Assembly: GCA_033762255.1 (NCBI GenBank) | Contig: JANRLT010000022.1 | Span: 1 to 64,000 of the forward strand | Reading direction: 5' to 3' | Origin: Pirellulales bacterium | Lineage (GTDB): Bacteria; Planctomycetota; Planctomycetia; Pirellulales; JALHPA01 | Length of the DNA stretch: 64,000 nucleotides | Shown here: piece after piece, positions 1 through 64,000 of the stretch | Layout: every line of letters begins with the position of its first letter | How positions within the stretch are numbered: position 1 is the first letter of the stretch | Notes under the pieces: model-generated | Database searches by the model: none | What the model was told of the DNA's origin: nothing | The model's input: only the letters and a program-made list of their open reading frames with translations | Position numbers and translations under genes: made by a program

Positions 1-1
1 T

Positions 2-499
2 TGTCGCGAGCCAAAGTTGCTGCAATACGCCGAGATCGCCAAATACGGCACTCAGCTAGCACGGTGCCTGCGTTACTTTCCCCGCGAGCAACTGCTACTT
101 TTAAAATTTGAGGACTTTGCCTCCGATCCGGGCACTGTTTATCGCCAGGTGCTGGGCTTTTTGGATCTTCCCGATGATGGCCGCGTCGATTTTCCCAAAC
201 ATAATGAAGCCCTCCGCCGCCGCAATCCAACTCTTGCGCGGTTTTTCATCAATCCCCCCGCCTGGCTCCGAGGACCCGCCAGATGGATGGTACGACTGGG
301 TCGCTCTCCCTGGACCCAACCGCTCAAGAATCTTAAAAATTGGATGATCAACCAGCCCGCGCCGCGACAGCCGCTATCGTCGGAATTGCGCGCCCGGCTG
401 CAAGATTATTTTGCCCCGGACCTGGAGCTGTTTGCCGAACTCAGCGGCATTTCCGTCGAGGACTGGCTAGCCCCCCGTACATTCGCGGAGGCTCGATGA
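2..499 (+). CDS. Sulfotransferase family protein (C-terminal part, cut by window edge)
   Basis: The reading frame is open from the left edge, so the N-terminal PAPS-binding loop lies outside the window. What remains resembles the C-terminal half of bacterial sulfotransferases: a YGTQLARCLRYFP helix, then LLLLKFEDFASDP (the usual 'fEdl..dp' segment) and an FLDLP turn, followed by a basic tail. Such enzymes move sulfate from PAPS to a carbohydrate or other acceptor. The stop codon overlaps the next gene's start (ATGA), so the two are probably translationally coupled. With a glycosyltransferase and a Wzz-like protein downstream, sulfation of an exopolysaccharide is a reasonable inference, but the acceptor cannot be read from the sequence. 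Confidence 0.75.
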   Translation, partial: CREPKLLQYAEIAKYGTQLARCLRYFPREQLLLLKFEDFASDPGTVYRQVLGFLDLPDDGRVDFPKHNEALRRRNPTLARFFINPPAWLRGPARWMVRLGRSPWTQPLKNLKNWMINQPAPRQPLSSELRARLQDYFAPDLELFAELSGISVEDWLAPRTFAEAR

Positions 500-1839
500 A
501 AATCATCCTAATCGCCGATTATGGCTACGAAAAAGGAGGGGCCGAACGTGTCGCCTGGGCCAGCGCCCGCGAACTAGTGGAACGCGGGCACGAGGTGCTG
601 GGCTTTTGCGCGGCGGGACCCGTGGATCCCACGATCATGCCCCCTGGAGAAAGTCCCTCTGGTGGAAGATTCTTGCTGGAATGTTTGGATCAGCCGGATT
701 TGCTAAGCGGGGGCGTCTCCACCGCGCTCGGCCAGGGGTTGTGGAATCGTACCGCCGCCCGACATGCCACAGCGCTCTTTGAGCGGCTGGATCCAGCCGA
801 AACAATCGTGCATGCGCATTCCTGGACCCATGCATTATCCAGTAGCCCCCTGGCAGCGGCATTGAATGCCCGCCTGTCACTCGTGGTAACCCTGCATGAT
901 TATTTTTTAGCTTGTCCCAATGGCGGATTTTATAATTTTCCCAGGCAAGAAATTTGTACGCTTGAGCCGTTGGGTTGGAAATGCCTGACGACCAATTGTG
1001 ACGCCCGGGGTATCTCCCATAAGGCCTTTCGGCTGCTCCGCCAAATGGTGCAGCAGTGGCGGGGTAAAATACCAACAAGGTTGCGTCACTTTGTGTATTT
1101 ATCCAATCTCAGTTTGGATATTTTGCGCCCGCATCTGCCGGCGGACGCGCAATTCACGCAAATCCCCAATCCCATTTTGGTTCCTCCCGGCCCCTCCAGC
1201 CAGCCCGCACAAAATGCCGAGTTGCTCTTTATTGGCCGCTTGGTTCCTGAAAAGGCGCCGCTTTTATTGGCCCAAGCGGCGGCAAACCTCAATTTGCCGG
1301 TAACATTTATTGGCACGGGCCCCTTGGCGGATGAGATCGCCCGGATCTATCCGGCGGCCAAGTTAACGGGTCAGTTACCAACCGAGGCGGTGCAGCAACG
1401 TTTGCGTATGGCACGGGCGTTGGTCTTTCCCAGTGTCTGGTACGAGACCCAGGGCCTGGTCGTACTGGAAGCCGCCGCGCAAGGAGTCCCCACGGTCGTG
1501 TCGGATGCCTGCGCCGCCCGCGAGTTTGTCGCTGACAATGAAACGGGCTGGTGGTTTAAGAGCGGCAATTTAGAGGATTTGCAGGCCAAGTTGCGCGGTC
1601 TGGACTCTGGCCATACGGTCGCGGCCGCCGGTCGACTGGCGTACGACCGCTTTTGGGCAAATCCTCCCTCGCTAAAACTGCATGGGGCGCGGCTAGAGAG
1701 TTATTACCAGCAAATTTTGCAAGCCAGAAAAGATGAATGGGCTAGCCCCGGGGAAGCAGGGGAGATAATGAATCCGCGCAACACCCCGATCCGCACGCCG
1801 GGCGGGGAGGTGCCGGAAGAGGCCCTTTTTACCGGCTAA
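496..1839 (+). CDS. Glycosyltransferase, GT4-like (GT-B fold)
   Basis: I start the gene at the ATG at 496, which overlaps the upstream TGA; the frame is open further upstream but that part is antifamily-like sequence overlapping the sulfotransferase. The 447-residue product opens with a GT-B N-terminal strand (MKIILIADYGYEKGGAERVA) containing the glycine turn typical of GT4 enzymes. The C-terminal domain starts near residue 242 (LLFIGRLVPEKAP) and carries the E-x7-E motif (YETQGLVVLEA, Glu317 and Glu325) that binds the nucleotide-sugar donor. A retaining glycosyl transfer from an activated sugar is expected. Neighbours point to exopolysaccharide or surface glycan assembly. Donor and acceptor are unknown. 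Confidence 0.85.
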   Translation: MKIILIADYGYEKGGAERVAWASARELVERGHEVLGFCAAGPVDPTIMPPGESPSGGRFLLECLDQPDLLSGGVSTALGQGLWNRTAARHATALFERLDPAETIVHAHSWTHALSSSPLAAALNARLSLVVTLHDYFLACPNGGFYNFPRQEICTLEPLGWKCLTTNCDARGISHKAFRLLRQMVQQWRGKIPTRLRHFVYLSNLSLDILRPHLPADAQFTQIPNPILVPPGPSSQPAQNAELLFIGRLVPEKAPLLLAQAAANLNLPVTFIGTGPLADEIARIYPAAKLTGQLPTEAVQQRLRMARALVFPSVWYETQGLVVLEAAAQGVPTVVSDACAAREFVADNETGWWFKSGNLEDLQAKLRGLDSGHTVAAAGRLAYDRFWANPPSLKLHGARLESYYQQILQARKDEWASPGEAGEIMNPRNTPIRTPGGEVPEEALFTG

Positions 1840-1856
1840 GCCTGGAAAAAACGACA

Positions 1857-1879
1857 AAAATCCCTGATTACGGGGTTTT
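1857..1879 (+). terminator. Possible weak intrinsic terminator after the glycosyltransferase
   Basis: An AAAATCCC / GGGGTTTT inverted repeat (8 bp with one T-G pair, 7-nt loop) sits 17 bp after the stop and ends in four T. The stem is short and the T-run modest, so read-through into the Wzz-like gene is possible. Confidence 0.35.
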
Positions 1880-1965
1880 CCGCCGCTTCATGACTTACTT
1901 CCGCATTTTACCCTGATTAAACTGATTGTACGGGTTAAACACCTTTTGACTTTTTACGTGATATT

Positions 1966-3510
1966 ATGGCTGCTCCAACGCTCACCCAATCCCTGACACC
2001 GTGGGCCTTGCTGGGATCAATCTGGCGGCAAAAGTTGTTATTTGTGGCCATCTTGGGCGGAATATTATTGGCGACCGCGACAGGGTTGTATTTTATCAAG
2101 AAAAAATATACCGCCACGGCGGATTTGTATATTCGACTGGGTCGCGAGACGATCTCGCTGGATCCCACGGTCACCACCGGCAAGGTGGCCAATATCACCG
2201 AGACCCGCGAGACGGAAATCAACTCCATCAATGAATTATTAATTAGCCGATTTTTGCTGGCGCAAGTGGTTGATGCTTATCCGGATCTGCATGAAATTTT
2301 AGAGGATGGGGGAGAAACCGTGGTCAACGCCACCCCCGGCGATCCTGCCGCGCAGTTTTATCTCAAGCCGGTATATAATTTACGGGACGAAGCCATCCGC
2401 ACGCTGATTGAAAATCTCGAAGTCAGCATCGTCAAAAAATCCAATGTGGTGCATGTGGCTTACACGGCCAAGGATCCCATCATCGCCCAAAAGATACTCT
2501 CCACGATACTCAACCTTGGTCAGCGCAAGCACATGGAAGTCAACCGGACTGAGGGATCGCTGGAATTTTTTGATCAGCAAGTGCGCGATTTTAGCGGCAA
2601 GGTGGACGTCATTCAAGAAAAACTACGCGACTTTAAAAATGCGCGAAGCATGTCCCTGTTTGCCAAAGAACGGGAAATATTACTGGAAAGGATTGGCGGG
2701 TTAGAAACAGAATACCACCAGGCCCAGGCCACCATGGCGACATTAGAGCGGGAAATCCAGAGCCGCGAAAAAATACTAGCCGAAATGGAGCCTACCGTGG
2801 TATTGGCCGAAGTTTCGGGTTCGCCGCAATCAGCGGTCGAGGGAATGCGGCAACAATTGTACGCCTTGCAATTGCGGGAAAAAGAACTGTTGTCAAAATT
2901 GGACCCGGATAACGTCCAGATCGTGCAAATCCGGGAGCAAATTTCACAGGCACAAAAACAACTGGCCAGCGAAAAAAATGAACCGCAAATTACCCGCGGT
3001 TTGAATGAGTCATTTCAACAACTGGAAGTCCAGCAACTCGCCCAGCAGGCACAACGGGACGGCGTGGCCGCCAAGGTGCAAATGCTGGCGGAACAACTGG
3101 GCCAGGTCCGGGCGCAATTGGCCAAACTAAATTCGCACGAAGTTGATTTATCCGACTTGGAACGCGAGTTATCGATTAACACCGAAAATCTGCGGCGATA
3201 CACAAATTTTGCCGAGCAAGCCCGGATTGACCAGGCGCTGGCCGAGGAAAGCATTTCCAATATCAACATTATGCCGTCGGACATTAGTTACACCCCCTCC
3301 AGCCCGCGCACCAAGTTAATCCTGGGATTGGCGGGGGTGATGGGCTGTTTCTTGGCGGCATTGGCCGCTTATGCCCGCGACCAACAACCGGCCAACTATC
3401 GCCTTCCCCCGGATCCCGCGCAGGTAGTTAACCCGCGCCCGCAGGACGAGAAATCCCTGGCGCATATCGGCATCAATTCACGTCTGGAACCGGTGGGTGG
3501 CGGCGTCTAG
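1966..3510 (+). CDS. Wzz/GumC-type polysaccharide chain-length determinant
   Basis: The 514-residue protein has the polysaccharide co-polymerase layout: a short cytoplasmic N-terminus, a membrane segment at about residues 24-43 followed by KKKY, a periplasmic domain with a long Glu/Gln-rich coiled coil (about 190-430), and a second membrane segment near 449-470. It should set or assist chain length during Wzy-dependent exopolysaccharide export. There is no C-terminal BY-kinase domain and no Walker motif, so it is the kinase-less form; a partner kinase would lie elsewhere. The cytoplasmic tail of about 45 residues is Pro/Asp-rich. No clear Shine-Dalgarno sequence precedes the ATG. Its place after a glycosyltransferase and a sulfotransferase supports the assignment. 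Confidence 0.85.
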   Translation: MAAPTLTQSLTPWALLGSIWRQKLLFVAILGGILLATATGLYFIKKKYTATADLYIRLGRETISLDPTVTTGKVANITETRETEINSINELLISRFLLAQVVDAYPDLHEILEDGGETVVNATPGDPAAQFYLKPVYNLRDEAIRTLIENLEVSIVKKSNVVHVAYTAKDPIIAQKILSTILNLGQRKHMEVNRTEGSLEFFDQQVRDFSGKVDVIQEKLRDFKNARSMSLFAKEREILLERIGGLETEYHQAQATMATLEREIQSREKILAEMEPTVVLAEVSGSPQSAVEGMRQQLYALQLREKELLSKLDPDNVQIVQIREQISQAQKQLASEKNEPQITRGLNESFQQLEVQQLAQQAQRDGVAAKVQMLAEQLGQVRAQLAKLNSHEVDLSDLERELSINTENLRRYTNFAEQARIDQALAEESISNINIMPSDISYTPSSPRTKLILGLAGVMGCFLAALAAYARDQQPANYRLPPDPAQVVNPRPQDEKSLAHIGINSRLEPVGGGV

Positions 3511-3708
3511 CCAGTTTATCTGGATTCATCATAGCACCCATCTCGCGGCGGCGTTACCAACCACTTGGCCAGCGCTGTTTGCGGATGGAAGCCGCTATCC
3601 ATCGGGGTCACGCAATAAATTTCATTCATCTGGTCGAGCATTTCCCTTTATCAAAGAAGCCGCTCTCCGACTATCGAGGAGTGCCAGGCTTCACAGATTC
3701 GTAATTCA

Positions 3709-6700
3709 ATGTCCGGGAAAGCTGATTATTCGCCGAATTTGTCCGTGGTCCAGCCGGACGAACCACCCCCTCCCCCAGAAGGGCTATTGCATGGCGGATT
3801 TTTTGCGCAGGCCGCCTGTCACCCAAATCGCGTGGCCCTGATCCAAGGTCCTCGTCAAATTACCTATGGACGTTTAGCGGGCCAGGCCTTGGCTATTGCC
3901 GCGCGGTTACGCACACGGGGCGTGGCTCCGGAAGCAACCGTCGCCATCGGCGCGCGCGATCCCCTGCACATGACCGCGGGACTGTTGGGTATCTTGGCAG
4001 CGGGGGGGGCCTATGTTCCCTTGGACAATAGTTATCCAGAACTGCGTCTTACCGGCATGCTGGAGGACGCCAAGGCCTCCTTGGTCCTAGGTGACGAAGA
4101 GTTGCGGCAAAAATGTGCCCCCTGGACGGCAAAACCATCACTGGATAGTTCAACATCAACTGCGGCTGGCACGAATGATAATCAAACAGTCGCTCCCGGC
4201 TGGATATCATTGACGGAATTACTCGCGGGTGACGATTCCCCTAGCGGAGTTGAACACGCTACTCAGGCACTTTTCCATCCTTCCCGCGTCGCCACCCGCC
4301 AACTTGCCTATGTGATCTTTACCTCGGGATCGACGGGACGGCCCAAGGGCGTGCAGATTGAACATGGCATGGCACAAACCACCATACCGGTCATCAATCG
4401 GCTTTTAAGCGTGACGGCCGCGGACCGGGTCTTGGCGGTCTCGTCCTTTAGCTTTGATTTATCGGTCTATGATATTTTTGGACTGTTAGCCGCCGGGGGA
4501 GGGGTGGTTTTTCCCGAGTCGGGCAAAGAACGGGACCCCCGCCACTGGCTGGAATTAATCGCGAGCCAGCGTATCACCCTGTGGAATTCCGTCCCCGCGC
4601 TCTTTGAAATGCTGGCCACTTGGTGCGGCGGCGATATTGCAGCCTCTCGCGCCCAGACCGCCACCTTGCGAGAGGCGCTCCTCAGCGGCGATTGGATTCC
4701 TCCCTCGCTACCCGATCGCTGGCGGGCAATTCAACCGCGGACGCGTTTGGTCAGCCTGGGAGGCGCGACCGAAGGAAGCATCTGGTCCATTTATCATCCC
4801 ATCGAGCAGGTGGATTCGACCCGCCCCAGCATCCCCTACGGCCGCGCCTTGCCGGGCCAACAAATGTACGTATTGGACGGGACGGGGCAAATGTGTCCAG
4901 CGGGAGTCACCGGCGAAATCCACATTGGTGGGCCAGGCGTGGCCCGTGGATACGCCGGGCGGCCTGATTTGACCGCCGAGCGGTTCATCCCGGATCATCT
5001 GCAACATGCGGGCGACGGCAAACTTTATAAAACAGGCGATCTGGGCCGGTATTTTCCCGACGGTACGATTGAGTTTTTAGGCCGGGCCGACCAACAGGTA
5101 AAAATCGGTGGATACCGCATCGAATTAGGAGAGATAGAAACCGCCCTACGGCGGCATCCGCAGATTGCCGAGGCGGTGGTGGTGGCTCGCCGAGACCGTG
5201 GACCGGTCCCTTATTTGGCGGCTTACTATCAACCCCGGACCACGCTAGGGACACAGGACGGCGGTTTGGTCATCGCGGAATCCGACTTGGCGGCGGAGTT
5301 GGCCACCACATTGCCCGCGTATATGCTTCCCGCCAGTTATGTCCTCGTCAACAATTGGCCCCTCACAGCCAATGGCAAAGTTGATCGCCAGGCCCTCCCT
5401 ACACCAGAATTGTCTGCTAACGGACAGGCGGCAAACGACAAATTCGACGCGACAACCCAGACTGCTCCCGACGCCGCGCCCCGTTATTCCCCGCAAGAGT
5501 TAGTCTGGCGGCAAAAATTGCTCCCCCTTTGGAACAAAGCGCTGGGCCAGTCACAAACAGATGACGATGCGGGCTTTTTGCGTTGTGGGGGAGATTCACT
5601 ACGCGCGGTGGAACTTGTGCTAAAAGTGGCACAAACCACGGGCGTAACCTTGTCGCCGGTCTGGCCGCTGGGGCCTGATGCCACGTTGCACAATCTGGTA
5701 AAAATTGCCGCCAGCCAGGCGGCGCAGGCTAGCCCAAAGACGCGTTGCGCGGACTATATCGTGCCGCGGACAAAGTCCCAACCCAGCTACCCGGTCAGTT
5801 ATCCGCAGCGACAGCTTTGGCTGGCCGATCAATTGGCGGGGGATAGTCCGTGCTACAATGTGCCCCTGGCCTGGGAATTTCACGGGGAACTGCGGGTTAG
5901 CGCGTGGCAAACCGCGCTTGCGCAAATTGTCCAGCGGCATGAAATTTTACGAACGGTTTATGTCAATACTGGCGGTCACGAGGTGCGGCAGCGGGTGTTA
6001 TCCCAAGTTGACTTGCAAATCCCGCTGGTGGATTTGTCCTCCGCTGCTTTGCCGGACGCCCGTCAAGCCGCTATCGAGGCTATTTCCGCCGACGCCCGCG
6101 CTCGCTTTGATGTCGCCGCGGGACCGCTGCTGCGGGCTGCTGTTTATCGGCTGGCTCCCCGTGAATATATCCTCTCCATCAATATTCATCATCTCAATTG
6201 CGATGGCTGGACCGTGGGAATGTTGGGCCGGGAATTGTCCCAATTATATCAAGAATTGATCCAGGATCAGACGTTGGTCGACGCACCTAGCCGCTTGCAC
6301 TATGCCGATTATGCGATATGGCAGCGGGAAACGGCAAAATTTGACCAGCAAGCCGACCTGGCCGAATATTGGAAATCGACCCTCCACGACCTACCGGAAA
6401 ATCTGCTCTTGCCGACAGATGCGCCGCGCCCGACGTTGGTCGCGTACACCGGCGCTGCGCACCGGTTTACCATTGACGCCCCTTTAACGGCGGGGCTGGA
6501 GCAACTCGCCCGCCAGACCAACACCTCATTATTCGCGGTGCTGCTAACGGCCTGGCAGATTTTATTGGCCCGGATCAGCGGACAGGACGAATTTTGCCTG
6601 GGGACCCCCAGCGCGGGTCGACAGCGCAGCGGCCTGACAGATTTGTGGGGGTATTTGATTCACGTGCTCCCCTTGCGCTGTAGGCACTCCACCGGCGAAA

Positions 6701-9700
6701 GCGCGCTGGACCTCCTGGTTCGCAATGCGCGAACCGTGGCGGCGGCTTTGGCCAATCAGGATTATCCCTTTGAATCAATCATCAAAAATCTTGGCAGCGC
6801 GCACTTGCCACATGCCTATCCGCTATTTCCCGCGATGATCGTACTCGAGGAAGATCCCGCGAATTATTGGCAACTAGCGGGGGGGAGCCTGCGTGAATTG
6901 CCCATCCATAACCAGACCGCCAAATATGAAATGCTGCTCAGCTTGATGACGCGGCGCCAGGCTGACGCAACGGTATTCAACGATTCGCAAATCCCCGACC
7001 CTTCTGGTGCAAAAAGCCTGGCCACCATTAGCGGAGTATGGGAATATCGCGATGATTTATTCACCGCCGCGCGCATTCAGCGCATGTGCGGTCAGTGGCT
7101 GCAAATCCTGCGGCACATGGTGGCGGCTCCCCATGCCGTGTGGCATGATTTGCCCTTGCTGACCCCTCTGGAACAATCCGCGCTGACTCCGCGGCCCGCT
7201 TGGCGCAATACCGCCGCCGCCGCCTGCGCAAATGTGTTGGAGCTTTTTGCCGATCAGGCCCGTCGCCACGCCCGGGTGGCGGCGATCCACTCCGCGGAAT
7301 GTGACATTACTTATGCCGAACTATACGCCCGCGCGATGGCCCTGGCCGCGCGGCTGCAACAGCGCGGGGTTCGGCCGGATACGCTGGTGGGACTCTCCTG
7401 CGAAAGATCTCCCGCCCAGCTTATCTGCGTTCTGGCCATTTTACAGGCGGGAGGGGCTTATGTGCCGCTGGATCCCGCCCTGCCACCCGAGCGGCTCAGC
7501 CGAATCATGGACATAGCCCGGCCATTTTTGGTGCTGGGGGATTCCCGCTCGCCCTTAGCGCGGTTTGTGCCACCAAGCGTCTGGTTGGACGTGGGCCAAC
7601 TATTGACCGAGCCGCTTCCCACGCCGGAGTACTTGCCCTGTCCCGCCGGACCCGAAAATCTAGCCTATGTGCTGTTTACCTCGGGTTCCACGGGCGAGCC
7701 TAAGGGAGTGGCCATGCCCCACCGGGCATTGGTCAACTTGTTATTATGGCAAGTGGGAGAGTCCGAATTGCCCGTGGGAGCCCGGACGCTGCAGTTCGCC
7801 TCGCTGGGCTTTGATGTTTCCTTTCAAGAGATCTTTGGCACCTGGTGCGCGGGGGGGACGGTCGTCCCAGTTTCAGAGGACCAACGGTCCGACTTTGCCC
7901 AGTTAGCCGGATTGATTTGCGACCATCAAATAGCGCGGCTGTTTTTGCCATTTGTCGCTTTAGAATATGTGGCGGCGGCTTTACTTCCGCGCGTCTCCGC
8001 CTGTCCCCACTTAACCCAAATCATTACCGCGGGAGAGCAATTAAAAATCACCCCCCGCTTGCGTGAGTTTTTTTCCCTGCTGCCACGCTGTCGATTGTGG
8101 AATCATTACGGCCCCACCGAATGCCATGTGGTGACTTCCGCGGAATTAACGGGCGATCCCGCCACTTGGCCGGAACTTCCCCCCATTGGCCGCCCCATCG
8201 CCAACACCGTGGCCTATGTGCTGGACCGGCGCAGGCAACCGCTTCCCCCGGGTGTGCCGGGCGAACTTTTCCTGGGGGGCGCGTGCGTGGCGCGGGGGTA
8301 CCTGTCCCAGCCCGAGTTGACCGCCGAAAAATTCCTCCCTAACCCTTTGCAACCGCATTCCGGAGATTTGCTTTATCGCACCGGGGATTATGCCTTTTGG
8401 AATGATGCGGGCGAGTTACAGTTCCAAGGCCGGCGCGACGATCAGGTAAAAATACGGGGACACCGGATCGAATTAGGGGATGTCGAGGCCGCCCTACGAC
8501 AAAATCCCGCGATCAATCAGGCCGCAGTGCTCGCCTTGCGCGATAGCGCGGGGGACCTGTTTTTGCACGCATTTGTGGCGGGCCAGGGGGATTCAGGCCA
8601 AAAGGATGCCGACTTTTGCGCGGCGGCGAGAAGCGACCTGGCAACGCGTTTGCCCGTCTACATGCTGCCGCAACAGATCACCCGCGTCAGTCAATTGCCT
8701 CTCACGCCCAATGGCAAAGTTGACCGGGCGGCGCTATCCGCTTTACTAACGGCAAAGCTTCCCGGCGAGAGCGCCGCGCCGGAATGCCAGAATTATCACG
8801 AACGACGAATGTTGCGGGTCTGGCGACAAGTGCTTCAACAGCGCCATCTGCGACCCGAGGATGATTTTTATGACTTGGGCGGGGATTCGTTGTTGGCGGC
8901 TAGGCTGTTTACCGCCGTAGAGCGGGAATTTGGCGTGCAATTATCCCTCAGCGAGCTATTAACACGTTCCACTCCCCGCAGTTTGACCCGGTTAATTCTG
9001 GACAAGAACGCTCCTGCTGGCTGGAACTGTCTGCTACCGATTCAAGAAAGCGGGGAACTGCCGCCATTGTATGTTTTGCCCGGAATTGGCGGGGGGTTGG
9101 TTGATTATTTTGCCCTGTCGCGAATCATGGGCAATACGCAGCCAATCTATGGATTACAACCCCAGGGAAGCGACGGCAAAAGCCCCCCCCTGACGACGGT
9201 GCCGCAAATTGCCGCCCAATATGCCGAGCAAATCCGGCGATTGCAGCCGCGGGGACCGTATCACATTTTGGGATATTCATTTGGGGGAGTGGTGGCATAT
9301 GAATTAGCCCAGCAGTTACGCGAGCGGGATTTATCCATAGGTTCATTAACATTGGTCGATGTCAGTTTTGAGGACGCGCGCGAGGAGCCGCTGCATAAAC
9401 GAATCTGGTTTCACCTGCGCTATTTATTTTCCGGCCAGGCGGTCCTGAAGGCGCGGTATTTTACCAAACGGCTAAAAAACTTTTTGCGGCGGATGAAGTA
9501 CGGTTTTCACGAGCGTTCATTGGACTATACGCTGGAATGCATGGACCTGACCCCCGCCAGCCGGCATGTGGCGGCGGCGCACTGGGAGGCCTGGACCAAG
9601 TATCGCCCCGTCCACTATGACGGACCGGTGACGGTGCTCCTAGCCGGGTGGCGGCAAGGAATCCATGGCGACGACCCGCAGGCCTGGGGATGGGAGCATC

Positions 9701-9885
9701 TAGTCCCCGCGGGCGTTACGACGCACCGGATTCCCGGCACGCATGAAAATCTCTTTAAGGGACAAAACCTGCAAATCTTGGCCAAAAAGCTGCATGAGAT
9801 CTTGGCAATCGCGCACAATTGCCCGGAATCGGAAGAGAGCGCGGAAATTGCCGTTCACGACGCGGTCCCCTTAACGGTAGGATAG
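3709..9885 (+). CDS. Two-module nonribosomal peptide synthetase, A-PCP-C-A-PCP-TE, predicted Cys-Pro
   Basis: The 2058-residue protein is a complete small assembly line. A1 spans about 25-540 (core motif FTSGSTGRPKG near 203), PCP1 has its phosphopantetheine serine at Ser630 (CGGDSL), and the condensation domain has HHLNCDG at 827-833. A2 spans about 1210-1660 (FTSGSTGEPKG near 1323), PCP2 has Ser1727 (LGGDSL), and the type I thioesterase has GYSFGG with Ser1857 and His2012. Aligning by eye to the PheA pocket, A1 gives D-L-Y-N-L-S-L-I-W-K, the cysteine code. A2 gives D-V-Q-F-I-A-H-V-V-K, a proline-type code. The HHxxxDG motif marks a normal condensation domain, not a heterocyclization domain. 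No starter C, epimerase, MbtH or PPTase is visible nearby. The expected product is a Cys-Pro dipeptide or a cyclized form of it. No Shine-Dalgarno sequence is well placed before the ATG, but no better in-frame start exists. Confidence 0.95.
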   Translation: MSGKADYSPNLSVVQPDEPPPPPEGLLHGGFFAQAACHPNRVALIQGPRQITYGRLAGQALAIAARLRTRGVAPEATVAIGARDPLHMTAGLLGILAAGGAYVPLDNSYPELRLTGMLEDAKASLVLGDEELRQKCAPWTAKPSLDSSTSTAAGTNDNQTVAPGWISLTELLAGDDSPSGVEHATQALFHPSRVATRQLAYVIFTSGSTGRPKGVQIEHGMAQTTIPVINRLLSVTAADRVLAVSSFSFDLSVYDIFGLLAAGGGVVFPESGKERDPRHWLELIASQRITLWNSVPALFEMLATWCGGDIAASRAQTATLREALLSGDWIPPSLPDRWRAIQPRTRLVSLGGATEGSIWSIYHPIEQVDSTRPSIPYGRALPGQQMYVLDGTGQMCPAGVTGEIHIGGPGVARGYAGRPDLTAERFIPDHLQHAGDGKLYKTGDLGRYFPDGTIEFLGRADQQVKIGGYRIELGEIETALRRHPQIAEAVVVARRDRGPVPYLAAYYQPRTTLGTQDGGLVIAESDLAAELATTLPAYMLPASYVLVNNWPLTANGKVDRQALPTPELSANGQAANDKFDATTQTAPDAAPRYSPQELVWRQKLLPLWNKALGQSQTDDDAGFLRCGGDSLRAVELVLKVAQTTGVTLSPVWPLGPDATLHNLVKIAASQAAQASPKTRCADYIVPRTKSQPSYPVSYPQRQLWLADQLAGDSPCYNVPLAWEFHGELRVSAWQTALAQIVQRHEILRTVYVNTGGHEVRQRVLSQVDLQIPLVDLSSAALPDARQAAIEAISADARARFDVAAGPLLRAAVYRLAPREYILSINIHHLNCDGWTVGMLGRELSQLYQELIQDQTLVDAPSRLHYADYAIWQRETAKFDQQADLAEYWKSTLHDLPENLLLPTDAPRPTLVAYTGAAHRFTIDAPLTAGLEQLARQTNTSLFAVLLTAWQILLARISGQDEFCLGTPSAGRQRSGLTDLWGYLIHVLPLRCRHSTGESALDLLVRNARTVAAALANQDYPFESIIKNLGSAHLPHAYPLFPAMIVLEEDPANYWQLAGGSLRELPIHNQTAKYEMLLSLMTRRQADATVFNDSQIPDPSGAKSLATISGVWEYRDDLFTAARIQRMCGQWLQILRHMVAAPHAVWHDLPLLTPLEQSALTPRPAWRNTAAAACANVLELFADQARRHARVAAIHSAECDITYAELYARAMALAARLQQRGVRPDTLVGLSCERSPAQLICVLAILQAGGAYVPLDPALPPERLSRIMDIARPFLVLGDSRSPLARFVPPSVWLDVGQLLTEPLPTPEYLPCPAGPENLAYVLFTSGSTGEPKGVAMPHRALVNLLLWQVGESELPVGARTLQFASLGFDVSFQEIFGTWCAGGTVVPVSEDQRSDFAQLAGLICDHQIARLFLPFVALEYVAAALLPRVSACPHLTQIITAGEQLKITPRLREFFSLLPRCRLWNHYGPTECHVVTSAELTGDPATWPELPPIGRPIANTVAYVLDRRRQPLPPGVPGELFLGGACVARGYLSQPELTAEKFLPNPLQPHSGDLLYRTGDYAFWNDAGELQFQGRRDDQVKIRGHRIELGDVEAALRQNPAINQAAVLALRDSAGDLFLHAFVAGQGDSGQKDADFCAAARSDLATRLPVYMLPQQITRVSQLPLTPNGKVDRAALSALLTAKLPGESAAPECQNYHERRMLRVWRQVLQQRHLRPEDDFYDLGGDSLLAARLFTAVEREFGVQLSLSELLTRSTPRSLTRLILDKNAPAGWNCLLPIQESGELPPLYVLPGIGGGLVDYFALSRIMGNTQPIYGLQPQGSDGKSPPLTTVPQIAAQYAEQIRRLQPRGPYHILGYSFGGVVAYELAQQLRERDLSIGSLTLVDVSFEDAREEPLHKRIWFHLRYLFSGQAVLKARYFTKRLKNFLRRMKYGFHERSLDYTLECMDLTPASRHVAAAHWEAWTKYRPVHYDGPVTVLLAGWRQGIHGDDPQAWGWEHLVPAGVTTHRIPGTHENLFKGQNLQILAKKLHEILAIAHNCPESEESAEIAVHDAVPLTVG

Positions 9886-9969
9886 GTAAGCCAACTAGAA
9901 ATTTTTTCCCCCCAAGGGTTGTCGGCAAAACAGGCACAACGCCGGACGACACTTTTGTATTGGTGCAGG

Positions 9970-11598
9970 ATGCAACGAATTCTTGTGATCATTGGCTGGT
10001 TGTTGTTATGGTTTGTTTGTCCTGGAGAAAATCTAAAATTTTGCGCTCAAGGAGCGGATCCCGCGGCTCCCTCCGCGACCCGCCACGCATCGCATACAGT
10101 GGCCAAGGCACGCACCCTCTTGCGTGAATCCATTACAACCGATGAGTTGCGCGGCGTGATTGACTTTTTGGCGGATGACGCCCTCGAGGGACGCGACGCC
10201 GGATCGGCCGGGGGACGCGCCGCCAGTTCCTATTTGATTCAGCAATGCCAGCGCCTCAAACTGCGGCCCGCGGGAACGGATGGGCGTTACGATCAGCCGT
10301 TTGACGGCGGAATGCGGAATGTGCTGGCTGTGCTACCCGGCGCCGACCCCGAGGTGCGCGACGAATATGTGGTATTAGGCGCGCATTATGACCATGTGGG
10401 CTATGGAAATCGCAAAAATAGCAACGGCCCCATTGGCTACATTCATAACGGGGCCGATGACAACGCCAGCGGCGTGGCCAGCGTGCTGGAGGTTGTCCAG
10501 GGATTGGCGGAACTTCCCCAGCCCCCGCGACGCTCCATCTTGCTAGCCTTTTGGGATGGGGAGGAAATCAATTTGCTGGGGTCAAAACATTGGCTGGCTA
10601 ATCCGACAATTCCCTTACGCGCCCTCAAAGCCAGCGTCAATATCGACATGGTGGGCCGCCTGCGAGATGACCGGGTCGAAGTTTATGGCACTCGCACCGC
10701 CCGTGGTTGGCGCAAATTGATCTGCCAGGCCAATCAAGCCGCCGACGCAGAACTGCTGCTCGACTTTACCTGGGAAATGAAAGCCGACAGCGACCATCAC
10801 CCCTTTTATGCCGCGGGAATTCCCGTGGTAATGCTGCATACCGGCCTGCATGATGATTACCACCGCCCCAGCGATGACACGGACAAGCTGAATTATAAAG
10901 GTATGGAACGCGTCACTGAACACCTGGCCGAGGTCGTATGGCAATTGGCCAATGAGTTGCCAATCAGCGAGTTTCGCTCCGAATCCCGCGAAGAACGCCC
11001 CGCGCAGCAGGCTAAACTGGAACGCCCGCTGCCACCGCTCCCGGGTCGACTGGGCCTTAGCTGGAAGGAAAATAGTGATTTTTCCCGGGGTTTAACAATC
11101 GCCCAGGTCGCTCCCAAGGGACCCGCCGCGCAGGCGGGTCTGACCGCGGGAGGAGTGCTGCACACCTGGAACGGCGAGCCGATCAGCTCGACTGAGGATT
11201 TTTTGCGGCAGGTTTTTACCGCGCCGCGTGAGGTGACCGTGACGTGGACGCCCTTACCCGTACCGACTAAGGAACCTGCGGCAAAGGCGGATACCCCTCC
11301 CCCCCCCTCCGCCGTGCCCCAAACAGTTGTAATCACCCTGGTCGGCGATCCCGTTCACTGGGGACTGACTTGGCGCGTGGATAGCGCGGAACCGGAAAGC
11401 TTATTGATCAACCGGGTCATTCCTTTTTCGCCCGCGGCGCTGGCGGGGATCCAGGCCGGAGATCGAATTTACGCCGTAAATGACCAGGCCGTGGAGGGCT
11501 CGGACTGGTTTGAAAAGCAACTCGACCAGCCGGAATTAGAGTTTACAATCGAGCGCGCGGGAAAATTCCTGCTGAAAAAAGTTACCGCTTGGCCGTAA
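9970..11598 (+). CDS. Secreted M28-family zinc peptidase with two C-terminal PDZ domains
   Basis: I use the ATG at 9970, which gives a hydrophobic signal peptide (MQRILVIIGWLLLWFVC); a TTG 51 bp upstream would spoil it. The M28 domain (about residues 50-320) shows all expected ligands: His139 and neighbouring HYDHVGYG, Asp163 in NGADDNASG, the Glu198-Glu199 pair in DGEE, Asp226 in IDMVGR and His298 in DDYHRPSD. Two PDZ domains follow (about 355-415 and 455-530), split by a Pro-rich linker. M28 enzymes are aminopeptidases or carboxypeptidases; PDZ-bearing forms with a signal peptide act outside the cytoplasm. It starts 84 bp after the NRPS on the same strand, but nothing else ties the two functionally. 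Confidence 0.88.
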   Translation: MQRILVIIGWLLLWFVCPGENLKFCAQGADPAAPSATRHASHTVAKARTLLRESITTDELRGVIDFLADDALEGRDAGSAGGRAASSYLIQQCQRLKLRPAGTDGRYDQPFDGGMRNVLAVLPGADPEVRDEYVVLGAHYDHVGYGNRKNSNGPIGYIHNGADDNASGVASVLEVVQGLAELPQPPRRSILLAFWDGEEINLLGSKHWLANPTIPLRALKASVNIDMVGRLRDDRVEVYGTRTARGWRKLICQANQAADAELLLDFTWEMKADSDHHPFYAAGIPVVMLHTGLHDDYHRPSDDTDKLNYKGMERVTEHLAEVVWQLANELPISEFRSESREERPAQQAKLERPLPPLPGRLGLSWKENSDFSRGLTIAQVAPKGPAAQAGLTAGGVLHTWNGEPISSTEDFLRQVFTAPREVTVTWTPLPVPTKEPAAKADTPPPPSAVPQTVVITLVGDPVHWGLTWRVDSAEPESLLINRVIPFSPAALAGIQAGDRIYAVNDQAVEGSDWFEKQLDQPELEFTIERAGKFLLKKVTAWP

Positions 11599-11722
11599 AT
11601 GTCACTGGCGCGTTGTAAAAAACGCATGTTTATGTTGAGCAGGCCAGCCGCTGGGTTTCCCCCGGGATTTTTGCCACTCTTTTTCCCTCCCTGGTGGTCG
11701 TTCCTGCTAACGCCCACATGAT

Positions 11723-12037
11723 CTACAGTTTGCGCAAAAAGTCCCAGGTATAAAGCCCAGTGTTGTGGCCGTCGGACCACGTGATGCGCAAGGCGTAGTT
11801 GCCCACGAGTTGGGCGTCCTGGATTGTGATTTGCGGATCAACCAGAGCGGGATTTAATATCCGCCGTCCCGTATGTTCATCCACGCAGGCGGCGCATTGG
11901 CAGGCAATCCGCAAGTCATAAAAGGCATACTCGCGGCAGGCGGCTTGATCCCAGATAATCCGCATTTGCCGTTCCGCGCGCAAAACCTGGATATCCGACG
12001 GGGGTGTTGGAGCGGGGGGTGGGGGTATGTTATTCAT
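11723..12037 (-). CDS. DUF971 domain protein
   Basis: The 104-residue protein matches DUF971 (the N-terminal domain of gamma-butyrobetaine hydroxylase, also found alone): a strand with LRIIWD-like spacing, the CRCAxC-like segment CQCAACVDEHTG, and the closing YALRITWSDGHNTGLYTWDFLR. Stand-alone members occur near iron-sulfur cofactor genes in some bacteria, but none are here. A Pro-rich N-terminal stretch precedes the domain. It converges on the peptidase gene and is divergent from the purine nucleoside phosphorylase gene. Confidence 0.8.
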   Translation of the reverse strand: MNNIPPPPAPTPPSDIQVLRAERQMRIIWDQAACREYAFYDLRIACQCAACVDEHTGRRILNPALVDPQITIQDAQLVGNYALRITWSDGHNTGLYTWDFLRKL

Positions 12038-12166
12038 ATGGCGGCTTGGTGCATTCTAATCGAACCGCCCCATCTGGTGGTGGCGGCTTCCTTGTTGATC
12101 CGCTGGGCATGTGTTATTCTACCACGTTTATTGGAATTCTTGCAGCTTTCTCACCCAATAATCACA

Positions 12167-13006
12167 ATGCAGCAGCTTGCCGTACAGATTGCCGCCGCCA
12201 CGCAGTTTATCCGTTCCGCCTGGCCAGCTCGCCCGACCGCGGGGATCATTTTAGGTACCGGTCTGGGAAATTTTACCAGTGAAATGCGCATTGAGGCGGA
12301 AATCCCGTATGAAACCATCCCCCATTTTCCTCGTTCAACGGCAATGGGACACAAAGGGCAACTGGTGTGCGGTACGGTCGAGGGGGTCCCCGTGGTAACG
12401 ATGGAAGGGCGGTTTCACGCCTACGAAGGGTATGATCAATCACAGATCACCCTTCCCGTGCGGGTCATGCGGGAACTGGGAATATCCCTATTAATTATTA
12501 GCAACGCCAGCGGCGGACTGAACCCCCACTATTGTCCGGGCGAGATCATGTTGATCGAGGATCACATCAATCTGATGCTGGGACAAAACCCCCTGTTTGG
12601 CGTGAATGATGATCGCCTAGGCCCGCGGTTTCCCGACATGAGTCGGCCTTATGACCCCGGATTAATCGAGCTGGCGTTGGAGATTGCCCGGCGGGAAAAC
12701 TTTGTCGCGCACCGCGGGGTGTACGTCTCCTTGACGGGACCGAATTATGAGACGGCGGCGGAGTATCGATTACTGCGGCTAATCGGGGGGGATGTGGTGG
12801 GAATGTCCACGGTGCCCGAGACGATCACCGCCGTGCATGCAGGGCTGCGGGTGCTGGCGCTATCCACGGTAACCAACGTGGCCAACCCGAACGCACTTTG
12901 CCAGACCGATGGCGCGGATGTCGTGGCCGCGGCCAGCCAGGCGGGACCAAACCTGGCCAAGATCGTAAGGGGGGTACTAAAACGATATTCGGTGGATACG
13001 GTGTGA
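12167..13006 (+). CDS. Purine nucleoside phosphorylase (class I trimeric type)
   Basis: The frame is open from 11873, but the homologous part begins at the ATG at 12167 (279 residues). Family motifs are in order: GIILGTGLGNF (phosphate loop), VEGVPVVTMEGRFHAYEGY, ISNASGGL, then YVSLTGPNYETAAEY, VVGMSTVPE and STVTNVANP, which hold the purine-binding residues. The enzyme splits (deoxy)guanosine and inosine with phosphate into base and (deoxy)ribose-1-phosphate. It belongs functionally with cdd, the nucleoside transporter, upp and deoC further along. Its stop lies one base from the stop of the convergent DUF1080 gene. Confidence 0.93.
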   Translation: MQQLAVQIAAATQFIRSAWPARPTAGIILGTGLGNFTSEMRIEAEIPYETIPHFPRSTAMGHKGQLVCGTVEGVPVVTMEGRFHAYEGYDQSQITLPVRVMRELGISLLIISNASGGLNPHYCPGEIMLIEDHINLMLGQNPLFGVNDDRLGPRFPDMSRPYDPGLIELALEIARRENFVAHRGVYVSLTGPNYETAAEYRLLRLIGGDVVGMSTVPETITAVHAGLRVLALSTVTNVANPNALCQTDGADVVAAASQAGPNLAKIVRGVLKRYSVDTV

Positions 13007-13007
13007 C

Positions 13008-13664
13008 TTACTTTGGTTGTGCCTCTTTTTGCTCTTCCGCGTTCAGCAGGCGGTAACGAATATCTTTAAGCGCGGCGGTGGTTTTCCAACTGGTCAGGCC
13101 CAGGGGCTTGCTAAGGAACATTTCATTGCGGATGGACAGTTTGGCCCCGCGAATATCTTTGTCGACGACCTCTTTGTCATCGATCCAGGCGGTGATCCGT
13201 TCCGGCAACACCCGCAGGCGGATTTTATACCAGGTCTGCGACTTTAGCTCTTGATGGCTGGATGTGTCATTCTCTGACGCATCATAGCCGTTGATGCTAG
13301 AGAGCCCCACCAAATTTCCCCCCCAACCGCCGATGATCAGCGTGCAAGGGCTATCCTGGACGGGAAAAGTCAGTCCGCAAAAAAAGTCGTTCCCTTCGAC
13401 CCGCATGGCGGAAAGGGCGATTTCATAATTGGCCTTGGGAAAATCCGCCGTGTACGTCGCCCCCGTCGCGCCATTGCCAAAATTGAGCAGCAATTGCCCA
13501 TCTTTGACCTCCACTTCGCCCTGAGCGCCAAAATCCGGAGCCTTCCAGTCCTTGAGTGTTTTGCCGTCAAACAGACTTTTCCATTCCGGTTCGGCGGCGT
13601 TCACGACCAGCGCGGACCCCCTTGCCAGGAGACACAGGCACAGGAACAAAGCGACAGAGCGCAT
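13008..13664 (-). CDS. Secreted DUF1080 (3-keto-disaccharide hydrolase family) protein
   Basis: A 218-residue protein with a signal peptide (cleavage near residue 23, after VVNAA) and one DUF1080 domain: WKSLFDGKTLKDWKAP at its start, a jelly-roll core with FFCGLTFPV and the closing ALKDIRYRLL. DUF1080 proteins are abundant in planctomycetes; characterised members act on 3-keto-sugars or bind glycans. An AAGGG sequence about 8 bp upstream supports the ATG. It stands alone on this strand, with no oxidoreductase partner nearby, so its substrate is open. Confidence 0.85.
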   Translation of the reverse strand: MRSVALFLCLCLLARGSALVVNAAEPEWKSLFDGKTLKDWKAPDFGAQGEVEVKDGQLLLNFGNGATGATYTADFPKANYEIALSAMRVEGNDFFCGLTFPVQDSPCTLIIGGWGGNLVGLSSINGYDASENDTSSHQELKSQTWYKIRLRVLPERITAWIDDKEVVDKDIRGAKLSIRNEMFLSKPLGLTSWKTTAALKDIRYRLLNAEEQKEAQPK

Positions 13665-13917
13665 AAATCAACCCTTTGAATTTAAACCAGGAAAGCAGAC
13701 CAAGCTCTGGCTGTATCATGCCCGCTGCAATCATCCCCCGCAAGCATTTTTTACAGAATTACCAAAGTGTTTTTCCCACGCAAAGCGCTATGGAGATAGT
13801 GCCGAACTCAACTGACGAGAGAGAATTTCGTTGTTTCCTAAAAAAAAGCCAGACGTTTAGCGGTTACCATTCTGACTGAAATTTTGGCAGCGTACGGAAA
13901 GAGATGAATAATTTTCG

Positions 13918-14730
13918 CTACCGTCGGCGAATTTTTTGCGAAAAATCCTCATCATGCCGGTGCCGATACGCCAATTCATTGATCCGGGCGGAAGCCTGGA
14001 CTTCGGCAAAGGGACGACGATTGTCAATCAGGCCCAAATCATAGGCCAGTCGCGGCGAATGCGCGGGCAACAGCGTTTCGGTCCCATAGCGAATGAGGTT
14101 CGGGCGCAACTCATTGACATGTCGGACAATATTGGTGGTGCAGTTATTGGTCAACGTGTTATAAAATTCCGGCTCATCGGCCAGTTGATTCGCTCGCCGC
14201 AGCATATTTTCAAACATTTTGCGGGCTTGTGCGGGAGTGGCTTTGGTCGGATACAAATACACATCCACCAGCCGCGCCGTCGTCCGCAAATTGATCAGAT
14301 CGCGCTCGTCCCCCACCACGTATTGCAGTTCATACTGGTTAAAGAGCGCTTTCAGCGGATCATAGGTCTCGGTCGCCTCGATCCGCACTTCCGCCGAAAT
14401 ACAGACATACCGCTCACCGCCAAAGCCAAAACTGACCATCACATGGGCCAGGTCCGGCAGGTCGGCGAAGGGCACCACGATCAGATCCACCGTATCCAGT
14501 TTGCGCAGGTCAAACGTCGCATCATAATACTCCAGCTCAATCCGGCTTTCATCCGGCTGCGTGAACCGAGCGTTGCGAATATTATGAACCGTGACCAAGT
14601 CCCCTTGAAAATCGGCCGTGGCCAGTTGCGACAACGCGGGGACCCAGGCGCGCTCATTGCTGGGAACCAGGGCTTTGCAACCGCAGACAGTTAAGAAATA
14701 GCACAACCACAGCACTATTCCACGACCCAT
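13918..14730 (-). CDS. DUF4105 (Lnb-type periplasmic domain) probable lipoprotein
   Basis: The ORF opens at 14814, but the ATG at 14730 gives a short hydrophobic leader ending in a Cys-Gly-Cys pair (LWLCYFLTVCGCKAL), suggesting lipidation, though the lipobox is not classical. The body matches DUF4105, the domain of the lipoprotein N-acyltransferase Lnb: VTVHNIRNARF, LAHVMVSFGF, NQYELQYVVGDERDL and YNTLTNNCTTN. The AH and NNC segments hold the likely catalytic His and Cys. Lnb enzymes transfer an acyl chain within a lipoprotein N-terminus; here the domain stands alone, without extra membrane segments. Activity is inferred only from the motifs. Confidence 0.75.
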   Translation of the reverse strand: MGRGIVLWLCYFLTVCGCKALVPSNERAWVPALSQLATADFQGDLVTVHNIRNARFTQPDESRIELEYYDATFDLRKLDTVDLIVVPFADLPDLAHVMVSFGFGGERYVCISAEVRIEATETYDPLKALFNQYELQYVVGDERDLINLRTTARLVDVYLYPTKATPAQARKMFENMLRRANQLADEPEFYNTLTNNCTTNIVRHVNELRPNLIRYGTETLLPAHSPRLAYDLGLIDNRRPFAEVQASARINELAYRHRHDEDFSQKIRRR

Positions 14731-14969
14731 GTAGCAGGGCGCGGGCTGGGAACGCGGTCTAGCCGTGGGATAAAACAAACTGCTTTGCACTAAATTTACC
14801 GCCAACCGGGACAAACCATTCCAAAGCAGGAATAGCTTTTTAATAATGATTCAGCGGCAAATAAATAACAAAACGTGGCGATTTTTCCAAGCCAACTCTT
14901 GCTAGCAGAGAATGCAGTGGGGGAGCGGCATGGACATGCTAGCAGACAATTAGGCGAGCCATTTCAATT

Positions 14970-15983
14970 TTACATGCCCCCCATCTTCAGCTTATCCAAT
15001 CCTTTTTGGGCCTCTTGGCCAGCCTCGGTATCGGCAAAGTCACGGGCGAGCGCCTCCATCCCCTTGAGTCCCCGGGAATTGGACGCTTGGCTGGGTGCGT
15101 TGAGTTGCTTCATATATTCCTCGAATTTTTTCTGGGCACTCAATTCTTTTTGAATTTCTTTCTCCTTTTTCATCTTATTAGCCATCGTGACCGCCGCTTG
15201 GGCTTCATCCAAACCTTGAAAGTCGCGTCCCAATCCCATCAAAGCCTTGTAAGCGGGCCATTTATTTCCGGCCTGATAATCCTCCTTTGCCGCGGTAAAC
15301 TGCTGATTAAAGTCATTCAAGATGATCTCCCCCAGCGGTTTAAGGGCCGATTTGTCAGCTTCTTTTTTTGCCTGCTTGCGGGCTAGATTAAATCGGGCGA
15401 CCGCCTCGGGCATATTGCCAACTTCCAGGCTCAGCCAGAGGGGTTTTAGTTCGGCGGCAATCCCGGCGGGATCGATTTTCCATTTAGCCTCGCCCACCAG
15501 GCCATCCACAACCGCGGTCAAATTGTTAGGGTCGGCGGGAATGACCCCGCCATTCGGAGTAATCACCCGACACTGGTAGATATTTTGCAAACTGATTTCA
15601 GAATTTAGCAGCGACTTTTCATAACTGCGATCCAGATCAACAATGGCCGGCCACTTGACGCCGACTTCCTTTAAATATCCGGCCACCGCCGCTGGCGCGT
15701 TGCCGGAATTGACCGCCACAAACAAGACCGGCTTATCACGATACTTGTCTGCCTGTTGCAGCCGATTGGGCCAGGCTCCTTTGCATTTGGGGCAATCTTC
15801 TTCATAAAAATACAAAACCACGACTTTCCCCTTTAGACCTTCCATCGTCAAGGGACTGGTGTTGAGCCACAACTTGGGGAATTCAATTGCCGTCTCCTGG
15901 GCCCAGCCGGGGACTGCCGAAAACAAACAACCGCAAATCAGTACCAAGCAGGGCCAAAAACCCCTGGGAATGCAAGCTGGCAT
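14970..15983 (-). CDS. Secreted thioredoxin-like (TlpA/AhpC-TSA) protein
   Basis: The ATG at 15983 has an AGGGGAG Shine-Dalgarno sequence eight bases upstream and gives a clean signal peptide ending near GWAQ; an ATG 57 bp upstream lacks this. The 337-residue product has a redoxin domain (about residues 33-175) with the motif Cys64-Pro-Lys-Cys67 after KGKVVVLYFYEED, as in TlpA/ResA-type thiol-disulfide proteins. The remaining half is helical and Lys/Glu-rich, with an alanine-rich coiled segment, and has no family I recognise. It should act outside the cytoplasm on thiols or disulfides. It is divergent from the giant macroglobulin-like gene. Confidence 0.8.
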   Translation of the reverse strand: MPACIPRGFWPCLVLICGCLFSAVPGWAQETAIEFPKLWLNTSPLTMEGLKGKVVVLYFYEEDCPKCKGAWPNRLQQADKYRDKPVLFVAVNSGNAPAAVAGYLKEVGVKWPAIVDLDRSYEKSLLNSEISLQNIYQCRVITPNGGVIPADPNNLTAVVDGLVGEAKWKIDPAGIAAELKPLWLSLEVGNMPEAVARFNLARKQAKKEADKSALKPLGEIILNDFNQQFTAAKEDYQAGNKWPAYKALMGLGRDFQGLDEAQAAVTMANKMKKEKEIQKELSAQKKFEEYMKQLNAPSQASNSRGLKGMEALARDFADTEAGQEAQKGLDKLKMGGM

Positions 15984-16472
15984 CGCGACAACTCCCCTAC
16001 AAGAATTGCTAATGTAAAGAAAACCGCAAGATCGCATCATACGCTGCGTGACTGCGGCTTGTAAAGCAAATTTGATGATTCCCAGACCAATCTAAATGAC
16101 GGTGGACTAATTTCATTTAACGGGGGAATAAGATTCACTTGGGATTTTTACGGCTCTGTATTTGTTACATTATTGTGACACCAAAATCCTGGGATTTACA
16201 GTAAAATATGGCTGTTGAGGGGAATTGGCGGGAACTTTTACTTCTAGTGCCACGTCAAATTTAAGCAGACTATTGTCACTCAGCTCCTTAAACTGTTTGT
16301 TGACGGGATGCTTTTTTACCGTGCGTCGGCACAAAATGGATTTTTTTGCCTAACTTTTCGACCCGCGGTGAGTGCTTTGGCAAATTACAGCCAGTTAGTG
16401 CCACAATAGCCGTAAATCTTTCCCGCTTTTTGCCCATCGCCAACGCTACTTTTGCATTGAGGGAGTTCACTT
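15984..16472. other. Intergenic region between divergent thioredoxin-like and macroglobulin-like genes
   Basis: 489 bp with no convincing gene. It must hold the promoters of both divergent genes. I found no clear -35/-10 pair with good spacing. The right end holds the GAGGGAG ribosome-binding site of the next gene (eight bases before its ATG). Confidence 0.5.
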
Positions 16473-19400
16473 ATGCGAGTTACAGGCCATCTTGTCCGGC
16501 AATGTTCGCGGCAGTTGTGGGTGAGGTTTCTTTTAGCCACCGCTCTGGTTGCAATGATGTTGCCCATCGCCAAGGCTCAAGAAGCAGACAATCCGGCAAC
16601 CACAAAATCCGGTAACGCCACGTCAGCCAATTCGCAAAATGAGCAGAACACCCCTAAGCTGCGTGAATTCAAACTTTCCGCCGAGATAAGCCAGAAATTC
16701 CAGGATCGAGATTACGCCGCCGCTATTCAACTTATCGACGCAGCCCTGGCCCAGGCAGAGGCCGCTCCAGCCGCTCCCCCCGCCGCGGCTGATCAAGCTA
16801 CTCCTCCCGCGGCGGCGGATACCGCCGCCACGATGCAGCGTGATTACTTGCTTTTTATGAAAGCGCGCGCGCTGCACCTCAGTGAAAAATACGCGGACGC
16901 TGTTACAGTGCTGGATAACCTGATCAAGGATTTTCCGCGCAGCCCCTGGGCACAGCGGGCCCGCTTTGCCAAAGGGGCAGCCTTTGCGCGGCAGGGGGAC
17001 TTTTTGAACGCCGAAAAAATTTATCGGCTCGAGGCGCAGCGGCTGCTCTCCCTCGACCGCAAACAAGAGATCGCTGATATTTACCTGGAATTTGCCCACG
17101 CTTATTTTCAACCCAAGGATGAAATTGCCCAACAACCCAATTATCAAAAGGCGCTGGAGTTTTATCAGCAGGCATTGCTGGTCGGTCCACAACCCGAGAC
17201 TGTGGCACTTTTGGAATTGCGCATCGCGCGTTGCTATCAGTTGCTGGCCAATTTGCCCGAAGCGATCAATCATTACCAGGCATTTTTGCAAAAGCATGGC
17301 AGCGGCGAACAGCGCCCCGCGGCAAAAATGACCCCCGCCCAGCGGGACCGCGATATCGAAGCCCGCTATCGCCTGGGCGAGGCGCACTTGGCCAGTGGCC
17401 AACCGGTGGAGGCCCGCCGCGTATGGCAGGATTTGCTGGCCATTTACCCCGGTGATAAGCACGAACTATTGCCGTTGGCGGCATTTACCCTCGCGCAGAC
17501 TTTTGGCATTCCCAATCCCAGCGGCAAGGAAGATCTAGAATTGGGTGTTGCAGCCTTGGAAAAATTTATTAAGCAATACCCCACCCATGCCAAAGCTCCC
17601 GCCGCGCATCTGCAAATTGCCAATAGTTATCTAAATCAAGGCCGGTCCCCGGACGCGCAGCGTGTTTTGGAAAAGTTTTTGGCGGATAAGCAGTACGAAG
17701 GCAAAGAAGAATTAGCCGACGCGCGCAAACTTCTTGGCCAGGCGCTGGCTTCGCAAAAGCTATTCGCACAGGCCCTGGCAGCGTGGCGGGATTATCTGGC
17801 CAAGCATTCGGCCCATGCCGCCTGGCAGGAAGTGCAGCAAAACATTATTAACACCGAATTTTTGATCGCGCAAGAGGATTTTAACGCAAAGAAGCATGAT
17901 AGCGCGCGGCAGTTGTGGAACGAGTTTTTAGCCAAGTATCCGTTGGATTCCCGCATTCCGCTGATCATGCTGCGATTTGGGCAAATGCACCAAGAGGACC
18001 ACCAGTGGGAACAGGCGATCACCGAATGGCGCAAACTGGTCAGTAAATACCCCCAATCGGAAGAAGCCTCGCAGGCGCAACTACAGATCGCGATCATTAC
18101 CGAGACCAAGCTTAAAAAGCTGGAACGCGCGCTTGAGGAATATAAAAAAGTGACCTGGGGAAGCGCCGTCAATCAGGCTAAATATGCCCTAGCGCGGCTG
18201 ACGTCCAAATTCTTGCAAGTCGCCACCGCGCGGATTTACCGCACGACCGAAAGCCCGCGCGTCATGCTGCAAACCCGCAATATCCCGCAAATCACGGTTC
18301 GTTGCTACCGGATCGATCTGGAAACTTACTTCCGCAAGATGCATCTGATTGGCGGTATCGAGGGGCTGGATATCGCGCTGATCGATCCTGACAAAACGTT
18401 TGAATTTAATATTCCCGATTACGCCCAATATGAGTTACGGCAAAACGAGGTGGAGGTCCCCCTGCCGTCGCTGGACAATGCCGCGAAAGACGCCGCGCAG
18501 GGGGGGGTGGCCGGGGCGATGGCCGTGACCATTAGCAGCCCCACGCTGGAGGCGACCACGCTGGTCCTGCAAAGCGACCTGGACATCATTGTCAAAAGCA
18601 GCCGCGACGAAGTGCTGGTTTTTGCCCAAAATATGCGCACGGGCAAACCGTGGCCAAAAGCCAAAGTCCTGCTAAGCAACGGGCAGACCGTGTTTGCCGA
18701 AGGGACCACCGACGACGAGGGGATTTTCCGGGGTCAGTTTAATCAACTGGCCGAGGCGAACTTGGTCCGCGCATTTGTCACCAGCGGACCGCATACCGCG
18801 TCCAATGCCATCAATTTACAAGGGCTGGAAGTGGGCCGCTCGCTGACGGATATTGGCTACATCTATTCAGACCGGCCCGCGTACCGCGCTGGTCAGGTGG
18901 TGCATATTCGGGGGGTCATTCGCCACGCGGCCAATGACGAATACCAAGTCCCCACGGATAAAAAGTGCAAGATCGAAGTCTTTGACCCGCGCAATCGTCC
19001 TATTTGGACCGAGGAAGTGCAATTGAGCAAATTTGGCGGTTTACGGGGGCTTTTTACACTCCCTGCCACCAGTCCCAGCGGGGAATATCGCATCCTGGTG
19101 ACCGACGTGGATAAGCGCGTCTTTCCCGGCGTCTTTCGAGTGCGCGACTACAAGATCGAGCCGATTCAACTACTAGTCGAGACCGACCGTCGCATCTTTT
19201 ATCGGGGAGAGGAAATCACCGGTAAACTCGTCGCCCGTTACTATTACGGGGCACCGGTTGTGGGCAAGGAATTGCGCTATCAACTGGCCAATGGCAAAGT
19301 GGTCACCGGTCGCACCAACGACAGCGGTGAAGTCCCCTTTACGTTCCCGACCCGTGATTTTCGCGAGTCCCAGGTCCTGCCGCTGCAGGTCAGCCTGCCC

Positions 19401-22400
19401 GAACGGAACATCGCCATCACCCAAAACTTCTTCCTGTCGAACACCGGCTTTTCCGTGGCGGTCACCACGACGCGCCCCGATTTTATCGGCGGTGAAACCT
19501 GGGAAGCCACGATCAAGGCCTTGGATGCCGAAAATAAGCCCCTCGCCCAAGAGTTGACCCTGCGAGTTTTGAAACAAACCGTGGTCAACGGGATTGTCGG
19601 CGAACAGGAAATCAGCCAGCACAAGGTTAAAACCGATGCCGCGACAGGCATCGCCCGCCAGACGCTCAAACTGGACGATGGCGGCACGTACATCCTACGG
19701 GCGGAGGGGACGGACCGCTTTGATAACACGATCAGCGGGCAGGGGGCCGTAACGATATCCGATGAATCCGACACCACTCGGCTGCGGATTTTGGCCGATA
19801 AGCACACATTGGAGGTGGGAGAGCAAGCCAGCGTGCAGATCCACTGGCGGGACGAACCGGTGCTGGCGTTAGTGACGTTTGACGGGGCCAAGATTTTGGA
19901 CCATCGGTTGGTTGAGCTAAAAACCGGCGTGAATCAGTTTCCCTTGCCCTTGACGGCCAAGTTGGCTCCAAATTTTGAACTGGCCGTCGCTGTGATGCAC
20001 GACTTGCCGGACGAAGAAGCAACCGCGTTGGAGACTGACGAAGCCAGCCCCGCCGCCAAAGAGGCGGTAAAAGCTGCCGCCGGTGCCGTCCCGCTCCCCG
20101 CTAAAAAACCCAAGCTGGTGCGGCGCTTTCATGAGGCCCGCAATGCCTTTGACGTGCAGCGTAAATTACGGGTGTCATTGGAAACCCAGCGCAAAGGGAA
20201 CGCCATGGGGCCAATTCGTCCCGGCGAGGAGGTCGAACTGGTCATCAAAACCACCGACGCCCTCGGAAATCCGCTGGCGGCGGAACTCAGCCTGGGCATG
20301 ATCGAAAAGTCGCTGTTGGACCAATTTGCCATGCCCATGGGGCCAATCGTGGAGGCATTTGGCGGGGCGCGGCGGACATCGGCTTTTCGCACGGGTTCCA
20401 GTATTCAGTTTCGGTATCGTCCCGCCACACGGGCGATCAACCGGCAACTGTTGGCCGAAGTGGAGCGGCGGGAACTAGCCGCTGAAGAAGAAGCCCGCCG
20501 CGCGGCGGGGGTGCCGTTTGACGCAATTTTGACCTGGAGTGCCGATGAGAGGAACGTCGATTTGAGCGAATTAGGCGCGATTCGCGATACGAATAGTGAA
20601 ACAGCTCTTGAAAGCCGCGGAGACCCGTTTGGTTATTACAGTGGGGGTGAAGTCCCACAAAACCAGCAATTGCAGCAATCGGCAAACGCGGAATCTAATG
20701 GCACTTCTGGCTTTAATTTTCATGTCGGTCCGTATCGAGGATGGACTGCGGGAGGTGCAGGCGGCGGACAGCCGGCTCAGGGCGGAAGCCAAAACCAGGT
20801 ATCTATTCAGGAATTTAGCTCTCTCGCCGCGAACTCCGCTCCGCGGGGAGGTGCGGCAACTCAGGAAGATTTTGATAGCTTAGTCAACAACATTGTCACA
20901 AGAACAATCCCCCCAGATACAGATCATCAAACGGCAAACGCATCCGATTGGAGCGAATTAAGCTTTAATCAGGATCTCCCCGCCATTTATGACGGCTCCA
21001 ACCGGGGCAAAGCCCTTTCCGAAACCAACACCGCGAATTTTTATAATAACATTCGCATGGGGAACCGCGACTTGATGATGTGCAACCCCAGCACCGGTGA
21101 ACAATGGAATCTCAACATTTCCAACTCCCTGGGCAAAAACTTTACCGTGGCGATGGTGGACGAACTTTGCCGCAAGGTTGCCGCCGGCGGAAATTTGGTC
21201 ATGAATTCCAGCGGCTCGCAGGAAACTGGTTACTGGAATCCACAAATCCTGACCGATGAAAACGGGCTCGCTCGCCTAACCATTACCATGCCCGATCAGG
21301 CGACCGCCTGGAGCTTGACGGCGCGCGGGGTCACACTGGAAACCCTGGCGGGTGAAGCAACCGCCGAACTGACGGTCAAGAAAGACCTCTTTGGCGAACT
21401 CAAGCTCCCCGCCGCGTTTACCGACGGCGATGAGGTGGACGTGCTAGCCGTCGTGCATAACGACGCCGTGGAAAAAGGAGATTTGACGGTCACGCTGCGC
21501 ACGATCATCGGCGGCAAACTGACAGAGGAGCGCAAAACCCTCGCTGTGATGGCGAAGGGAATTCACGAAGTTCCGTTCCGTATCAAATTGCAACGGCCGG
21601 TCAATCCGCCGCTGTCCGCGAAAGCTGCGGAAGCCCCCGCTGATAAACTGCCCATGAATGACGCGCAACCGGACGCAAATGCTGAAAAACAGCCGGACAC
21701 CCCTAAAACTGACACCTCTAAAATTGAAAACGCTAAACCCGATGCCGCCAAAGCGGAAGCCGCCAAAACTGATGCCACCCAGGAACCGACCGATCCCCTG
21801 GCCAATGTGCTGGTGGCGTTTGAACTGACGATCAACGCACCCGTGGCCGATAATGTTCCCCCTCAGGCCGATAATCCACCCGCCAATCAACCCCAGGTTG
21901 CGGAACTGACGGACACGCTCCGCCGGGTGGTCCCGCTGTTGCCTTATGGCGTGACGCTCTCATCCGCCAGCGGCACAACCGCCAGTGGCGATACCAGCCT
22001 CTGGGTGGAGCCGCCTGCGGGAATCACGCTGCGCAATCCGCATTTGCAAGTCATTCTAGGCCCCTCTGTCGAGCGGGGGTTACTTGATATTTTGTTCGGT
22101 ACGCCGGTTAGTTGCCATTTGGATGTGCTGCGCAGTGCTTCTAGCATGGAAATTGCCACCAGCGACCTGCTCGCGGCCCTGGCACTACAAAAGCTCTATA
22201 ACAAAACCCGCGACGCCGGTTCGCCTCAATTACAGGCGATCGACGCCCGCATTCGTTCCTGCATCAGCCAGTTGATTTCCGCCCAGGGGGACGACGCCAG
22301 TTGGTCCTGGTCGGGCCAAACGGGTCCCGGGCATTTATTTACCACGGCGCGGGTGTATTGGGCTCTCACGCTGGCCCGCCAGGCGGGGTATCTCATCAGC

Positions 22401-25385
22401 GATCAAACGCTGGAGGCGACTCGCAATTATTTACAGTCGCAGCAGACCAATCTGGCCGAGACCGACTACGAGACCAAAGCCGTGATCCTGCACGCGCTTT
22501 CCGTGGCGGGGCAGGGGGACTTTGCCGTGGCGAATCGCCTGCATCGCAACAAGGCCGCGCTCAGCCCGACCGCGCTGGTCTACACAGCGCTGGCCTTTGC
22601 CGAGATGCAACGGATTCCCGTGGCGAATGAGTTACTCACCGCCATCCCGAATGAAGCCGCGCTGGTGGACCTTCCCACGCGCCGCGGCACGCCGCGCGAT
22701 ATTTTGACCTGGAACTGCTCTGGCGCGGAACTGCGGGCGTTGCAAGCGTTGGCCTGGTCCAAGATCGCCCCCGAGGATAAGAAGCTAGGCGAATTGGTCG
22801 ATTGGCTCATGGCGAATCGCTCGGGTCATCGCTGGAATCCGGAAAAAGCGACCGGTCCCGCCGCCCTAGCCGTATGCGACTGGTTTGCCAAACGTCAATT
22901 TGAGAATGAAAAGTACACGCTCAAGGTTTTTGTCAACGACTTTTTGATTCAAGAATTGACCATTGATCAAACCACGGAAACCGCAATTTTGGACGTGCCG
23001 CGCCGCCTGCTCAAGCCGGGCAAGCAACACATTCAATTGCAATTGACCGGACGGGGCCGCTTTACGGCGCAGGCCGTGCTGGCGGGCTTTGTCCCGGCCA
23101 ATGAACTGCAAAACACCACCAAAAACTGGCTGGTCCGGCGGACCTACGAGCCCGCCCCGCGGGAACTCAATGGGCGCGAGGTGCCGCGCGGATTTGACGT
23201 TTTGCAGGGTACGTATAGCACGTTTCGCAATCCGCTCACGCAGCTTCCCGTTGGTCAAAAAGGGCATATCTTGCTCGAGGTTCACCGCCAAAATCTAGTT
23301 CCCGATCAACCGGCCGAACAACTGGAATATCTGGTCGTGACCGAACCACTTCCCAGCGGCGTAAGCGTGTTTGAAACTTCGCTGCAAGGAGGCTTTGAGC
23401 GGTACGAAATTTCCCCCGGAGCCATCACGTTTTATATTGGCAACCGCCGCGATATTGGCACAATCCAATTTGACGTGCATGGCTATCTGGCGGGCGAGTA
23501 CCGCGCGGCACCCACGCTGGTCCGCAACTCTTATCAACTGGATCAACTGGCCGTCGGTCCGGAAAAAACCCTCACCGTCCTCCCCCTGGGTGCCGCCAGT
23601 CGGGACGAGTATCGCTTTACCCCGCGCGAACTATTGGAATACGGTCGGCATTTTGCCGCCGAGGGAAACTATGCCGTCGCCCAGCCCCATTTGACGGAAC
23701 TGTTTAGCAAATGGAACCTCAACCCGGACACCTTCCGCGAAACGGTCAAGCTGCTGTTTGCCGCCCACCTCAAGCTCGGCCCCCCCGGCGATGTCGTCCG
23801 CTATTTTGAACTGATCCGCGAGCGCTATCCCGACGAGGATGTCTCGTTTGAACAAATCTTGCAAGTCGCCGCGGCCTACGAAAAGCTGGGCGAGTACGAA
23901 CGCTGCTTTATGCTGTACCGCGCAACCGTGGAAGCCAGCTTTATGCGGGAAAACGGGGTCGCGGGCTTTTTGGAAAATCAGGGGGAATTTTTGCGCAGTG
24001 TGGAGGTCATGCAACGCCTATTGGCGGAGTACCCCCCGGAGCCTTACGTCGCCGCCACGCAGTACGCGCTCGCCCAGCGGGTCTATTCCTATGCCCCCCG
24101 CGCGGCGGATGATCCCAAACTGCGGGAAAAGAAAATCAACCGCGTCACCTTAATCCAGCAGGCGCTGGGGATGCTGGATAACTTTTTGACGATGCATCCC
24201 AACGATCCCGCGGCCGATCAGGCGGCGTTTAGCTTGTCGAACGCGCTATTAGAGTTGCAGGCTTACTCCGAACTGATCACCCGCGCGACTCAATACGCGG
24301 GCCGTTATCCCCAAAGCGACTTTTTGGACAGCTTTTGGTATCTTGTGGCTTACGGCCACTTTGCCAAACATGAACACCAGGCCGCGATCAAAATGGCCAA
24401 GAAAGTGGCCGAGACCAAACGGATCGACAAAGCCACCGGCAAGGAAATCGAAAGCCCCAACAAATGGCAGGCGATTTACATCCTGGGCCAGGTTTATCAT
24501 AGTCTGGGCCAGGCGGGAGAGGCCGTCGCGCAGTATCTGCAGGTGGAGGACCGCTTTGCCGATGCGAAGCAAGCCATCGTCTACTTTACCCGTAAGGAGA
24601 TCAAACTGCCGGAAGTCACCACGCTCAAGCCGGCCGAACCGGTCCAGGTGGAACTGGCCTACCGCAACATTCCGGCGGTGGACCTCAAGGTATATAAGAT
24701 CGATCTAATGAAGTTTAGCTTGCTAAAACGAAATCTGGCAGGCATTACCCAGATCAATCTGGCGGGCATCCAACCCAGTCACGCCGAAACCCTGGAACTG
24801 GGCGATGGCAAGGATTATCGCGACCTGACACGGCAACTGCAGTTGCCACTAAAAGAGGAGGGGGCGTATTTGGTTGTGTGTCGCGGTGAAAATCTGCATG
24901 CCAGCGGGCTGGTACTGATTAGTCCGCTGGTCGTGGATGTGCAGGAAGAAGCCGGGGCGGGACGCGTGCGGGTAACGGTAAAGAATCGCGTGACTGATGA
25001 ATACGTGAATCAGGTGCAGACCAAGGTCATTGGCAGCCGGAACGCGGACTTTGTCAGCGGTGAAAGCGATTTGCGCGGGGTCTTTATCGCGGATAATATC
25101 GCGGGGACCAGCACCGTGATTGCCCAGGCCAGCGATGGCAGGTACGCGTTTTTCCGTGGCACGACTGAATTGGGACCGCCCCCCGCGCAACCTAATCAAG
25201 CAGAGGCTGCGCCTGCTGCCGATCCCGCCGCCCAACCACCCGGCTCGGCACCCGGTAAGGATGGCTTGTTGATTGAGCAACTGCAGCGGGGGAATGAAAT
25301 GCTACAACAACGCCAAAAAGAAGTCCTGGACAACAATTACAAGGCTCCCGCCCCCGCGGCGGTCAAGGCGGGGAAGGCGTTTTAG
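16473..25385 (+). CDS. Giant alpha-2-macroglobulin-like secreted protein with TPR repeats, thioester motif lost
   Basis: The 2970-residue protein starts at an ATG with GAGGGAG eight bases upstream and has a signal peptide ending near AKAQ. TPR-like repeats (about 60-570) are followed by a macroglobulin core. This includes an MG1-like domain (RNIPQITVRCYRID, near 605), an MG2-like domain (DRPAYRAGQVVHIRG, near 805), a linker with Gly/Gln-rich sequence (about 1390-1450), an A2M domain (near 1610), and an alpha-alpha barrel region (about 1870-2080). At the place where a thioester CxEQ is expected there is Cys1881-His-Leu-Asp, so covalent trapping of a protease is unlikely. After the core come more TPR-like repeats (about 2380-2700) and a second MG1/MG2-like unit (YRNIPAVDLKVYKID, near 2722). 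An Ala/Lys/Asp/Pro-rich linker lies near 1710-1780. A periplasmic or surface scaffold or protease-trap role is inferred. Confidence 0.88.
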   Translation: MRVTGHLVRQCSRQLWVRFLLATALVAMMLPIAKAQEADNPATTKSGNATSANSQNEQNTPKLREFKLSAEISQKFQDRDYAAAIQLIDAALAQAEAAPAAPPAAADQATPPAAADTAATMQRDYLLFMKARALHLSEKYADAVTVLDNLIKDFPRSPWAQRARFAKGAAFARQGDFLNAEKIYRLEAQRLLSLDRKQEIADIYLEFAHAYFQPKDEIAQQPNYQKALEFYQQALLVGPQPETVALLELRIARCYQLLANLPEAINHYQAFLQKHGSGEQRPAAKMTPAQRDRDIEARYRLGEAHLASGQPVEARRVWQDLLAIYPGDKHELLPLAAFTLAQTFGIPNPSGKEDLELGVAALEKFIKQYPTHAKAPAAHLQIANSYLNQGRSPDAQRVLEKFLADKQYEGKEELADARKLLGQALASQKLFAQALAAWRDYLAKHSAHAAWQEVQQNIINTEFLIAQEDFNAKKHDSARQLWNEFLAKYPLDSRIPLIMLRFGQMHQEDHQWEQAITEWRKLVSKYPQSEEASQAQLQIAIITETKLKKLERALEEYKKVTWGSAVNQAKYALARLTSKFLQVATARIYRTTESPRVMLQTRNIPQITVRCYRIDLETYFRKMHLIGGIEGLDIALIDPDKTFEFNIPDYAQYELRQNEVEVPLPSLDNAAKDAAQGGVAGAMAVTISSPTLEATTLVLQSDLDIIVKSSRDEVLVFAQNMRTGKPWPKAKVLLSNGQTVFAEGTTDDEGIFRGQFNQLAEANLVRAFVTSGPHTASNAINLQGLEVGRSLTDIGYIYSDRPAYRAGQVVHIRGVIRHAANDEYQVPTDKKCKIEVFDPRNRPIWTEEVQLSKFGGLRGLFTLPATSPSGEYRILVTDVDKRVFPGVFRVRDYKIEPIQLLVETDRRIFYRGEEITGKLVARYYYGAPVVGKELRYQLANGKVVTGRTNDSGEVPFTFPTRDFRESQVLPLQVSLPERNIAITQNFFLSNTGFSVAVTTTRPDFIGGETWEATIKALDAENKPLAQELTLRVLKQTVVNGIVGEQEISQHKVKTDAATGIARQTLKLDDGGTYILRAEGTDRFDNTISGQGAVTISDESDTTRLRILADKHTLEVGEQASVQIHWRDEPVLALVTFDGAKILDHRLVELKTGVNQFPLPLTAKLAPNFELAVAVMHDLPDEEATALETDEASPAAKEAVKAAAGAVPLPAKKPKLVRRFHEARNAFDVQRKLRVSLETQRKGNAMGPIRPGEEVELVIKTTDALGNPLAAELSLGMIEKSLLDQFAMPMGPIVEAFGGARRTSAFRTGSSIQFRYRPATRAINRQLLAEVERRELAAEEEARRAAGVPFDAILTWSADERNVDLSELGAIRDTNSETALESRGDPFGYYSGGEVPQNQQLQQSANAESNGTSGFNFHVGPYRGWTAGGAGGGQPAQGGSQNQVSIQEFSSLAANSAPRGGAATQEDFDSLVNNIVTRTIPPDTDHQTANASDWSELSFNQDLPAIYDGSNRGKALSETNTANFYNNIRMGNRDLMMCNPSTGEQWNLNISNSLGKNFTVAMVDELCRKVAAGGNLVMNSSGSQETGYWNPQILTDENGLARLTITMPDQATAWSLTARGVTLETLAGEATAELTVKKDLFGELKLPAAFTDGDEVDVLAVVHNDAVEKGDLTVTLRTIIGGKLTEERKTLAVMAKGIHEVPFRIKLQRPVNPPLSAKAAEAPADKLPMNDAQPDANAEKQPDTPKTDTSKIENAKPDAAKAEAAKTDATQEPTDPLANVLVAFELTINAPVADNVPPQADNPPANQPQVAELTDTLRRVVPLLPYGVTLSSASGTTASGDTSLWVEPPAGITLRNPHLQVILGPSVERGLLDILFGTPVSCHLDVLRSASSMEIATSDLLAALALQKLYNKTRDAGSPQLQAIDARIRSCISQLISAQGDDASWSWSGQTGPGHLFTTARVYWALTLARQAGYLISDQTLEATRNYLQSQQTNLAETDYETKAVILHALSVAGQGDFAVANRLHRNKAALSPTALVYTALAFAEMQRIPVANELLTAIPNEAALVDLPTRRGTPRDILTWNCSGAELRALQALAWSKIAPEDKKLGELVDWLMANRSGHRWNPEKATGPAALAVCDWFAKRQFENEKYTLKVFVNDFLIQELTIDQTTETAILDVPRRLLKPGKQHIQLQLTGRGRFTAQAVLAGFVPANELQNTTKNWLVRRTYEPAPRELNGREVPRGFDVLQGTYSTFRNPLTQLPVGQKGHILLEVHRQNLVPDQPAEQLEYLVVTEPLPSGVSVFETSLQGGFERYEISPGAITFYIGNRRDIGTIQFDVHGYLAGEYRAAPTLVRNSYQLDQLAVGPEKTLTVLPLGAASRDEYRFTPRELLEYGRHFAAEGNYAVAQPHLTELFSKWNLNPDTFRETVKLLFAAHLKLGPPGDVVRYFELIRERYPDEDVSFEQILQVAAAYEKLGEYERCFMLYRATVEASFMRENGVAGFLENQGEFLRSVEVMQRLLAEYPPEPYVAATQYALAQRVYSYAPRAADDPKLREKKINRVTLIQQALGMLDNFLTMHPNDPAADQAAFSLSNALLELQAYSELITRATQYAGRYPQSDFLDSFWYLVAYGHFAKHEHQAAIKMAKKVAETKRIDKATGKEIESPNKWQAIYILGQVYHSLGQAGEAVAQYLQVEDRFADAKQAIVYFTRKEIKLPEVTTLKPAEPVQVELAYRNIPAVDLKVYKIDLMKFSLLKRNLAGITQINLAGIQPSHAETLELGDGKDYRDLTRQLQLPLKEEGAYLVVCRGENLHASGLVLISPLVVDVQEEAGAGRVRVTVKNRVTDEYVNQVQTKVIGSRNADFVSGESDLRGVFIADNIAGTSTVIAQASDGRYAFFRGTTELGPPPAQPNQAEAAPAADPAAQPPGSAPGKDGLLIEQLQRGNEMLQQRQKEVLDNNYKAPAPAAVKAGKAF

Positions 25386-25442
25386 GCCAAACGCCCCCAA
25401 CCCCGCAAAAAAGTGTTTGCCGCACGAATCTCATGCACCCAT

Positions 25443-25475
25443 TGCCGCGATTTGCGTAAATCGCGGCATTTTTTA
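25443..25475 (+). terminator. Intrinsic terminator of the macroglobulin-like gene
   Basis: A perfect 11-bp inverted repeat (TGCCGCGATTT / AAATCGCGGCA) with a 4-base loop is followed directly by a run of six T and TATT, 58 bp after the stop. This is a strong Rho-independent terminator. Confidence 0.9.
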
Positions 25476-25740
25476 TTGCCAGCAGCTTACTGCATATTAT
25501 GTTTTTTTCCATCTAATTCTCATAACCGTTGCATTTTTTGCAAAGGTAATTAACAATTTAACTTAAAGCTTGAATGTGCATTACGCAGACAGTCACAACA
25601 ACGCTAAATCGCTTCACAAACTGACCTTGTACTCTAAATATTGAAGCGAATCCTTCCGGGCATCTAACCTTTCATCGTCTATCCAACCTGTATTTGCATT
25701 TTTAAATTTTTATTTCTCCTAACCCCGATTGGCCCCGCTA
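25476..25740 (+). other. AT-rich leader before the PEP-CTERM gene
   Basis: The gap between the giant gene and the next gene is about 355 bp in total. After the terminator it is an AT-rich leader, with poly-T and TTTAAATTTTT tracts near 25700. No ORF, RNA gene or clear promoter box stands out. Confidence 0.4.
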
Positions 25741-26496
25741 ATGAACTCGACCATCATGAATCGCACCTCTTTGACACCCCTGGTTGTGTCATTTTTGTCC
25801 CAGTGCCTGCGCTCGACAGTTACGGCGGCACTGTTGCTGGGCGGGGTTACCCTATCATCGGCCAGCGCGGCCATCATTCAGTTTGACACGCTCCCGCTGG
25901 CAAACATCGATGGCGAGCCTGTCAAAGCCCGCGCCACCTTTACCACCTCCACCGACAGCATCTCGATCCTCATCGAAAATTTGCAGGCCGACCCCAACAG
26001 CGTCAAGCAGGTCATTTACGACCTCCAGTTTTTGGTGACAACCGGCCAAAACAGCGGCACCATCGACTCGATTACGGCGGTTGAACGTTCCATTGCCAAT
26101 GGCGGCAGTTATGCCGATGGGCCCGTCATGGCCCGCACCGGCGCCTTGATTGACTGGAACCTGAACACGGTGGGGACATATTTACATCTTGATCGGCTGA
26201 CGGTCGCGGGACAAAAGAAGCACGGCATCATCGGTCCCCCCAAGAGCCCAGAAAACTTGTACGTGGATGCCAATAACTCCATTACCGGCGCCACCCACAA
26301 TCCATTCTTTGGCGGTTCCGCCACATTCTTGCTGAATGTCCCGGGGGTCACGTCGGCATCCTCGATCAAGGATGTCAGTTTTTCCTTTAACACAACGCCC
26401 GGCAGCAATGTTCCCGGCGTTGTGCCAGAACCTGGCGTCTACGCCGCACTGGGACTCTTGCTCCCCTTTGTGGCATGGCGGATGCGGCGGGCCTAA
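25741..26496 (+). CDS. PEP-CTERM sorted secreted protein
   Basis: The ATG at 25741 is preferred over a TTG at 25729. The 251-residue protein has a signal peptide (hydrophobic stretch AALLLGGVTLSSASAA), a beta-rich Ser/Thr/Asn-rich body without a recognised domain, and a C-terminal PEP-CTERM tail: VPEPGVYAALG, a hydrophobic stretch and a basic RMRRA end. Proteins with this tail are recognised by an exosortase, cut and attached at the cell envelope, often together with exopolysaccharide production. No exosortase is visible in the window. The body gives no hint of binding specificity. Confidence 0.85.
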   Translation: MNSTIMNRTSLTPLVVSFLSQCLRSTVTAALLLGGVTLSSASAAIIQFDTLPLANIDGEPVKARATFTTSTDSISILIENLQADPNSVKQVIYDLQFLVTTGQNSGTIDSITAVERSIANGGSYADGPVMARTGALIDWNLNTVGTYLHLDRLTVAGQKKHGIIGPPKSPENLYVDANNSITGATHNPFFGGSATFLLNVPGVTSASSIKDVSFSFNTTPGSNVPGVVPEPGVYAALGLLLPFVAWRMRRA

Positions 26497-26543
26497 CCCA
26501 CCACCTGTCCCTCCGGCAGCTTGATTGACAATAATTTTTATCT

Positions 26544-26588
26544 GCCCGGCCAGCCGTTTTAACCCCCGGTGGCCGGGCGTTTTTTTTG
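26544..26588 (+). terminator. Intrinsic terminator after the PEP-CTERM gene
   Basis: A perfect 9-bp GCCCGGCCA / TGGCCGGGC stem with a 17-base loop, followed by G and nine T. It separates the PEP-CTERM gene from the kinase-hem run. Confidence 0.88.
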
Positions 26589-26700
26589 TGCGATCCGCGG
26601 GCTTGCCGACGTTTCCCGGCCTTTGTCCCGGTCTGCTGCCCTTTTCCAGTCAATCATGCTAAAATAATGGCTTACGACACATCGTTCCGTGTGGCCAGCC

Positions 26701-28623
26701 ATGCAATTTGAACATTTGGGACCGTACAAAATCGGCAAACGCCTGGGCCGCGGCGGCATGGGGACCGTGTACGAAGCGGTCAACACCCAAACAGGCGAAT
26801 CAGCGGCGATCAAAGTGCTAAATCCCGCCCTGGCCGATGAAGAGGGATTTCGCGACCGTTTTGCCGTGGAGATCGAAACCCTCAAAAAGCTGCGCCATCC
26901 GCAGGTTGTACGGTTGTACGGTTTTGGCGAGCATCAGGGGATTTTGTACTATGCCATGGAATTGGTCAGCGGTTCTAACCTGGAGGACGAACTGCAAAAC
27001 GGCCGCCGATTTACCTGGCGCGAAACCACCCAGGCGGGCATCAAGCTCAGCCGCGCTCTCAAGCTGGCCCATGATCACGGGATCATCCACCGCGATCTTA
27101 AGCCGGCGAATATTTTGTTAACTCCCGATGGCGATATTAAACTGACGGATTTTGGCATTGCGCGGTTGTTCGGGGGGATGAATCTTACCAGCGACGGCGG
27201 GTTGATTGGTACGGCGGAATACATGTCCCCGGAGCAGGCCGAGGGAAAACCCGTCACTTACCAGTCGGATCTTTACAGCCTGGGGGGGGTGCTGTTTGCT
27301 ATGCTGGCGGGTCGGCCACCATTCCGGGCTAAATCACTCCCCGAAGTTTTGCAAATGCAGCGTTTTGCCGAGGCTCCCCGCGCCACTCAATACGCCCAGG
27401 ATGTGCCGGCCGCGTTGGCGGATATTATTGCCCGGTTGCTCAGCAAAGCCCCCGCCGCGCGCGCGGCGAATGCGGGACTTTTGGCGCGGGAATTGGCCGC
27501 GATGGAGCATGGCCTCTTGGCCCGTTCACAACGCGAAAATGAATCTCCGGCCATCGGTTTTTCGATTTCGCATTCCGAGACACTGCCGGGTGATCCGCAA
27601 GGGGAAATTGACTCGCAGCAGCCGACTCGTCTGGCGGATGCCGCAACCGAATTACCCCCCAAGCGGCCGGTCTCTCCCACGGACGCCACCGCGATCCTGG
27701 ATGAAAAAACAATCGGCCGACCGGCGCAGGGATACGGCACCTTTGTCGAAGGTGTAGCGCAACCCGCTCCCGCGGCGCTGATCAACCGCTTTACTACCGT
27801 CGAAGAAGAAGAACAGCGACGCCGCCAACACGCGTTGGCGACCGACCGGCGCAACTTCTTTCTGCAAAGCCTGGCCCTGGGGGGAGCGCTCCTCTTGCTC
27901 TTGGGAATGATTGGCTGGATCATGCGCCCCCTCTCGGCGGATCAACTGTTTGAGCGGATCTCCTTGGCGGCCCATTCGGATAATTCCGGCGATCTGCTGG
28001 AGCAAGAATCCTTGCTGACCCAGTTCTTACAACGGTTTCCGGACGATCCCCGCCTTGCCCAAGTTAAAAAGTGGCAGGAAGAACTGGATTTATTCCGCGC
28101 GGAAAAGCGATTTTTGATTCGTTCGCGCAGGATGGCCCGGGAGGAACAGCTCAGCCCGCTGATCCGCGATTATTTACTGATACTTCAAACCATGAATACC
28201 CAGCCCGAATTCGCCCTGGCCGAATTGCGGGCAATTCGGCAATTGTACGGTACGTTACCCCAACCCACCGCCGAAGAGCGGCAATGCCTGGAGTTGATTA
28301 ACCGGCAAATCACCACCCTCCAAGAAGAAGAGCGAACGATCATTGCCGAGTACGTCATAATGTTGCAGGCGCGATTGGCCGCAGCCCGTCAAATGAGCGT
28401 TACCCAACCCGATCAAGCGGCCGAAATCTGCGCGGGGCTTATCACCTTGTATAAAAACCGTCCCTGGGCGATATCCTTTGTGCGCCAAGCGGAGGAATTG
28501 CTGGACCGACTCCCCCCCTTAAAGACAGGCCCCGGCGGCCCAGAAACCGTTTCCCCGCCAGTGACGTTACCCTCGGCCGAGACGGGTACTACCACAGCGG
28601 ATAAAAAGAATTCACAACAGTAA
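26701..28623 (+). CDS. Membrane-anchored Ser/Thr protein kinase (PknB/Hanks type)
   Basis: I choose the ATG at 26701; a GTG twelve bases upstream is also in frame. The 640-residue protein has an intact Hanks-type kinase domain (about residues 6-268): glycine loop GRGGMGTVYEA, catalytic Lys in AAIKVL, HRDLKPAN, DFG and the GTAEYMSPEQ activation/APE-like segment. A Pro/Thr-rich linker leads to one membrane segment (about 386-405), then an extracytoplasmic Glu/Arg-rich helical region of about 230 residues, which may sense a signal. It phosphorylates proteins on Ser/Thr. It ends five bases before hemB, so the genes are probably co-transcribed; whether the kinase controls haem synthesis is untested. 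Confidence 0.92.
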   Translation: MQFEHLGPYKIGKRLGRGGMGTVYEAVNTQTGESAAIKVLNPALADEEGFRDRFAVEIETLKKLRHPQVVRLYGFGEHQGILYYAMELVSGSNLEDELQNGRRFTWRETTQAGIKLSRALKLAHDHGIIHRDLKPANILLTPDGDIKLTDFGIARLFGGMNLTSDGGLIGTAEYMSPEQAEGKPVTYQSDLYSLGGVLFAMLAGRPPFRAKSLPEVLQMQRFAEAPRATQYAQDVPAALADIIARLLSKAPAARAANAGLLARELAAMEHGLLARSQRENESPAIGFSISHSETLPGDPQGEIDSQQPTRLADAATELPPKRPVSPTDATAILDEKTIGRPAQGYGTFVEGVAQPAPAALINRFTTVEEEEQRRRQHALATDRRNFFLQSLALGGALLLLLGMIGWIMRPLSADQLFERISLAAHSDNSGDLLEQESLLTQFLQRFPDDPRLAQVKKWQEELDLFRAEKRFLIRSRRMAREEQLSPLIRDYLLILQTMNTQPEFALAELRAIRQLYGTLPQPTAEERQCLELINRQITTLQEEERTIIAEYVIMLQARLAAARQMSVTQPDQAAEICAGLITLYKNRPWAISFVRQAEELLDRLPPLKTGPGGPETVSPPVTLPSAETGTTTADKKNSQQ

Positions 28624-28628
28624 CATTT

Positions 28629-29642
28629 ATGCCCGCCGATTTTGGTTATCCCGTGACCCGCTTACGCCGCTTGCGGCAGCATCCTGGACTGCGCGACCTG
28701 ACCGCGGATGTCCGCCTGCACCCCCGCAATTTGGTTTTGCCCTTGTTTGTGCGCGCCGGAGCCAATCTCCGTCAAGAAATCCCTCCGCTTCCCGGACATG
28801 CGCAGCTTTCTCCGGATTTGATCGCCGAGGAGGCCCGAGCCGCCGCGCAACTTGGCCTGGGGGGGGTGTTGTTATTTGGGATTCCCGCCACCAAGGACGC
28901 CGAAGGGAGCTCCGCCTGGGATGCCCATGGTCCGGTACCGACGGCCATCGCCCGTATCAAGGAGGCCGCGCCGGATTTGCCGGTCATTACCGATTTGTGC
29001 TGCTGCGAATATACCGATCATGGCCACTGCGGCATTCTCAAGGATACCCACGGACGCTGGGACATGGATAATGATGCCACGCTGGAATTACTGGCGCGGC
29101 AGGCGGTTTGCCATGCGCGGGCGGGAGTGGACGTCATTGCCCCCAGCGGCATGGTGGATGGCATGGTGGGCGTCATTCGCGCTGCCTTGGACAGTTCCGG
29201 ATTTAGCCACATACCCATTTTGAGTTACGCGGTAAAATATGCCAGCGCGTTTTATGGACCGTTTCGCGTTGCGGCGGAAAGCGCCCCCATGCTGGGGGAT
29301 CGCCGCGGTTACCAAATGTCCCCGGCGGCCCAGCCAGGCCAAGCCGTGCGCGAGGCGGAACTGGACCTGCGGGAAGGGGCGGACATGCTGATGGTCAAAC
29401 CGGGACTCCCCTACTTGGATATTCTAGCTTTATTATCCCGTCATTTTCCCGGTGTCCCGCTAGCCGCTTACCACGTTTCGGGCGAATACAGCAGCGTGTG
29501 CGCGGCGGCCAGGGCTGGTTGGCTGGACGAACGGGCTTGCGCGCTCGAAAGCCTAACCGCGCTGCGGCGCGCGGGAGCGGGCATCTTGATTACCTATTGG
29601 GCCAAACAAGCGGCGCGGTGGTTGGCCGAATCAACTGTGTGA
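28629..29642 (+). CDS. hemB: Delta-aminolevulinic acid dehydratase (porphobilinogen synthase)
   Basis: The 337-residue protein condenses two 5-aminolevulinate molecules into porphobilinogen. The zinc-type metal loop is present (DLCCCEYTDHGHCG), as are the two active-site lysines, Lys203 in SYAVKYASAFYGPFR and the Schiff-base Lys257 in LMVKPGLPYLD. Length is normal for the family. It follows the kinase by five bases and precedes hemL by 45 bp, so the pathway's first two shared steps from glutamate-1-semialdehyde sit together. No Shine-Dalgarno sequence is evident. Confidence 0.97.
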   Translation: MPADFGYPVTRLRRLRQHPGLRDLTADVRLHPRNLVLPLFVRAGANLRQEIPPLPGHAQLSPDLIAEEARAAAQLGLGGVLLFGIPATKDAEGSSAWDAHGPVPTAIARIKEAAPDLPVITDLCCCEYTDHGHCGILKDTHGRWDMDNDATLELLARQAVCHARAGVDVIAPSGMVDGMVGVIRAALDSSGFSHIPILSYAVKYASAFYGPFRVAAESAPMLGDRRGYQMSPAAQPGQAVREAELDLREGADMLMVKPGLPYLDILALLSRHFPGVPLAAYHVSGEYSSVCAAARAGWLDERACALESLTALRRAGAGILITYWAKQAARWLAESTV

Positions 29643-29687
29643 CATCTTACCCTTAATTATCATTTTTTTGGCAAATCATAGACTTTC

Positions 29688-30986
29688 ATGTCCCGCACTC
29701 GCAGCCATATCGCTTTTTCCCGCGCGCAACACGTCATCCCTGGCGGCGTCAATAGTCCCGCGCGGGCCTTTGGAGCCGTGGGGGGGGAACCGCTGTTCAT
29801 TGAACGCGCCCAGGGGTCGGCGCTTTGGGATATCGATGGCAACCGCTATATCGATTATATCGGCTCGTGGGGACCCATGATCGTCGGCCACGCCCATCCG
29901 GCGGTGCAGGACGCCATATGCTCAGCCGCCGCGCGGGGAACCAGCTACGGAGCTCCCACCCTGGCCGAGACGGAACTGGCGGAACTGGTGATCGAGGCGG
30001 TCCCGGGAATCGAAAAAGTCCGCTTTGTCAATTCCGGCACCGAGGCGACCATGAGCGCAATCCGCCTGGCGCGCGGCGCCACGGGGCGCGCGGGAATTAT
30101 CAAGTTCTCTGGCTGCTATCACGGCCATGTTGATAGCCTCTTGGTAGCCGCCGGCAGCGCCGCCGCTACGCTGGGCGTGCCAAATTCCCCCGGTGTCACT
30201 GCGGGTACCACCGCCGATACGTTGGTGCTGCCCTATAATGACGCCGAAGCTCTGCGGCAGACATTGACCAGCAGGGGAAGTCAAATCGCCGCGGTTATCG
30301 TGGAACCGGTCGTGGGAAACATGGGCCTGGTGGCACCGACAGCGGAATTTTTACACGAACTGCGCGATGGGACGGAAAAAACCGGCGCGCTTTTGATATT
30401 CGACGAGGTCATGACCGGTTTTCGCCTGGCGTATGGGGGAGCACAAGAGTTGTACGGTATAAAGCCCGACCTGACGACGTTGGGAAAGATTATTGGCGGG
30501 GGGCTGCCAGTAGGGGCCTATGGGGGCCGGGCGGACCTAATGAATCACGTATTGCCAGCGGGCAAAGTGTTTCAGGCGGGAACCCTCAGTGGTAATCCCT
30601 TGGCAATGGCGGCGGGAATAGCCACACTCAGTCTTTTACGGGCCGATCCTCCTTATGAAAAACTAGAGCGGGAAAGCGCGCGACTGGCCCAAGGACTGGC
30701 TGACGCCGCCACCGAGGCAAAGCTGCCGCATCGCGTGGCCCGCGTGGGAAGCATGCTCACGCTATTTTTTATTGACCGCCCCGTAACAGATTGGTCCGTT
30801 GCCGCCTCGTGCCGCACGGATCGGTATGCGCGGTTTTTTTGGGAGATGATCGAACGCGGGGTGTATTTGCCCTGCAGCCAGTACGAGGCTCTATTTGTCT
30901 CCGCCGCCCACAGCGCGCGGGATATCGAATACACCATCGAAGCCGCGCGCGAGGCTCTGGCGGTGGTGGCGGTGAATATTCCTTGA
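29688..30986 (+). CDS. hemL: Glutamate-1-semialdehyde 2,1-aminomutase
   Basis: The 432-residue PLP enzyme converts glutamate-1-semialdehyde to 5-aminolevulinate, the substrate of the upstream HemB. Recognisable parts are the N-terminal VIPGGVNSPARAFGAVGG, the substrate segment SGTEATMSAIRLARG, the PLP aspartate in LLIFDEVMTGFR, and the PLP lysine Lys267 in LGKIIGGGLPVGAYGG. This implies the C5 (tRNA-glutamate) route for tetrapyrroles. It lies 45 bp after hemB and about 60 bp before cdd on the same strand. Confidence 0.97.
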   Translation: MSRTRSHIAFSRAQHVIPGGVNSPARAFGAVGGEPLFIERAQGSALWDIDGNRYIDYIGSWGPMIVGHAHPAVQDAICSAAARGTSYGAPTLAETELAELVIEAVPGIEKVRFVNSGTEATMSAIRLARGATGRAGIIKFSGCYHGHVDSLLVAAGSAAATLGVPNSPGVTAGTTADTLVLPYNDAEALRQTLTSRGSQIAAVIVEPVVGNMGLVAPTAEFLHELRDGTEKTGALLIFDEVMTGFRLAYGGAQELYGIKPDLTTLGKIIGGGLPVGAYGGRADLMNHVLPAGKVFQAGTLSGNPLAMAAGIATLSLLRADPPYEKLERESARLAQGLADAATEAKLPHRVARVGSMLTLFFIDRPVTDWSVAASCRTDRYARFFWEMIERGVYLPCSQYEALFVSAAHSARDIEYTIEAAREALAVVAVNIP

Positions 30987-31046
30987 TTTATTCACCTTGA
31001 TCCCGTGAGAGTGCGGCGCGGCCTGGAAATTTAACACTTATTCATC

Positions 31047-31454
31047 ATGATGCTCTCCGAAGTTGACCACCATCGACTGACCCGGGCCGCCATCGCCGCG
31101 GGGACAAATGCCTACGCCCCGTATTCCCATTTTCAGGTCGGCGCCGCGATTCTCTGCGCGAATGGCCAAATCATCACCGGGGCAAATGTCGAGAATGCAT
31201 CGTACGGCTTAACCATTTGCGCGGAACGCGCGGCGGTCTGCGCCGCCAATGCGGTTGGCTTACGAATCTTTACCGCGATCGCCATTGCCACCGCGGGAGG
31301 AGCCGCCCCCTGCGGAGCTTGCCGCCAGGTGCTAGCCGAGTTTGCCCCTCAATTGCCCATCATCTTGGTGGATACCACGTCCGACACTTGGGTGGACACG
31401 AACCTGGGCCTCTTGCTGCCGATGCAATTTTCGGCGGCAAATTTCCAGGAATAG
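31047..31454 (+). CDS. cdd: Cytidine deaminase
   Basis: The 135-residue protein is a short homotetrameric-type cytidine deaminase. It shows AYAPYSHFQVGAA, the catalytic zinc motif CAERAAV and the second zinc motif PCGACRQVLAEF. It turns cytidine and deoxycytidine into uridine forms. A second ATG three bases on is equally possible as the start. It is convergent with the nucleoside transporter gene, 18 bp away, which fits a shared salvage role. Confidence 0.96.
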   Translation: MMLSEVDHHRLTRAAIAAGTNAYAPYSHFQVGAAILCANGQIITGANVENASYGLTICAERAAVCAANAVGLRIFTAIAIATAGGAAPCGACRQVLAEFAPQLPIILVDTTSDTWVDTNLGLLLPMQFSAANFQE

Positions 31455-31472
31455 GCATTTTTAATCTGGGAT

Positions 31473-33293
31473 TTACTTGGAAGGCGGCTCCTCGGTGGTG
31501 GCCGACGTTGCATCGCCCGCGGACGTATTGGCGGAGGGCGCGGCCGTGTCCAAACCGGGATCCACGGCTGCCGGGGAGTTATCTCCCGTCGCCGCTTTTG
31601 GGTTCGCCTCAGGTTGCGTTACCGTACCAGGCGCGTCAGCGGCGGGCTGATCCGCCGGCTGGGCAGAAGATGTCGCCGGACTGTTTATCCCCGGAGTGGA
31701 AGACGGGGATTCACTGGATTGATCCCTCTCTTGACTCTTGGGGACAGAATCCGTTGCTGGGGTAGAATTCTCCGGGGTGGAGGGGTTTTTGCTGGCATTA
31801 GCGGGATTTGGCTGTTGATCATTCCCTGCCGGGGTAGCCGAATCAGAATTTGCCGGATCGCCGCTCTCCTCATCTTCATCGTCATCCGCGCCTTGATTGG
31901 CGGCATCTTCCGGGTGTATCTGGGGCATTAACTCGCGCGCGGCTTTTTCCAAGGCCTTGTCCCGTCGTAGTTGGAACGCCTGATTTTCCACCGCTTGGGC
32001 CCGGTCATGAATGATTTGTTCTTTTAATACCTCGGAGTTGGTGCTGAGAAATATGCCAGCCACGCAGGCGGTCATAAAGGATGCCAGGTTGCCCCCTAAC
32101 ATCGCCCGGAACGCCAGGCGGGCAAAGTCCTTTTGCCGATTGGGCGCCAGCGCCCCCAGCCCCCCGATTTGAATACCGATCGAGGCAAAGGTGGAAAAGC
32201 CGCACAGGGCGTAAGTGGCGATAATCTGCGAACGAATTCCAATCACCAGGGATTTCTCGTCAAGATTGGGTTTGCTGAAATCGCGGGGAATCCATTCGCT
32301 AAGCAGGGCGTAGGCGTTTAGCTCGGACAAGAGGACGCGAATACCCAGCAGCGAACCGACTTTTTCGCAGTCCTTCCATTCGATCCCCATGCACCAGGCT
32401 AGCGGAGCAAATATATAACCGAGTCCCTGCTCGATCGTCCAGACATTTTCTGCATGAAAATAGGTGCCGACCAAATAGACCAGGTCATTGGCCAGCGAAA
32501 TCAGCGCCATAAATGCGATCAGCATGGCCGCCACATTCAGGGCCAATAGCAGCCCATCCCGCGCGCCATTGGTCGCGGCGTGCAGGATATTTTCGCCGCT
32601 CGGTTCTAATTGGACATCCAGCGTGCCGCGCGTTAGCGGTTCCTCGACTTCCGGCTGCATAATTTTCGCTATCACAAGTCCCGCCGGAGCGGACAACAGC
32701 GATGCCGTCAGCAGATGCAAGGCGCTGATGCCCATGCCAATAAACGCGGCCATGACTCCGCCGGCTATCGTGGCAAATCCCCCCACCATCACCGCCATTA
32801 GTTCCGACTGGGTCATCATTTTTAGGTACGGTTTGACCAACAGCGGAGCTTCGGTCTGGCCGACAAAGATATTCGCCGCAGCGGATAGGCTTTCCGCCCC
32901 GGATGTCCCTAGCGTTTTTTGCATCACAAAGGCGATCAGCTTGACCACCGCCTGCATGACGCCCAGATAGTACAGAATGGACATCAGCGACGAGATGAAA
33001 ATGATGGTAGGCAATACCTTAAAGGCAAAATGAAACTCGTGAAATCGTGGACCGAACACAAATTCCGCCCCCGCGTCGACATTATCCAGAACCACGACAA
33101 TGCAATTACCTAAAATATTGAAAAAATGGTATCCTTGCGCGGTATTGAGCACGATATAGCCTATCGCCAACTGCAACAGCACGCCCAGAATCACCAAACG
33201 CAAATCGACGCGTGTCTTATTAGCGCTGAGAAGCCATGCCAGAAACAACATCAAAAACAACCCGCCAAGGCTAATCAGTTGAGGCGATTGCAT
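31473..33293 (-). CDS. NupC/CNT-family nucleoside transporter with long acidic, Pro/Ser-rich tail
   Basis: The first 430 or so residues are a concentrative nucleoside transporter: about ten membrane segments, the Na+/nucleoside motif NIFVGQTEAPLLVKPY and the later GFSTFASIGIQIGGLGALAP, typical of CNT carriers that bring in nucleosides with Na+ or H+. The last 150 residues are low complexity: an acidic GADDDEDEESGD patch, then Pro/Ser/Thr/Ala-rich sequence with no domain. This tail is unusual for bacterial CNT proteins and is probably disordered and cytoplasmic or periplasmic. It is convergent with cdd and divergent from the phosphomutase gene. Confidence 0.9.
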   Translation of the reverse strand: MQSPQLISLGGLFLMLFLAWLLSANKTRVDLRLVILGVLLQLAIGYIVLNTAQGYHFFNILGNCIVVVLDNVDAGAEFVFGPRFHEFHFAFKVLPTIIFISSLMSILYYLGVMQAVVKLIAFVMQKTLGTSGAESLSAAANIFVGQTEAPLLVKPYLKMMTQSELMAVMVGGFATIAGGVMAAFIGMGISALHLLTASLLSAPAGLVIAKIMQPEVEEPLTRGTLDVQLEPSGENILHAATNGARDGLLLALNVAAMLIAFMALISLANDLVYLVGTYFHAENVWTIEQGLGYIFAPLAWCMGIEWKDCEKVGSLLGIRVLLSELNAYALLSEWIPRDFSKPNLDEKSLVIGIRSQIIATYALCGFSTFASIGIQIGGLGALAPNRQKDFARLAFRAMLGGNLASFMTACVAGIFLSTNSEVLKEQIIHDRAQAVENQAFQLRRDKALEKAARELMPQIHPEDAANQGADDDEDEESGDPANSDSATPAGNDQQPNPANASKNPSTPENSTPATDSVPKSQERDQSSESPSSTPGINSPATSSAQPADQPAADAPGTVTQPEANPKAATGDNSPAAVDPGLDTAAPSANTSAGDATSATTEEPPSK

Positions 33294-33632
33294 GGGAATT
33301 ACTCATTAAAAGAAGTTGCCAGTGCCCGCGCCAGGCAAATTTGCCCGCGCGAACCACCGGGAAGTCGTTATTTCCGGGACCAGCCAAGTTTGCTACAACA
33401 AACGGACAAGCGAAAAGATGTGGCAAATTAACGCGCTCACCGGGACCACCAGCAAACGCGAGTCGCAATCCAGGGGGGACCCACAGGACCAGTTAGTTCT
33501 CTGCCCCTCTAATCAGCCTTTCCCCTTGCCGCTATCGTAGCAGATGGCAGGGGAGTATCCAGGGATTCAGGATCAACAAACAATTATTTTTAAGCGGGGC
33601 TGTTTTTTGCCGCCAGTTTTTCCACCCACTCT
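33294..33632. other. Divergent promoter region with a 12-bp palindrome (nupC-like / phosphomutase)
   Basis: 339 bp without a gene between two divergent genes. It holds a perfect palindrome, GGCAAATTTGCC, at 33334-33345, about 41 bp before the transporter start, which could be an operator. No repressor gene is adjacent, and no clear -35/-10 pair was found. Confidence 0.35.
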
Positions 33633-35657
33633 TTGGACGCGTCACCTATTGCCGTGATACCCAGCCATCATTTTGCCGACCAACTACAACTTGCCGCGGA
33701 GCGAAATTTGCTTAGCCCGGGCAGTATCGCCCATTTGCGGCAATGGCTTACCGAGCCGCGCTATGCCGAATATGTGCCACAGATTCAGAAACTATTAGCA
33801 AATGATTCATATGCTGAGTTGGAGGCGGCATTTTGGACCACAATTCCGTTTGGAACCGCGGGACGCCGGGGAACGATGTATCCCGTTGGCCCCAACGCCA
33901 TCAACGACCGGACCATCGGAGAAAGCGCGCGTGGGTTAGCCGATTATCTATTGTCGTTGTCTGCCGAAGCGCGCCTAGCGGCGGCGGGGGAATCCGCGCC
34001 GCTAGGAGGTGTTTTTTATTCTCCGACGGCCCCCCCCGGCGTGGCTATTGGTTATGATACGCGGCACCGCTCGCGCGACTTTGCCCGTTTGTGCGCGGAA
34101 ATTCTGGCAGCCGCGGGATTACAGGTGGCGTTTTTAGAAGATTTTCGCGCAACGCCCGAATTGGCATTCACCGTCCGCGCGCTCCGTTGCCAGGCGGGCG
34201 TCATGATAAGCGCCAGCCATAATCCCCCCACCGATAACGCGATCAAGGTCTTTGGACCGGACGGCGCGCAAATACGCCCCCCATTTGATGAATTGCTGAT
34301 CGCCTTTGTCAACCAAGTCGTGGAGATTCCACGCTTGGATTTTGACACAGGCCTTGCCCAAGGTCGAATTACCCTGGTGCAAGCAAGCATGGACCGAGGC
34401 TATCAGCAGGCGGTGCTGGCGTTGGCCTCGCCGGAAAATCTGGAAATCGGTCCCACCTCCGGCAATTACCCAGACTTGCGGCTCTCCCCCCGGATTCGCG
34501 CGCAGCTCAAAATCTTGTACACGCCGCTGCATGGCGTTGGGTTGACCTCCGTCGCGCCGGTGTTACAGCAGGCGGGATTTACGGACCTAGAAGTTTACCA
34601 ACCCCACGCCGCGCCGGATGGCGACTTTCCCCATGTGCGGGGGCACGTGGCTAATCCGGAAAACCCCGCCATCTTTGATGATCTGCTTCCCACCGCCAGG
34701 CGGATCAGCGCGGATCTGATCCTGGCCAGCGACCCCGATGCCGATCGCTTGGGGGCTCTCGCGCGGAGGGATGCCTGTTCCGCGAATGACTGGACTTATT
34801 TGACCGGGAATCAAATAGGCGGACTTTTGGGAGAGTGGCTGCTGGCGCGCCGTCGCGCGCAGGGCAAGCTGAGTCCGCGTGATTTTGTGGTCAAAACCCT
34901 GGTCACCAGCGACTTGCTGGCCAGCCTGGCCGCCGACTATGGCATCCAAGCCGTGGGTGATGTGTTGACCGGGTTTAAGTGGATTGGCCAGGCAATCGAT
35001 CACTATGGCCCCGAACATTTTCTGCTGGGGACGGAAGAAGCGCATGGGTACTTGGCGGGAACTTACATTCGTGACAAGGACGCGGCGGTGGCCGCGTTAC
35101 TACTCGCCGAGTTTGCCGCCGCACTCAAAAATCAGGGCAAGTCCCTGGTCGCGGCCTTGGACGAATTGTACTTGCGCGTGGGTCTGCATCTTGAACGGTC
35201 GTTTGCCTACACACTGCCGGGAGCGGCGGGCATGCAACTGATGGAGGTGGTGCTCTCCGCGTTTCGAACGGAGCCTCCCGACCGGTTGGCCGGGCAATCC
35301 GTGGCGACGATTCGCGACTATCAAACGGGTATATTGACGCGCTTTGCCGATAAAATCGCCGGCACGGATGCCAGCGACGAGTCGTTCACCGGCCCCCGCG
35401 CGAATATGCTTGTCCTGGAATCGGGCAACCCGGGAACGCGGATTGCAATTCGCCCCAGCGGGACCGAGCCTAAACTAAAGTTTTACCTGTTTGCCACCCT
35501 CCCACCAGGTGAATTGACGGATTTGCCCGCTGCCAAGGTCAACTTGAGCCAGCGGCTAGAGAACATGGAATCCGAACTGCGAGATTACGTGAATCGGGTG
35601 ATTTCAACCTACGAGGTCCAAGGCTCCCGTTCCATGAAGGTTCCCCCCACTTCATAG
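33633..35657 (+). CDS. PGM2-like alpha-D-phosphohexomutase (phosphoglucomutase or phosphopentomutase)
   Basis: The full phosphohexomutase set is present: the GTAGRRGTMYPVGPNAINDR start that marks the PGM2/PgcA-like branch, the phosphoserine loop MISASHNPPTDNAIKVFG (Ser195 counted from 33633), the metal loop DPDADRLGA, the sugar loop GTEEAHGYLAG and the phosphate-binding RPSGTEPKLKFYL. The length (674 residues) is longer than usual because of inserts. The start is a TTG at 33633 or a GTG at 33654; neither has a Shine-Dalgarno sequence. Members of this branch interconvert glucose-1-P and glucose-6-P or act on ribose-1-P. The nucleoside-salvage neighbours make phosphopentomutase activity plausible. 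The 3' end overlaps the opposite-strand PilZ gene by 49 bp. Confidence 0.92.
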   Translation: MDASPIAVIPSHHFADQLQLAAERNLLSPGSIAHLRQWLTEPRYAEYVPQIQKLLANDSYAELEAAFWTTIPFGTAGRRGTMYPVGPNAINDRTIGESARGLADYLLSLSAEARLAAAGESAPLGGVFYSPTAPPGVAIGYDTRHRSRDFARLCAEILAAAGLQVAFLEDFRATPELAFTVRALRCQAGVMISASHNPPTDNAIKVFGPDGAQIRPPFDELLIAFVNQVVEIPRLDFDTGLAQGRITLVQASMDRGYQQAVLALASPENLEIGPTSGNYPDLRLSPRIRAQLKILYTPLHGVGLTSVAPVLQQAGFTDLEVYQPHAAPDGDFPHVRGHVANPENPAIFDDLLPTARRISADLILASDPDADRLGALARRDACSANDWTYLTGNQIGGLLGEWLLARRRAQGKLSPRDFVVKTLVTSDLLASLAADYGIQAVGDVLTGFKWIGQAIDHYGPEHFLLGTEEAHGYLAGTYIRDKDAAVAALLLAEFAAALKNQGKSLVAALDELYLRVGLHLERSFAYTLPGAAGMQLMEVVLSAFRTEPPDRLAGQSVATIRDYQTGILTRFADKIAGTDASDESFTGPRANMLVLESGNPGTRIAIRPSGTEPKLKFYLFATLPPGELTDLPAAKVNLSQRLENMESELRDYVNRVISTYEVQGSRSMKVPPTS

Positions 35658-35992
35658 CAATTCGCCGCCAATCGCCGACACCGGGCGATGCGCACATTTT
35701 TCTTTCCTAAATTTCCCAGCCATAGGATTGCGGTCTCTCGCGGGTACAACTCGATGGGACTAAGAAACGCAATTCCACCTCGTGAAATATCACAACAATA
35801 GGTCGGTATGCTGTCATTCTCCCGCGGAATCGACGGCAGCCCACCGGTCACTTCCAATGTCACTGGTTGGCGAAAATAGAGTCGCGCATATTGGCGGCGA
35901 TCATCGTATTTTGATACGGTGATGCCTTGCTTGGACAAGAATTCATCCAAGGGCCACGGTGGCAAAACGCGTTGAACGGCTTGTTCCCGCAT
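35609..35992 (-). CDS. PilZ domain protein (predicted c-di-GMP receptor)
   Basis: The ATG at 35992 has AGGGAAC six bases upstream and lies eight bases after the HD-GYP stop, so I prefer it to a start at 36046 inside that gene. The 127-residue product is a single PilZ domain: the RQYAR form of RxxxR and the DISRGG form of DxSxxG, which bind c-di-GMP, with a closing YEVGGTF strand. It probably reads the c-di-GMP level that the HD-GYP protein lowers. No output domain is attached, so it presumably acts on a partner protein. Confidence 0.82.
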   Translation of the reverse strand: MREQAVQRVLPPWPLDEFLSKQGITVSKYDDRRQYARLYFRQPVTLEVTGGLPSIPRENDSIPTYCCDISRGGIAFLSPIELYPRETAILWLGNLGKKNVRIARCRRLAANCYEVGGTFMEREPWTS

Positions 35993-35999
35993 ATGTTCC

Positions 36000-36920
36000 C
36001 TAGTTGCGAATAGTCTTGATCCAGCAATCCAAATACTCTGGATCAAACTGCGAGGCCGATTGGCTGGATTGGTGGGTGATGGCCTGCTCGATCGATAAGG
36101 GGCGGCGATAGGGTCTTTGCGCGGTTAACGCGTCAAACACATCCACAATCGCGCAGATTCGAGCGGTCCAATGGATTTCCCGATCCCGCAGACCCACGGG
36201 ATAACCCGATCCGTCGGGCTTTTCGTGATGATGGTAAATCATCAACAATTGGTCCTTGTCCAGGTTGGGATTAGCGCAGACCTCTTCAAATCCCCACCGT
36301 GGATGGTTCATCAATAATTCGCGCTCGGTGGATGACAACCGCCCCGGTTTTTTTAGCAAATCCTGGTGAATCAGGCGTTTACCCAGATCGTGCAATAAAG
36401 CTCCCTGGGCCAGCGCGGTTAAATGTGATTTATCGCTAATACCAAGGCGTTTCAACAAAATCACCGCATAAACACTAACATTGGTAACATGGGTAAAAGT
36501 ATCCCCATCATGCAGCAAGAGTGAACGAACAAACGCGGCACTTTCCCGCTGGTTGTCGCATGCATCCAAGATGGCGTCGGCCAATCCCGCACTTTCCCGC
36601 AACATGCTTTCCGTACCGGGTGATTTCCAGGCTTTGGAAAAACCCGCCTTGGCCACCTCGCGGGCAATGGCAAAATGGACTTCCGGCGGCATACTGGCCT
36701 TGGTAGCCAACATATCTTCAAATTGGCCATGTAGTACGCTAGCTTCCTCGGCAGTCGTGTAGAGCGAAAGTATTCCCGATCGCTGCAAAGTCAGCAGATC
36801 AGATCGGCTGGGGGGAGAATCAGGGCGACAATACAATTGTCGTCGCCCATGACGAACCAGATAAAGGTTGACCTGAATCGCCGTGGGTGGAAATAATGCC
36901 GCAAGGCGAATCGGTATCAT
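36000..36920 (-). CDS. HD-GYP domain c-di-GMP phosphodiesterase
   Basis: The ATG at 36920 has a GCAGG Shine-Dalgarno sequence about six bases before it; the upstream extension of the frame to 37133 looks non-coding. The 306-residue protein has an N-terminal domain (about 1-105) and a C-terminal HD-GYP domain with the full catalytic signature: HDLGK, the downstream YHHHEKPDGSGYP and DVFDALTAQRPYR. HD-GYP enzymes hydrolyse c-di-GMP to GMP. It is eight bases before the PilZ gene and on the same strand as upp, which lies 232 bp upstream. Confidence 0.9.
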   Translation of the reverse strand: MIPIRLAALFPPTAIQVNLYLVRHGRRQLYCRPDSPPSRSDLLTLQRSGILSLYTTAEEASVLHGQFEDMLATKASMPPEVHFAIAREVAKAGFSKAWKSPGTESMLRESAGLADAILDACDNQRESAAFVRSLLLHDGDTFTHVTNVSVYAVILLKRLGISDKSHLTALAQGALLHDLGKRLIHQDLLKKPGRLSSTERELLMNHPRWGFEEVCANPNLDKDQLLMIYHHHEKPDGSGYPVGLRDREIHWTARICAIVDVFDALTAQRPYRRPLSIEQAITHQSSQSASQFDPEYLDCWIKTIRN

Positions 36921-37152
36921 GGCAACCTGCCCGGTAGCCAACGCAGGGAATTCGCTTGCCGCGCGGCGCAAAAGGCGCGTGGCAGGCAAGTTAGGAATGT
37001 TTCCACAGTTCTGTAAATCAACTACGGAAACATAACTTACAAAATTGCTGCGTGCGAATTTTTTTCGCCAAAACCTTACTGTCTGCCTTCCGCAAAATCG
37101 GCATGATAGGCATTTCCCGCGCGTGGGTCGCATGAGCGAGCGGCAACCGGTT

Positions 37153-37788
37153 TTACCGTTGGATGGTGTGAAAAATCCGGTCTCCGGCGTCTCCCAGCCC
37201 CGGCACGATATATTTATGGTCGTTTAATTCCGGATCGATGGCGCAGACATGAATGTCGACCTCGGGGAGTTGATCCCGCACGTGATTGATGCCATCCTGG
37301 GCCGCGATAATCGCCAAAAGTTTTAGCCGCGGCACATTCCATTTTTTGAGAATTTGCAAAGCCGCCACCGCCGATCCCCCCGTGGCCAACATCGGATCCA
37401 CCACCAACGCCAAATCCACCGGTTGGCTCGCCGGCAGTTTACTATAGTATTGCACGGGTTGGGCGGTGGCTTCATCCCGGTAAACCCCCAAATGCCAGAC
37501 CTCGGCGTCGGGAATGAGATTTAAGATGCCATCCACCATGCCCAATCCCGCGCGCAAGATGGGGACCAGGCCGATCCGTTGCCGCAGAACCGCCCCCTGG
37601 GTCATCGTCAGGGGTGTTTGCACCGAAACCGTGGTGAGCGGCAAATCTTGGGTGGCCTCATAAGCCAACAACACCGACAAACGTTGAATGAGCCGGCGAA
37701 ACTCGGCGGGGGGAGTGGATTGGTCGCGCAAGTTGGCCAGATGATGCTGGATAAGCGGATGCGTGGCACAAGAGACATGTTCCTGCAT
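37153..37788 (-). CDS. upp: Uracil phosphoribosyltransferase
   Basis: The 211-residue protein makes UMP from uracil and PRPP. It has the PRPP loop VVDPMLATGGSAVAALQ, the uracil-side GLGDAGDRIF end and the RAGLGMVDGIL segment of the family. Length is typical. It completes the pyrimidine side of salvage begun by the transporter and cdd. On the minus strand it precedes the HD-GYP gene by 232 bp with no terminator that I can see. Confidence 0.96.
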   Translation of the reverse strand: MQEHVSCATHPLIQHHLANLRDQSTPPAEFRRLIQRLSVLLAYEATQDLPLTTVSVQTPLTMTQGAVLRQRIGLVPILRAGLGMVDGILNLIPDAEVWHLGVYRDEATAQPVQYYSKLPASQPVDLALVVDPMLATGGSAVAALQILKKWNVPRLKLLAIIAAQDGINHVRDQLPEVDIHVCAIDPELNDHKYIVPGLGDAGDRIFHTIQR

Positions 37789-37947
37789 AAAACTTCCATT
37801 CGCCAGGGCAATCCAAAGAATTTGAAATTTTCATTCATACAATCTGAATGTAGATGGTAGGCATGCCTCCGAACAGCGTAATTTTATAAATTTTTACGGG
37901 TATGGGGTTGTATTTGTCGGGCTGATGAATTTAAGGCATTCATCCCC

Positions 37948-37984
37948 AAATAAAATCAGGGTTAGCCAAAAAGGCCAACCCTGA
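37948..37984 (-). terminator. Intrinsic terminator of the downstream PEP-CTERM gene
   Basis: A TCAGGGTTAGCC / GGCCAACCCTGA stem (one mismatch, five-base loop) at 37956-37984. On the minus strand it is followed by TTTTATTT. It lies 54 bp past the stop of the minus-strand PEP-CTERM gene, so it most likely ends that transcript. Confidence 0.82.
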
Positions 37985-38037
37985 GGGAATTCGTGGCGAT
38001 GACGAATTTAATTTTTTCAATAAAGAAGAATCAGCGG

Positions 38038-39336
38038 TTAGGCCATCCGCACAGCCCGCCGACGCCAAGCCAAAGCGGCTACGGCACCCAGGCCTAACAG
38101 CACGTAGGTGGAGGGTTCGGGAATAACGACCTCGCCAATGGCTTCCAGGGCATTGATGTCAATATAAGCCCGTTCGTTGGGCCCCAAACCAGCAAGACCC
38201 AAATCCGAAAGGGCATAAGCATGATCCCACAAATGCCCGCCATGGAATAAAAATCCGGAACCACCGCTGGCCGTCATCCAAAAGATCTCGCTGCCGGTCG
38301 CGTAATACCCATCGGGATCGGCGGGATCGGGCATCTGGCGGATGCTAAAGATGATGCTATCGCTAATTCCAGCGTTGCCAGCGGGATCGGATTCGCTTTC
38401 AAACCGCATGTTGGTGCCGACAATATCCCGGACCATCAGCGCGTCCAGATTGACCGCTTCACGCCAGATCAGGTTATCGCCATGGCTATCCATCGCGGTG
38501 GTGGGAACAGGTCCCAAGAGAGCCTCGACCGCGGAAACCACGGCCGCATGGCTGATGTAGGGGACGCTGGTCGCGGCCAGATCATAACTAAAGACCGATG
38601 CTCCCGCGCCTCCTAGCACATCAACATCGAGAGAGTACTTGTCCGAGTCGGCGGTAACCCCCGGCTCTGGCCCCCAAACCTCCAGGCCATCCACATCGCG
38701 CGGAACGGGCATGCCGTTGACTCGCGGGGCGGGAGCCCAAACGTGTTGAATGGCAAAGCCATTAAACGCACCGGATTCCTCGACCGAGATGTCCCCGGAA
38801 CCACCAATCACATTACCATTGGTCAACAACACCGGACCGGAAAACGGAATCAGAGGAATGGTCGAGGGTTTTTCCAAAATCCGTCCCGCCGTGGGCGTTG
38901 CAATATAACGTGCGACGGTGTCATCAATCGAAAAAATCAAATGCGCGCGATCGGGATAAATGACCCCACGCGGGGTAAACTGCAAAAGCTCGGTGTAGAG
39001 GGCGTCACCGCTGTTTCCCAGGGCGTCAACTTCTTGTTCCCGGGGAAAGTTCGGCCCGCGCGTCCCGCTAAAATCGACCCCATCCAGCACCCCGCCGATA
39101 CCATCCCAGGCAATGACTTGTTCCGGGTCCGGGATCGGGGCAATGTTTAAGTCAATATCGTGGGAATATTCCTTGCCAAAGACCAAGGCGGGGTCAATCA
39201 CTCCCTTGCCCACGGCTGGAAAGGCACCCGGCGGCAGCATGACCGGGGTGTAGGGAATGGTCGCCAAAACAGGACCGGCATACAGCAAAGAGACCAACGG
39301 CGCAACACGAATCAATTGTTTCAGCTTGCGATTCAT
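38038..39336 (-). CDS. PEP-CTERM sorted secreted protein
   Basis: The ATG at 39336 has an AAGGAGCG Shine-Dalgarno sequence eight bases upstream and opens a signal peptide ending near PVLA; the upstream frame to 39429 lacks both. The 432-residue protein has a beta-rich body with no recognised domain and a C-terminal PEP-CTERM tail (VIPEPSTYVLLGLGAVAALAW, then RRR). It should be sorted at the envelope by an exosortase. The body carries many Asp/Gly turns and is unlike the other PEP-CTERM protein in the window, apart from the tail. Confidence 0.88.
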   Translation of the reverse strand: MNRKLKQLIRVAPLVSLLYAGPVLATIPYTPVMLPPGAFPAVGKGVIDPALVFGKEYSHDIDLNIAPIPDPEQVIAWDGIGGVLDGVDFSGTRGPNFPREQEVDALGNSGDALYTELLQFTPRGVIYPDRAHLIFSIDDTVARYIATPTAGRILEKPSTIPLIPFSGPVLLTNGNVIGGSGDISVEESGAFNGFAIQHVWAPAPRVNGMPVPRDVDGLEVWGPEPGVTADSDKYSLDVDVLGGAGASVFSYDLAATSVPYISHAAVVSAVEALLGPVPTTAMDSHGDNLIWREAVNLDALMVRDIVGTNMRFESESDPAGNAGISDSIIFSIRQMPDPADPDGYYATGSEIFWMTASGGSGFLFHGGHLWDHAYALSDLGLAGLGPNERAYIDINALEAIGEVVIPEPSTYVLLGLGAVAALAWRRRAVRMA

Positions 39337-39567
39337 TAGACTCGCTCCTTTCAGGAACAGGGCCAGGCAAAGAATGGTCGATGTGGCTTGGCCCTTGCCG
39401 CACAGACCCACATTAGTGCTAATCAGCAATCACAGAAACGTATTTTTGGAGGCGTGTAACTACTTAATACCAAAGATTTGCGTTTTCCCGCATTACTGTT
39501 GATTGCAATGTACCCACCCCTTGACAAGAGCACAACAATTTGGCGCATAAATCTTTGTGTTATTTAG

Positions 39568-39602
39568 AAAATAAAATAATAAGAGGCCAGTAATTTCCTG
39601 GC
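39568..39602 (-). terminator. Possible weak terminator after the DUF421 gene
   Basis: A GCCAG / CTGGC stem with a seven-base loop (39586-39602) is followed on the minus strand by a T-rich stretch. It lies about 90 bp past the DUF421 stop. The rest of the 353-bp gap (39337-39689) is AT-rich, holds no ORF, and must contain the PEP-CTERM gene promoter, which I could not place. Confidence 0.4.
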
Positions 39603-39689
39603 ATTTGTTCATTAGAATTTAATAGCAACTCAATTAATCACAAACCATTTTGCCGCTAAAGTTGCAGGGTATTTAAAGAAGCGCTCCCA

Positions 39690-40142
39690 TCAAACTTTCT
39701 TTTCCCACGGCACAATGCTGATTTTGCCCCCTTTCTCCAGGACCGCCATCTTAACTTGGGATAGGTTTTCTAAACCTAATTGATTCCGCGCCGCCTCTAA
39801 AATATCGTCCGGATGAATTAGTTCCAGGCGTAAACGATCCTCTTGCAGTTTGCCATCTTTGAGCAAAATGAGGGCGTTGCCATCCAAAAGCGGTTCGGTC
39901 ACCGGTAAATAAAATTTAACGAGGGACAAAGCCACATCCCAACCCACCAACGTCATAATTAGTAATATACTGTTTGTGAGGGAATGATCGCTTCCCACCA
40001 TGGCTTGTTGTGTGGTTTCACTAATAAGGAGAACCAGTACCAAGTCAAAGACAGTCGCTTGCGACAGCGTACGCTTTCCCGCCACGCGAAAAATGACAAA
40101 CACAAATAGATAAACCACGGTGCCGCGAATAATTGTGTCCAT
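39690..40142 (-). CDS. DUF421 (YetF-like) membrane protein
   Basis: The 150-residue protein has two or three N-terminal membrane segments with the family signature FRVAGKRTLSQATVFDLVLVLLISETTQQAM, split here into YLFVFVIFRVAGKRTLSQ and a following helix, and a soluble DUF421 C-terminal domain (ALILLKDGKLQEDRLRLELI). YetF-type proteins are linked to stress and membrane functions in Bacillus, with no clear biochemical role. It starts six bases after the stop of the 162-residue gene, so the two form an operon. Confidence 0.85.
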   Translation of the reverse strand: MDTIIRGTVVYLFVFVIFRVAGKRTLSQATVFDLVLVLLISETTQQAMVGSDHSLTNSILLIMTLVGWDVALSLVKFYLPVTEPLLDGNALILLKDGKLQEDRLRLELIHPDDILEAARNQLGLENLSQVKMAVLEKGGKISIVPWEKKV

Positions 40143-40148
40143 GGCGAT

Positions 40149-40637
40149 TTATGGATAGACCCATTGCCGTAAACGTAAGGGTTCATCGCCATCGGGCCAA
40201 ATAAGAGATTCGTGCCAACCCGCTTGCTGGTGTTGGTAATCGCAAGTAATGGCAATTTTGTCAGCGCCATCCGTTGCAAATACGAAAGTTACACGGTCTT
40301 CCCCCACCCTGGTTCGCAAGGGTTGCGGCTTGAATTCATCAATTTCAACCCCTCGTATAAAATTATTTGCCAGCGCAAGTTCGCAGGTTTCTTGGTGTTC
40401 CAAGTCACCCAGAAATATCTGAAGTTTTGCGGGGGCGGCATACCGGGCTAGCCAGTCATATTCAATCGTCGCGGATTTACCCCGTGCCGTTGCCCCGGAA
40501 ATCCACCCTTGACCAAATCCCCCCGCCAAACCCGCCAAAAGTGCCAAGCTAAATATCAACCAAGCGCCCCGAAAGACATAAAACTCCATTTTTTGCCACT
40601 GCAACTTTTTCGGCTGCTCCAAGTCCAATGTATCCAT
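40149..40637 (-). CDS. Unrecognised single-pass membrane protein, upstream partner of DUF421
   Basis: I do not recognise this 162-residue protein. It has one membrane segment (about residues 24-46: AWLIFSLALLAGLAGGFGQGW) with a short cytoplasmic side and a soluble beta-rich domain of about 110 residues. A GGAG sequence seven bases upstream supports the ATG. It is six bases from the DUF421 gene, which suggests a shared function. The surrounding genes are all small and mostly membrane or basic proteins. Confidence 0.75.
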   Translation of the reverse strand: MDTLDLEQPKKLQWQKMEFYVFRGAWLIFSLALLAGLAGGFGQGWISGATARGKSATIEYDWLARYAAPAKLQIFLGDLEHQETCELALANNFIRGVEIDEFKPQPLRTRVGEDRVTFVFATDGADKIAITCDYQHQQAGWHESLIWPDGDEPLRLRQWVYP

Positions 40638-40653
40638 AAAAAATCTCCAGCGA

Positions 40654-40678
40654 ATGCCAGCTCAGGGGTCTCTGGCAT
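40654..40678. other. Hairpin between two small membrane-protein genes
   Basis: A perfect 7-bp inverted repeat (ATGCCAG / CTGGCAT) with an 11-base spacer, just upstream of the ribosome-binding site of the 162-residue gene. There is no T-run, so it is more likely an RNA processing or regulatory hairpin than a terminator. Confidence 0.35.
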
Positions 40679-40716
40679 CCGCCGGAGTTATTGGGTGATT
40701 CCCATGAGGGGGGCAC

Positions 40717-41016
40717 TTATGATGCCGCGTCGGTTCCCGCGACTTTGACCAGCTTGTTATATAAACCCAAAATTAAAAAAGTCGGAGCCCATTGGCCCAC
40801 AAATACGCTGGCTTGACGACGGCCGCATAATTGTAAAACCAATGATGTGCCAATGGAGGCCGTGGCCGCCCACAAAAAAAGGTCGGATGGCAATTTGGCT
40901 GTTTGCTGTTCAATGGTGCGCGCGACCTGTCCTTCGCGATGTTCATGGCGGGAAGGCTCATTGCCGGATATTCCCGACCAGTTTGTACCGGCGTTGCGAG
41001 TGGATGTGGGTGACAT
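40717..41016 (-). CDS. Small two-helix membrane protein, unknown function
   Basis: The 99-residue protein has a polar N-terminus (about 45 residues, Glu/Arg/Gln-rich) and two likely membrane segments (LFLWAATASIGTSLVLQLCG and SVFVGQWAPTFLILGLYN). An AAGGAG sequence eight bases before the ATG supports the start. Similar small proteins occur in stress-type clusters, but I know no function. A sigma-54-like site lies about 98 bp upstream of its start. Confidence 0.75.
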   Translation of the reverse strand: MSPTSTRNAGTNWSGISGNEPSRHEHREGQVARTIEQQTAKLPSDLFLWAATASIGTSLVLQLCGRRQASVFVGQWAPTFLILGLYNKLVKVAGTDAAS

Positions 41017-41113
41017 GCTGAGTACTCCTTAAAATAATGGCGTGCGTTAATGGCGAACGTGTTTTGGTGAGTTTGGAAATTCGACCGATGGCGGAACGTG
41101 CCAATAAGCCACC

Positions 41114-41129
41114 TGCATTTTTTGTGCCG
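41114..41129 (-). promoter_or_regulatory. Sigma-54-like (-24/-12) promoter, minus strand
   Basis: Read on the minus strand, the sequence is CGGCACAAAAAATGCA. The GG and GC pairs are 12 bases apart, and 10 of the 13 defined positions of TGGCACGRNNNTTGCW match. It would direct the 99-residue gene and perhaps the two genes beyond it. The flanking CTGC/GCAG repeat could also form a small hairpin, so this is a candidate only. Confidence 0.45.
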
Positions 41130-41306
41130 CAGCCTCATGGAGCGCGCATGAATCTTGCAATTAACGTTCTTTGAATAAATTGTTGAATAACGTCCGCGAG
41201 GGTTGTGGACAAATTCAAACCGCTTAGTTCATAAACTAGCCACTTTTATTATTTGGTACGGCCTTTCCCTTGTTATCGGTGGATGATCTTTCTATCGTTT
41301 TAAAGC

Positions 41307-41322
41307 TGGCATGATAACTGCA
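41307..41322 (+). promoter_or_regulatory. Sigma-54-like (-24/-12) promoter, plus strand
   Basis: TGGCATGATAACTGCA matches 11 of 13 defined positions of the sigma-54 consensus, with exact 12-base spacing between GG and GC. It sits 32 bp before the ATG of the 79-residue gene, a sensible distance for a promoter. No sigma-54 activator gene is adjacent. The remaining part of the 337-bp divergent gap (41017-41353) holds no ORF. Confidence 0.55.
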
Positions 41323-41353
41323 CATTTTCTTACAAACATTAAGGAGACAAATC

Positions 41354-41593
41354 ATGCCGCGCGGTTCAAAAGACAAGTACACTGATAAACAAAAGCGCCA
41401 AGCCGAGCATATTGCCGAGTCCTATGCCAAACGGGGTGTTGGCAAAAAAACCGCCAAAAGCAGAGCCTGGGCAACCGTGAATAAAACCAGCCAGGGGGGT
41501 GAAAAACCAGGCGGAGGAGGCTATGGCAAGCCTAAAATTTCCACAAAAGGCACCACAAAACGAAAAGCGGCTCGCAAAAAACGATCCGGATAA
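41354..41593 (+). CDS. Lysine-rich small protein resembling 'plasmid stabilisation/stress' proteins
   Basis: The 79-residue, very basic protein has the sequence pattern KDKYTDKQKRQAEHIAESY followed by RAWATVNK, then a Gly/Lys-rich tail ending RKKRSG. Proteins of this type are often labelled 'plasmid stabilization protein', usually without evidence; they are chromosomal here. The basic tail could bind nucleic acid. AAGGAG eight bases upstream supports the ATG. A sigma-54-like promoter lies just upstream, and the neighbours are small membrane proteins, suggesting a stress response. Confidence 0.82.
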   Translation: MPRGSKDKYTDKQKRQAEHIAESYAKRGVGKKTAKSRAWATVNKTSQGGEKPGGGGYGKPKISTKGTTKRKAARKKRSG

Positions 41594-41641
41594 TTCAGCA
41601 AACAATCGCTTTTTTGGAAAATATTTCTTTAGAATTTCTGC

Positions 41642-41671
41642 TTGCTTTTAGGCCAGGGGATCGGGCATAAT
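41642..41671 (+). promoter_or_regulatory. Candidate sigma-70-like promoter before the DUF1549 gene
   Basis: TTGCTT and CATAAT are separated by 18 bases and lie about 130 bp upstream of the DUF1549 start. The match is partial, so confidence is low. Confidence 0.35.
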
Positions 41672-41797
41672 CTATTGAGGCCCGCGGTTGATGGTTGACA
41701 TGCCAAACCTCGGTTCTTCCCACCTTTTTGGTTGCCCCGCTTATTGCCCACGGCAACTATCGTGACTGTTGTGTCCCACTTTTGGTCATTTGCACCT

Positions 41798-44086
41798 ATG
41801 CGCGCAGCTTTTGCATTTTTGTGCTGTCACCGCAACTGTATCCGCTATGGCTTATTCCTATTTACCGTATTGATCGCGGGGACCGTATTCGCCGCGGAAC
41901 CTCCTTCCTTTGCCAATGATATCGTCCCGCTATTAACCAAAGCTAGCTGCAACCAAGGAGCCTGCCACGGCAAAAATGACGGTCGCAACGGCTTTAAGCT
42001 ATCACTGCGGGGGTATGCCCCCGATTGGGATTGGGAACGCTTGGTCAAGGAATCACGCGGACGGCGAATCAATTTGGCGGCTCCGGAGCAAAGTTTGCTG
42101 TTACGCAAGGCCAGCGGTCAAGTTCCGCATGGCGGCGGCGCGCTATTGCCCGTTGACTCCCCCGGCTATGATCTGCTCAAACAATGGATCGCCGCCGGCG
42201 CGCCTTCCTTAACCGGCAACGAGCCTCAAGTCAGTTCCTTGGAACTTACCCCGGGACCACAAATCCTGAACGTGGGTGATCAACGGCAAATTCGGGTACA
42301 GGCACGCTACACGGATAACACCGTGCGCGACGTTACCTGGCTCACGCAATTTTTTAGCAATGATGGAAATGTCATCGATATTCAGCCGACCGGGCTATTA
42401 ACAGCGGTGCGTCCCGGCGAGACCAGCATTCGGGCGCATTTTATGACGCAGGTGGAGACCTGCGTCATGACCGTGCCCATGCCGGGTGTTGCTGACACCC
42501 AGGCTGATACCGCCACCATGCCGACCCCCGCGGGATTTATCGATGAATGGATCTTTAAAAAGCTGTCAGCGCTACGAATACCGGCTTCGCCCGACGCCAC
42601 CGATGTGGAATTTATGCGCCGCGTTTATCTGGATCTGATTGGCACGTTGCCCACGGCAGCGGAAGTCCGCCAATTTATACAAAACCCCTCGACCAACAAG
42701 CGGGAACAGTTAATTGATCAATTATTGGCACGACCGGAATACATTGACTATTGGACGTTGTTTTATGCCGATCTGTTGCAAAATCGCCGCGAACGTGACC
42801 ATGATGTTCGCGGGGCCAAGGATGTCCGCCGATTTCAGGCCTGGATACGCCAAAAGGTCGCGGACAACACCCCCTGGGATCAACTGGCGCGGGAGGTTCT
42901 AACCAGCCAGGGAAGCGCGGATGAGCATCCTGCCGTGGGGTACTTTGTGGTTACGGTCGGTGAAAAACAACGCGCGGACGAATCTGAAGTGGTCGCCAGC
43001 GTCGCCCAGGCGTTCTTGGGAACGCGGATTGGCTGCGCTCAATGCCATAATCATCCGCTCGAGCGTTACACACAGGATGACTACTACCACTTTGCCGCAT
43101 TCTTTGCCTCGTTAAAACTAAAACGGGAAAACAGCCGCGCGGGGGCAACAGAGCTTACATTTGAATGGCAGGATAAAAATCAAAAAATAGCGGCCCGCCA
43201 ACCGCGCACCGGCAAAATGATGCCGCCGCAAACCTTGGATCGCCAACCGGCGGAGATGGGGGATAAGCTGGACCCGCGGGAGAATCTAGCAAAATGGATC
43301 ACCGGTGCTGGCAAAGAGCAATTTGCCTCGGCCATGGTCAATCGCCTGTGGCGACATATGTATGGGACGGGATTAGTGGAACCCGTGGATGACCTGCGGG
43401 CCAGCAATCCTCCCAGCCACCCCGAATTAATGCATGCCCTGACGGACTTTTTTATCTCGCACAACTACGATGTAAAGGCGCTCCTGCGGGAGATGGCGAA
43501 TTCCCGCGCTTATCAGTTATCCTCGCGAACCCTCCCGGGCAACGCGGCCGATTCCAAGTTTTACTCACACTATGCGGCGCGGCGCTTACCAGCGGAAGTT
43601 CTCTTTGACGCAATCTGCCAGGCGACCGACCAAGCTCAGGATTTCGCTGGCTATCCGCGCGGCCTGCGGGCCATTCAATTACCCGAGCCAAAAGTCGAAT
43701 CGTATTTCCTCAGCCAATTTGGTCGTTCTGATCGCGTGACCGCCTGCGCATGCGAGCGTAAAAATGATTTAAGCGTGACGCAGCTCTTGCATCTGCAATG
43801 TGGTCCGGAACTATGGGACAAAGTGACCGCGGGGGAGGGACGGCTGGCAAAATTGCTGGCACCCGGCGACCCAGCCGCTGCCAGCACAACTACATCAGAA
43901 TTGCCGGAGAGCGCCGAACAGGCCATGATCGAAGAACTATACCTGCACACGCTGTCACGATTTCCGGAGGGGGCGGAAATGAAAAAACTTAGGCAGGTAA
44001 GACAGTCCTCCCATAACAAAACCGAATTTTTTCAAGACCTGTTTTGGGCTCTGCTAAATAGCAAAGAGTTTTCCTTTAATCACTAA
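41798..44086 (+). CDS. DUF1549/DUF1553 planctomycete cytochrome-like secreted protein
   Basis: I use the ATG at 41798, which opens a signal peptide ending near VFA; the upstream TTG at 41732 gives a poorer leader. The 762-residue protein contains, in order, a heme-like CNQGACHG segment, a bacterial Ig-like domain (about 145-240), DUF1549 (DEWIFKKLSALRIP, then the canonical heme motif GCAQCHNHPL) and DUF1553 (ASAMVNRLWRHMYGTGLVEP). Such pairs with DUF1501 are abundant in planctomycetes and are thought to act in the periplasm on complex polysaccharides or electron transfer, without firm evidence. The following gene is DUF1501, 26 bases on. Confidence 0.92.
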   Translation: MRAAFAFLCCHRNCIRYGLFLFTVLIAGTVFAAEPPSFANDIVPLLTKASCNQGACHGKNDGRNGFKLSLRGYAPDWDWERLVKESRGRRINLAAPEQSLLLRKASGQVPHGGGALLPVDSPGYDLLKQWIAAGAPSLTGNEPQVSSLELTPGPQILNVGDQRQIRVQARYTDNTVRDVTWLTQFFSNDGNVIDIQPTGLLTAVRPGETSIRAHFMTQVETCVMTVPMPGVADTQADTATMPTPAGFIDEWIFKKLSALRIPASPDATDVEFMRRVYLDLIGTLPTAAEVRQFIQNPSTNKREQLIDQLLARPEYIDYWTLFYADLLQNRRERDHDVRGAKDVRRFQAWIRQKVADNTPWDQLAREVLTSQGSADEHPAVGYFVVTVGEKQRADESEVVASVAQAFLGTRIGCAQCHNHPLERYTQDDYYHFAAFFASLKLKRENSRAGATELTFEWQDKNQKIAARQPRTGKMMPPQTLDRQPAEMGDKLDPRENLAKWITGAGKEQFASAMVNRLWRHMYGTGLVEPVDDLRASNPPSHPELMHALTDFFISHNYDVKALLREMANSRAYQLSSRTLPGNAADSKFYSHYAARRLPAEVLFDAICQATDQAQDFAGYPRGLRAIQLPEPKVESYFLSQFGRSDRVTACACERKNDLSVTQLLHLQCGPELWDKVTAGEGRLAKLLAPGDPAAASTTTSELPESAEQAMIEELYLHTLSRFPEGAEMKKLRQVRQSSHNKTEFFQDLFWALLNSKEFSFNH

Positions 44087-44112
44087 CAACCTTAGCCTTC
44101 TGGCGGTCGACC

Positions 44113-45456
44113 ATGCTTGATTTTTATCTTGGCCGGGATAAGCGATCGTTCTGCTCTGGAACCACGCGACGGGACTTTATGCGCGTGGGGGGCCTAGGTA
44201 TGTTGGGCCTGGGGTTGGCGGACATTTTAAAGTTGGAGGCCTGCGCCCAAGAAGCCCATATCCAGGGAACGCCTAGCGCGCCCCGCGCTAAAAGCGTCAT
44301 TTTAGTGTTTTTAGGCGGAGGGCTATCCCACCACGACACCTTTGATATGAAGCCCGGCGCTCCCGCGGAAATCCGCGGCAAATACGGCTCTATACCCACC
44401 AAGATCCCCGGTCTGTCCATTTGCGAATTACTACCGAAAATGGCGGATGTCATGGACCGGCTGACGCTGGTACGCAGCGGCGCGCATCATAACGACCATC
44501 ACGAGACCGCCACCAATTGGGTGCTATCGGGGCGTTTTGGCTCCCCTTTTGGCGACTTTCCCGCCATTGGCGCGGTCGTTTCGCAGCAATTGGGCTTTCG
44601 CGGCGTGCTCCCCCCCTATATGGCCATCCCGAAAAACCCGTCCTTTACATGGGAACTGGGAAAAAGCGCGTTCCTGGGGGGGCGGTATGAATCCTTTGCC
44701 ACGGGGGACCCAAACAACCAAAATTTCCAGGTCCGCGACCTCAGTCCCGCGGGAAACGCCGCCGGGACGCGCCTGGAACGGCGTGAATCACTGCTTGCCG
44801 CGGTTGATAGCCTGCAACGCCAAGTCGAGGGAAATGATCAAATCGCCACTTATGATGAGTTTCGCAGACGCGCAGCCAACATGGTCTTAACGCCCGAGGC
44901 CAAAAAGGCATTTGATATCAAAAGCGAGGATGAAACCCTGCGTGATCGATATGGCCGCAACACTTTTGGCCAAAGCTGCCTCTTGGCTCGGCGCTTGATC
45001 GAGCACAACATTCGCTTTGCCACCGTGAACTATGGCGGCTGGGACCACCACGGCAAAATCTTTGAAAATCTTGACAACAAACTCCCGGAGTTTGACCGCG
45101 GCTTTTCCGCCTTGATTGAAGATCTGGACCAGCGCGGCCTGCTCAAAGACACCCTGGTCGTGTGCATGGGTGAGTTTGGCCGAACACCCAAAATTAACAA
45201 AGACGCGGGGCGCGACCACTGGGGACCGGCGGCATCGCTGTTGTTCGCGGGGGCGGGGATCGCGCGGGGCAAAATTATCGGCCAGACCGACCGCACCGGA
45301 TCGCAAGTCCTGGAACAGCCTATCGCCCCGGCGGATGTGGCCCATACTATTTTAACGGCCCTGGGCATCAACCCCGATATCGAACTGACCACGCCGGATG
45401 GACGGATCATTCCCATTCTAGATAAAGGGGAATTTGTGCGGGAACTGTTTGTTTAG
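44113..45456 (+). CDS. DUF1501 protein with Tat-type signal
   Basis: The 447-residue protein starts with a twin-arginine leader (TTRRDFMRVGGLGMLGLGLAD), then the DUF1501 domain. This family is related to alkaline phosphatase-like/sulfatase folds; recognisable parts are VILVFLGGGLSHHDTFDMKP, RSGAHHNDHHE and the GEFGRTPKINKDAGRDHWG segment. Its partner is the DUF1549/DUF1553 protein just upstream, and the same pair recurs many times in planctomycete genomes. The Tat leader suggests folding with a cofactor before export. Its reaction is unknown. Confidence 0.92.
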   Translation: MLDFYLGRDKRSFCSGTTRRDFMRVGGLGMLGLGLADILKLEACAQEAHIQGTPSAPRAKSVILVFLGGGLSHHDTFDMKPGAPAEIRGKYGSIPTKIPGLSICELLPKMADVMDRLTLVRSGAHHNDHHETATNWVLSGRFGSPFGDFPAIGAVVSQQLGFRGVLPPYMAIPKNPSFTWELGKSAFLGGRYESFATGDPNNQNFQVRDLSPAGNAAGTRLERRESLLAAVDSLQRQVEGNDQIATYDEFRRRAANMVLTPEAKKAFDIKSEDETLRDRYGRNTFGQSCLLARRLIEHNIRFATVNYGGWDHHGKIFENLDNKLPEFDRGFSALIEDLDQRGLLKDTLVVCMGEFGRTPKINKDAGRDHWGPAASLLFAGAGIARGKIIGQTDRTGSQVLEQPIAPADVAHTILTALGINPDIELTTPDGRIIPILDKGEFVRELFV

Positions 45457-45519
45457 TCAGGTCCATGTCATTGCCTTGATTCATTTTTAATTTTCTAACC
45501 ACCACCCCCAGGAGCCATT

Positions 45520-46320
45520 ATGGCGGCCAACTCGCCTTTTTTGTTACCGATGTGCCGCTGGCTGGGAAGCGGACTAGTTGGCGTATGCCTAGCGGCGGCC
45601 CCCTTGGGGGCGGAAGAAACTCCGGACAAAGACAAAGCCCCCAAACCCCCAGAGTTGAAGCTGTCCGTACCATTGGCGATTCCGCATGACTATCAAGGCA
45701 TGTTGATTTTGCGCGGACAACGGCTGCAATCCTGCAAAGAAGTAAAGTCCGCGCAGGGCGGCGTCACGGTAAAACTAGTAAAGGCTGAGGCTTCTAAACC
45801 GCCACAAGATGTCGAAGCGTCCGTCGCGGGAGATTCATTCGTCGAGCTGGAATTGCAGCTTTCCGCCCCTCTTGATGCCGGGGAAATCCCCTTAACCGTG
45901 GTTACGGATCAGGGAGAGGCCACCTATCAAACACAAGTGATCCCGCGTGAGAAATATTTGGAACAACGGGAACCGGCCGGGGGATTTAAAGACGCCCAGG
46001 ATTTGCCACTTGATCAAGTGGTTGTGGGAAAAATCGATGCTCCGCGCGATGTGGACGTGTTTCGCCTTCAACTCATGAGTGGAAAGAAATATGTGCTAGA
46101 ACTTAGTGCCGCTAGGCGCGGTTCTCCCTTGGATGCCCATTTGACCCTCTTTGATGACCGCGGGCGGATCCTGGTCGTCAATGACGATGCCCCGGGGACG
46201 CGCGATCCGCGGTTGGAGTATACGGTCGCGACGGATGGCGTTTATTATTTATCGGTGATTGACGCCAACGATTTGGGAAGCAATATACACGACTATGTGC
46301 TAAGTTTGCGGGCGGAGTAA
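45520..46320 (+). CDS. Secreted PPC-domain protein
   Basis: CAGGAG before the ATG supports the start. The 266-residue protein has a signal peptide (hydrophobic VGVCLAAAPLGA), an N-terminal beta-rich region (about 40-155) without a known domain, and a PPC (bacterial pre-peptidase C-terminal) domain from about 165 to the end: DVDVFRLQLMSGKKYVLELSA, then LTLFDDRGRILVVNDDAP. PPC domains help secretion or bind ligands. It follows the DUF1501 gene by about 60 bp and probably belongs to the same operon. Confidence 0.82.
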   Translation: MAANSPFLLPMCRWLGSGLVGVCLAAAPLGAEETPDKDKAPKPPELKLSVPLAIPHDYQGMLILRGQRLQSCKEVKSAQGGVTVKLVKAEASKPPQDVEASVAGDSFVELELQLSAPLDAGEIPLTVVTDQGEATYQTQVIPREKYLEQREPAGGFKDAQDLPLDQVVVGKIDAPRDVDVFRLQLMSGKKYVLELSAARRGSPLDAHLTLFDDRGRILVVNDDAPGTRDPRLEYTVATDGVYYLSVIDANDLGSNIHDYVLSLRAE

Positions 46321-46357
46321 TCATTAGCCCCGTTCCATTTACCCTGGCGGCAAGTCC

Positions 46358-47083
46358 CTAATACCCCCCGGCGGGAGCGCTGGTGGTTGCCGCCAACGGG
46401 GTCAAATTCAGCCTTTTGCGGCATTCATCTAGGATTTCCGCCGTCCGGCTCGTGCCGCAGCGGGTCGCGCCCAATTCCCGCGCGGCTAGGACCATGTCCA
46501 GGTCGCGCAGTCCCCCGGCCGCTTTTATCTGCACATGCGGGGCGGCATAAGCCCGCATCAGCCGCAAATCGTCCAGCGTGGCGCCGCCGCTGCCGAATCC
46601 CGTCGAGGTCTTTACCCAATCCGCGCCCAAATCCGAGCAGATTTTGCACAATTCGCGTTTGTGCGCGTCGGTGAGATAGCAATTTTCAAAAATGACTTTT
46701 ACTTTTTGGCCCGCGTCGTGGGTGGTCTGAATGATGGGGGCTAATTCCGCCGTCAAATAATTCCAGCGCTCGCTGACCGCCTGGCTGATATTGATGACCA
46801 CATCCAGTTCCTCGCAGCCATCGGCCAGGGCCTGGCGGGCCTCGGCCAGCTTGACCGAGGCATGTTGTCCCCCGTGGGGAAAGCCAATCACCGTGCTTAC
46901 CCGCACCGTGCCGCCGCGCAAAATGTTCGCGCAGCGGGTAACGGCATAGGGCAAAATGCAGACGCTAGCCACATCATAATCGAGCGCCAGACGACAGCCC
47001 GCGTCTAATTGCTCCTCTTTTAACGCGGGGGTCAATAGGGCATGATCGATCAACTTGGCGATTTCCGCGTATGTCCACGACAT
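46358..47083 (-). CDS. deoC: Deoxyribose-phosphate aldolase
   Basis: The ATG at 47083 begins the homologous region (MSWTYAEIAKLIDHALLTP); an upstream extension to 47188 is not conserved-looking. The 241-residue enzyme splits deoxyribose-5-phosphate into acetaldehyde and glyceraldehyde-3-phosphate. It has the catalytic Schiff-base lysine in ADWVKTSTGFGSGGAT and the second lysine in VQIKAAGG. It disposes of deoxyribose from nucleoside breakdown, in line with the phosphorylase and transporter in this window. Converges on the PPC gene. Confidence 0.95.
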   Translation of the reverse strand: MSWTYAEIAKLIDHALLTPALKEEQLDAGCRLALDYDVASVCILPYAVTRCANILRGGTVRVSTVIGFPHGGQHASVKLAEARQALADGCEELDVVINISQAVSERWNYLTAELAPIIQTTHDAGQKVKVIFENCYLTDAHKRELCKICSDLGADWVKTSTGFGSGGATLDDLRLMRAYAAPHVQIKAAGGLRDLDMVLAARELGATRCGTSRTAEILDECRKRLNLTPLAATTSAPAGGY

Positions 47084-47308
47084 GGTTTTAACTCTACGCC
47101 AGGGAATTATCTTTATAGCGCTTCCCCGCGATTTTAGGCAAATGCGGGGAAACCGCAGGGATCTCACCATTGGACAGGGCAATTTCAAGGTGTCAAGCGG
47201 GGATGGGGGATGATTTTGTGCATCGCTTGATTTTCGCGCTTTGCCTCCGAATGATTGATTTCAGTGGATTGAATGCCAATCTTTCTGTTTTCCCCCTGGA
47301 TAAGCCTT

Positions 47309-48004
47309 ATGTTTCAGGTTAGAAAATCGAACGCGCGCGGCCATGTTCAGCATGGTTGGCTGGAGTCTTTTCACACGTTTAGCTTTGCCGATTACCACGA
47401 TCCCCAATGGACCGGCTACCGCCATCTGCGCGTTATCAATGATGACTGGATTATGCCCGGACAGGGCTTTGGACAACATCCCCACCGCGACATGGAAATC
47501 ATTACCTACATGCTGGAGGGAGAACTGGAACACCGCGATTCCCTGGGGAATGGGCGAATCTTGCGCGCGGGAGACGTGCAGTACATGGCGGCGGGAACGG
47601 GAATCCTCCACAGTGAATTTAACCCCAATCCCGCCACGCCGACGCACTTGCTCCAAATTTGGATCAAGCCCGACACCCGTGGAGTCGCTCCCCGCTATGC
47701 GGAAATGTCATTAACGGATCAACAACCCGGAACGTTGCGGCTGGTCGCCAGCGCGGATGGCCGCGCGGGGTCGATCTTGATTCACCAGGACGCCGATTTG
47801 TGGATCGGCAAATTGAATACCGGTCAAGAAGTTTTCCATTCTCTCAACGAGTCTCGACACTTGTGGCTACATGTGGCCACGGGCGAAATCACCGTGAACG
47901 GCCAGATGCTGGCAGCCGGCGATGCCTTGTATGGAGCGGGACCGGCGCGACTAAGTCTAACATGTGTCCAACCCGCCCAAGCGCTGCTGTTTGATCTGGC
48001 ATAA
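47309..48004 (+). CDS. Pirin family protein (YhhW-like)
   Basis: The ATG at 47309 starts the conserved region (MFQVRKSNARGHVQHGWLES); an ATG at 47273 would add 12 residues. The 231-residue bicupin shows pirin's metal-binding residues: HPHRDMEIITYMLEGELEHRDSLG and MAAGTGILHSEFN. Pirins bind iron or other metals; some act as quercetinases and others as regulators. Activity here is undetermined. It stands between deoC and the giant surface-protein gene. Confidence 0.9.
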   Translation: MFQVRKSNARGHVQHGWLESFHTFSFADYHDPQWTGYRHLRVINDDWIMPGQGFGQHPHRDMEIITYMLEGELEHRDSLGNGRILRAGDVQYMAAGTGILHSEFNPNPATPTHLLQIWIKPDTRGVAPRYAEMSLTDQQPGTLRLVASADGRAGSILIHQDADLWIGKLNTGQEVFHSLNESRHLWLHVATGEITVNGQMLAAGDALYGAGPARLSLTCVQPAQALLFDLA

Positions 48005-48032
48005 AAAAAACGCCCGGAGAACTCCGGGCGTT
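48003..48032 (-). terminator. Intrinsic terminator of the giant surface-protein gene
   Basis: A perfect AACGCCCGGAG / CTCCGGGCGTT stem with a two-base loop. On the minus strand it is followed by eight T, which is the classic form; on the plus strand no T-run follows. It lies about 62 bp past the giant gene's stop, and may also slow plus-strand transcripts from pirin. Confidence 0.88.
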
Positions 48033-48094
48033 AGTGGAACGGGATTCAATGACAATGAAATCGATTGGCAAATGCAACAATCGGGGAGTATTGT

Positions 48095-51000
48095 TTAGAA
48101 CTCGCCAAAGAAGTCCGCCACGGCGAGTCCGCGGGCTGACTTGGTGGTGGATTCTTCCGCCTGATGCCAAACGGCTCCGGCCAGAACATCCGCTCCCACC
48201 AGGCTTTCAACATCGCTTTCGCTAAACAAGGCGATCACATCCCCGGCGGCCAGCGGATTCCCCACGCCCGAACCAAAGTTCGAGTCGATGGGCAGGTAGT
48301 CAGCTGGTGTGACCAATCCGTCAAAATCCCCATCGCCCAGAGTCCATCCACCGGAGAGGCCCGGCGTGGTGGATCCCAAGAAGGAATCAACCACGGTGTA
48401 ATCGGCTCCATCGACCTGGCCATCGAGGTTATAATCGCCCGGATAGGTAAAGCGGATAATCGTTTGATTAAATCCGGTTCCAAAGGTCGAATTACCCAAG
48501 GTCAGATCGTAGAAGGGATTACCAACGTCGCCGAACTGGCTGTTGGCGTTATCCACCGCAATGATGATCCGGCCGCCTCCAGAGTTGTCGACTGTGGTGC
48601 TGCCGATGACGGGCACACCGCTGCCGGTGGCGATAAGGCCAAACGAGTAATAGTTATCGATAAAGGCCGTAATATCACCCGTGGGGTTGGTCCCCAACGG
48701 ATCATAATTCAAGACCAAATCGTTATCGTTCAGGTCAATCAGGCTTTCGCCGCTCATCGCCAGGCTATTCAACACCAACAGGCCGTTGGCCAAGCCGTTT
48801 TCACGGATTGTCAAGCGGCTGGCATTTCCCAATAACGAAAGCGCGTCGCCACGCAAACCATTTACCGTCAGGCCAGAGCCAACGGTGATCGTGACATCGC
48901 GGGTGTCAACCAAGGGCAGGGGATCGGTATCTACCAGGTTGACGTTTTTCGCGATAGAGACCGTGCCATCGACCGTGACGCCCGCGGCGGCGGCAATGGT
49001 CAGCGACCCGCTGTCGATATCGGTGATATTGGCACTGAGGGTGACTCCCCCTGCGCTAGTCAGACTGATCGGCGCGCCGCTGTCCGTACCAGTGGCTCCA
49101 CCAATCCGCAGGACGCCGGCGTCATTGGTAATCACAATGTCATGGGTCGCGTTGCCGCTGGTGGTATTAGCGGTAAAGCTCGCGCCATCCACTTCGCTCA
49201 AGTAGATGCCACCATTAATGTTGGTCGCCACAACCGTGCCCGCCTGGGTGCGAACCGGCTGGGTGGGGCTGCCGATGTTATTTTCATCGGCCAGCAATAC
49301 CACGGTGCCGCTGCCGACATTGACCACGGCTCCCGGTTGCATCGTGATGCCGCCAGCCCGGCTGGCGCTGGTTCGGGCCAAAGGATCCACCGTTACCGTG
49401 CCGCCATCGCCAGTGGTGACATTGTTGAGCACAATTTGGCTATTCCCTTCGGCAGAGACAGTCAGCAACACTGCGTTGGCGGTGGTGTTGCTAGTCGTGA
49501 TGCTGCTGGCGGGATCCATGAGTAATTGATGGCCCGTGCTGACGCCATCTAAATTGGTGTCGATCTGGACTGTACCGGCAAAGCCCGCACCCCCAATAGC
49601 GCTGTAAATGAACACGCTGTCATCAGCCTGCAAGATAATCGCGCCCGGACCTTGGGTGGTCACCGGCCCGCGGATCGTCAGATCATGGCCGGTGGAGTTA
49701 GTGGTCATCACTGTCACCCCGCCACCTGTGGCGGTGGCATTGAACACGGCGAAATCATTCGGTCCCCAGGCATTCACATATAACCCGCCGGTCCCCGCGG
49801 TGCCGTACAGGCCATGCACCAACTCGGTTTGGGGATTGATGGAAATCGCCGCATCCAACGGGAGCGGACTGGATACCGTTCCGATGGAGCCATTGGCGCC
49901 GCTGGTCAGGTAGAACTCGGCGGCGCGGATGGTGGTGGAGTTTGTCAGGAGGCGATCCGGCGTGGGAATGCCTTCGGCCAACAGGATCGAACCTCCGGCA
50001 TTCACGGTCAGACGGCCCACGCTGGGGGAAACACCGCCGCCGGTGGACATCCGGGCCAACCGGGCATCACCCGCGCCGCCAACCGTAATCGTGATCGCCG
50101 CATTGGTCGTGTTATCCGTGGAAACGGTTGCCACCGGGCTTTGGCTGTAGCCTTCGGCTCCGGTATTATCGGTGTTGGCGTTGATGGTAATGGTTCCCAA
50201 CATACTCAAGTTACCGATATCGGCGTTCACCACAATCCCGTCATCGCTACTTAGGAAAATATTTCCCTGGTAGGTCTGCAGGGCACTGTCGACGGCCAAG
50301 ATACCAGACAAATTGGTAAAGGAGACATCTCCCGTTCCAATGGCCAAACCGCGAATACTGGCTCCATCCAACTCGGTGACGTAAGCTCCCCCTTCACCAG
50401 CCAAGGCCGTGATCGCCCCCGCCTGTGTGCGAATGGGGTCCGTGCTGGTGCCGATCGCTCCCGCCCGGATATCCACAAAGCCATTCCCCACATTAATCAA
50501 GGTGCCGGCGGTTTGGGTAACGGTGGAAAAGCTGTTGATGGAAACCTCGCCACCGGCTGCGGTCGTATTGCCCAGGATGGTGAGTGAGTCGCCTAGTTGC
50601 CCGCCGCCGACAATTTGCAAGGAATCCTCGATCGCTTGCAGCGTGACGGAATCCACGCCGTCTCCCGTGTTGACCTTGAGCAGGTTGACGCTGCTAGAAG
50701 GCCCGGTCGCGGTGTTGGCATCGGACAATGTCCAGCCGTTGGCAATCGCGGCGGCGGTCAGGGTGATCGGCTCGCCACTGTCGCTGATCGTGTAGACCCC
50801 GCTTGCCGCATTGATGACAACATTGTTGGCAAAGCCCGTTCCAGCGGAGTACGCCAGGACACCGTCCACCACATCCAGCGTCGCGGCAACCGCCGTGGCC
50901 GAAGGTGGCAAGTAGAAAATCGTTAATTCCGGACGGGTGTCCGCCGTGGTGGCATTCATACTATTAAAGATCCAACCATCGCTGCCACCCGCCCAGGGAA

Positions 51001-54000
51001 CAATACCCCAACCATTGTTGGCTTCGCCATTCACCCAAGCCTGAACATCGTTAGTGACGTTGTAGTAATTGCGGGCGGACTGTTCATTGGGGGAGAGAGC
51101 CGCTTGTCCCGCCTGGTCACTGTAAATGCCAGTGGTTTCGGTTGCTGGATCAATACCCTCAACGGTGGTATTCCAGGTTGGATTTAACCCAAAGTCGGTG
51201 TTCAAGCGGAAGAACCGTCCACCATCACCGCGGGAGTTACCTGAATTGGAAAACAGCATCAAACTGGCGCCTAGAATTGTCGAACCAGCGGGAATCTGAT
51301 TGATCGCGTTCCCCACCAAATCGCCATACTTAATAATTCCGTGCGCGGCGTTATTGCCCCCATCGGTAAAGTCAATCAGGATCGTTTGGGCATTGGATGC
51401 ATCGGCATCCGGGGCATTCTGCGATACCTGGGTGTCAAAGCCGGCAGTGTAGCCATTCACATTTTGCTGCAACACCAGCGTTTGGGTGCCGGGAGTGATC
51501 CAGGTGACTACCAGTTGCGGGCGATTACCCACAATAGCCGCCTCGGAGGAATCCAGGCTCCAGGTGTAGGGATTGGGTGAAATTGGCAAGAAAGCCCAAC
51601 CATTATTGGTTTCGCCATTCGACCAGGCTTGCAGGTCATCCCGCACGCCAAAATTTGCCTGACCAGCATTGACACCCGCCCCGCCAGCGGCACTGCCAGC
51701 AAACGAATTAAACGCCGTGCGGGCCTCGACATTGTTATTTTGGATGCCGTTTCCGCCAAATGTGTTCCAGTTATCCGTGGCGGACCAGCTGCTAACCATG
51801 CGGTGCAGTTGTCCCCCCAGGTTGGCTGCAGTGGAGTTCAGTGTTAAGTAGGCATCAATGATTTTTGCACCAAACGGAATCTGGCCCGGCCCGTTGCCGA
51901 ACAGATTCTCGTAACGGAGCAACGTCGTTTGCTGAGTACCCGAGGTCGGCGAGACGCTGAGCGTGGTCGCGGCGCTGTTGTCGGCGGTTGGGTTGGCGGC
52001 TTGGATCACCGTGTCCACCGTGCCGGTGTAGCCGTTAAACCCTTGCAAGAAGATCGAATTGTTGATCAGCGGATTGTCAAAGGTGGGGGTAACAGTGATG
52101 CTGGCAGTTTCTGTCGCCACGCTAAACGGAGTGGTAAAGCCACTGAGCGAGGCATCAAACAAATCGCCATTGACACCCTGGCTTTGATCCCACGCGCGGA
52201 AGGTCAAACCCGTGGAAACGGTACCATTGTAATTTGGGCTGGGGATAAACCGCACGCGTGTCGTGGCGTCCGACGCCAACAAGCGGGCGGAATTTGCCGT
52301 CACTCCCGCCAAGCTGGCCCAGGTCGCTCCGTTATCCAGCGAGTATTCCCAGGCGCCGTTGGAGTTGCTAACGCCAATCACGGCAATCCCTTCGGGGTCG
52401 CCATCCAGGTCCGTGATGCGATCGCCACCCGCACTGCTGATAATAGCCGACACCAGCGAGCCGCTATTGGAAATAGTATCCTCGTTGATTGCGCCCAGAC
52501 TCATGTTCCCGGTGTTATCGAGGACCGGAGCGGCATTGACACTGGCAGACTTGACCCAATCTTCGTTACCACTGGCGGCCAGCGGGGTATTATCATCCTG
52601 GCTGACAATCGTGCCATTGGCAGTGACCGTTAGGACGTAGCTGCCATCCAGATTGGTCGGCACCGTCAGGTTGTTGATCGTCCAGTTAATATTATTAGAG
52701 GTGGTAACGGTGACTCCTGTCAGCGATACCGGCAATGAATTGCGGGTAAGCGTCAAATCACTGATGTCAAAGCCATTCACCGCCTCGGTAAAGTTGACCT
52801 GGATCGACGCGACCGAGCTATTACGCGGATCGGGGAAGACATTGACCACGTCCACGACCGGCACGGTCTTGGTATAGGTTAAGACCACGTCATTACCATC
52901 GCCACCGGCGTAATTGATGGTAAAGAAGTAGGTGTCCAGGATGATGCTCGACCCTTGGGCAAAGGTGCCGCTAACCGTCCCCATGTTATTAATCAAGGTA
53001 AACGAGTCGCCCAACGTCGGCATATAGCCCAGCGTTAGTGCCAGCGTCGCCCCACCCAAGGTGAAATTGTCGGTATTGATTTGGTCGTATAAGCTACCGG
53101 CCGTGACGCCATTCAGGTCAAAACTGGCCGTGGAACCCGCGGTCAGGGTCAAATCGTCGGTGATCAACCCAATGGGGGAAAGACCGGGGGCAACAGTACC
53201 TCCGGCAAGAATGCTCAACGGCCCGCTCACCGTTCCAAAGCCCAGAAGGCTTTCGCCGGAACCAACTTCAAAACCAGTGGCCGAGACCAGAATCCCTCCG
53301 CCCAGCGTGGTCGTGGGGCCAAGCTGAACAACATTTCCATCCGTCACGGTGACGGTATTATTGAGGATGTTCCACGGGGCGGAGGCAAAGACATCGCCGG
53401 ACATGGCGTCCAGAATGATCGGGCCGCTATTGGCATCTCCCACCTGGGCGGCAAGTTCAATTCCCCCCGGGCTTTGCAAGAAAAACACGCTGCCGGTGAA
53501 GCTGTCATTGGCCGACGGACCAGTGACTCGCAACAGCCCCGATAGGTTATTGACGACGACCGAAGGAACGGAAATCGTTGAACCACCTGGAACCGAGGTA
53601 TTGACCGTCAGATCCGCACCGTCCGTTTCCGTGATGTAAATGCCATCCTGGGTGGTGGTGGCAATAATCGTGCCAGCGGTTGTGCGAATGCTGTTCAGAT
53701 TATCGCCAATGGAACCACCGGAACCACCGCCGCCGCCGTTGAGGATCACGGTCCCCGTCGCTCCGGCATTCAGCGTGTTGACCATGCTGGCATTGAGGAT
53801 ACTTCCCGCGCGGGCCGGGTTGGTACCCGCCGCGGCGTTGATCGTGATCGTGCCACCGTTGCCGACTTCCACATTGCTGATAATAATCGCGCTAAAGTTG
53901 CTGCTGACGGAAGTCGCGGAGAGGGACAGAGTAACTGCGTTCGCGGTGTTATTAGTCGTGAACACACCGGGGGAGTTGGTCATATCCAGGCGGTGTCCGT

Positions 54001-56770
54001 CCGAAACTCCGTCCAAATTCGCTTCGATGGTGATCGTGCCGCTGGTCACGCTGCCAGAAAGGGCATCCGGCTTGCCAATGACGGCATTCACATTCAAGGT
54101 GTCATCGGCCTGGAGCCGGATATTGCCATTTGGCGTATAGACTGGACCATTGATGCTCAAATTGTGGCCATTGGCATCTGAGAGGTAAATCTGGATATCG
54201 CCACCAGCGGCGATTGCCCCGGCCGAACCAATCGTCAGATCTGCGTCATTCCATTCTTGAATAAAGATACCCCCCGTGCCCGCCAGGTAATCCGCGGCGG
54301 AGGTCGCCTCGGTCGCGCTGTTGGTTTGGATGGGAGCGGCCAGTGTCCCGATCGAGCCATTGCCAGTCGGGCTATTCTTTAACGAGAGCAACCGGGAAGT
54401 GATAAAGTTGATGCTTCCTGCGGTCCGACCAGGGACATCGATCGCGGGATTCCACAAGATGGAACCGTTATTGCTTTGCACATTATACCCCCCCCCCGCG
54501 ACGGTGGCATTAGCCAGGACCGCGTTGCCCGTGCCGCCGCCAGCAGTATTGACATTGATCGTCACCGCGTTGGCGCTGGTGCTGCGTGAGGTAATATTTG
54601 ACACGGTAACCTGGGTATTGGCGGCTGTCCCCTGATATTGGGCGCCTTGCAAGAAACCCTCGGAGCCAATTCCGTCGGCATTGGCATTCAGGGTCAGCGT
54701 GGAACTGGTATCAAACATGGCAATCGCCGCGTCGAGGGCTAATTCCAAGGCATCATTGCTGGTGATCACGGCATCCCCCCCCACCACCATGCCATCCCCG
54801 TTCACGCTGGTTTGACCAACCAACCGCAATGTCCCCGCGCTATTTAAGACGGTTAAATTGCCATCATTGGTGACTACCGCGGTAAGGTCCGCGCCGTCCG
54901 CCTCGGTAACAAACACACTATTTGCTCCGCCGGTCAGGATCAATTTGCCCGCGGCAGACAGAATGGGTGAGCCGCTGCTACCGATGCCCGTACCTTGCAG
55001 CGACAATGTGGCCGAACCCAAATTAAAGCTGGCGGCACCGGTCCGGGTGATGCTGTTGAATTCGGAAATGGTGACATTGGCCGCCAGATTCAGGGTGTTG
55101 GCCAGGGTAAAGGTGTCACCCGCTTGGCCGCCGCCGGCAATCGACAGTGTGTTGCTCGCGCTATTAAGCGTGACGGCGTCATCCCCGTCATTGGTATCGA
55201 TACTCAGGCTGGTGACGCCCGCCACGGGACCGGTAACGATGTTGGTGCCGCTTCCCGTCCAACCCGCGGTGATCGCGGCGGCGGTTAGCGTGATTGGCTG
55301 GGAATCGGCAAGGGTGTAGGTTGTTCCATCCGAACTGATCGCCAGGGTGTTGTTTTGTCCCGCTCCAGCGCTGTAGGTCACCGCTCCGCTATTAAAATCA
55401 AGCGTGGTGCCGGCTGGTGCTGCGGGGGGAGTGAACGAAATGTATAACTTGGGCTGCGAAGCCGCTAAAGTCGTCTCCGAAGGCTCGATCCCCCAACCAT
55501 CCGTGCCATCCACCCAGGGATTGATCACCCAACCGTAATTGGGTGTGCCATTCGACCAGGCTTGCAAGTCCGTCAAGATGTCAAACTGTTGAAATCCAGC
55601 CTGAGAATTAGGATTGCGGGCGACCACGCCGGCTTGGGTATTGAAAGCGGTTTCCGCTTCTACCCCGTCGATGTTGACTCCGCCACCCAGGGAGTTGTAC
55701 GTGGCTGTCAGTTGATTCCAGTCGATTTTCATCCGGTGAAATGTGCCGCCGTCACCCGCCGCGTTGCTGCCAAAGCTGCGCAACATCATGCTGGCGCCAT
55801 TAATGGTCGAACCATAAGGAATTTGGTTGGGGCCATTGCCAAAAATATTGTCAAAACGGATCAGAAGCTGATGATTGGCGTTGGCATTTGGTTCGGTAAA
55901 ATCCGAGAAAATGGTGGTGGTCTGCGTTCCCGCCGTAAACGCTGCGGGGACATTTTGCTGAATCCAGGTGTCTTGGGTTCCCTGGTAGCCCCCAACACCA
56001 TTTTGGAATGTGATAAAGTTGGTCCCGGCTGGCTCCCATTCCACGACCAAGCGGGGTCGTTGGGTAACCGTGCCATGCTCTTTGGTACGAAATTCCCAAC
56101 CGTCGGTGCCGCTGGCCCAGGGGATAAATCCCCAACCGTGATTGGCGGTGCCATCCGACCAGGCCTGGACATCTTCGGTGACAAAGGCGGGATAAACGAC
56201 GCCATTGGGGGCGTCGGCGTTGCGGCTGGCATTCCCCACATGGGCAAAAGAGACGGTATTAAGCTCGATACCGTCATTGGCGAGGCCATCGGTAAAGGAA
56301 TCCCAAGTCGCGGTGGATTCATCCCAAGCGTTTAACACCCGATAAAGCTGGCCGCCGTCACCACCGTTGAAAGTTGTGAATTCAACACGGGCGGAGATGA
56401 TTCTAGAACCGAGCGGAACTTGTCCCGCGCCATTGCCAAAGATATTGTCAAATCGCAGCAACCCATGTCCGGCGTTATTTGCATTAGCGTCCGTAAAGTC
56501 AATCAAAATACCAGCAGTGGCACCCTGGGGAGCGGCCGCGTTGGCTTGCAAAAGCTGCGTATCCGCCGTCCCCATATAGCCATCCACCCCTTCCTGGAAC
56601 GTGCTGGTGGTTGACAGGGCAAAGCGTTCCTCCAGGTTTTCCAGCGAAATTTTGCGGCTTAAAGCCTGCCGAGCCGGGTGCAAAGTCTCTTGAGAACGTG
56701 TCGATCCGTGACGAAGGTTGGCGGTTTGACGGTTACGGGCGAACAAACGAGCCAGTGTGCGGGTCACCAT
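48095..56770 (-). CDS. Giant surface protein with four DNRLRE domains, beta-helix repeats and a C-terminal dockerin-like module
   Basis: The ATG at 56770 has AAGGA nine bases upstream; a TTG at 56803 is weaker. The 2891-residue product starts with a basic stretch and LENLEERFALS, a motif seen near the N-terminus of many large planctomycete surface proteins. Two DNRLRE-like domains (about 60-440), a long stretch of Gly/Asn/Thr-rich beta-helix-type repeats, Ig/cadherin-like segments (about 1280-1570), two more DNRLRE-like domains, more beta-helix repeats and a C-terminal dockerin-like segment (YNLDGQVDGADYTVVDSFLG and DGLVTPADYLPIDS, two calcium-loop-type repeats) follow. The layout of the two halves is duplicated. 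It is probably a secreted, matrix-forming adhesin. Sorting route unknown. Confidence 0.88.
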   Translation of the reverse strand: MVTRTLARLFARNRQTANLRHGSTRSQETLHPARQALSRKISLENLEERFALSTTSTFQEGVDGYMGTADTQLLQANAAAPQGATAGILIDFTDANANNAGHGLLRFDNIFGNGAGQVPLGSRIISARVEFTTFNGGDGGQLYRVLNAWDESTATWDSFTDGLANDGIELNTVSFAHVGNASRNADAPNGVVYPAFVTEDVQAWSDGTANHGWGFIPWASGTDGWEFRTKEHGTVTQRPRLVVEWEPAGTNFITFQNGVGGYQGTQDTWIQQNVPAAFTAGTQTTTIFSDFTEPNANANHQLLIRFDNIFGNGPNQIPYGSTINGASMMLRSFGSNAAGDGGTFHRMKIDWNQLTATYNSLGGGVNIDGVEAETAFNTQAGVVARNPNSQAGFQQFDILTDLQAWSNGTPNYGWVINPWVDGTDGWGIEPSETTLAASQPKLYISFTPPAAPAGTTLDFNSGAVTYSAGAGQNNTLAISSDGTTYTLADSQPITLTAAAITAGWTGSGTNIVTGPVAGVTSLSIDTNDGDDAVTLNSASNTLSIAGGGQAGDTFTLANTLNLAANVTISEFNSITRTGAASFNLGSATLSLQGTGIGSSGSPILSAAGKLILTGGANSVFVTEADGADLTAVVTNDGNLTVLNSAGTLRLVGQTSVNGDGMVVGGDAVITSNDALELALDAAIAMFDTSSTLTLNANADGIGSEGFLQGAQYQGTAANTQVTVSNITSRSTSANAVTINVNTAGGGTGNAVLANATVAGGGYNVQSNNGSILWNPAIDVPGRTAGSINFITSRLLSLKNSPTGNGSIGTLAAPIQTNSATEATSAADYLAGTGGIFIQEWNDADLTIGSAGAIAAGGDIQIYLSDANGHNLSINGPVYTPNGNIRLQADDTLNVNAVIGKPDALSGSVTSGTITIEANLDGVSDGHRLDMTNSPGVFTTNNTANAVTLSLSATSVSSNFSAIIISNVEVGNGGTITINAAAGTNPARAGSILNASMVNTLNAGATGTVILNGGGGGSGGSIGDNLNSIRTTAGTIIATTTQDGIYITETDGADLTVNTSVPGGSTISVPSVVVNNLSGLLRVTGPSANDSFTGSVFFLQSPGGIELAAQVGDANSGPIILDAMSGDVFASAPWNILNNTVTVTDGNVVQLGPTTTLGGGILVSATGFEVGSGESLLGFGTVSGPLSILAGGTVAPGLSPIGLITDDLTLTAGSTASFDLNGVTAGSLYDQINTDNFTLGGATLALTLGYMPTLGDSFTLINNMGTVSGTFAQGSSIILDTYFFTINYAGGDGNDVVLTYTKTVPVVDVVNVFPDPRNSSVASIQVNFTEAVNGFDISDLTLTRNSLPVSLTGVTVTTSNNINWTINNLTVPTNLDGSYVLTVTANGTIVSQDDNTPLAASGNEDWVKSASVNAAPVLDNTGNMSLGAINEDTISNSGSLVSAIISSAGGDRITDLDGDPEGIAVIGVSNSNGAWEYSLDNGATWASLAGVTANSARLLASDATTRVRFIPSPNYNGTVSTGLTFRAWDQSQGVNGDLFDASLSGFTTPFSVATETASITVTPTFDNPLINNSIFLQGFNGYTGTVDTVIQAANPTADNSAATTLSVSPTSGTQQTTLLRYENLFGNGPGQIPFGAKIIDAYLTLNSTAANLGGQLHRMVSSWSATDNWNTFGGNGIQNNNVEARTAFNSFAGSAAGGAGVNAGQANFGVRDDLQAWSNGETNNGWAFLPISPNPYTWSLDSSEAAIVGNRPQLVVTWITPGTQTLVLQQNVNGYTAGFDTQVSQNAPDADASNAQTILIDFTDGGNNAAHGIIKYGDLVGNAINQIPAGSTILGASLMLFSNSGNSRGDGGRFFRLNTDFGLNPTWNTTVEGIDPATETTGIYSDQAGQAALSPNEQSARNYYNVTNDVQAWVNGEANNGWGIVPWAGGSDGWIFNSMNATTADTRPELTIFYLPPSATAVAATLDVVDGVLAYSAGTGFANNVVINAASGVYTISDSGEPITLTAAAIANGWTLSDANTATGPSSSVNLLKVNTGDGVDSVTLQAIEDSLQIVGGGQLGDSLTILGNTTAAGGEVSINSFSTVTQTAGTLINVGNGFVDIRAGAIGTSTDPIRTQAGAITALAGEGGAYVTELDGASIRGLAIGTGDVSFTNLSGILAVDSALQTYQGNIFLSSDDGIVVNADIGNLSMLGTITINANTDNTGAEGYSQSPVATVSTDNTTNAAITITVGGAGDARLARMSTGGGVSPSVGRLTVNAGGSILLAEGIPTPDRLLTNSTTIRAAEFYLTSGANGSIGTVSSPLPLDAAISINPQTELVHGLYGTAGTGGLYVNAWGPNDFAVFNATATGGGVTVMTTNSTGHDLTIRGPVTTQGPGAIILQADDSVFIYSAIGGAGFAGTVQIDTNLDGVSTGHQLLMDPASSITTSNTTANAVLLTVSAEGNSQIVLNNVTTGDGGTVTVDPLARTSASRAGGITMQPGAVVNVGSGTVVLLADENNIGSPTQPVRTQAGTVVATNINGGIYLSEVDGASFTANTTSGNATHDIVITNDAGVLRIGGATGTDSGAPISLTSAGGVTLSANITDIDSGSLTIAAAAGVTVDGTVSIAKNVNLVDTDPLPLVDTRDVTITVGSGLTVNGLRGDALSLLGNASRLTIRENGLANGLLVLNSLAMSGESLIDLNDNDLVLNYDPLGTNPTGDITAFIDNYYSFGLIATGSGVPVIGSTTVDNSGGGRIIIAVDNANSQFGDVGNPFYDLTLGNSTFGTGFNQTIIRFTYPGDYNLDGQVDGADYTVVDSFLGSTTPGLSGGWTLGDGDFDGLVTPADYLPIDSNFGSGVGNPLAAGDVIALFSESDVESLVGADVLAGAVWHQAEESTTKSARGLAVADFFGEF
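50580..52070 (-). repeat. Internal module copy 2 of the giant surface protein
   Basis: Two further DNRLRE-like domains followed by SAGTGFANN, ITLTAAAIANGW and LQIVGGGQLGDS, aligning with the corresponding stretches of copy 1 about 4.5 kb away. Between the copies lie beta-helix repeats and Ig-like segments. Confidence 0.75.
55120..56600 (-). repeat. Internal module copy 1 of the giant surface protein
   Basis: Two DNRLRE-like domains followed by a segment containing SAGAGQNN, ITLTAAAITAGW and LSIAGGGQAGDT, then the start of the beta-helix array. The same order recurs in the second copy (50580-52070). Sequence identity is moderate, so the duplication is old. Confidence 0.75.
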
Positions 56771-57300
56771 GAAGTCATCCTTAAGTAAGTAGAAAGCGCG
56801 CAAATTCTCTGTTAAAAAACCGATGTAACTGCTCCAAGAATCCAGCCAATCATCTACTGCGAAAAGATTCGCGATAAACCATTGACATGACGAGCCGGTT
56901 TACCTCTACCGGTGAGAGTAAGTTTAATGGCGAATTGTTAAGATACGCTAAAAGCTGAATGTCAATTCGATTTGATTACTGTTAAATAAGCGTGAGTAGC
57001 GCGATGATGTTTTTGCGGATTTCCGCCGTTTAACGCAATTTTAGCCTGCGCAGTTTAACATTGATGCGAATTTAAATAGCTTTGTTAATTTTTTTGAAGA
57101 GCCTAAAACTGCAGTGATCCAGATTTTGTAATTATTCACACAAGCCTAACACTATCTCAAATCAAACGACACATTGGCTGGTTAAAATTCTTCTGCGTAA
57201 ATCGAGTTGGCAAACTCAAGTCACACTGACATTTCGCTGCAATACTCCTATCATTTGTGTAGGAGCGTTTTTGTTTATTAGCCCCCCGGGATTGGAATCC
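56771..57300. other. 530-bp AT-rich divergent intergenic region
   Basis: AT-rich non-coding region between the giant gene and the DUF1559 gene. It must hold promoters for both. The right end has a hairpin next to the DUF1559 start. I see no ORF or RNA gene. A short GAGTT-GGCA-AACTC inverted repeat lies near 57205-57220. Confidence 0.45.
57245..57265 (+). promoter_or_regulatory. Hairpin that pairs with the AGGAG near the DUF1559 start
   Basis: CTCCTA (57245-57250) pairs exactly with TAGGAG (57260-57265) across a nine-base loop, and is followed by CGTTTTTGTTT. The right arm contains AGGAG, five bases before a possible TTG start at 57271. The hairpin could hide this ribosome-binding site or end transcription early. 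Confidence 0.4.
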
Positions 57301-58257
57301 ATGAATTTGATTTTTAGCACTCGCACGAAGCGTGGCTTTACTCTGGTCGAACTATTAGTTGTCATCGCCATTATCGGCATCTTAGTCGCGCTGCTCTTAC
57401 CCGCGATCCAGTCCGCCCGCGAGGCCGCTCGCCGCAGCAGTTGCATCAATAACATGCGGCAACTCGGCTTGGCCTGCCACAACTACATGGGCATCCATAA
57501 AGCCTTACCCCCTGCGTACTTAGAGTACAACGCCACGCTGCGACCAAACCTCCGGGACACCAGTTTTCACACGTTGATGCTGCAATATATCGAAGAATCC
57601 AATATCGCCAAAATTTATAACTTTAAAGTGAACTGGAATGATGCCGCCAACCGCCGCGCCACCGATGTCGAGATTCCCCTTTTGATTTGCCCTTCTGTCG
57701 GTGATTCCGAACGCCAGTGGGCCACGGATTACGCTCCCTGCACGGTCATCAGCAATTCCAATAATTACGCCCTGGCCTCGGATAATCCCAGCACGCCCAA
57801 GCTAATCGATTATTTGGAAAGCAAAGGGATTAAAAGCCGTCGAATCACCGACTCGGAATCACGAATGCAAATTCAAGGAAATGGCCTGTCGGGTTATATC
57901 CAAGGGGCGTTGCGGCAAAATCTCAAGACCCCGTTTAAAAAGCTCACTGACGGATTGTCCAAGACATTTTTGCTGTTTGAAGATGCCGGCCGACCCGTTC
58001 GCTACAAGTACGGTCAACGCACGAACGCCATTGTGGCCAAGGAGCGGACTGGGGAAGGAACCGAGTGGTTCAACCATGACAACTATTTTCATGTGCATAA
58101 TTATCCCATGTTTAACTACCACAATGGGAATGAAATTTATGGCATGCACAACGGCGGGGCGGTCTTTTTAAACTGCGATGCATCGACCGAATTCGTCAGC
58201 GAGGAAATCAACGACAGGATTTTTGTCGCGCGGTTTTCGGTCAATTCAGGGGATTAG
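57301..58257 (+). CDS. DUF1559 protein with prepilin-type N-terminus
   Basis: The 318-residue protein has a type IV pilin-like start: a short basic leader, then [23 protein letters not shown], the peptidase cleavage and hydrophobic segment, followed by the DUF1559 body ([25 protein letters not shown]). These proteins are hugely multiplied in planctomycetes and are thought to be pseudopilin-like surface or secretion components. The ATG at 57301 is chosen by family habit; a TTG at 57271 with AGGAG five bases upstream is an alternative that would add ten residues. It is divergent from the giant gene. Confidence 0.9.
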
Positions 58258-58273
58258 GCTTTAAAATCCGTGG

Positions 58274-58302
58274 CGGAATTCGCCAGAATTCCGAAGTCTT
58301 TT
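58274..58302. terminator. Likely bidirectional terminator between convergent DUF1559 and TolC genes
   Basis: A perfect 8-bp CGGAATTC / GAATTCCG stem with a four-base loop, followed on the plus strand by AAGTCTTTT. On the minus strand it is followed after a few bases by GATTTT. Moderate quality on both strands. Confidence 0.5.
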
Positions 58303-58418
58303 GGAGTTATCAAAATCGGAACTTTAGCAAGTTCAGCTACGTGGTAATCCAGGCGAAAGCTTGGCAAGTACTCCTGCGTAGTGACGATTGTCATGATCGC
58401 TCAAGGCCTAAAAACTTG

Positions 58419-60275
58419 CTATGGCAGCCGGTCCAACCCCAGGGCCGCGCGATAATCGGCCTCGGCTTCGTGAAATTGGGCCCGGGCCTCGATCTCTTTC
58501 ATCGCGGCCTCAATGGCGTATTGCTCGCGCAGGGTTACTTTGAGCATATCGCTTAACCCCTCGGAAAAATTCAGCCGCTCGCGCTCGGCGAGTTCCTCGG
58601 CATAACGGACCGCCTCGCTAGCCCGTTGAACCTGCACATAGGTGGCGACCATGGCGGCGTACGCGGACTGGACCTGAGCGCTAATTTTATCCTCGGCCAG
58701 TTCCCGCTTGGCCCGCAACTGGCTGATCTTGGCCTGTACCGCTTGAATTTTGCCCCATCCCTTGCGCCGCTGCAACGGCACATCCACATACACTCCCGCT
58801 TCTAACTCAAAGGGGGATTTATCCCGCTTAGAACTAGTTGGCTCACCCACATCCTGCGACCCGTAGACCTGCGCATCGACCTCGGGTAGGGTCTCATTTT
58901 TGGCCAAGTTTAGATCAATTTCGAGCTCTTGCCGCAGTATGTCATACAACGCCAGGTCGGGCCGATTGTAATACGCCGCCTGAATATCCGTGACCAACCC
59001 CCGGGGATCAAGCGGCCGAATGGAGGGGAAATCGGGAATTTGCTCCAGTGTCGGGACAACCGGCTCGCCGTTGGCATCCCGTAAATAAAGCGACAGTTTC
59101 ACGCTCTTTTCCCACAGCTTACGTTCGGTTTCGGCTAATTTTACCTGCCGTTCCGCCACCAACCGCAAATTATCCGTCAGTTCCGGCGGATCAATCAACT
59201 GTGCTTCGACTTGCTTACGGATTCGATCCGTCCGGTCCAGGGCGAGGTCCAAAATCCCCTGCGCGATCTTGCGGGCCTGGCCCGCCGCCACCCATTCCCA
59301 ATAGGCGTAACTGGCTTCTTGGACAAAGTCGATTAACTGCGCTTGGATGTCCGGCTCGGCATAGCGGCGTTCTAGCATCGCGCGGGATAATTCCGCCCGC
59401 CGTTCGTCGATGATCCGATTTTTGGCAAACGGAACATACATCCCTAGTTTAAATTCGCCCCCTTTATTGGTTTCGCGTTCCAGATACCAGGGTTGAAATT
59501 CTCCCCGCCCTATGCGGTATCCGCCAAACAAATCCGAGCCGGGAAACAGTGGCTGAACAAAGCCCACCGAATGGCGGTAGTTTTCGTAAAAACCGAGGGG
59601 CATATTCTCGCTGGAGGCTTTGATTTTGGTATCAAACGCGCCGCTGGCGGCCAGATAATTTCCCGCCGCCAAATCACGCGAATAAATCGCGGACTCTAGC
59701 AGCGGATAACTGCGATAGACCGAATTGATCACTTGCGGCAAAAGCACCTTGGGGGCCGTGGGAGCCTTACCCGCCGCCGCTCCTCGCGGGATTTCCTCGA
59801 CGCCATTTCCCTTCTCTGTCGGAAGTGGTGGCAACGGGGCATCCGGCTGTTCAGATGCATTAGCCGCAGGCGGTGATGCTTGCGTTGCGGTTCCAGGGAC
59901 GGTTGACTCGGGTGGAGCTGGAGGGGGTGGTAACGGCGCACCCGCTCCGTCATCCGGCTGCCGCGGTACCTCCGCCTGTGTATGCTTTGCCAACTGAATG
60001 TCCTGATCCGCGTGGGAAGGAGGCGGATTAGTTTTGTCAGGGATGTTTAAAACCCGTTGTGCGGCGGATGGGGAATTTTCCCGCCAAAAGCTGGGGGCGA
60101 CCGGCTGGGTGATAGACGCGTTTGCCGCCCGAGTTGTATTTTGCACCCGGGAAGCAGAAAGAGAATTGCCGTCAGCGGTTTTCCGCAAGGGGGATGGGGG
60201 CGCGGGAGAGCGCGTGGATTGGCACCCTAGCGCCAACCCAACCGCCACGAACAAAAACATCCATGTTTTTGGCAT
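58419..60275 (-). CDS. TolC-family outer-membrane lipoprotein
   Basis: The ATG at 60275 opens a lipoprotein signal with the box LALGC (Cys18), so I prefer it to the frame start at 60329. The 618-residue protein has a Pro/Ala-rich linker of about 150 residues, then a TolC/OEP domain with long helices (about 190-610). In a Gram-negative-like envelope it would form the outer-membrane tunnel of a tripartite exporter. HlyD and ABC proteins are encoded upstream on the same strand. The Pro-rich linker is longer than usual for this family. Confidence 0.87.
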   Translation of the reverse strand: MPKTWMFLFVAVGLALGCQSTRSPAPPSPLRKTADGNSLSASRVQNTTRAANASITQPVAPSFWRENSPSAAQRVLNIPDKTNPPPSHADQDIQLAKHTQAEVPRQPDDGAGAPLPPPPAPPESTVPGTATQASPPAANASEQPDAPLPPLPTEKGNGVEEIPRGAAAGKAPTAPKVLLPQVINSVYRSYPLLESAIYSRDLAAGNYLAASGAFDTKIKASSENMPLGFYENYRHSVGFVQPLFPGSDLFGGYRIGRGEFQPWYLERETNKGGEFKLGMYVPFAKNRIIDERRAELSRAMLERRYAEPDIQAQLIDFVQEASYAYWEWVAAGQARKIAQGILDLALDRTDRIRKQVEAQLIDPPELTDNLRLVAERQVKLAETERKLWEKSVKLSLYLRDANGEPVVPTLEQIPDFPSIRPLDPRGLVTDIQAAYYNRPDLALYDILRQELEIDLNLAKNETLPEVDAQVYGSQDVGEPTSSKRDKSPFELEAGVYVDVPLQRRKGWGKIQAVQAKISQLRAKRELAEDKISAQVQSAYAAMVATYVQVQRASEAVRYAEELAERERLNFSEGLSDMLKVTLREQYAIEAAMKEIEARAQFHEAEADYRAALGLDRLP

Positions 60276-60404
60276 GAAAACCCAACCTAGATCCCGCAGA
60301 TGACACAGTTTATCCCTTAGCCATGTCACGCTATGGGATTCATCGACCCGCCTTACTGGCTAGCTGCATGAGGATTGCAGGAAAAAGCCACAAACCTGGG
60401 CGTG

Positions 60405-61901
60405 CTAGCTTTTTGGCAGCTTGGGGGGTTTGGATTTTTTTTCGGTTTTGGCTTCGTCTTTTTCCAAATCAACCACCGGGGGAAAGCTGTTCAGTCGCCG
60501 CCAGAACTCAAACCACAGCGGGACCCGGTCTAAGAGCACCCAGCCGTTAGCGCGCACACCTTGGCGGAGAAAGCGAACATCGGGCCAGGGGGGATCGGTG
60601 GGATCGGGCTTAATGAGGACACGGAATTTGCCGTATCCGTTATCGGTGGCATCGACCGAGATAACCTTTCCTCCAAATGTGCCCACGGCAACCGAGGGCC
60701 AGCCGGAAAACTGAATCGCGGGCCATCCCTCGAACTGCAGGCGGACATGCCGACCGGGTTCGACCAGGGGAGCATCGTTGCCATCCAGCCACAACTGAAC
60801 CGCCCGATCTTTGGTTTCGGGAACAATCGTGCAAATCATGTCTCCTTCCTTGAGAAACTGGCTCCCTTGATTGGGAGTGATCTGCAGGATAAAGCCATCA
60901 AAGGGAGCCAAAATGACCTGGTCCCGCTGGCGGGAAACTTTAATCCGGGCCTCCAGGACTTCCTTTTCCGCTTTACTTAATTCCTGCTGCGCCTTGGCGA
61001 CATCGCTTTCCGCCTTGGAAATATCCCCCCGGGCCTTGGTCAGGCTGGCCTGGGCGTATTCGATATCACCCTGGGCTTTTTGGATTTTTGCATGGCGGTC
61101 CCGCTCTTTGGCCGCCAGTTCGGATTCGGCCGAATCGACGTAGGATTCGGCCCGCTTGACTTTAGCCTGGTATTCGATCAATTTTCGCTCGATTTCCTGC
61201 AATTTTTGTAGGGAAATATTACCCGCCTGCTGCAGGCGTTTGGTCCGGTCAAATTCCGCCTGAAGCTGCGGGATGGCGGCGTTGTATTCATCCAACTGGT
61301 GCTTTTCGGCCTGGAGCTTATCCGCGGCCATTTGCACGTAGGCCTCTTGCGAGGCGACTGTTTCATCCTTGACGTTTTGATAGGCGCGCAATTGTCCTTC
61401 CAACGCCGAGATGATGGCCTTGGAGGCGAGCAGCATCCGTTCATTTGCCTGCAATTGGTCCTTGGCGGCCTTGGCCTGGTTTTCGGTGTTGGCCAACTGA
61501 TCAGCCAGGCGTTGGCTGTAATCCTCGTCCAAGTCGCTAATTTCGACGATCATCTGGCCTTTGGTGACACGGGCGTTTTCTTCGATGCCATCCCCCCAGC
61601 GGACAATTCGCCCCTTGATGGGGGCCTCGATGGTTTGCGATCTTTCCCCGGGCGCAAACGCGATCACATTGCCGCTGCCGGTCACGGACTGCTGCCAGGG
61701 GGCAAATGCCAAAAACAACACCGCCGCCACCAGCGTCATAAATAAGAGTTTGGCGATCCAACGGGCTTTTTTAGAGGAGCGCACCAAGCGCAGGGAGGGA
61801 ACCGCGTCCTCGCTATAAGCCACGGGAGACAACAGCGGCTGACGGTCCGTGTGCCCCTGGGCGGGCGCATGATCAGCGGGATGGAGCGTGGTCGGGGACA
61901 T
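60405..61901 (-). CDS. HlyD-family membrane-fusion protein
   Basis: The 498-residue protein has a short cytoplasmic N-terminus, one membrane segment (about 48-70), a biotinyl-lipoyl-like segment (TIEAPIKGRIVRWGDG near 90-115), a long coiled coil (about 125-330) and the closing lipoyl half (ILAPFDGFILQITPNQGSQFLKEGD). A Lys-rich tail (EKKSKPPKLPKS) ends it. It bridges the ABC transporter to the TolC partner; the gene starts 16 bases after the ABC stop and lies 129 bp before the TolC gene. Confidence 0.92.
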   Translation of the reverse strand: MSPTTLHPADHAPAQGHTDRQPLLSPVAYSEDAVPSLRLVRSSKKARWIAKLLFMTLVAAVLFLAFAPWQQSVTGSGNVIAFAPGERSQTIEAPIKGRIVRWGDGIEENARVTKGQMIVEISDLDEDYSQRLADQLANTENQAKAAKDQLQANERMLLASKAIISALEGQLRAYQNVKDETVASQEAYVQMAADKLQAEKHQLDEYNAAIPQLQAEFDRTKRLQQAGNISLQKLQEIERKLIEYQAKVKRAESYVDSAESELAAKERDRHAKIQKAQGDIEYAQASLTKARGDISKAESDVAKAQQELSKAEKEVLEARIKVSRQRDQVILAPFDGFILQITPNQGSQFLKEGDMICTIVPETKDRAVQLWLDGNDAPLVEPGRHVRLQFEGWPAIQFSGWPSVAVGTFGGKVISVDATDNGYGKFRVLIKPDPTDPPWPDVRFLRQGVRANGWVLLDRVPLWFEFWRRLNSFPPVVDLEKDEAKTEKKSKPPKLPKS

Positions 61902-61917
61902 ATCAACAATTCTCGAA

Positions 61918-64000
61918 TTATGTTAAGGGAAATTGAAGTTGCCGCTGGCAGAGCCGCGCCAGCGATGCCCGACCGGTCACCAGCACCAGGGTTCTTCCCC
62001 GTTCGCTGGCGCACAGCCGCAATAAAATCGCCTCGGCTTCGTCATCTGGCAAGGTATCCAACGTGCCATCCACCAAAAGCACCGATGGTTGCTGAACCAG
62101 CGCGCGGGCCAGCATCAGTTTACGTAATTGATTCCCCGTGAGGGGTTGGCCATTGGTCGCCACCACCGTATCCAGTCCCTGCGGTAAATCCAGCACATCG
62201 TCCAGCAGGCCCACCTGTTCCAAGGCCCGCTGTAATTCGGACGCGGAAATATCGGCCCGACCGAGATGGATGTTTTCGGCGATGGTCCTTTCAAAAACCT
62301 CAATATCGCGAACCAACACCACCACCGAGCGCAATAAATCGGTGGGCAGCCCGCGGTAATCCAATCCGCCAATCGCGACATGGCCACTTTGGGGCGTGCG
62401 CAGTCCATATAATAAGTCTAACATAACGCTCTTGCCGCCGCCGCTAGGTCCGACCAGGACGATGCGTTCTCCCGCGGAAATCGTCAAATCCAGGTTTTTT
62501 AACACTGGAGGACGATGGGGAAAACTATAACTGACCTGCTGCATCCGCAAATCGGGATTATCCGGGAGCTTGGCCAGCATTTGGCTTCCCTGGGGTTCAA
62601 TGGGAAGCTCAAATAGGTGATTTAGCTTATCCATCGAGGCCATGACATCATAAAAGCTTTCCAAATGTTTACCCAATTTGGCAAATGAGTCCACAATGGT
62701 CGCCACAATCAGGTTGGCCGCGACCAGTTGGCCCAGGGTCATTTGCTGCGAAATGACGAGCCACCCCCCCAGGCCCAACAGCACCGTGGTGGCCAGGGCC
62801 TGCATTCCCAGGGCAAACATAATCTGGCGTATGAGGATGCGAAAATGCCGTTGGCGGGCGATTAAATATTCCGAAGAGATCTGATCGACGCGTTCCATCG
62901 CAAAGCGCGCCGCGCCATTATAACGCAGCGCAATGGGTGAATCGGACAGATCCTCCAGCCAACTGGCCATATTGTATTTGGTGCGGGACTCGGCGATCGA
63001 GGATTGGATCGCCCCCCGTCCCATCACAAATAACACGATCACCAACATCGTGACCAGGATAATATCAAATCCCAATAGCCAGGGATGATAAAACGCTAGC
63101 ACCGCCATGCCAATAAACGTATTTAATACCAGTGAAATGCCGTCCAGCAGCAATTGCGCGGTGACTTTTTGCACGGTGACAATTTCAAAGTAGCGATTGA
63201 CCAGTTCCCGCCCCGACTGCCGGTCCAGGGCTTCGCTGCGCACGCGAGGCAAACGATAGGCCAAATCCGCCACGATCCGCGCAAAAAGCCGCCGCTGAAT
63301 AATTTCCACGACAAACGTCTGCAACGTCCGCAAGGCCGCCTGAAAAGCCAAAATAATAAATAACATGATCGCCAGGATGATCACTGGCTGGAAAAACCGC
63401 CCAAAGGCGACCGTGCTGACCAACGACTCCACGGCCAAGGGCGTAGCCAGTGACAATAGGCCAATCACCACCGCAAAAATCAGCACCATCCATATGTCAT
63501 ACCATTCGGGCTTTAATAGTTCCCAAAACTGGCGGTGCGGGGCGCTATGTTCGTGATGCTCGGCCCAGCCAGCGTGATCCAAGGTCTCAATGGCGAACAC
63601 CCGCGCGACCGGGGGGACATTTTTACTTTCCAGGTACTGCTCTAACTTTTCCGGCTCGAGCGTACGAACTTCCGACGCCGCGGCCTCAAACAGGGTCACG
63701 CCATGATGGTCCAAACTGGTCAAACCCAGCCAAGTTTGGTCGGGTAACAGCATGATCGCCTGCAATCCAGCCTGGCATAGCTCCAAAAGCTGCTGGTGGG
63801 TGCAATCAATGACCCGGCAGCGCTGGTCCAGCGTATGCTCGGCCGTTAATAACCATTTTGACCAATCATCGGGGAGTGTCTCTGGCTGTTGGGCGGCGTT
63901 TTCCTCCAAAGTGCGCCGCAACCGCGCGCGATCCACCGTATGCCCGGTCTCCAAGGACCAATGGTCAAAGATCCACAGGACCTGGCTGAGGTGTTGCAGG
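61918..64000 (-). CDS. ABC exporter subunit with degenerate ATPase motifs (5' end cut by window edge)
   Basis: The frame stays open past the TTG at 63954 to the right edge, so the true start may lie outside. The protein has an N-terminal region of about 150 residues without a clear domain, six membrane segments (about 160-430) as in type I secretion ABC proteins, and an ATPase domain. Walker A is intact (GPSGGGKS). However, the Q-loop has VRD, the signature is LTGNQ rather than LSGGQ, Walker B is VLLVDGT (the catalytic Glu is Gly), and the switch His is Gly (VTGRAS). Such a domain probably binds ATP but hydrolyses it poorly. HlyD and TolC genes follow, so it is the inner-membrane part of an exporter. 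Confidence 0.88.
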   Translation of the reverse strand, partial: LQHLSQVLWIFDHWSLETGHTVDRARLRRTLEENAAQQPETLPDDWSKWLLTAEHTLDQRCRVIDCTHQQLLELCQAGLQAIMLLPDQTWLGLTSLDHHGVTLFEAAASEVRTLEPEKLEQYLESKNVPPVARVFAIETLDHAGWAEHHEHSAPHRQFWELLKPEWYDIWMVLIFAVVIGLLSLATPLAVESLVSTVAFGRFFQPVIILAIMLFIILAFQAALRTLQTFVVEIIQRRLFARIVADLAYRLPRVRSEALDRQSGRELVNRYFEIVTVQKVTAQLLLDGISLVLNTFIGMAVLAFYHPWLLGFDIILVTMLVIVLFVMGRGAIQSSIAESRTKYNMASWLEDLSDSPIALRYNGAARFAMERVDQISSEYLIARQRHFRILIRQIMFALGMQALATTVLLGLGGWLVISQQMTLGQLVAANLIVATIVDSFAKLGKHLESFYDVMASMDKLNHLFELPIEPQGSQMLAKLPDNPDLRMQQVSYSFPHRPPVLKNLDLTISAGERIVLVGPSGGGKSVMLDLLYGLRTPQSGHVAIGGLDYRGLPTDLLRSVVVLVRDIEVFERTIAENIHLGRADISASELQRALEQVGLLDDVLDLPQGLDTVVATNGQPLTGNQLRKLMLARALVQQPSVLLVDGTLDTLPDDEAEAILLRLCASERGRTLVLVTGRASLARLCQRQLQFPLT

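Follow-up and report, generated by a model that had tools for sequence, protein, structure and literature searches.

Gene content of the locus

The window, by which we mean the whole 64,000-nucleotide stretch of Pirellulales DNA analyzed here, encodes on its plus strand (3709–9885) a two-module nonribosomal peptide synthetase (NRPS) with the order A1-PCP1-C-A2-PCP2-TE. Its reading frame is intact, opens with ATG and specifies 2058 amino acids with no internal stops. Pfam identifies two AMP-binding, two AMP-binding_C and two PP-binding domains, one Condensation domain and one Thioesterase domain, so that adenylation, carrier, condensation and thioesterase functions all reside in a single chain, as in a linear modular synthetase of type I. 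This agrees with a preliminary description of the same DNA, which had proposed two PCPs, one C domain and a terminal TE in a protein of this length.

Each domain, all on the plus strand, could be placed by its Pfam match and a characteristic motif or pocket. The first adenylation domain (A1, 3799–5388) is followed by PCP1 (5500–5703, limits approximate), in which a GGDSL motif carries Ser630, and by the condensation domain (5779–7185). The second adenylation domain (A2, 7231–8748) precedes PCP2 (8806–8997), with Ser1727 in an LGGDSL motif, and the thioesterase (9064–9801), in which GYSFGG contributes Ser1857 and Asp1884 and His2012 provide the other catalytic residues. Together with the condensation motif HHLNCDG (His827, His828, Asp832 and Gly833), the set of active-site residues is complete. 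This motif is of the peptide-bond-forming HHxxxDG type, and the DxxxxD signature of cyclization domains is not present. We therefore rejected a thiazoline or siderophore reading, and no cyclization of cysteine to thiazoline is expected. The source genome encodes two proteins matching the ACPS family of phosphopantetheinyl transferases, in frames of 238 and 131 amino acids; the longer is probably of the Sfp type, judged by length alone. No further modular NRPS was found in this genome, where the remaining matches score weakly and extend over adenylate-forming stretches alone.

Directly upstream of the NRPS gene, across a gap of 198 bp, lies a gene for a 514-amino-acid Wzz-type chain-length/co-polymerase protein (1966–3510, plus strand), with one of its two estimated transmembrane segments at each end. 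The assignment combines a weak Pfam Wzz match below cut-off with a subfamily alignment and the genome searches described below; scores against the NCBIfam chain-length families are also below cut-off. A GT4 glycosyltransferase gene, recognized from its reading frame and Pfam match (340–1839, plus strand, start codon uncertain), precedes it, and a weak match below the Pfam cut-off (17–499, plus strand) may be the 3′ part of a sulfotransferase gene truncated at the contig start. Base 1 of the window is also the first base of the contig, so that genes for Wzx and Wzy are not seen, and of a Wzx/Wzy operon the glycosyltransferase and Wzz alone are visible. Two Polysacc_synt loci, candidates for Wzx, are present in the source genome, both on other contigs that could not be linked to this end.

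Downstream, an M28 peptidase with PDZ domains (9919–11598) begins with TTG 33 bp past the NRPS stop codon. It was considered as an operon partner and rejected, as it is not kept beside the NRPS in relatives. Near the locus, the minus strand encodes a protein with an Lnb N-terminal periplasmic domain (13918–14814) and a redoxin/AhpC-TSA protein (14970–16040). Two very large proteins are also encoded in the window, one of 2970 amino acids (16473–25385) with TPR repeats and bacterial alpha-2-macroglobulin domains (MG2, A2M and bait region), and one of 2902 amino acids (48095–56803) whose sole Pfam match is a weak dockerin-like one near the C terminus.

Predicted substrate specificity of the adenylation domains

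The pocket residues were read at positions 235, 236, 239, 278, 299, 301, 322, 330, 331 and 517 of PheA, using as reference a core sequence 100% identical to residues 184–557 of 1AMU. Alignment to this structure gives DLYNLSLIWK for A1 and DVQFIAHVVK for A2, letter for letter the codes previously read by eye and assigned to cysteine and to a proline-type residue. Published signatures bear out both assignments: DLYNLSLIWK and DLYNMSLIWK are listed for cysteine and Val236/Gln239 is a hallmark of proline (PMC12283262), and an iturin proline domain has the code DVQFIAHVXK (PMC2866473).

The nearest solved adenylation cores to A1 are those of BmdB (7ly7) and PchE (7emy), both from cysteine-using synthetases, and pairwise alignment shows the pocket segments FDLSV(Y/F)D, WN(T/S)xPA, LLSGD and LGGATE..IWS to be common to all three. 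In a tree of 60 adenylation domains, A1 groups with BmdB and PchE in a clade with 100/100 support, and A2 falls within an equally supported clade (100/100) of seven proline-code domains. A1 thus combines a DL(Y/F)N(L/M)SLIWK pocket with membership of a clade of known cysteine domains, as expected of a cysteine-specific domain, and the DVQ..AHV pocket of A2 is that predicted for a proline-specific one. Since orthologues keep the same positions (see below), the pocket residues are not a matter of chance. Considered together, these comparisons make it very probable that the substrates are cysteine and then proline. The architecture and both codes also support the Cys-Pro dipeptidyl intermediate suggested earlier, and the enzyme would accordingly be expected to make Cys-Pro. 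A second C-like domain that might act as an epimerase was not found in the NRPS by Pfam, and the product is therefore expected to be L-Cys-L-Pro.

Relatives of the synthetase

A scan of genome contigs with the whole NRPS returned no relative, and a broad NRPS search in 200 genomes of the class brought up for the most part unrelated synthetases whose codes differ (for example DILQLG(L/M)IW and DAFWLGGTF), so that rank by full-length match alone was misleading. The productive route was to query with A1 alone and afterwards with the Wzz protein. Among 297 genomes of the order, the A1 search recovered two frames of 2012 and 2011 amino acids (genomes G353 and G313) with the layout A-PCP-C-A-PCP-TE and the codes DLYNMSLIW and DVQFIAHVA. 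It also recovered two single-module A-PCP-TE proteins with the cysteine code DLYN[M/L]SLIW (G410 and G052). With the loci found through Wzz, full-length orthologues with the same codes are known from G353, G313, G449, Rhodopirellula sallentina, R. rubra and Aporhodopirellula aestuarii, and are about 37% identical to the window NRPS over the whole length.

The synthetase genes of G353, G313 and G410 are each directly preceded by one for a Wzz-like protein of 512–522 amino acids, 33–36% identical to that of the window. The G052 protein (code DLYNLSLIW; L055:7278–9947, minus strand) stands alone, with no Wzz or exopolysaccharide context found among the neighbors checked. Other Pirellulales NRPSs of different architecture also have cysteine-type codes, namely DLFNFSLIW (L092:8712–18938), DLFNLSLIW (L091:8422–12537) and DLYDMSLIW (L093:9659–13855).

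Coupling to a Wzz subfamily and an exopolysaccharide operon

A profile built from four Wzz proteins (window, G353, G313 and G410) and run on 347 genomes of the order gave six matches of 729–907 bits, with the next at 452, which delimits a sharp subfamily. Two of the six (G449 and G494) were new, having been missed by the NRPS search, and in both a full Cys-Pro NRPS lies immediately downstream. A second scan, with the six-row Wzz alignment, recovered A. aestuarii, R. rubra and R. sallentina (the last matching the G494 locus), each with a Cys-Pro NRPS of 2001–2026 amino acids directly behind Wzz. Family-wide, the subfamily has members in 7 of 241 genomes, or eight members with the window; a phylum-wide sample of 343 genomes added none, the window genome being the sole case.

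An adenylation domain is encoded immediately downstream of all eight subfamily members, but at none of the 24 Wzz loci ranked next; loci of the same genus are not independent, and the separate lineages are the window (from another family), the two-module group of Pirellulaceae, and G410. Seven of the eight synthetases, including that of the window, are of the Cys-Pro type, and that of G410 is a single cysteine module. For the four loci ascertained through Wzz alone (G449, R. sallentina, R. rubra and A. aestuarii), an NRPS was predicted and found in every case. The homologous loci that the preliminary description had proposed to seek exist, and the Cys-Pro relatives found all lie behind one Wzz subfamily. 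The two genes are separated by −10 to +24 bp in relatives and by 198 bp in the window.

The relatives place this pair in a larger operon. That of A. aestuarii runs from a Bac_transf initiating sugar transferase through Wzx, a Wzy-like protein with multiple transmembrane segments and two GT4 glycosyltransferases to Wzz and the NRPS. The order from Wzx to NRPS is the same in G353 and G313 and also, judged by gene lengths and by homology of those pieces that were tested, in the Rhodopirellula species and G449. In G410, Wzx, Wzy and Wzz are followed by the single-module A(Cys)-PCP-TE protein. Wzy was called from a Pfam match in G410 and from topology and position in the other genomes. Wzx, a Wzy or Wzy-like protein, Wzz and glycosyltransferases thus occur together in the relatives, as in a Wzx/Wzy-dependent pathway; the glycosyltransferase of the window is not orthologous to those of their operons. 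Across the relatives the sole constant partner of the NRPS is the Wzz subfamily, and in their operons no dedicated exporter, tailoring enzyme, regulator or acyltransferase gene is conserved beside it. The coupling to Wzz and the Wzx/Wzy operon of the relatives point to a polysaccharide-linked role, and we are highly confident of a functional connection of some kind between the NRPS and exopolysaccharide.

A proposed model for cysteinyl-proline transfer to polysaccharide

Our preferred model, held tentatively and with a confidence just short of even, is that the NRPS serves a Wzx/Wzy-type exopolysaccharide pathway as its dedicated L-Cys-L-Pro synthetase, most likely placing a thiol-bearing dipeptide on the polymer. 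From the domain anatomy and codes, A1 would load PCP1 with L-cysteine and A2 would load PCP2 with L-proline; the C domain would link the two residues, and the Cys-Pro acyl group would pass to the terminal TE. Before the lipid-linked sugar repeat unit is exported, or while this happens, the TE would most likely transfer the acyl group to one of the unit's hydroxyls or amines, and the equivalent step in the single-module A(Cys)-PCP-TE variant would add cysteine alone. The outcome may be an exopolysaccharide whose thiol side groups can engage in disulfide bonds or metal binding, in a layer such as the adhesive or the envelope. Three observations argue for transfer: the NRPS has machinery for polymer assembly as its sole constant partner, it is accompanied by no exporter or tailoring gene of its own, and a single-module Cys-PCP-TE enzyme would be pointless as a hydrolase. 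With no peptide bond to make, this variant fits aminoacyl transfer better than secretion of a dipeptide. Counting against transfer, type I thioesterases usually hydrolyze or cyclize their substrates, and a Cys-Pro thioester whose amine is free can close spontaneously to a diketopiperazine, a reaction familiar from the gramicidin S and tyrocidine systems. The rarity of the operon (7 of 241 family genomes, and the window genome alone among 343 of the phylum) also counts against this reading, as do the absence of visible Wzx and Wzy genes in the window, whose contig is cut off at base 1, and its glycosyltransferase, which is no orthologue of those in the relatives. The specific proposition that the TE transfers Cys-Pro (or Cys) onto the Wzx/Wzy repeat unit, giving a thiolated, disulfide-crosslinkable exopolysaccharide with the NRPS as a step in its assembly, is accordingly put forward as a possibility that we hold to be somewhat doubtful.

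A free small molecule is a strong rival, to which we give a sizeable minority of our confidence. In this reading the TE, or spontaneous cyclization, would release the linear Cys-Pro dipeptide, its cyclic form cyclo(Cys-Pro) or a thiolactone. Once secreted, the compound would bind metals, act in redox chemistry or serve as a signal, and it would be co-regulated with exopolysaccharide production or control it. Released dipeptides are typically made by enzymes with the layout A-PCP-C-A-PCP-TE, proline in second position favors diketopiperazine formation, and the operon link could be mere co-regulation. Yet no exporter, tailoring enzyme or regulator dedicated to such a product accompanies the NRPS, whose one constant partner is the Wzz subfamily, and the single-module version would futilely hydrolyze cysteine to cysteine, or cyclodimerize it. 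The thiol-bearing, metal- or redox-active small molecule of the preliminary description stands as a rival; it was proposed without genomic context, and the coupling to Wzz points instead to a polysaccharide-linked role.

We consider it improbable that the dipeptide is destined for another acceptor, be it a lipid carrier, a protein of the cell wall or a glycolipid built from the same sugars, for example in a disulfide-bonded planctomycete wall. The proteinaceous, disulfide-bonded wall and holdfast substance described for R. baltica (PMC2754498) would suit such a destination, but the operon has no conserved acceptor-protein gene and its link is to genes for Wzx, Wzy and Wzz. Seen in the window alone, with the NRPS 198 bp behind Wzz and no visible Wzx or Wzy, the arrangement could be an ordinary NRPS that happens to adjoin an unrelated polysaccharide locus. 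The contrast between subfamily and control Wzz loci (8/8 versus 0/24), the synteny, and the overlap or 21–24 bp spacing of the two genes in relatives contradict chance, which we regard as very improbable.

If transfer to polysaccharide is correct, NRPS machinery would belong to polysaccharide assembly and some planctomycetes would make a thiol-carrying glycan, whose chemistry could underlie strong adhesion or crosslinking and be usable for materials. R. baltica is described as having a holdfast substance and a proteinaceous wall that lacks peptidoglycan and is held by disulfide bonds (PMC2754498), a setting in which a thiolated polymer would make sense, although we take this only as a lead. 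On a more modest reading, the loci define a compact, conserved family of Cys-Pro synthetases with a fixed genomic partner. As the family occurs in named culturable strains (R. rubra and A. aestuarii), product and function are directly testable.

Comparison with known systems

BmdB (bacillamide) and PchE (pyochelin) resemble A1 in pocket, sequence and clade. Their modules form thiazole or thiazoline rings through Cy domains, in which, as also in HMWP2, DxxxxD replaces HHxxxDG; in contrast, the window enzyme has HHLNCDG and would use cysteine as the starter. The code of A2 is like that of iturin-type proline modules (DVQFIAHV), but these lie inside larger lipopeptide assembly lines, whereas in the window NRPS proline comes last. 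The aureusimine synthetase AusA (NCBIfam NF047350) shares the two-module dipeptide layout and partial similarity, with a score for the window NRPS of 718 bits, far under the cut-off of 2500. The C-terminal domain of AusA is a reductase rather than a TE, and we know of no polysaccharide context for it.

Exopolysaccharide loci of the XrtA/exosortase-A type likewise encode an adenylating enzyme (TIGR03098) beside a chain-length protein (TIGR03007), and TIGR03007 is the NCBIfam chain-length family that the window Wzz most resembles. The scores are nonetheless below cut-off in both cases (373 of 592 and 97 of 279) and, unlike the AMP-forming ligase of those loci, the window enzyme is a complete NRPS with condensation and thioesterase domains. 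In its mode of working the NRPS may be likened to D-alanylation of the DltA type and to glycinylation of lipid A by AlmEFG, in which carrier-bound aminoacyl groups decorate a surface glycan. Those systems use a discrete carrier and a separate transferase, whereas here carrier and TE are united in one protein that would make a dipeptide.

A literature search limited to open-access papers found no report of an exopolysaccharide-linked cysteine NRPS, consistent with the earlier statement that no planctomycete product of this kind has been described. What can be read from sequence is how the enzyme is built, which codes it carries, that these are conserved and that the gene is coupled to its neighbors; production of Cys-Pro and its transfer to polysaccharide are predictions built on this. 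Part by part the enzyme is a conventional NRPS; the system as a whole has no counterpart in the open-access literature searched, and what is new relative to the preliminary description is the exopolysaccharide context of a Cys-Pro synthetase.

Follow-up and report, generated by a model that had tools for sequence, protein, structure and literature searches.

An ABC exporter-like inner-membrane protein with a probably dead ATPase, encoded with HlyD- and TolC-type partners in several bacterial phyla

The exporter operon at the end of the window

The window, that is, the whole stretch of 64,000 nucleotides analysed here, ends inside the gene of an ABC exporter-like inner-membrane protein whose ATPase appears to be dead. 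Within the window this gene is a reading frame at 61918-63999 (-), open at the edge, which comprises the 3' part of the gene (693 codons and the stop); this is the position given by the first-pass annotation, which had also proposed following the frame past 64000. When this was done on contig C22, the complete gene was found at 61918-64041 (-), starting with ATG and free of internal stops, and it encodes an intact protein of 707 amino acids in which an ABC_membrane domain (PF00664, 36.2 bits against a cut-off of 28) is fused to an ATPase domain (PF00005, ABC_tran, 75.7 bits against a cut-off of 25). The best curated models are both type I secretion permease/ATPases and both score below their cut-offs, namely LssB (TIGR03375, 238.4 bits against 693.1) and HlyB (TIGR01846, 201 bits against 725.55); HlyB is also the top match when the membrane domain alone is compared with PDB structures.

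Three regions can be distinguished in the protein. The N-terminal domain (residues 1-165; 63547..64000 (-)) may be C39-like, by its position only: a Pfam scan of the protein gave no C39 match, the alignment to the LssB model begins at model residue 80, within that model's own N-terminal part, and the region is poorly conserved and missing from many relatives. It is followed by the membrane domain (TMD, residues 166-485; 62587..63546 (-)), which is the conserved part of the family, and by a nucleotide-binding domain (NBD, residues 495-707; 61921..62559 (-)), recognised as degenerate from its motifs and the Pfam match. A single-sequence AlphaFold model of the protein reached a mean pLDDT of 41.2 and was set aside, so that residues could not be placed in a cavity.

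Two genes lie downstream on the same strand, encoding an HlyD-type periplasmic adaptor of 498 amino acids (60405..61901 (-); PF13437, 43.1 bits) and a TolC-type outer-membrane channel of 636 amino acids (58419..60329 (-); PF02321, 94.5 bits). Both the HlyD_3 and the OEP match are above cut-off, and the early observation that these partners are intact is confirmed. ABC-exporter architecture together with an adaptor and a channel of these types in one operon is what the locus shares with type I secretion permease/ATPases such as LssB and HlyB. The arrangement is general in the family: where the flank is long enough, HlyD adjoins the ABC gene in 78 of 79 loci (exception L064), and TolC is near it in 70 of 72 (exceptions L064 and L107). 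At L064 (G124:C26), where the Walker A lysine is also lost, HlyD and TolC were not found in the 5.9 kb downstream.

Upstream, outside the window, a small HPF-like frame (L001:6079-6450 (-)) lies 36 bases from the exporter gene on the same strand; its S30AE match is below cut-off, and HPF-like frames precede the operon in 8 other loci. Beyond it a divergent LysR-type gene (L001:6515-7435 (+)) matches the NCBI NhaR model with 236.8 bits against a cut-off of 219. The recurring recognisable neighbours of the family are this LysR gene, a small HTH gene, a pilin-type gene and the HPF-like gene, while most other neighbour clusters resemble shadow frames of GC-rich DNA; clustering of the neighbours of family loci brought out no conserved substrate gene beside the operon. 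A giant protein encoded downstream in the window (48095-56803 (-); 2902 amino acids, surface-type, with four DNRLRE stretches and a weak dockerin-like C-terminal match) was considered as a substrate and rejected, no relative of it being found by blast beside any other family locus (90 loci). The window also holds a pseudopilin gene (57271-58257 (+)) with an N-methylation motif and a DUF1559 domain; such genes are frequent in planctomycetes, and together with the first-pass annotation this one suggests that the organisms are planctomycetes.

The family and the state of its ATPase motifs

In the NBD of the window protein Walker A is intact (GPSGGGKS, 62428..62451 (-)) and, by alignment, the other motifs are altered. 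The Q-loop (VVVLVRDIEVF, including LVRDIEVF; 62293..62325 (-)) has lost its glutamine and is one residue short; the signature LSGGQ is replaced by PLTGNQLRK (PLTGNQ; 62119..62145 (-)); in the Walker B and D-loop segment (SVLLVDGTLDTLPD, including LLVDGTLD; 62044..62085 (-)) the catalytic glutamate has become glycine and the D-loop serine aspartate; and in the switch region (TLVLVTGRAS, including LVTGRAS; 61963..61992 (-)) histidine has become glycine. The initial observation that Q-loop, LSGGQ, Walker B glutamate and switch histidine are altered together while Walker A is kept therefore holds on the full gene, and the D-loop is to be added as a fifth altered motif.

Relatives were sought at increasing distance. 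A search of 196 genomes from the order of the window genome yielded, by our count from the search listing, 88 matching places at E 6.6e-85 or better, spread over 85 of these genomes, and a gap followed down to 2.5e-49, where ordinary ABC exporters start. A phylum-wide search of 392 genomes, likewise counted from its listing, recovered the family from 23 of the 28 listed genomes of the same class and from 13 genomes belonging to other classes. From the same order, class and phylum 109 distinct members were extracted, and 12 more came from sphingomonads and Bacteroidota; the incomplete L038, L073 and L080 were left out of the trees and of the counts over 106 and 118 members, and the partial copies G050:C465 and G069:C401 are not among the sequences taken in. 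One weak locus from the first contig scan, in Pseudoruegeria and at 28%, was set aside. In a tree of the TMD, 106 members group together to the exclusion of eight ordinary exporters, with an SH-aLRT support of 100.

The members from other phyla came from plasmids: when 72,556 plasmid records were searched at the protein level, 22 matched at E 1e-40 or better, all from sphingomonads or Bacteroidota. A search with the TMD only, at E 1e-6, again matched just 22 records; the E. coli and Vibrio type I secretion ATPases in these plasmid records were not matched by this query, though the whole protein finds them. Twelve of these records were examined (L182-L193). All 12 carry most of the TMD residues of the family, and in the nine whose records are annotated at this point an HlyD-type or biotin/lipoyl adaptor gene and a TolC gene lie directly downstream (the other three records are unannotated there). 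These 12 form one clade with 35 members of the window's phylum, with support of 100 and apart from 13 ordinary exporters, and on this phylogeny the family is shown to span at least three phyla. A further copy on a Sphingopyxis plasmid (L194:4001-6736) is probably interrupted, its similarity ending beside an IS3-family transposase gene, and it was left out of the counts.

Loss of the catalytic residues is the rule throughout. The catalytic glutamate and the switch histidine are both missing in 109 of 118 full-length members, none of the 118 has the complete canonical motif set, and 25 have kept none of the Walker A lysine, the catalytic glutamate and the switch histidine. Within the window's phylum the glutamate is retained in 6 of 109 members and the histidine in 4, and the two glycines of the signature are glycine in 11 and 10 of 109, respectively; the D-loop serine is aspartate in 107, and the Q-loop segment has 11 residues in 105 of 109 relatives against 12 in 30/30 ordinary exporters. 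The Walker A lysine is retained there in 90 members (the window protein included) and lost in 19, and the Walker B aspartate is retained in 98. On the family tree the lysine has changed at least 9 times, and both it and the Walker B aspartate are lost in 8/8 sphingomonads. The ATPase domain is not even recognised by the Pfam ABC_tran model in L189 (Novosphingobium aromaticivorans) and L186 (Aureibacter).

Four members depart from this pattern. L045 and the near-identical pair L061/L062 keep lysine, glutamate and histidine (3 of 118), and L041 has LSGGQ and the glutamate, with the histidine one place off; all four have the short Q-loop and the D-loop aspartate. L041 and L061/L062 are nested far within the clade, and L045 sits near its base, on an unresolved branch; the four may have reverted or exchanged sequence with ordinary paralogues, and L045 may instead have retained the canonical residues. 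The copy at L041:986-3325 (-), deep in the clade and with LSGGQ and the Walker B glutamate, is a possible case of reversion or of exchange with an ordinary ABC gene.

The alterations had been open to the objection that homologues might carry canonical residues, which would have pointed to a local mutation or an assembly error. No family member carries the full set, the motif state is common to the whole clade (SH-aLRT 100), and the substitutions recur in the relatives, so that this explanation is ruled out. Judged by aligned residues, at least 109 of 118 members are inner-membrane subunits lacking the residues on which the known mechanism of ATP hydrolysis depends, and the reading that the ATPase of the family is dead is well supported. 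The annotation of several family genes, now called ABC transporter ATP-binding proteins, is corrected by this result.

Conservation of the membrane domain

In ordinary ABC exporters no part is better conserved than the ATPase domain; in this family the rule is inverted. Mean identity is 54% in the TMD and 39% in the NBD of the family, against 34% and 58% in a control of 30 ordinary exporters from the same order, which is weakened by mixing subfamilies and by not consisting of type I secretion ATPases. TMD identity exceeds NBD identity in 5538 of 5553 comparisons within the family, against 6 of 435 within the control; when pairs are matched for identity (mean 0.4-0.6), this is so in 4205/4208 family and 0/17 control pairs, and among the 12 members of other phyla in 66/66 pairs. 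Sites at least 95% identical number 46 in the TMD and 10 in the NBD of the family, against 7 and 55 in ordinary exporters; the 46 are drawn from 320 TMD sites compared among 109 relatives. The family shares ABC-exporter architecture with the type I secretion permease/ATPases and differs from them in its lost catalytic motifs, its inverted conservation and, for the window protein, scores far below the curated cut-offs.

Several of the conserved sites are peculiar to the family, whose TMD is only about 15% identical to that of ordinary exporters of the same order. P201, N282, R283, Q291, K292, S352, K355, Q406 and G425 are invariant across 118 members, and H319 is histidine in 116 of them; positions 282, 291, 292, 319, 352, 355 and 406 are mostly occupied by other residues in ordinary exporters. 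As far as an alignment of 118 proteins from three phyla can define them, N282, Q291, K292, S352, K355 and Q406 are family-specific invariant residues.

Both domains are under purifying selection: in 14 near family pairs with computable dS, dN/dS is 0.01-0.11 for the TMD and 0.03-0.18 for the NBD, which persists as the less tightly constrained of the two. A pseudogene is ruled out by these values and by the open frames. Since dN/dS is low in both domains, the gene is not decaying, and the NBD retains a role other than the original one of its motifs.

How the exporter may be energised

Transport driven by ATP is what defines ABC transporters. For the window protein the first-pass annotation had offered three ideas: a degenerate subunit with an active partner half, an ATP-binding regulator, or a subunit working by a different mechanism. 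The third is now the best supported. In the reading that we prefer, with a probability of about 0.5, the protein serves a tripartite exporter as its inner-membrane subunit; descended from an ABC exporter, it has lost ATP hydrolysis, keeps the NBD as a structural relic and is probably coupled to an ion gradient. The exporter would be built of the ABC-derived protein, the HlyD-type adaptor and the TolC-type channel. The ABC-derived subunit would form a homodimer, the dead NBD would only hold this dimer together or close the cytoplasmic gate, and an ion gradient (H+ or Na+), which we infer to be the energy source, would drive transport through the TMD, as in SbmA; HlyD and TolC would then take the substrate out, as in the proton-driven EmrAB-TolC.

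Known systems provide parallels for each half of this scheme. EmrAB-TolC combines an HlyD-type adaptor and TolC with an ATP-independent, proton-driven inner-membrane pump, and EmrB is an MFS protein, whereas the inner-membrane subunit of the present family is ABC-derived. SbmA, according to passages of PMC13316013, is proton-driven and evolved from an ABC exporter; the membrane domain of SbmA/BacA (SLiPT) is accordingly of the ABC-exporter type, as in our family, and works without ATP hydrolysis, energised by the proton gradient. SbmA/BacA lacks an NBD and is an importer, whereas members of our family have retained an NBD, though a dead one, and are accompanied by HlyD and TolC, and the SbmA family is not among the Pfam matches of the window protein.

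A more specific form of the ion-coupled reading is held tentatively, at somewhat below even odds: that this is a trans-phylum class of tripartite exporters in which an ABC protein of the type I secretion kind turned into an ion-driven secondary transporter, with the NBD as a relic and an invariant polar network in the TMD doing the coupling. The candidate network consists of N282, R283, Q291, K292, Y318, H319, S352, K355 and Q406, with E443 in most members. From the alignment E443 is the best candidate for a membrane acid, being glutamate in 103 of 109 members and in 12/12 from other phyla; its replacement by asparagine in the window protein itself counts against an ion-driven mechanism. The TMD of SbmA/BacA carries a conserved glutamate ladder, and E443 is the residue of the family that was compared with it. 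E205 in TM1 is glutamine in all 12 members from other phyla, and no membrane acid invariant in all members was found in the alignment.

The regulatory surroundings bear on the same question. In 20 genomes chosen for an operon-adjacent LysR gene, a match to the NhaR model lies beside the operon in 20/20 (adjacency taken from coordinates), and in 15 of these it is the only one of the genome; in 10 other genomes of the same comparison a match is present in 3 and beside the operon in none. An NhaR-type regulator near many copies hints at Na+ or pH control of the operon. Among the loci compared, a divergent upstream LysR gene like that beside the window operon is present in only 19 of 77, which also counts against an ion-driven mechanism, and a small HTH-like gene, named by eye, in 10 of 77. 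When 8 loci were scanned with Rfam for RNAs such as a Na+ riboswitch, one tRNA was the only match.

Should the ion-coupled reading hold, ABC proteins would have given rise to secondary transporters a second time, independently of SbmA, in this case with the motor still in place and in an export system reaching across both membranes. Searches of open-access PubMed Central (titles and abstract openings) brought up no account of a family of this kind, an ABC-derived tripartite exporter without its motor, and none is mentioned in passages of a review on tripartite systems (PMC8277102). A large natural family in which the ABC conservation rule is inverted, and whose operon is nevertheless kept across phyla, offers many independent motor losses for comparison, by which the role of the ATPase domain beyond hydrolysis becomes testable. 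Whether an ABC membrane domain can use an ion gradient in an exporter can likewise be tested in cultured hosts, for example N. aromaticivorans DSM 12444.

Among the alternatives, an exporter still driven by nucleotide in a non-canonical way is unlikely, and fares best. ATP binding would close the NBD dimer and open the pump, and release would follow by slow exchange or by slow hydrolysis through other residues, for example the D-loop aspartate. ATP binding may indeed still matter in the window's phylum, because the Walker A lysine is kept in 90 of 109 members and the NBD is under purifying selection; the Walker B aspartate (98/109) and the D-loop aspartate (107/109) are consistent with this, and a human TAP mutant of the D-loop still nucleotide-gates transport, according to passages of PMC7756269. 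Against it, the lysine was lost at least 9 times while the operon was retained, the sphingomonads lack both lysine and Walker B aspartate, and the signature glycines are mostly lost. An ATP-binding regulator is possible for the lineages that keep the lysine, which was, however, lost repeatedly in the family and wholly in sphingomonads.

It is quite unlikely that the protein is the degenerate half of a heterodimer whose canonical half-transporter is encoded elsewhere. Heterodimeric ABC exporters such as TM287/288, BmrCD, CydDC and TAP have likewise lost the catalytic glutamate and other motifs in one half. Their second half is canonical and usually the product of an adjacent gene, whereas the family loci (86 loci) have no partner encoded nearby. 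Not one of these 86 loci has an ordinary ABC exporter gene in the operon, so that the active neighbour which the first reading proposed to look for was not found; in 5 of 86 another ABC-like frame lies somewhere in the flanks, being either a weakly scoring frame of 260-271 amino acids or a gene on the opposite strand. ABC exporters commonly form heterodimers in which one site is degenerate, according to passages of PMC7756269, and a partner could be drawn from other ABC_membrane proteins, at least one of which is present in 26 of 28 genomes tested, with three or more matches in 47/47 genomes of a second set. In the two remaining genomes, G059 and G102 (each 93% complete), ABC_membrane matches nothing but the family protein, and G102 has no other single-NBD frame of exporter size, which is suggestive evidence against a hidden partner. 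A composite site would moreover need the LSGGQ or the Walker A of the family subunit, both of which are eroded in the family.

A facilitator or gated conduit without energy coupling, through which the substrate would leave down its own gradient, has a similarly low probability. Passages of PMC7756269 describe the TAP D-loop mutant as a nucleotide-gated facilitator without direction, and the D-loop serine is changed in the family; the strong and specific conservation of the TMD across phyla would suggest more than a passive pore. It is very unlikely that the protein does not transport at all and instead serves a different pump or ATPase, such as a secondary SecA, as a scaffold or sensor by which HlyD-TolC is controlled or assembled. 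Planctomycetes are described as having a separate HlyD module that includes a secondary SecA_DEAD protein (passages of PMC4452313), but a scaffold would not require conservation over the whole TMD. The second SecA_DEAD protein, encoded in the window genome on another contig than the exporter, occurs in nearly all genomes of the order, whether or not they have the operon, and is therefore no specific partner of it. As a candidate for a dedicated motor the secondary SecA was dropped as uninformative.

The ion-coupled exporter that we prefer and the planctomycete SecA_DEAD/HlyD/M50 module are alike in being type-I-like HlyD systems without a working ABC ATPase; in the passages of PMC4452313 the module has no ABC homologue and consists of genes different from those of the family operon. 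As a separate observation, most genomes of the order, that of the window included (contigs C61 and C51), encode two or more SecA_DEAD proteins, in agreement with the same passages.
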